Assembly: GCA_902826945.1 (NCBI GenBank)
Contig: CADEGS010000042.1
Coordinates: 8,166 to 24,986 of the forward strand
Direction: 5' to 3'
DNA from: an uncultured bacterium
Lineage (GTDB): Bacteria; Planctomycetota; UBA1135; GCA-002686595
Length of the DNA stretch: 16,821 bases
Positions 1-16,821 of this stretch are shown here, in pieces (within the stretch, counting starts at the first letter, position 1; the number at the start of each line of letters is the position of its first letter). The notes under the pieces are model-generated. The model saw only the letters and a program-made list of their open reading frames with translations, made no database searches and was not told the DNA's origin. The translations under genes and the position numbers were made by a program.

Positions 1-22
1 GCGCGTGAGCGCGCTCCGCGCG

Positions 23-1264
23 CTACGGCCGCTCGTGGATCTGCGTCCAGCTCGAGCTCGTGAGCGCGGCGTTCGGATCCCAGCCGGCGACCTCGGAGAG
101 CAGGTACTCGCCGTTTCCGTTCGTCCACACGTCGCGGTAGCCGCTCGGCAGCTCGACCTCGCCGCCGCGCAGCGGGTCCACGTAGGTCTCGACGCCGCGG
201 ATCGTCTGGCTGAAGGCTTCCGCCATCGCGTCCTGCGAGCGCTGGCGCGCCTCCCACGTCTCCTGGCGCAGGTTCGCGACGTACTCGTTCGCCTCGGCCA
301 GGATGCGACTGCGGTCCAGCGCGCCCTTCTGCGCGATGCGCGCCATCGCGGCCAGGTGCTGCTGCACGGCCGCGGTCCAGACCGGGTTCGGCCGCGCCGA
401 CGCCACGATCGAGGCGAAGAGCTTCTCGTCGCGATCGAGCTCGCCGGCGGGCGCCCACAGCGCGTACAGGTCGAAGGCGGCCGAGGTCGAGCTGGTCGTC
501 GTCTGCGGTCCGCCGTAGCCGAGCATGGCGGAAGTGCTCGGCATCGAGGCGAAGGAGTGCTGCAGCGAGCCGACCAGCCACTCCTCGAGCGCGCCGCCCG
601 CGTCCTCGCGCCGCAGGCGCAAGCGCGCGACGTCGTGGCGCACGTCGAGCCCACCGGAGCCGCCCGCGGCGCCGAGCTCGAGCGCGACCTGCGCGTCGAG
701 CGCGCGCGCGACCTCGGGGAGCTCCTCGGCCGCCACGACGCGCGCGCCGGGCCGCACGCCGGGAACGAGCGTCTCCGCCAGCCACTGCCGCGCCGGCACG
801 GGCGGCCCGAGGTCGCAGCGCATCGTGCGCGGCTGCTGGCGCATGATCTGCGCCAGGCTCGGGTCGTCGCTCCAGGTCCACACGTAAGCGGGAAAGAGCT
901 CGGCGCCCGTGCGCCCGTCGGGGCTCGCCGCGCGCAGCGTCAGGCGGATGCCGGTCGCGGGACAACCGAGGTCGGAGACCCACTCGACCCCGCCCTCGCA
1001 GCTCCACTCGCGCGGCACGAGGAGCGAGAGCGCCTCGACCGGCTGGCCGAAGCCCTGGCGGTCCACGATCGAGACGCGCCGGAGCACGGTGTAGGCGCCG
1101 GCGGCCGGCGCGGCGGCGCGCTCGCTCGCCTCCTCCGTCCGTCGCGGCGCGCTCGCGTCCGGCGCCGCCGCGCGATCCTGCGCGGGCGTGCCGGCCGGCG
1201 GCTCGGCGGCGTCGCCGCCGCAGGCCGCGAGGAGCGCCGCCGCGAGCCCGGCGCGCGCGCGCAC
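23..1264 (-). CDS. Predicted lipoprotein of unknown function, last gene of the cytochrome cluster
   Basis: Encodes 413 residues from a GTG start. The N-terminus is a short basic stretch, a hydrophobic core and a lipobox ending LAAC with Cys15, so it is very probably a lipid-anchored envelope protein. A low-complexity Ala/Pro-rich linker (about 18-55) follows, then a mostly soluble domain with no CxxCH and no motif I recognise. The C-terminus carries a Trp/Asn/Gly-rich stretch (DVWTNGNGEYLLSE) that looks like a small structured module. The start is supported by GGAG six bases upstream of GTG and by the lipobox position; an in-frame TAG lies just two codons upstream. The gene follows the 33-codon ORF by three bases and the 15-haem cytochrome by about 170, so it is probably co-transcribed with the electron-transfer genes. 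It could be an accessory of the outer-membrane complex, but that is inferred from position only. Confidence 0.8.
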   Translation of the reverse strand: MRARAGLAAALLAACGGDAAEPPAGTPAQDRAAAPDASAPRRTEEASERAAAPAAGAYTVLRRVSIVDRQGFGQPVEALSLLVPREWSCEGGVEWVSDLGCPATGIRLTLRAASPDGRTGAELFPAYVWTWSDDPSLAQIMRQQPRTMRCDLGPPVPARQWLAETLVPGVRPGARVVAAEELPEVARALDAQVALELGAAGGSGGLDVRHDVARLRLRREDAGGALEEWLVGSLQHSFASMPSTSAMLGYGGPQTTTSSTSAAFDLYALWAPAGELDRDEKLFASIVASARPNPVWTAAVQQHLAAMARIAQKGALDRSRILAEANEYVANLRQETWEARQRSQDAMAEAFSQTIRGVETYVDPLRGGEVELPSGYRDVWTNGNGEYLLSEVAGWDPNAALTSSSWTQIHERP

Positions 1265-1267
1265 GCG

Positions 1268-1369
1268 CTACTCCGCGCGCCGGTACTCGGCGCGCAGGAA
1301 GGTCATGCAGCGCCCGTCGGCGCCCGCGGTGAGGGAGACGAGGCAGAGGAGCGCGACGACCGACTTCAT
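1268..1369 (-). CDS. Small ORF, 33 codons, hydrophobic secreted or membrane peptide
   Basis: The ATG is preceded by a clear GGAGG (1378-1382) with eight-base spacing, the main reason to believe it is translated. The peptide starts MKSVVALLCLVSLTAG, which reads as a signal peptide or short membrane segment, followed by a charged tail (RAEYRRAE) with one Cys. It lies in the 168-base gap between the 15-haem cytochrome and the lipoprotein. It is in the same frame as the lipoprotein, separated only by TAG and one codon before the lipoprotein GTG. It may be a genuine small protein, a leader peptide coupling translation of the lipoprotein, or the old 5' end of a longer gene now split by a stop. No known family is recognised. 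Confidence 0.5.
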   Translation of the reverse strand: MKSVVALLCLVSLTAGADGRCMTFLRAEYRRAE

Positions 1370-1377
1370 GGCGAGGA

Positions 1378-1382
1378 CCTCC
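1378..1382 (-). promoter_or_regulatory. Ribosome binding site of the 33-codon ORF
   Basis: GGAGG on the minus strand, eight bases before the ATG at 1369. It is the best Shine-Dalgarno sequence in the 62 bases after the 15-haem cytochrome stop and is the evidence for translation of the small ORF. Confidence 0.6.
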
Positions 1383-1431
1383 GGGGGGGAGCGTGCCGAG
1401 GCGCGTCAGTCTACCGCGCACGCACGGCGTG

Positions 1432-2634
1432 CTACTCGCGCCCGTTCGGGTGGCAGGCCAGGCAGGCGTTGCTCTCGTACACGTAGCCCTGGACCTCGTC
1501 GTGCTCCCCGTCCGTCTCGCTCTGGCGGTGCTCGTGGCAGTCGATGCACGAGAAGGTCGAGAAGGCCTGCGGAGCGACGTGGCAGTCGGCGCAGGCCAGG
1601 TTGCGGTGCGGGCCGGCGAGCGGGAAGGAGTGCTGGAAGTCGGCGTTACCCCAGCCGTTCGTGTCGTGGCACACCTCGCACGTGGTCGGAAAGCCCGCAC
1701 TGACGTGGTTCGGGTCGCTCGTCGCCGTGTACTCGTCCAGGTGGCATTCCACGCAACCCGACGCGATCCCCGCGTGACTGAAGCTCGCGCCCTCCCATGT
1801 CGTCGTCCCGTGGCAGTCCTCGCACGTGGTGGGGAACGTCGCATGGTCGGAGCCCGCGGCGACGTAGTCGTCCATGTGGCACGCGTAGCAGTCCGAGGGC
1901 GTTCCCGCGTACGCGCCTCCGGCATGGCAGGCCGTGCAGTCGGCCTGGCGGTGCGCGCCGGTCAGCGCGAAGCCGGGGTGGGTGAAGAACGAGCCGGTCC
2001 ACGAGATCGGCACGTGGCAGCGCTCGCAGTCGTCGGTGAAGCCGAGCGCGGCGTGGTCGGGATCGCTCGCACGCGCCGCGTCGTCCGCGTGGCAGCTCAC
2101 GCAGGCGGTGTCGAGCGGGGTGAAGGTGCCGACCTCGCCTCCCGCGTGGCAGCGCCAGCAGGCGACCGAGGCGTGCGCGCCGACGAGCGGGAAGCGCGTG
2201 CGCTGGTGCGAGGCGATCTCCTGACGCGGCCGCCAGTCCTCCTGCTCGTGGCACTGCGCGCAGTCCTGGCCGAGCTGCGCGCGGTGCACGTCCTCGTGGC
2301 AGCCGGCGCAGCCGCGCGCGGCGAAGACCGCGGCCGGGCCGCGGTCGTTGTGGCAGCGCAGGCACTCCGCCCGCGCGTGGGCGCCTTCGAGCGGCGTTCC
2401 CGTGACGGCCAGGTGATCGAAGACGAAGTCCTCGCGCACCTCGTGCCAGCCGTCGCCGACGTGGCACAGCGAGCAGTCGGCCGGGAAGCCGTCGTGCGGC
2501 ACGACCGGGCCGCGCGCCGCCCACCAGCCCTGCGGCGGCGCGTCGGAGCGGCGGCTCCCCAGCCGCACGCAGGCGGCCAGGATCCCGAGCAGCGAGAGGG
2601 CGAGGAGCAGGGCGTTCCAGCGTCGGAAGGTCAT
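1432..2634 (-). CDS. 15-haem c-type cytochrome with lipoprotein signal, probable outer-membrane electron acceptor/donor
   Basis: Encodes 400 residues with fifteen CxxCH haem-attachment sites: CSLCH, CLRCH, CAGCH, CAQCH, CWRCH, CVSCH, CERCH, CTACH, CYACH, CEDCH, CVECH, CEVCH, CADCH, CIDCH and CLACH, spread from residue 54 to 395. Most sites fall in c3/c7-like modules of CxxCH, CxxCH, F-x-H, (F)PLxGxH and CxxCH, where the extra His are likely second axial ligands. The N-terminus (basic MTFRRWN, hydrophobic core, then LAAC at Cys22) fits a lipobox, suggesting a lipid-anchored, possibly surface-exposed cytochrome comparable in role to MtrC or OmcB. Its ATG lies one base after the stop of the barrel gene, with AGAGG seven bases upstream. 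By family knowledge such proteins pass electrons along a haem wire to or from external acceptors. Which face of the outer membrane it occupies cannot be read from sequence; a plain Sec signal anchor is the alternative. Confidence 0.93.
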   Translation of the reverse strand: MTFRRWNALLLALSLLGILAACVRLGSRRSDAPPQGWWAARGPVVPHDGFPADCSLCHVGDGWHEVREDFVFDHLAVTGTPLEGAHARAECLRCHNDRGPAAVFAARGCAGCHEDVHRAQLGQDCAQCHEQEDWRPRQEIASHQRTRFPLVGAHASVACWRCHAGGEVGTFTPLDTACVSCHADDAARASDPDHAALGFTDDCERCHVPISWTGSFFTHPGFALTGAHRQADCTACHAGGAYAGTPSDCYACHMDDYVAAGSDHATFPTTCEDCHGTTTWEGASFSHAGIASGCVECHLDEYTATSDPNHVSAGFPTTCEVCHDTNGWGNADFQHSFPLAGPHRNLACADCHVAPQAFSTFSCIDCHEHRQSETDGEHDEVQGYVYESNACLACHPNGRE

Positions 2635-2635
2635 G

Positions 2636-4339
2636 TCAGAGCCTCTTCTGCAGCGTGAATCCGAGCGCGAGCGAGTCGATCCCGTCGCGCAGGCTCTCCT
2701 GCGCGTACAGCGACAGGTCCCAGCCCTTGCCCAGGCTCGCGTCCCAGCTCGCGCGCACGTCGTGGTGCAGGATCGAGTCGCCCTCGCCGCCCAGGCCGTC
2801 CTCCTCGAAGCGCGTCAGAGAGTAGCCGAGCGCGAGCTGCGAGCGCTCGAGCGCGCGCGTGGCGCGCAGGCGCAGGCCGAGCGACGTGCTGAACGCCCCG
2901 TCGCTCGCGAACGCGCCGAGCGCGACCTCGCCGCGGCGGTAGAGGACGTCGCGCAGCGCCACGCCGGCGTCTGCCGAGCCGCCCGAGCGGTCCTCGTCGC
3001 GCCACACCTCGGCGCGCGCGTCGAGGCGCGTGCGGCGCGACGGGCGCGTCCAGGCGCTGGCGCCGAGGCGCGTGACCTCGGAGTCCGCGACCTCGTCCGG
3101 CGCCACCTGCGCGAACTCGTCGCGCAACAGCTCCGGGAAGCGCACCTGCGAGCCGAACAGGCCCGCACCCCAGGCCTCGCGGTCGTGGCGCAGGCTCACC
3201 TGGAGCTGCGTCAGCTCGGGACCGGATCCCTTGACCTCGTCGCCCGACCCGTACCAGTCCACCCAGGCGGAGGCCTGGAGGCGCGTGCGCCGCGTGGCCA
3301 GCCAGCGCAGCGTCCCCACCAGGAGGTCGCGGTCGGGCTCGCCCGCGTGCCACGTCTTCTGCACGGCCGCGCCGAGCGAGAAGCGCTCCTGCTCGTCGGC
3401 GACGAAGCGGTAGAAGAGCGCGACTTGCAGGTCCTGGCCCGTCGAGAGCCGATCGTCGGGCTCCGGCAGCAGGCCGACGCTGGCGCCCAGGCGGCTGCCC
3501 GAGCGCAGGCGCTGCGCGACCTCGACGCCGTCGAGGTAGCCGAGCTCGGGGAACTCGTGCTGCAGGAAGCGTCCGACCTCCAGGCGCGTGGGGCGCTCGC
3601 GCGTGCCGCCGACGGCGTAGGAGAGCCGGCGCAGCGAGGTCACGCCCTGCGACTCGTCGGAGGCGTCCACGAGGTCTGCGCTGCGCTGGAACGTGTCCAC
3701 GGCGATCGTCAGCGCGCCGCCGTCGCGGAAGGGGTTGTCGACGTCGAGGTCGAGGCCGAGGAGCGCGCTCAGGTAGGCGCGGTCGACCTCGCCGCTGTCG
3801 CGCGCGTAGTCGGCGCTCGCGTGCAGCCGCCCGCGCACACGCCAGGCGCGCTCGGCGCGCGAGCGCGCGCCGAGCGGCGCGAGCAGCGGCAGGTCGTCCG
3901 CCCAGGCTCCCTCGCCCGCCTCCCACGGCGGGTGCGCGGGCACGGAGGGGAGCGGCGCCGCGCGCCCGGGCTCGGGCGCTCCCGCGTCTCCCGCGCCGCC
4001 GTCGTCCGGGGCGCCGTCGGGGGGAGCGGCCAGGCGCTCGCGCGGCACGAGCACCTCGCCGGGCGTGCCGACGTCGAGCGCGGCGTCGCCCTCGAGCCGC
4101 GCGAGCGCGCTCGCGCTCGCGACCGAGACCACCGTCGCGCGCACGAGGGCCGCACCGGGCGGGAAGAGCTGCACCGGGTCGCCCGGCGCGAGGCCGTCGT
4201 CGCGCCCGCGGTCGAGGTAGACACCGCCGCCGGCGACCGAGACGACGCGGACCAGGACGCGCTCGAAGCCGTCCTGCGCCGCCGCGCGCGCGCCGAGGAG
4301 CACGAGGAGCAGCAGCGAGGCGAGCCGGCGGGCGTTCAT
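2636..4339 (-). CDS. Predicted outer-membrane beta-barrel of a porin-cytochrome complex, with N-terminal periplasmic domain
   Basis: Encodes 567 residues. Residues 1-22 are a signal peptide ending ARAAAQ. Residues about 25-100 form a small beta domain with the pattern VLVRVVSV...VYLDRGRDDGLAPGDPVQL, resembling the SH3-like/FlgT-type domains of cell-envelope proteins. A Pro/Gly/Ala linker (about 101-165) follows, then about 400 residues of alternating polar/hydrophobic strands with acidic and Arg-rich turns, typical of a barrel. The start is fixed by the signal peptide and by AGGAAG upstream; the ATG overlaps the TGA of the 23-haem gene by four bases (ATGA). The frame stays open further upstream, but that is antisense to haem motifs. 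Lying between two multihaem cytochrome genes, it occupies the slot of MtrB/PioB or OmbB, but its barrel looks shorter than MtrB (about 700 residues). The C-terminal residue is Leu, not the usual aromatic. No CxxCH is present. Confidence 0.8.
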   Translation of the reverse strand: MNARRLASLLLLVLLGARAAAQDGFERVLVRVVSVAGGGVYLDRGRDDGLAPGDPVQLFPPGAALVRATVVSVASASALARLEGDAALDVGTPGEVLVPRERLAAPPDGAPDDGGAGDAGAPEPGRAAPLPSVPAHPPWEAGEGAWADDLPLLAPLGARSRAERAWRVRGRLHASADYARDSGEVDRAYLSALLGLDLDVDNPFRDGGALTIAVDTFQRSADLVDASDESQGVTSLRRLSYAVGGTRERPTRLEVGRFLQHEFPELGYLDGVEVAQRLRSGSRLGASVGLLPEPDDRLSTGQDLQVALFYRFVADEQERFSLGAAVQKTWHAGEPDRDLLVGTLRWLATRRTRLQASAWVDWYGSGDEVKGSGPELTQLQVSLRHDREAWGAGLFGSQVRFPELLRDEFAQVAPDEVADSEVTRLGASAWTRPSRRTRLDARAEVWRDEDRSGGSADAGVALRDVLYRRGEVALGAFASDGAFSTSLGLRLRATRALERSQLALGYSLTRFEEDGLGGEGDSILHHDVRASWDASLGKGWDLSLYAQESLRDGIDSLALGFTLQKRL

Positions 4340-6360
4340 CGGCTCTTCCTTCCCGTGCCCGCGCTCGTCTCCGCCGCGTGGCAGTCGCCGCACGCGGTGC
4401 CGAGCGGCCGGTAGCGGACCACCGATCCGCCGCCGGAGAGCGGCCACGGACGGTGGCAGGCCCCGCAGTCGAGCCGCGCGTGGCGCGCGTCCAGCGGGAA
4501 GCGCGTGCGCTCGTGCGAGAACGCGAGCGTGCCCTGCTCGGCGTGGCACGCGCCGCAGTCCGTCGCGCCGCCGACGGCGAACTGGCCGGCGTGCGGGTCG
4601 GCGTGGCAGTCGGCGCAGGCGCGCCCGGCCGCGAGGAGCGTGCGGCGGCCGAGGCGGTCGGGCTCGGCGCGCGGCGGGTGGCAGGCGCCGCAGGCGACCC
4701 GCGCGTGCACGCCGCCGGTGTCCCAGCCGGTCCAGAGGGCGTGGTCGAAGCCGGGGCGCGCGGGCGCGAACGCGGCGGCGTCGTGGCACGCCGCGCAGTC
4801 CGTCCGCGGCGCGACGTCGGCGCTCCCGGCGACGGCGCTCGCGAACTGGCCGCCGTGCGGGTCGGCGTGGCAGTCCGCGCAGGCGTCGGGCACGGGGGCG
4901 CGCGCCGGCGCGCCGCCCGCGCTCTCGCCGCCGCGCTCGTGGCAGCTCGCGCAGGCCGCTCGCGCGTGCGCGCCCTCGAGCGCGAAGGCGGTCCAGCGCG
5001 CGTGGTCGAAGGCGTCCCGGTCCAGCGCGGCGAAGGTCGTCGTCGTGTGGCAGCCCTCGCAGGCGCGCGCCGCGGGCGCGGCCAGGCGTCCCTCGTGCGC
5101 GTCGGCGTGGCAGTCGGCGCAGGCCGACCCGGTGCCGTGGAAGGCGCGCGGCGCGCCGGGCCCGGGGCGCGCGTGGCAGGCCTCGCAGGCGACGGCGAGG
5201 TGGCTTCCGGTCAACGGGAAGGCGGTCGCCGCGTGGTGCTCGACGCCGAAGGCGGGGGGCACGAAGCGCTCGCGCTCGTGGCAGCCGAGGCAGCCCACGC
5301 CGGCCAGCGGCCCGCGCGCGAACTGGCCCTCGTGCGCGTCAGCGTGGCAGGCCGCGCACGCCTCGGGCGGCCGCGGCGCGTGGCGCTCGGCGAAGGGCGC
5401 ACCGGCCGGCGCGTGGCAGCGCTCGCAGGCGAGGCTCGCGTGCGGCGCGGCGAGCGGGAAGCCGCTCGCGTCGTGCAGCGCCGGGGCCATCGCGGGCGGC
5501 CGCGCGAAGCCGCCCTGGGCGAGCGGATGGCAGGCGGCGCACGAGGCGGCCGGCGTCGCGTCGAGGCGCGCGGCCGTGCCGAGGACGAAGTCCATCGCGT
5601 GCGGCGAATCGTGGCAGTCGCCGCACGCGCGCGTGGGCGGCGCCGCTCCCGCGCCGGCGAGGGCCTCGACCGAGCGCTCGCTCGCGGGATCGTGGCACGC
5701 GGCGCAGGCGAGGCCCGCGTGCGGGCCGGAGTCGTCGAAGCCGTCCGCGTGCCGGAAGGCCTGCACCTCGGCGAACGGCTGCTCCTGGCCGTGGCAGTCG
5801 GCGCAGGCGCGCGCCATGCGTCCCTCGTGCGGATCCCCGTGACAGGCGTCGCAGCGCTGCTCGAGCCCGCCGAAGCGCGCGCTCCCCGCCGGGAGCGGGT
5901 CCGCCGCCGCGGCCGGGTGGCAGGCGTCGCAGGCGAGCGCCGCGTGACGGCCGCCGAGCGCGAAGGCGAGCGCGGCGTGGTCGTAGGCGCCTGGGTCGGG
6001 CACGCCGGCGCGCGTCCAGCTCGCGCGCGTGACGAGCTGCGCCTCGGCGCCGAGGTGCTCGCGGTGGCAGTCGCCGCAGCGCCCGGCGTCCACGCCCGAG
6101 GGCAGCGTCCCGTGCAGGCCGCGCCCCTCGGCGAGGTCGCGCGGGATGCGCGCGTGGCAGCGCGCGCAGGCGTCGGCCAGCGGCTGGAGCCAGCCGCCGT
6201 GGCAGGCCGCGCAGCCCTGCGGGTCGGAGAGCTCGGGCAGGCGCGCGTGCGCGGCCGAGAGCGGGCCGGGGGAGGTGCGCTCGAGCGCCCGCCAGGCGAG
6301 GCCCAGCACGAGCCCGAGCGAGGCCAGCGCGAGGAGCGGGGCGGAGCGGGAGAGCCTCAC
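4336..6360 (-). CDS. 23-haem c-type cytochrome, modular periplasmic electron wire
   Basis: Encodes 674 residues with twenty-three CxxCH motifs between residues 50 and 661. After a short N-terminal hydrophobic segment (about 8-22, no lipobox, so a Sec signal or signal anchor) come four leading haems, then six repeated tri-haem modules (residues 170-635), then one last site near the C-terminus. Each module runs roughly CxxCHADxHxGQF, CxxCH, F-x-H, FxLxGxHA, CxxCH, so it carries its own candidate axial His. No enzymatic domain is visible; a protein this haem-dense is expected to conduct electrons. It starts with GTG, supported by GGAGG (6368-6372) seven bases upstream and overlapping the end of the preceding oxidoreductase gene. 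Flanked by an inner-membrane flavoprotein and an outer-membrane barrel gene, its likely role is to bridge the periplasm, as MtrA does with ten haems. Residues are strongly biased to Ala, His, Cys and Asp. Confidence 0.93.
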   Translation of the reverse strand: MRLSRSAPLLALASLGLVLGLAWRALERTSPGPLSAAHARLPELSDPQGCAACHGGWLQPLADACARCHARIPRDLAEGRGLHGTLPSGVDAGRCGDCHREHLGAEAQLVTRASWTRAGVPDPGAYDHAALAFALGGRHAALACDACHPAAAADPLPAGSARFGGLEQRCDACHGDPHEGRMARACADCHGQEQPFAEVQAFRHADGFDDSGPHAGLACAACHDPASERSVEALAGAGAAPPTRACGDCHDSPHAMDFVLGTAARLDATPAASCAACHPLAQGGFARPPAMAPALHDASGFPLAAPHASLACERCHAPAGAPFAERHAPRPPEACAACHADAHEGQFARGPLAGVGCLGCHERERFVPPAFGVEHHAATAFPLTGSHLAVACEACHARPGPGAPRAFHGTGSACADCHADAHEGRLAAPAARACEGCHTTTTFAALDRDAFDHARWTAFALEGAHARAACASCHERGGESAGGAPARAPVPDACADCHADPHGGQFASAVAGSADVAPRTDCAACHDAAAFAPARPGFDHALWTGWDTGGVHARVACGACHPPRAEPDRLGRRTLLAAGRACADCHADPHAGQFAVGGATDCGACHAEQGTLAFSHERTRFPLDARHARLDCGACHRPWPLSGGGSVVRYRPLGTACGDCHAAETSAGTGRKSR
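4456..5853 (-). repeat. Six tandem tri-haem module repeats inside the 23-haem cytochrome gene
   Basis: Modules lie at residues about 170-222, 246-315, 335-395, 414-473, 494-561 and 582-635. Each has three CxxCH plus conserved His between them. The DNA also repeats: 4579-4620 and 4843-4884 are 42-base copies that differ at two positions, and related copies lie near 5090-5125 and 5320-5355. This suggests growth of the gene by internal duplication, or recent exchange between modules. Confidence 0.8.
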
Positions 6361-6364
6361 CGCC

Positions 6365-8569
6365 TCACCTCCAGAGCTCCCCGAAGCGCAGCGCGACCAG
6401 CACGTGCGCCGCGACCAGCAGCACGAGCAGGAGCGCCGCCCAGCGGTGCACCCAGCGCCACGAGGCGAGCAGCCCGCGCAGGTCCTCGTAGTGCGAGGCC
6501 ATCAGGCCGGTGCGCTGCGCGCGCCGCGCCACGGCCTCGAGCTGGTCGAGCTGCTCGCGCGACAGCCCCTCCGCGCGGCCCTCCGCGCGCAGCGCGCTCA
6601 GCGTGTGCCGCAGGCGGCGCTGGGCGCTGGCCAGCGCCAGGAGCCGCCGCGGCAGGCTCGCGCGCCAGGTCGGGTCGTCGCCCAGCGCCTCGACCGCGGC
6701 GCGCACGCGCGCGCCGAAGGCGCTGTCCCCGCGGTCCCACTCCGCGGACAGCCCGGCCAGCGCGGCGCGCGCCTCGTCGAGCTCGAGCTCGCGCCCGTTG
6801 GCCGCGCGCGGCACGAACGAGTAGAGGTAGCGGCCGATCGCGCCCGTCGCGACGAGCACCGCCAGCGCCGCCAGCGAGTAGCCGCCGACGGTCGCCTGCG
6901 GCGCCATGGCGGAGTGCAGCGTCGCGCCGAGCAAGGCTGCGATGCCGGTCACGACGTGCGCGCTCATCCACAGGCGCAGCGAGCCCCAGGCGAAGAGCCG
7001 TCGCCGTCCGCGGCGCAGCAGGTAGAGCAGGTTCAGGACGATCGAGAGCGCGGCCGCGCAGCCCGCGGCCAGGCCCACGCCGCGCGAGGGGCGCAGCAGG
7101 TCGTGGCTGGCCGTGTCGACGCGCTCCGCGCGCGGCAGGCCGTAGTAGCCGCGGAAGAAGACGACCCAGGCGAGCGTGCCGGCGGCGAGCACGAGGGCGA
7201 CGAGCAGCGCCCGGCGCAGGCCGCTGCCGCGCTCGCCGGGGGACGCGCGCCGCTCGCGCCGTGCGGGGTCGAAGGAGACGCCCGAGGCCTCGAGCACCTG
7301 GAAGGGCGGCACGCCGCCCGCCAGCACGAAGACGTCGTCGTTCGCGAGCACGAGCGGCGGCGCCTTGTCCGCGCGCGCGAGCTCCACCGCTCCCTCGTCG
7401 ATGCGCGTCACCTCCGTCTCGAGCAGGAGCGCCACGCGTCCCTCGCGCGCGGCCTCGGCCAGGCGCTGCTCGTTGCGCGCCTTGAGGCGGAAGAAGGCGG
7501 GGCGGCGGTAGGAGAGCGCGACCTCGTTGCCGGGCTGCTCGGCCAGGCCGAGCGCCGCCTCGACCGCGCTGTCGCCGCCGCCGACGACCAGGATGCGGCG
7601 TCCCTGGTACGACTGCGCGTCGACCAGGCCGTAGGCGACCTTGGGGAGCTCCTCGCCCGGCACGCCGAGCTTGCGCGGGCTGCCGCGGCGCCCCAGCGCC
7701 AGGCAGACGTGGCGCGCCACGACCTCGCCCTGCTCGTGGCGCACGCGGTGCAGCCCGTCGGGGCCGGTCGCGACGCCGAGGAAGCGCACCCCGGTGTGGA
7801 TCGGCAGCTCGTGCTCGCGCGCCACCGTGCTCCACAGCTCGATCAGCTCCTCCTTGCGGTAGCTCGTGGCGCTCAGGCGGCCGTGCAGCGGCAGCTCGAC
7901 CGGCTGGGTCATCACGAGCTTCCGCCGCGGGTACTTGGCGACGGTCCCGCCCAGCTCCTCCTGCTCGAGCGTCAGGAACGAGAGCCCGTGCTTCCTCGCC
8001 TGCAGCGAGCACGCCAGGCCCGCGGGCCCGGCGCCGACGATGCACAGGTCCCAGGCGTCGTCGGCGCGCGGGGCGCCCGCGCGCGCGCGCCGCGCGACCT
8101 CGTCGGCGACGGCCGTTCCCTGCGCGATGGCCGTGCGCACGAGCGCGTAGCCCGTGACCTCGCCGGCCAGGAAGAGGCCGGGCGCGTCCGGCGACTCGAG
8201 CCGCTCGTCGAGGTGCGGCAGATCGCGGCGCTCCTCGACGTCGGCGAGCGTGACCGCGATGGCCCCGGTGGGGCACTCCGCAGCGCAGCGCCCGTGGCCG
8301 ATGCAGCGCGCGCCGTGCACGACCATCGCCTGCCCGTGGATCAGCTCGAGCACGCCCTCCTCCGGGCAGGCCTCGATGCAGGTGCCGCAGCCCAGGCAGC
8401 GCGAGAGGTCGACGTGGGGGACCTGGAGCTCCCCGGCGTGGCTGCCGCGGCGCCGCGCGTCGCGCCGCTCGGCGAGGCGCTCGGCCAGGTGCGCGCGGTG
8501 CACGCGCCCCTCGAGCAGGAGCGCCGCGGCCAGCACGAGCACGACCGCTCCCAGGAGGAGCCAGCTCAT
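6365..8569 (-). CDS. Inner-membrane ferredoxin / FAD-NAD(P)H oxidoreductase / di-haem b fusion, cluster entry enzyme
   Basis: Encodes 734 residues. Residues 3-20 are a membrane helix followed by a basic stretch. Residues 58-105 are a two-cluster ferredoxin: CLGCGTCIEACP (full four-Cys set) and CIGHGRCAAECP, where His replaces the second Cys. Residues 130-160 (GLFLAGEVTGYALVRTAI) resemble the C-terminal FAD motif of thioredoxin reductases. GAGPAG (179-184) is the FAD Rossmann motif and GGGDSA (330-335) the NAD(P) motif; there is no CxxC disulfide, as in YpdA-like proteins. Five more membrane helices lie at about 452-472, 497-518, 530-552, 564-583 and 706-727. His538/His552 and His708/His722 are each 14 apart on two helices, the arrangement for two b haems stacked across the membrane. 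I infer transfer between NAD(P)H or ferredoxin and periplasmic cytochromes. ATG is chosen because the helix follows and GGGAGGG precedes it by three bases; an in-frame extension to 8755 looks non-coding. Confidence 0.88.
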   Translation of the reverse strand: MSWLLLGAVVLVLAAALLLEGRVHRAHLAERLAERRDARRRGSHAGELQVPHVDLSRCLGCGTCIEACPEEGVLELIHGQAMVVHGARCIGHGRCAAECPTGAIAVTLADVEERRDLPHLDERLESPDAPGLFLAGEVTGYALVRTAIAQGTAVADEVARRARAGAPRADDAWDLCIVGAGPAGLACSLQARKHGLSFLTLEQEELGGTVAKYPRRKLVMTQPVELPLHGRLSATSYRKEELIELWSTVAREHELPIHTGVRFLGVATGPDGLHRVRHEQGEVVARHVCLALGRRGSPRKLGVPGEELPKVAYGLVDAQSYQGRRILVVGGGDSAVEAALGLAEQPGNEVALSYRRPAFFRLKARNEQRLAEAAREGRVALLLETEVTRIDEGAVELARADKAPPLVLANDDVFVLAGGVPPFQVLEASGVSFDPARRERRASPGERGSGLRRALLVALVLAAGTLAWVVFFRGYYGLPRAERVDTASHDLLRPSRGVGLAAGCAAALSIVLNLLYLLRRGRRRLFAWGSLRLWMSAHVVTGIAALLGATLHSAMAPQATVGGYSLAALAVLVATGAIGRYLYSFVPRAANGRELELDEARAALAGLSAEWDRGDSAFGARVRAAVEALGDDPTWRASLPRRLLALASAQRRLRHTLSALRAEGRAEGLSREQLDQLEAVARRAQRTGLMASHYEDLRGLLASWRWVHRWAALLLVLLVAAHVLVALRFGELWR

Positions 8570-8809
8570 GACCCTCCCGCGCCGCGCGAGCGGCGGGAGT
8601 CTCCTCCTCGGCAGGGTCCGCGAGGGGACTCGCGGGCGGGTCGGCGGCTGGCGTGCACCTGCGGTCGCGCGGCCGTCGCTGGACCGCGCGTGTGCCCCCT
8701 CACACTCGCCAGTCTCGTCGCGAAGGAGATGCCGGCAGGCGTTACAACGCGGCAATGGCCGCGGCGGGGCGCAATCCCTTCCGCTCCCCCCTGCGGCGGT
8801 GCGCGGGCG

Positions 8810-8829
8810 CGCGAGCGAAGGCGCTCGCG
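8810..8829 (-). repeat. 8-bp hairpin downstream of the peroxidase gene
   Basis: CGCGAGCG and CGCTCGCG flank a four-base loop. It is the second hairpin after the peroxidase stop, about 28 bases beyond the larger one. No T-tract follows. It may help end transcription or be structure expected in DNA this rich in GC. Confidence 0.35.
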
Positions 8830-8856
8830 GGACGCGCGCTCACGCTCTCCGAACGG

Positions 8857-8894
8857 GCGCGGCCCGCGGATCCGGGGGGATCCGCGGGCCGCGC
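8857..8894 (-). terminator. Perfect 17-bp inverted repeat, probable transcription terminator of the peroxidase gene
   Basis: The two arms (8857-8873 and 8878-8894) are exact inverted copies built around GGCCCGCGGATCC, with a four-base GGGG/CCCC loop. It begins 21 bases after the peroxidase stop, where a terminator is expected. No T-run follows, so it is not a classic intrinsic terminator; hairpin-only terminators are plausible in very GC-rich genomes. It could also stabilise the 3' end of the mRNA. Confidence 0.6.
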
Positions 8895-8915
8895 GAGGGC
8901 CGGGAGCGGCCGGCG

Positions 8916-10541
8916 TCAGGGCGCCGGGACGTGGAACACGTCGTCCTGCAGCTCGACGCCGATCGTCGTGTTGCGACGGATCACGTCGGAGAGGCGCTGC
9001 GACTCGACCAGCGCCAGCATGCCGGCCGGCAGCGCGCGCTGGTACCAGAAGCGGTCGCCGTCGCGGGCGCGCGTGAACTGGTCGGCCAGCACCCTGCGCA
9101 CGAGCGGGCCGACGAGCGCGCCGCTGACGTGGTCCTCCGCCAGGCCGCCGGGCCAGGCGTCGATGTCGTCCACCGAGCCGTAGGTCTTCTCCAGGGCCTT
9201 GGCGATCGTCGGGTTCGTCGTGATCTCCGCGAACGAGGTCACCGCCGGCAGGTTGAAGGCGACGCGCAGCGCGTTGTAGTCCGGCAGGCCGTGGTCGCGG
9301 CCGCGCTGGATGTTCAGCGAGGCGAGGTCGAAGCCGCCCGAGCCGGGGGGGCCGAACAGGAAGTTGCGCACGTCGTCCACGATGGCGGTGTCCACCTCCT
9401 GCGCGGGCTGCCAGGCGAGGCCGCGCAGGATCGGCTCGATGCCGTGCGCGACGATCTCGGCCGGGTTGAAGAACGCGTGCTGCAGGGGGATGTCGCCGGC
9501 GGGGATCGGGTTCCCGGCGGCGTCCCGGCGCAGGAGCGTCGGCGACAGGAGCGTGTGCCCGACGCGGAAGGAGGCCGTCGCGAACTCGTTCGTGACGGCC
9601 GCGTTGGCCAGCGGGCGGTACCCGGCGTAGGGCGTCAGCGCGTCCGGCCCGAGCAGGACGGGCAGCCACTCGTTGTAGGTGATCGCCTGGATCTCGGCCC
9701 ACACGATCGTGCGCGCGAGCTGGTAGCGCTGCTCGTCCGTCGAGGCCGGCATCAGGAAGCCGAACACGAAGGCCCAGAAGTTGTGCTCGCGCACGAAGAG
9801 CGTGTGAATGACCGTCAGGCCGTTCTGCTCGTTGGCCCGCACGTCGCCCGCGAGGAACATCGTCGGGTCGGCCGGGCTCGGCGCGTTGGCGAAGCCGTTC
9901 AGGTTGAGCGGCATGAGGTCGCCCGGCCCGGTCTTCAGGCGGCCGGTGCCGTCGAGCGTGCGCAGCTCGAGCGAGCGCGCCACGTCCGAGCCGTAGACCA
10001 TCGAGCCGTCGATGTAGGCCGTGATGTCGTTCTTCTGCTGGCGCACGCCCGCGGGGTCGTGGAAGTAGAGCGAGCGCGAGAGGCCGATGACCTGCGTGCC
10101 GGTGCCCGTCGGGTCGAAGAAGGGGTCCCAGGCCGGCACGAGCACGTCGAACGGCTCGACCGGGTCAGCCCCGCCGGAGAGATCGAGGTCGTGGTCGATG
10201 AACTGCCCCCATTGCCACACGTAGTCGGAGGCGCCGGCCGCGTTCGGGGTCGAGCCGAGCTGCTTGCACAGCGCGTTGCTGACCGCGCGCGCGCTCGGCC
10301 GCGTCGCGCCCGCGGGGGCGTCGTGCCCGTCGGCGTAGGCCGCCGGCGCGCGCCGCAAGAGGCGCGTGTTCGCCATGCCCCAGGCGGGGTGGGCGAGGTT
10401 GTTGAACGAGCCGTCGATCGTGCGCGTGCCGAGGTCCATCGGCATGGCGCTCGTCGGGGAGAGGTCGGGTGTCTGGGCGGAGAGGCTCGCGCCGCACACG
10501 GCGAGAGCGAGCGGGACGATGTCCCTGGAAGCGAAGCGCAT
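8916..10541 (-). CDS. Secreted animal-type haem peroxidase (peroxidase-cyclooxygenase superfamily)
   Basis: Encodes 541 residues, with a signal peptide about 1-22 (MRFASRD, hydrophobic core, SLSAQ). The catalytic residues of the myeloperoxidase family can be traced: WGQFIDHD with Gln113, Asp116 (haem ester) and distal His117; a calcium loop TAYIDGS (174-180); Arg235 and Glu238 (second haem ester) in VRANEQ, with Gln239 where myeloperoxidase has Met; REHNFWA (251-257); proximal His329 in FRVGHT; and Asn410 in LNIQRGRDHG. It is therefore probably an active, covalently haem-linked peroxidase oxidising halides or organic substrates with H2O2 outside the cytoplasm. The ATG is fixed by the signal peptide and AGGAGG six bases upstream; extension to 10619 adds no signal sequence. 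It has no close partner gene: a 214-base gap precedes it and a 346-base gap with a hairpin follows, so it is probably monocistronic. Bacterial members are known but not common. Confidence 0.93.
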   Translation of the reverse strand: MRFASRDIVPLALAVCGASLSAQTPDLSPTSAMPMDLGTRTIDGSFNNLAHPAWGMANTRLLRRAPAAYADGHDAPAGATRPSARAVSNALCKQLGSTPNAAGASDYVWQWGQFIDHDLDLSGGADPVEPFDVLVPAWDPFFDPTGTGTQVIGLSRSLYFHDPAGVRQQKNDITAYIDGSMVYGSDVARSLELRTLDGTGRLKTGPGDLMPLNLNGFANAPSPADPTMFLAGDVRANEQNGLTVIHTLFVREHNFWAFVFGFLMPASTDEQRYQLARTIVWAEIQAITYNEWLPVLLGPDALTPYAGYRPLANAAVTNEFATASFRVGHTLLSPTLLRRDAAGNPIPAGDIPLQHAFFNPAEIVAHGIEPILRGLAWQPAQEVDTAIVDDVRNFLFGPPGSGGFDLASLNIQRGRDHGLPDYNALRVAFNLPAVTSFAEITTNPTIAKALEKTYGSVDDIDAWPGGLAEDHVSGALVGPLVRRVLADQFTRARDGDRFWYQRALPAGMLALVESQRLSDVIRRNTTIGVELQDDVFHVPAP

Positions 10542-10547
10542 CGGAAT

Positions 10548-10553
10548 CCTCCT
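10548..10553 (-). promoter_or_regulatory. Consensus ribosome binding site of the peroxidase gene
   Basis: AGGAGG on the minus strand, six bases before the ATG at 10541. It is the most consensus-like Shine-Dalgarno in the window and decides the start between this ATG and in-frame codons further upstream. Confidence 0.75.
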
Positions 10554-10725
10554 GGAGATTCGGTCCTGGTACTGGGGGCCTTGATGCCGCCCCCCGGCCG
10601 CGCCATCGGGCGCCCGCACAGGCTAGGCGCGAACGCGCGAGCCGAGGACAGGAGAGCGGGCAAAACCCGATGCGTACGGACCTTTGCTGATCCGGGGATC
10701 GCGCAGGAACGGCGCTCCGCACCCC

Positions 10726-10744
10726 CCGCGGTCCGACGCCGCGG
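10726..10744 (-). terminator. Hairpin after the antiporter stop, possible terminator
   Basis: CCGCGG and its copy pair across a seven-base loop, 11 bases after the antiporter TAG. No T-tract follows. A similar 6-bp stem with a seven-base loop follows the permease-peptidase gene (12704-12722), which slightly strengthens the case. The rest of the 214-base gap up to the peroxidase gene shows no gene and no clear promoter. Confidence 0.35.
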
Positions 10745-10755
10745 CGGCCCGGCGG

Positions 10756-12597
10756 CTAGCGTGCCGCGGCGCGCTGGGGCGAGGCCGGCGCCTCGTCGGG
10801 GATCGGGTCGACCAGCGCGAAGAGCGTGTCGCCGGGCTCGAAGTCGCCGCTCGTCGCGCCGTCGCGCGCCTTGACCACGCGCACGCGGCCGGCGGCGCTC
10901 TTGACGAAGAGCGGGATCACCGGGCGCTCGTCGCGCTCGTACTGGCGGCGGAAGGCCTCGTAGTCGTGCTCGGGGCCGAGCTTCGTGGCCTTGACCAGCG
11001 CGCCGCGGCGGAAGCGGTGCTCGATCGTCCAGAAGTCGGCCTCGGGCGCGAAGAGCACGCGCCCGCGCAGGTGCGGCGGCAGGTCGGCCTGCGCGGCGCC
11101 CTCGCCGGGCGCGAGCTGGTGCACGCTCGAGCGCCCGAAGAGCGGCGCCAGGTGCAGGCAGGCGAGCGCGTTCACGTGGTCGTTCGTCGTCACGGCGACG
11201 ACGTGCCCGAGGCTCTCGAGCTGCGGCACGTGCGAGAGGTCGTCGGAGAGCACGCTGCCGTAGTGCGCCTCCAGGCCGTCCAGGCGCGCGCTCTGCACCT
11301 CGTGGTGGTTCGTGTCCACGAGCAGCGTCTCGACGCCGGCCTTGTGCAGGGCGAGCGCCATGCGCCGCGCCCACTCGTGCGCGCCGACGAACAGCACGCC
11401 CTGCGGCTCGTCGCGCGCCAGGCCCAGGCGGCGCGCCAGCGGCAGCGCCGAGAGGCCGTAGATCGCGACCGTGCCGAGGATCACGAGGAAGGCGATCGGG
11501 ACCAGACGCTCGGCCCCGGGGTGGCCGTCCAGGACGAGCTGCAGGGCGAAGACCGAGGTCACCGCCGCCACGACGACGCCGCGCGGGGCCATCCAGGCGA
11601 TGAACAGCCGCTCGCGCCAGCCCAGGCGCGAGAAGGCCGTGGCGATCAGGACCGCCAGCGGCCGCACGACGAGCACCAGGGCCAGCAGGTAGCCGACGCT
11701 GCGCAGGTCGACGTTCGTGAACTCCTCGAGCGGCAGCCGCGCGGCCAGCAGCAGGAAGAGCACCGAGAGCAGGAGCACGCGCAGGTTCTCCTTGAACTCG
11801 ACCACGTGCTCGATCGAGACCTGGCGCTGGTTCGCCAGCACCACGCCCATCAGGGTCACGGCGAGCAGTCCCGCCTCGTGCTGCACCTCGTTCGCGCCCA
11901 GGAACGCGGCCAGCGCGATCGCGAGCACCACGGCGGCCTGCAGGAAGTCGGGGATCAGGTCGCGGCGCAGGAGCAGGACGATCGCGACCGCGCCGACCAG
12001 CCCCGCGACGCCGCCGCCCAGCAGCGCCAGCCCCGCCCCGCGCAGCGCGATGTCGCTCGTCGGTCCGGTGTGCACGAGCGTCTGGAAGACGAGCACCGCC
12101 ACGATCGCGCCGATCGGGTCGGTGACGATGCCTTCCCACAGGATCACGCGCCCGACCGAGCCCGACGGCCGCACGTGGCGCAGGAGCGGCACGATCACCG
12201 TCGGCCCGGTGACGACCAGGATCGCGCCCAGGAGCGCGCACAGCCCGAGGTCGAGCCCGAGCGTGTAGAGCCCGGCCAGGGTCGCCAGCGCGAACGTGAT
12301 CGGCGGGCCGAGCAGCACGAGCTGGAGCACGACCGGGCCCGCGCCGCGCAGCTCGCGCAGCTTCAGCGACAGCCCGCCCTCGAACAGGATCACCGCCACC
12401 GAGAGCGACACGAAGGGCAAGAGCGTCTCGCCCAGCAGCGCGTCGGGGTCGACCAGCTTGCGCCCGAGCAAGGGCTGCGCGAGCGGCCCGATCGCGAACC
12501 CCGCCAGGAGCAGGAGCAGGATCGAGGGCAGCCGCAGGCGCCAGGCCAGCCACTGCACGGAGATCCCGAGGAGCAGGAGTGCGGCGAGTCCGGACAT
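10756..12597 (-). CDS. CPA1-type cation/proton antiporter with cytosolic TrkA-like domain
   Basis: Encodes 613 residues. Residues 1 to about 395 form a dozen or so hydrophobic helices with CPA1 hallmarks: ILFEGGLSL (70-78), VVTGPTVIVPLLR (128-140) and WEGIVTDPIGA (154-164), where Glu155 and Asp160 are the probable ion-binding acids, and APRGVVVAA (337-345). Residues about 399-490 form a Rossmann-like TrkA-N domain (VLFVGAHEWARRMALAL, LLVDTN, YGSVLSDD, VAVTTND). Its glycine motif reads GAHEWA rather than GxGxxG, so nucleotide binding may differ. A smaller C-terminal domain (about 510-600) ends near FEPGDTLFALVDP, as in TrkA-C. The expected role is exchange of Na+ or K+ for H+ at the inner membrane. 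The ATG is chosen because the first helix follows directly; no Shine-Dalgarno is visible and a hairpin ends two bases upstream, so initiation may be leaderless-like or regulated. It appears to stand alone. Confidence 0.9.
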   Translation of the reverse strand: MSGLAALLLLGISVQWLAWRLRLPSILLLLLAGFAIGPLAQPLLGRKLVDPDALLGETLLPFVSLSVAVILFEGGLSLKLRELRGAGPVVLQLVLLGPPITFALATLAGLYTLGLDLGLCALLGAILVVTGPTVIVPLLRHVRPSGSVGRVILWEGIVTDPIGAIVAVLVFQTLVHTGPTSDIALRGAGLALLGGGVAGLVGAVAIVLLLRRDLIPDFLQAAVVLAIALAAFLGANEVQHEAGLLAVTLMGVVLANQRQVSIEHVVEFKENLRVLLLSVLFLLLAARLPLEEFTNVDLRSVGYLLALVLVVRPLAVLIATAFSRLGWRERLFIAWMAPRGVVVAAVTSVFALQLVLDGHPGAERLVPIAFLVILGTVAIYGLSALPLARRLGLARDEPQGVLFVGAHEWARRMALALHKAGVETLLVDTNHHEVQSARLDGLEAHYGSVLSDDLSHVPQLESLGHVVAVTTNDHVNALACLHLAPLFGRSSVHQLAPGEGAAQADLPPHLRGRVLFAPEADFWTIEHRFRRGALVKATKLGPEHDYEAFRRQYERDERPVIPLFVKSAAGRVRVVKARDGATSGDFEPGDTLFALVDPIPDEAPASPQRAAAR

Positions 12598-12599
12598 GG

Positions 12600-12620
12600 C
12601 GCGGGCGAGAGGCGCCCGCG
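12600..12620 (-). promoter_or_regulatory. Hairpin just upstream of the antiporter start codon
   Basis: CGCGGGCG and CGCCCGCG form an 8-bp stem with a five-base loop, ending two bases before the ATG at 12597. It occupies the place where a ribosome binding site would sit, and none is visible. It could limit or regulate translation, or mark a leaderless transcript start. Function is inferred from position only. Confidence 0.4.
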
Positions 12621-12623
12621 CGG

Positions 12624-12652
12624 ACTCTAGACTCCCGGCGCGCTCGTTCCCA
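12624..12652 (-). promoter_or_regulatory. Weak candidate promoter for the antiporter gene
   Basis: On the minus strand TGGGAA (12647-12652) and TAGAGT (12624-12629) are 17 bases apart. They match the sigma-70 boxes at about three and four of six positions. The predicted start of transcription would be about 20 bases before the ATG. This is a weak match in very GC-rich DNA. Confidence 0.22.
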
Positions 12653-12703
12653 GGCGCAGGCGCCGTCCGTGGGCGTCGCGCCCGGGACGTCCGGCGCGTC
12701 GAG

Positions 12704-12722
12704 GGCCGGGAGCGAGCCGGCC
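12704..12722 (-). terminator. Hairpin after the permease-peptidase stop, possible terminator
   Basis: GGCCGG and CCGGCC pair across a seven-base loop, eight bases after the TAG at 12731. No T-tract follows. Its position suggests termination or protection of the ABC transporter transcript. Confidence 0.35.
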
Positions 12723-12730
12723 GTGGAGGC

Positions 12731-15700
12731 CTACAGCTCGCGCCGCGCCTTCTTGCGCTCGAGCTGCAGCACGAGCGCGTCGGGGTCCACGATCAGGCGC
12801 TCGGGCTCGAAGTCGCACAGGATCTCGAGCGGCGCGGACTCGCCGGCCCCGAGCACGACGCGCGCACGGCTCTCGCGCCAGCCCGCGCCGGGCGCGTCCG
12901 CGGCGAGCACGGCCGCGCCCTCCTGCGCGTCCGCGAGGGGCTCGGGGAAGCGCTCGCCGCGCGTCGCCGCCACCTCGACCGGCATGCGGCCGGTGCCCTT
13001 GTTCGCGAGCGTCGCGCGCACGCGCCAGCGGCCGCCCTCCAGGGCCTCGCGGGTCGCGTCCGCGAGCTCGTACTCGGGCAGCACGACCTCGAAGAACCAC
13101 TGGCGCGTGAACGCGTCGTAGGCCTCGGGGTCGGGGGCGAAGGGCCGCAGCGCAAGCACGAGGTCCTGCAGCAGCGGGTGGTCGGTGCTCGTCTCGTAGC
13201 GCTCGAGGAAGGCGCGGTAGCCGGCCAGGGCGTTCTCGCGCCCCAGGAGCTGCAGCAGCATCCAGAACACCCAGCCGCCCTTGTCGTAGGTCACGGTCTG
13301 GTCGCCCGCGCGCGAGCCGTCGATGCGCACCAGCGGCCGCTCGGAGTCGCGCTGCCGGCGCTCCGCGTAGCGGTCCTCGATGCCCTCGCAGAAGGCGATG
13401 CGCGGGCCGGGTCCCTTGACCTGGTCGAAGAGCAGGATCGTCGAGAAGTGCGACATGCCCTCCGAGAGGATGTCGCCGCCCGGGCCCTCGCCCGGCACGA
13501 GCCGGTTGCCCCACCACTGGTGCGCGGCCTCGTGCGCGGTGACGAGGAAGGGCGCGTCGGCCCGCTCGTCGCCGCGGGCGAGGAAGCCGATGCTCTCCGA
13601 GAACGTGATGTTCGTCGGGAAGCCCTGCGCGTAGCCGTCGTAGCCGGGGAACTCGGAGAGCTTGAGCTCCTGCCAGGGGAAGGGCGAGAACCACGCGCCG
13701 TACCAGCGCCGCGCGTCCGCGAGCGCCGCGGTCATCTCCGGCACGTTCCAGGCGTGGTCGGGGTGGTGGTGCACCGAGACGCCCTCGCCGCGCGAGGTCT
13801 GCCAGCGGCCGGCGACGACGTTGAGGAAGAGCACGGGGCGGTCGGTGCGCCACTCGACCGTGCGCCGGCCGTCGGCCACGACGTCGGACACGCGCACGCC
13901 GACCGAGTGGTAGTCGAGCTCCGCCGGGCCGTGCACCACGACGCGCGCGGGGAACGGGCGGTCGACGCCGAAGCCCGAGCGCGTCTCGCCCTCCCAGGAG
14001 TCCTCGGGCCAGTCCCTGGGCTCGGGCGGGTGCTCCTCGTCCGCTCCCAGCGTCGCGACGAAGCCCGGGATCGGCAAGAAGCTCGGCGTGAAGCTGGTCA
14101 GCACGACGCCGCTCTCGAGGATCATCTCGCTCGCGCGCGGGCCGTTCTTCGAGACGCCGCCGGGCACCGTGCCGCGGCAGTCGAAGCCGAGCTCGAGACG
14201 CGCGCCAGGCGCGAGCGGCCGCGGCAGGCGGAAGACGTGCAGGAGCGTCTTGTGCTCGGTCTCGAAGGGCTCGCCGTCGAGCGTCCAGGAGACCTCTTCC
14301 CAGGCCGGCCCGGTCGTGAACGCGATGCGCGCGAACGGCGCGGGCTCGGCGTTCTCGAGCACGTACGTCCCGCGCGTGCGGAAGGCGCCGGCGGCGGGCT
14401 CGAGCTCGAGGTCGAGGTCCACGCCGACGATCTGCGGCTGGCGCACGTCGTTCCACGTCATCAGGTTGGCCGTCCAGGTGTCGCGCGCGCGCTTCTCCCA
14501 GGCGCTGCCGCCGCGGCCGTCGCGCACGAGGATCGCGAGCCAGCTCGCGAGGAGCGCGGCCGGCAGCGCCCAGACGGCGAGCGCGCCCGCCGTGCGCAGC
14601 AGGCGCCCCGGCCGCAGGCGCGCGAAGACGCCCGCGGCGTCGCTCGCGCGGCGCGGGCACGCGCGCACCGCCAGCGCCGTGAAGAAGGCCGCCAGCGCCA
14701 GCGCCAAGAGCCGGTTCACGACGTAGGCGCGGCGGTCGAGCTCGAGCGGCGCCATGTCGCTCCACACGCCCGCGTCCCACAGCATCCAGTTGCCGACCCA
14801 GCTCGTCTCGCCGGTGAACTGGCGGTAGAAGGTCAGGACGAGCACGCCCAGCGCCGCCGCGTAGGTCGTCAGGCGACTGCGCAGCACGCACCACAGCGCG
14901 GTCGTGAACGACGTCCAGGCGAGCAGCGTGGGGACGAGCAAGAGCCCCCACAGGACCAGGAACGGGCGCGGCTCGAAGCGCGCGCGGCCGTCGAGCGCGA
15001 TCACGACCAGCGCTCCCAGGAGCGCGCTGGCCAGGATCGCCGCGCCGACCAGGCTGTTCGCCAGCGCCTTGCCGAGGAGCAGCGCCGCCGTCGGCGCGGG
15101 CGAGGCCCGCACCAGCGCGTCCATGCGCGTGGCGCGGTCGCGCTCCAGCGACTCGACGGTGTAGAAGAGCAGGAGCAGCGCCAGGAGCACGCTGAGCGTG
15201 TTGAAGCTCGCCGCGGCGAGCAGCCCGCTGGTCTGGATCAGCGGCGTGTCGAAGGCGCCCACGCGCGCCGTGGCGGCGCCGATCGTCTGCGCCAGGATCA
15301 GCGGCGCGAAGAGGTACAGCCCGGGCGAGCTGCGCAGCTCGCGCAGCTCCGCGCGCACCGTCGTCCACAGCCCGCCGAGAAAGCCCGGGCGCGCGACGCG
15401 CATGCCGAGCGCCGCCAGCGCCGCGCGCTCGCCGGCCGGGCGCGGCGCGCTCGCCGCCGGCGCGGACGCCGCCCTGGCGGCGCGCGCCGTGCGGCTCCCG
15501 CGCAGCCGGCGGTCGAGCGTCGCCTGCGTCCACACGACCGCGCCCAGCCCCAGGCCGAGGAAGGCCGCGCGGCTCCAGACGAAGAGCGCGTCCAGCCCGA
15601 CCGGCTGGCGGTTGTAGAAGTCCACGCCGCGGTCCACCGCCAGCCACGTGCGCTGCAGCCAGCGCAGGCCGGTCGGATCGATCGCCATCAGGAAGCGGTC

Positions 15701-16348
15701 CCAGCGCAGGGGCAGCCAGTGCGGCGCCCAGCTCCACACGAAGAAGCCGTCCACGAGCAGCAGCAGCACCGGCAGGAAGAAGACCAGGATCGGCCGGCGG
15801 AAGAGCGCGCCCAGCGCGAACGCCCAGCCGGCGACGAGGACGACCGTCGGCGCGAGGAAGAGGAGCAGCGGACCGAGGTAGCTCCAGACGGCGAACGGCC
15901 CGATGATCTCGCGCGTCTCGCCGCGCACGAGGACGTGGTTGCAGAAGGCGTTCGCCGCCGCGTGCACGAGGGCGACGAGCGCGAACACGAGCGCCTGGCC
16001 GCCGAGCTTGCCCCACACGTACTCGGCGGTCGAGAGCGGCGTCGCGCGCAGGAGCTCGAGCACCTGCAGCTCGCCGTCGCGCAGCACGCTCATCCCCGAG
16101 CAGACGGCGACGAAGAAGGCGTAGAAGAGCAGGCCCATCGCCGCCATCTGGTAGGCCTGGCTGAACTCGGAGGTGACCCAGGCCTTGGTGCCGCCGACCG
16201 AGCTGTCGCCGGTCGAGATCTGCACCGCGCCCTCCGACATGCCCCAGGCGAAGAGCGCGAGCAGCACGATCCAGATCCACAGCAGCGGCCGGCGCGTCTG
16301 GAACACGACCTCGGCGCGCGCGATCGTCGCCAGGCGTCGCGGCGACAC
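12731..16348 (-). CDS. Fusion of ABC-2 type permease and M1-family zinc aminopeptidase
   Basis: Encodes 1205 residues from a GTG start. Residues 1 to about 290 and about 315-625 are two membrane regions of ABC-2 permease type; the motif DGELQVLELLRATPLSTAEYV (split here as DGELQVLELL, then RATPLSTAEYV) in the first is typical of such exporters. A helix near 600-615 leads into a large extracytoplasmic region from about 625. It has a beta-rich N-terminal lobe, the zinc site HEAAH (His939, Glu940, His943) and the third ligand Glu963 in LSEGMSHFS. The spacing is HExxH-x19-E, one longer than the usual x18 of M1 enzymes. A beta-sandwich tail follows. The start lies three bases after the stop of the ABC ATPase, in the same frame, so the two are translationally coupled and probably form one complex. 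Such fusions are known in several phyla; whether the peptidase acts on exported substrates is not established here. Confidence 0.9.
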   Translation of the reverse strand: MSPRRLATIARAEVVFQTRRPLLWIWIVLLALFAWGMSEGAVQISTGDSSVGGTKAWVTSEFSQAYQMAAMGLLFYAFFVAVCSGMSVLRDGELQVLELLRATPLSTAEYVWGKLGGQALVFALVALVHAAANAFCNHVLVRGETREIIGPFAVWSYLGPLLLFLAPTVVLVAGWAFALGALFRRPILVFFLPVLLLLVDGFFVWSWAPHWLPLRWDRFLMAIDPTGLRWLQRTWLAVDRGVDFYNRQPVGLDALFVWSRAAFLGLGLGAVVWTQATLDRRLRGSRTARAARAASAPAASAPRPAGERAALAALGMRVARPGFLGGLWTTVRAELRELRSSPGLYLFAPLILAQTIGAATARVGAFDTPLIQTSGLLAAASFNTLSVLLALLLLFYTVESLERDRATRMDALVRASPAPTAALLLGKALANSLVGAAILASALLGALVVIALDGRARFEPRPFLVLWGLLLVPTLLAWTSFTTALWCVLRSRLTTYAAALGVLVLTFYRQFTGETSWVGNWMLWDAGVWSDMAPLELDRRAYVVNRLLALALAAFFTALAVRACPRRASDAAGVFARLRPGRLLRTAGALAVWALPAALLASWLAILVRDGRGGSAWEKRARDTWTANLMTWNDVRQPQIVGVDLDLELEPAAGAFRTRGTYVLENAEPAPFARIAFTTGPAWEEVSWTLDGEPFETEHKTLLHVFRLPRPLAPGARLELGFDCRGTVPGGVSKNGPRASEMILESGVVLTSFTPSFLPIPGFVATLGADEEHPPEPRDWPEDSWEGETRSGFGVDRPFPARVVVHGPAELDYHSVGVRVSDVVADGRRTVEWRTDRPVLFLNVVAGRWQTSRGEGVSVHHHPDHAWNVPEMTAALADARRWYGAWFSPFPWQELKLSEFPGYDGYAQGFPTNITFSESIGFLARGDERADAPFLVTAHEAAHQWWGNRLVPGEGPGGDILSEGMSHFSTILLFDQVKGPGPRIAFCEGIEDRYAERRQRDSERPLVRIDGSRAGDQTVTYDKGGWVFWMLLQLLGRENALAGYRAFLERYETSTDHPLLQDLVLALRPFAPDPEAYDAFTRQWFFEVVLPEYELADATREALEGGRWRVRATLANKGTGRMPVEVAATRGERFPEPLADAQEGAAVLAADAPGAGWRESRARVVLGAGESAPLEILCDFEPERLIVDPDALVLQLERKKARREL

Positions 16349-16351
16349 GGC

Positions 16352-16821
16352 TCAGGCCCCCGCGCCCAGCGCCAGGGCCGGCGCGCTCCGCATCAGGACG
16401 AAGTAGGCGTCCTCGAGCGTCGGGGTCGCGGGCTCGAAGTCGGGCGGCGCGTCGCCGGCGGGCGCGAAGACGCGCACGCGGTTCTCGCCGGCGCGCAGGA
16501 TCGCCTGCGTCACGCACAGGGACGCGCGCAGGCGCGCGAGCTCCGCCTCGCCCGCCGAGCCCTCGTAGAGCGCCCCCTCGAGCGAGCGGCGCGCCTCGTC
16601 CGGGCTCGTCTGCGCGATCAGGCGCCCGGCGCGGATCACCGCGAAGCGCGGGCAGAGCACCGAGACGTCCTCGACGATGTGCGTCGAGAGCAGCACGATG
16701 CGGTCCGCCGCCAGCTCGGAGAGCAGCCGGTAGAAGCGGTAGCGCTCCTCGGGGTCGAGGCCGGCGGTCGGCTCGTCGACGACGATCAGGCGCGGGTCGC
16801 CCGCGATCGCCTGCGCGATCC
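16352..16821 (-). CDS. ABC transporter ATP-binding subunit, C-terminal part (5' end outside the window)
   Basis: The frame is open to the window edge and gives 155 residues. It contains the end of the signature helix (IAQAIAGDPRL), Walker B and D-loop (LIVVDEPTAGLDPEERYRF) and the H-loop (IVLLSTHIVED), followed by AVIRAGRLIAQTSP and a variable C-terminal domain that probably contacts the permease. Walker A, the Q-loop and most of the signature must lie upstream, beyond 16821. Translation from an internal GTG near 16696 would lose Walker B and is not the real start. It is followed after three bases by the permease-peptidase fusion, so it is the motor for that transporter. Confidence 0.93.
   Translation of the reverse strand, partial: IAQAIAGDPRLIVVDEPTAGLDPEERYRFYRLLSELAADRIVLLSTHIVEDVSVLCPRFAVIRAGRLIAQTSPDEARRSLEGALYEGSAGEAELARLRASLCVTQAILRAGENRVRVFAPAGDAPPDFEPATPTLEDAYFVLMRSAPALALGAGA

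Follow-up and report, generated by a model that had tools for sequence, protein, structure and literature searches.

The question raised by this locus is to what the cytoplasmic end of a very large porin-cytochrome conduit is connected. In the window, i.e., the whole stretch of 16,821 nucleotides analysed here from a planctomycete-like bacterium, four tightly packed genes lie on the minus strand (Table 1). An earlier note on this DNA had read them as a fusion of ferredoxin, FAD and haem b domains, a 23-haem cytochrome, a barrel candidate and a 15-haem lipobox cytochrome, and this quartet was confirmed by gene calls, motifs, Pfam and AlphaFold2. The packing described there is borne out by the gene coordinates as well: the fusion enzyme and 23-haem cytochrome genes are 4 bases apart (6361-6364), the latter overlaps the barrel gene by 4 bases (4336-4339), and 1 base (2635) separates the barrel gene from that of the outer cytochrome.

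Table 1. Genes and domains of the conduit locus, in window coordinates.
Feature	Position	Strand	Basis
Inner-membrane fusion enzyme, 734 aa	6365..8569	-	Pfam, motifs, alignment, PDB relatives, IMP profiles
Ferredoxin domain, residues 50-105	8255..8422	-	Pfam Fer4 families
FAD/NAD(P) domain, residues 173-436, GGGDSA and SYR motifs	7262..8053	-	Pyr_redox_3, 2.5e-39
PCC3-type inner-membrane cytochrome b domain, residues 454-734	6365..7210	-	motifs, alignment, IMP profiles
Predicted periplasmic 23-haem cytochrome, 674 aa, GTG start, N-terminal signal or anchor	4336..6360	-	CXXCH count; inner-type haem spacing
Outer-membrane beta-barrel protein, 567 aa, signal peptide, no Cys	2636..4339	-	AlphaFold2 model
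22-strand barrel region, residues 167-566	2642..3841	-	AlphaFold2
Predicted surface lipoprotein cytochrome, 400 aa, 15 CXXCH, lipobox LAAC	1432..2634	-	motif count; outer-type haem spacing

The fusion enzyme begins with a transmembrane anchor (residues 1-20), followed by a two-cluster ferredoxin domain, a TrxR/YpdA-like FAD-NAD(P) domain and a five-helix di-haem-b domain of the type of the IMP of PCC3, a porin-cytochrome cluster reported in 2017 and modelled as quinone-linked (He et al., PMC5566968). Pfam assigned Pyr_redox_3 and 4Fe-4S domains to it. The ferredoxin domain carries the motifs CxxCxxCxxxCP (C58, C61, C64, C68) and CxxHxxCxxxCP (C89, H92, C95, C99), the His of the second being kept in 74 of 79 sequences, window counted in. 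By sequence kinship and motifs the FAD domain belongs near YpdA/Bdr, TrxR and ferredoxin-NADP reductase, its nearest PDB relatives, but the enzyme falls below the family cut-offs and has added ferredoxin and cytochrome b domains; a plain YpdA (TIGR04018, 138 bits against a cut-off of 339.9) and a plain thioredoxin reductase (TIGR01292, 59.4 against 343.45) were rejected. The published IMP has five helices, of which the third and fifth bear WX3HX13H and the fourth SGXXG (PMC5566968, PMC10734462). The homologous domain of the fusion has both WX3HX13H motifs (534-552 and 704-722) but TGXXG instead of SGXXG on helix 4 (TGAIG, 575-579), a change from Ser to Thr; T575 is invariant across 22 aligned fused enzymes, and split IMPs usually have Ser there. 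His 538, 552, 708 and 722 are invariant in all 22 aligned fused proteins, and from these four residues the C-terminal domain is predicted to carry haem b. A profile from 14 gammaproteobacterial IMPs matched residues 488-708 at 3.6e-15, and a mixed IMP profile matched residues 454-733 at 7.9e-50 (database size set to 4000 for both). Helix 3 of this domain lies just below the hydropathy threshold used, a positive net charge behind helix 1 is not shared by every relative, and the structure model of the fusion was poor (pLDDT 65.9, narrow alignment of 22 close relatives).

The two cytochromes contain 23 (inner) and 15 (outer) CXXCH motifs, all in one reading frame, and the remaining five frames of the window hold one in total. 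Shuffled versions of the two proteins gave means of 0.22 and 0.20, which ruled out chance, and both match cytochrome c7/c3 Pfam families above cut-off. Haem spacing is of an inner type (15,30,49) in the 23-haem protein and of an outer type (37,18,16) in the other, whose lipobox was read from the sequence with Cys22 as its cysteine. Among the relatives, inner-type cytochromes carry 20, 23 or 26 haems in 49 of 54 complete genes, window counted in; haem number is highly variable in the outer cytochrome, and a loose lipobox pattern occurs in no more than 15 of the 54 outer-type genes, window again included. The barrel candidate of the earlier note was modelled as a confident barrel (mean pLDDT 88.6), with 22 long strands after an N-terminal beta domain. 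The gene had no Pfam match at 0.001, MtrB/PioB included, and MtrB structures were absent among the fold matches listed for the model, an absence that carries no weight. When the barrel profile was searched against PDB sequences, the N-terminal domain weakly matched the LysM domain protein TsaP (2.9e-05), and two further rows were weaker. As expected, comparing the profiles of barrel and enzyme yielded no match.

The barrel with a large predicted periplasmic and a large candidate outer cytochrome resembles PCC3, in which a porin accompanies a 21-27-haem cytochrome, with 21, 24 or 27 haems in the published cases of this periplasmic partner, and a 10-85-haem one (PMC5566968, PMC10734462). Because such cytochromes had already been described, the very large haem counts, which the earlier note took as the mark of a larger version, are not new; the coupling to a reductase is. 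A reductase of this type is unmentioned in the accessible PCC3 descriptions of PMC5566968 and PMC10734462, and a link between PCC3 and an NAD(P)H/ferredoxin reductase was not found in the accessible open-licence literature. Neighbouring Fe-S or other redox genes have been reported for PCC4 and other IMP clusters (PMC5566968). The porin-cytochrome half of the locus is of a known kind; what is new relative to the described PCC3 is the cytoplasmic partner, the Fd-FAD reductase fused in the window to the IMP. The outer cytochrome also differs in haem spacing from the three proteobacterial ones compared, and in 7 of 14 gammaproteobacterial stretches the barrel profile gives a weak hit to the gene in the porin position (2e-14 to 4e-6).

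MtrCAB, MtoAB and PioAB likewise combine a periplasmic cytochrome, a barrel and, in Mtr, a surface cytochrome, but the window holds no DmsE/MtrA-family cytochrome above cut-off (decahaem model TIGR03508, 51.4 bits against 192.2). The inner end of those systems is a CymA-type quinol oxidase. The porin-cytochrome logic is shared with OmbB-OmaB-OmcB of Geobacter, in which haem numbers and inner-membrane enzymes differ. NADPH oxidases and ferric reductases pass electrons from NAD(P)H through flavin to two b haems on two HX13H helices; they have an FNR-type domain where the fusion has a TrxR/YpdA-type flavin domain and a ferredoxin, and in the window the electrons would pass on to multihaem wires. 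The comparison of the IMP with these enzymes was first made in PMC5566968. ‘Geobacter-like’ porins have been reported in Ignavibacteria and Caldithrix (PMC6137239, PMC7399161), phyla that also contain the present cluster, and the barrel of the window may be distantly akin to Geobacter porins.

The coupling of reductase and conduit extends well beyond this window. Eighty loci were analysed, chosen from 413 confirmed relatives as the 80 most similar to the enzyme. An IMP, a barrel and two or more cytochromes were found in 51 of these 80, many others being cut by contig ends; where at least 7 kb was available on each side, the full set was present in 36 of 39. A single protein comprises reductase and IMP in the window as well as in the planctomycete clade to which it belongs, and a deltaproteobacterial MAG (L026) has another such fusion, which sits on a long branch; about half of the Planctomycetota sample is fused (21 of the 43 genes and 18 of the 31 genomes). 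In Bacteroidota the reductase gene is in line with the conduit cluster, and in Gammaproteobacteria it is mostly divergent beside it (25 of 27). Whole-genome samples were drawn by group, each including the centre genome that had been picked through a locus. Among 199 Planctomycetota genomes the barrel was found in 31, the reductase in 31 and both in 30 (30 of the 32 with either); among 247 Bacteroidota the figures were 22, 21 and 21 (21 of 22). A strong IMP was present in 29 of 229 Gammaproteobacteria, the reductase in 30 and both in 28 (28 of 31), but only 28 of 45 genomes with either hold both when weak IMP matches are counted too. The reductase lies within 12 kb of the barrel (or IMP) gene in 38 of 43, 20 of 22 and 27 of 32 cases, respectively. 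These counts leave out, in Planctomycetota, 4 partial rows among 47 for the barrel and 10 rows among 53 for the enzyme (the ferredoxin part was missing from nine, and the tenth was the IMP half of a split pair; genomes 33 to 31), 4 of 25 Bacteroidota enzyme rows without the ferredoxin part (25 to 21), and 19 of 51 gammaproteobacterial IMP rows weaker than 1e-25 (43 to 29); the rows kept include weak or partial ones, with barrels down to 6.5e-19 and an enzyme cut at a contig end (G202). Since only the best few candidates per genome were scored, absences may be false. Among the exceptions are a reductase with no IMP, cytochromes or barrel nearby (L067, with three IMPs elsewhere in the genome and no barrel match), two genomes with reductase in which neither IMP nor barrel was found (G306, G686), one with only a weaker IMP (G685), one with no IMP found and only a weak barrel match (G386), and two with IMPs and no reductase at 1e-60 (G201, G399). 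Separate occurrence of the genes was rejected on the locus and whole-genome counts; with this and the barrel model, neither of the two outcomes named by the earlier note as refuting its reading came about. The coupling spans 11 phylum labels and includes named strains of Planctomycetota and Bacteroidota, such as Planctomycetes bacterium Poly30 (Saltatorellus ferox), which has two copies, Yeosuana marina JLT21 and Maribellus luteus XSD2. As to other shared neighbours, a broad family of sensor-kinase-type regulators was present in 14 of 81 stretches, and other groups in at most eight.

The fusion, the gene neighbourhood and the co-occurrence in genomes point to a cytoplasmic end linked to NAD(P)H or ferredoxin rather than to quinol. 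The locus is probably a PCC3-type trans-envelope conduit with such an end, whichever way it runs; the cytoplasmic coupling suggested by the earlier note gains support from the fusion and from the neighbourhood under 11 phylum labels, with NAD(P)H as the coenzyme we infer. Predicted from sequence, with cofactor loading and the order of transfer as parts of the prediction, NAD(P)H would reduce the FAD, which would pass electrons to the two Fe-S clusters of the ferredoxin domain and on to two b haems across the inner membrane, in the manner of ferric reductases and NADPH oxidases. The b haems would then reduce the 23-haem periplasmic wire, and electrons would leave through the 22-strand barrel to the 15-haem surface lipoprotein and an outside acceptor. 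Outward flow would lower the membrane potential, so the conduit would serve as an outlet for excess reductant that conserves no energy; we regard this predicted use as the most likely one, and outward flow as such has a slight balance of probability in its favour.

In the published descriptions, as far as accessible, a role of PCC3 in extracellular electron transfer is predicted only, and in the model of PMC5566968 the IMP exchanges electrons with quinol. A conduit linked to quinones in this way, in which the reductase merely feeds quinone or has some other task, would be in keeping with the Pfam matches of 20 split IMPs, five to DUF4405 and two to cytochrome b561, and with a genome that has three IMPs and one reductase (G004); we nevertheless think it unlikely in view of the covalent fusion and the near-constant co-occurrence of reductase and strong IMP, although the IMP may also be in contact with quinol. 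An inward flow, in which extracellular electrons from minerals, partners or Fe(II) complexes directly reduce NADP+ with the help of the membrane potential and bypass quinones, appears slightly less likely still. The parts could in principle work both ways, PCC3 is known from iron oxidisers and modelled for uptake (PMC5566968), and strain CL21 up-regulated the IMP belonging to one PCC3 copy when cells could oxidise iron (PMC12442390), a rise that could fit inward flow. But this direction is uphill from most donors, and both PCC3 clusters of Sideroxydans lithotrophicus ES-1, with Slit_1446 (PMC12016527) and, judged by gene order, Slit_0870 as their IMPs, were down on Fe(II) (PMC8788666). RuBisCO, the sole CO2 pathway checked, was matched as a family in only 2 of 12 host genomes, so reductant disposal fits somewhat better than CO2-fixing uptake.

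The very variable haem number of the outer protein would suit a reading in which the 23- and 15-haem proteins only store electrons in the periplasm or at the surface, with no wire across the membrane; the conserved barrel within the same cluster makes this improbable. More improbable yet is a reductase whose substrate, as with YpdA and TrxR, is a small disulfide or thiol, and whose place beside the conduit reflects cytochrome maturation or redox stress: the PDB entry nearest to it in sequence is Bdr, a bacillithiol disulfide reductase of the YpdA family, but the YpdA and TrxR cut-offs were missed by wide differences in bits, and the enzyme has gained a two-cluster ferredoxin domain and is fused to a di-haem b domain.

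The NAD(P)H/ferredoxin-type reductase, fused or neighbouring, offers PCC3 a specific and testable candidate donor in the cytoplasm, and PCC3-type systems now reach beyond Proteobacteria, with at least 11 phylum labels in all. The chances seem to us evenly balanced that PCC3 as a whole is a very widespread ‘plug’ coupled to NAD(P)H, one that directly wires the pool of pyridine nucleotides (or ferredoxin) to the exterior, with a conserved inner and an exchangeable outer end, and not a quinone-linked iron oxidase. If this is true and the system is run inward, extracellular electrons would yield NADPH in a single step powered by the membrane potential, without quinone or reversed complex I. Our results suggest that in many bacteria supposed to be plain heterotrophs NAD(P)H could exchange electrons directly with the surroundings of the cell.

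The PCC3 type of porin-cytochrome cluster, as described in 2017, is composed of a porin, an extracellular cytochrome, a periplasmic cytochrome and an inner-membrane protein (IMP) of about 300 residues and five helices; helix 4 of the IMP bears SGXXG, helices 3 and 5 each bear WX3HX13H, and the cluster is drawn as quinone-active (PMC5566968). The C-terminal domain of the fusion enzyme encoded in the window carries both WX3HX13H motifs like the PCC3 IMP, but has TGXXG instead of SGXXG. A profile was made from 14 gammaproteobacterial IMPs alone, with both motifs in 14/14 and the database size set to 4000; it matched the IMP-type domain of the window at 3.6e-15 and none of the seven other window proteins tried. 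The 14 gammaproteobacterial stretches showed the PCC3 lay-out, with a 21- or 24-haem cytochrome after the IMP in all of them and then, in stretches long enough to show it, an outer cytochrome with between 15 and 98 haems; the next gene matched the barrel profile in seven, the rest being cut or having an unmatched large frame.

The four genes of the window cluster are spaced by 4, -4 and 1 bases, and the 23 and 15 CXXCH motifs of its two cytochromes all lie in one frame, as compared to about 0.2 in each of the shuffled versions. The PF03098 protein (9.9e-149) shares the strand of the cluster and lies some 350 bases upstream of it, and this peroxidase-family protein was absent from the recurrent neighbour families listed across the loci. 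Pfam and NCBIfam searches gave no match for the 413-aa protein.

Features of the conduit and its neighbours in the window
Feature	Position	Strand
Fusion enzyme, 734 aa	8569-6365	-
23-CXXCH cytochrome, 674 aa, GTG start	6360-4336	-
Barrel gene, 567 aa	4339-2636	-
15-CXXCH cytochrome, 400 aa	2634-1432	-
Animal-haem-peroxidase family protein (PF03098)	8916-10619	-	
Na+/H+ or K+/H+ antiporter with TrkA-N domain	10756-12597	-	
Large protein, ABC-2 permease segments and M1 peptidase domain	12731-16348	-	
413-aa protein	23-1264	-	

The Fd-FAD reductase, i.e., the first two domains of the fusion enzyme, accompanies the conduit in three whole-genome samples, each of which takes in its centre genome, itself picked through a locus. 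Of the 32 Planctomycetota genomes having either barrel or reductase (199 searched), 30 had both, as did 21 of 22 in Bacteroidota (247 searched); in Gammaproteobacteria (229 searched), strong IMP (1e-25 or better) and reductase were both present in 28/31, a figure which drops to 28/45 once weak IMP matches are counted. Fisher's test gave P < 1e-28 in each sample, kinship being ignored. Two apparent exceptions (L046 and L076) had IMP and barrel in their genomes; the lasting ones are locus L067 and genomes G306, G386, G685 and G686 on the reductase side, and genomes G201 and G399 on the IMP side. The genome of L067 (G004, a Methylococcaceae MAG) has three IMP genes against a single Fd-FAD gene, and the barrel search at 1e-6 gave no match in it.

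In the gammaproteobacterial sample the reductase was within 12 kb of 27 of the 32 strong IMP genes, on the opposite strand in 26 of these 27 pairs (25 divergent and one convergent by coordinates), with a median gap of 504 bases. Loci with the labels Bacteroidota, Acidobacteriota, Ignavibacteriota, Calditrichota, Zixiibacteriota, Krumholzibacteriota, Fidelibacterota, Rhodothermota and Gemmatimonadota likewise have the reductase as a gene of its own, inside the cluster or next to it. The reductase-IMP fusion was present in 26 of the 80 loci (the best 80 of 413 relatives), 25 in the planctomycete clade and one elsewhere (L026); in the Planctomycetota whole-genome sample, fused genes made up 21 of the 43 reductase genes and occurred in 18 of 31 genomes. 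The window falls among the planctomycete fusions in the tree, which needs three changes between fused and split labels; because one of them is a contig-truncated fusion scored as split (L024), two fusion events, of which the second depends on a long branch, are the simplest reading. The host of the window is placed by this one protein. A Sel1 and ankyrin-repeat protein adjoins the Fd-FAD gene in five of the six gammaproteobacterial loci scanned (L147, L151, L152, L155 and L157), and in L150 a DUF5666 protein takes that place. A small predicted lipoprotein family without Pfam match recurs in eight Bacteroidota loci, including L066 (16994-17800), where a ResB/CcsA-type cytochrome c assembly gene comes next on the other strand.

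An N-terminal membrane helix opens the fusion enzyme, with many Arg behind it; next come the ferredoxin domain with its two clusters, the FAD/NAD(P) domain (Pyr_redox_3) and, at the C-terminus, a membrane-helix block. Among 79 sequences from the best 80 of 413 relatives (window counted), the second Fe-S motif, CxxHxxCxxxCP, keeps its His in 74. At the second ligand position of the first motif, 53 have Cys, 19 Ser and 5 Thr, so that Ser or Thr stands there in 24/79. All 73 sequences starting early enough (window counted) have the N-terminal hydrophobic segment, followed within 20 residues by a mean of 6.6 Lys/Arg, with single exceptions, e.g. L038 and L058, whose net charge there is not positive. 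Basic residues flank a membrane helix on its cytoplasmic side (the positive-inside rule), which suggests that the flavin domain is cytoplasmic. The nearest solved relatives of the FAD domain are YpdA/Bdr, TrxR and TrxR-like ferredoxin-NADP reductases. A YR conserved in at least 77 of 80 sequences (window counted) aligns with HRR of the relative 2zbw, which we take as a pointer to NADPH, so NADPH is the likelier coenzyme. In L072 (G003:C64:61760-63025) the whole-genome search showed one TAG near the end of the matched Fd-FAD stretch, and the locus has an open frame across most of it; the match probably overran the stop.

The two cytochrome types could be separated by haem spacing, and 20 further genes fell under neither spacing rule. 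With the window counted, 50 of 54 complete inner-type genes have 3n+2 haems (20, 23 or 26 in 49 of these) and 35 of 53 complete outer-type genes have 3n+1, as if length grew by three-haem units; the 23 haems of the window obey the inner-type rule, and its 15 are a minority value among the outer type. Three proteobacterial outer cytochromes (L072, L145 and L155) were compared and depart from this type, their haems being for the most part near-regularly spaced at about 22-30 residues; the inner cytochromes of these loci retain the start pattern 16, 26-31, 40-42, and the outer cytochrome therefore looks exchangeable. A loose lipobox pattern was found in 15/54 outer-type and 3/57 inner-type genes (window counted), so the predicted lipoprotein nature of the window protein is not general. 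One open frame of L158 (10022-19001, +), extending to the stretch end, has 98 CXXCH; the largest haem number known to the authors of the PCC3 description was 85 (PMC5566968). A 64-CXXCH cytochrome adjoins the barrel in the Rhodothermota locus L054 (3350-8335, +).

From sequence and predicted structure we infer a function for the whole conduit in which FAD would be reduced by NAD(P)H and would pass electrons through the Fe-S clusters to the two b haems in the membrane, from which they would enter the 23-haem wire and run through the barrel to the 15-haem surface protein. The PCC3 expression data reported in two papers point both ways on the direction of flow (PMC12442390, PMC8788666). Two of 12 host genomes had a RuBisCO-family match above the cut-off, and these two matches may not be true RuBisCO because the family also matches in the Bacillus subtilis control. 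Since outward electron flow across the inner membrane would spend membrane potential, a redox outlet is favoured over energy-conserving respiration.
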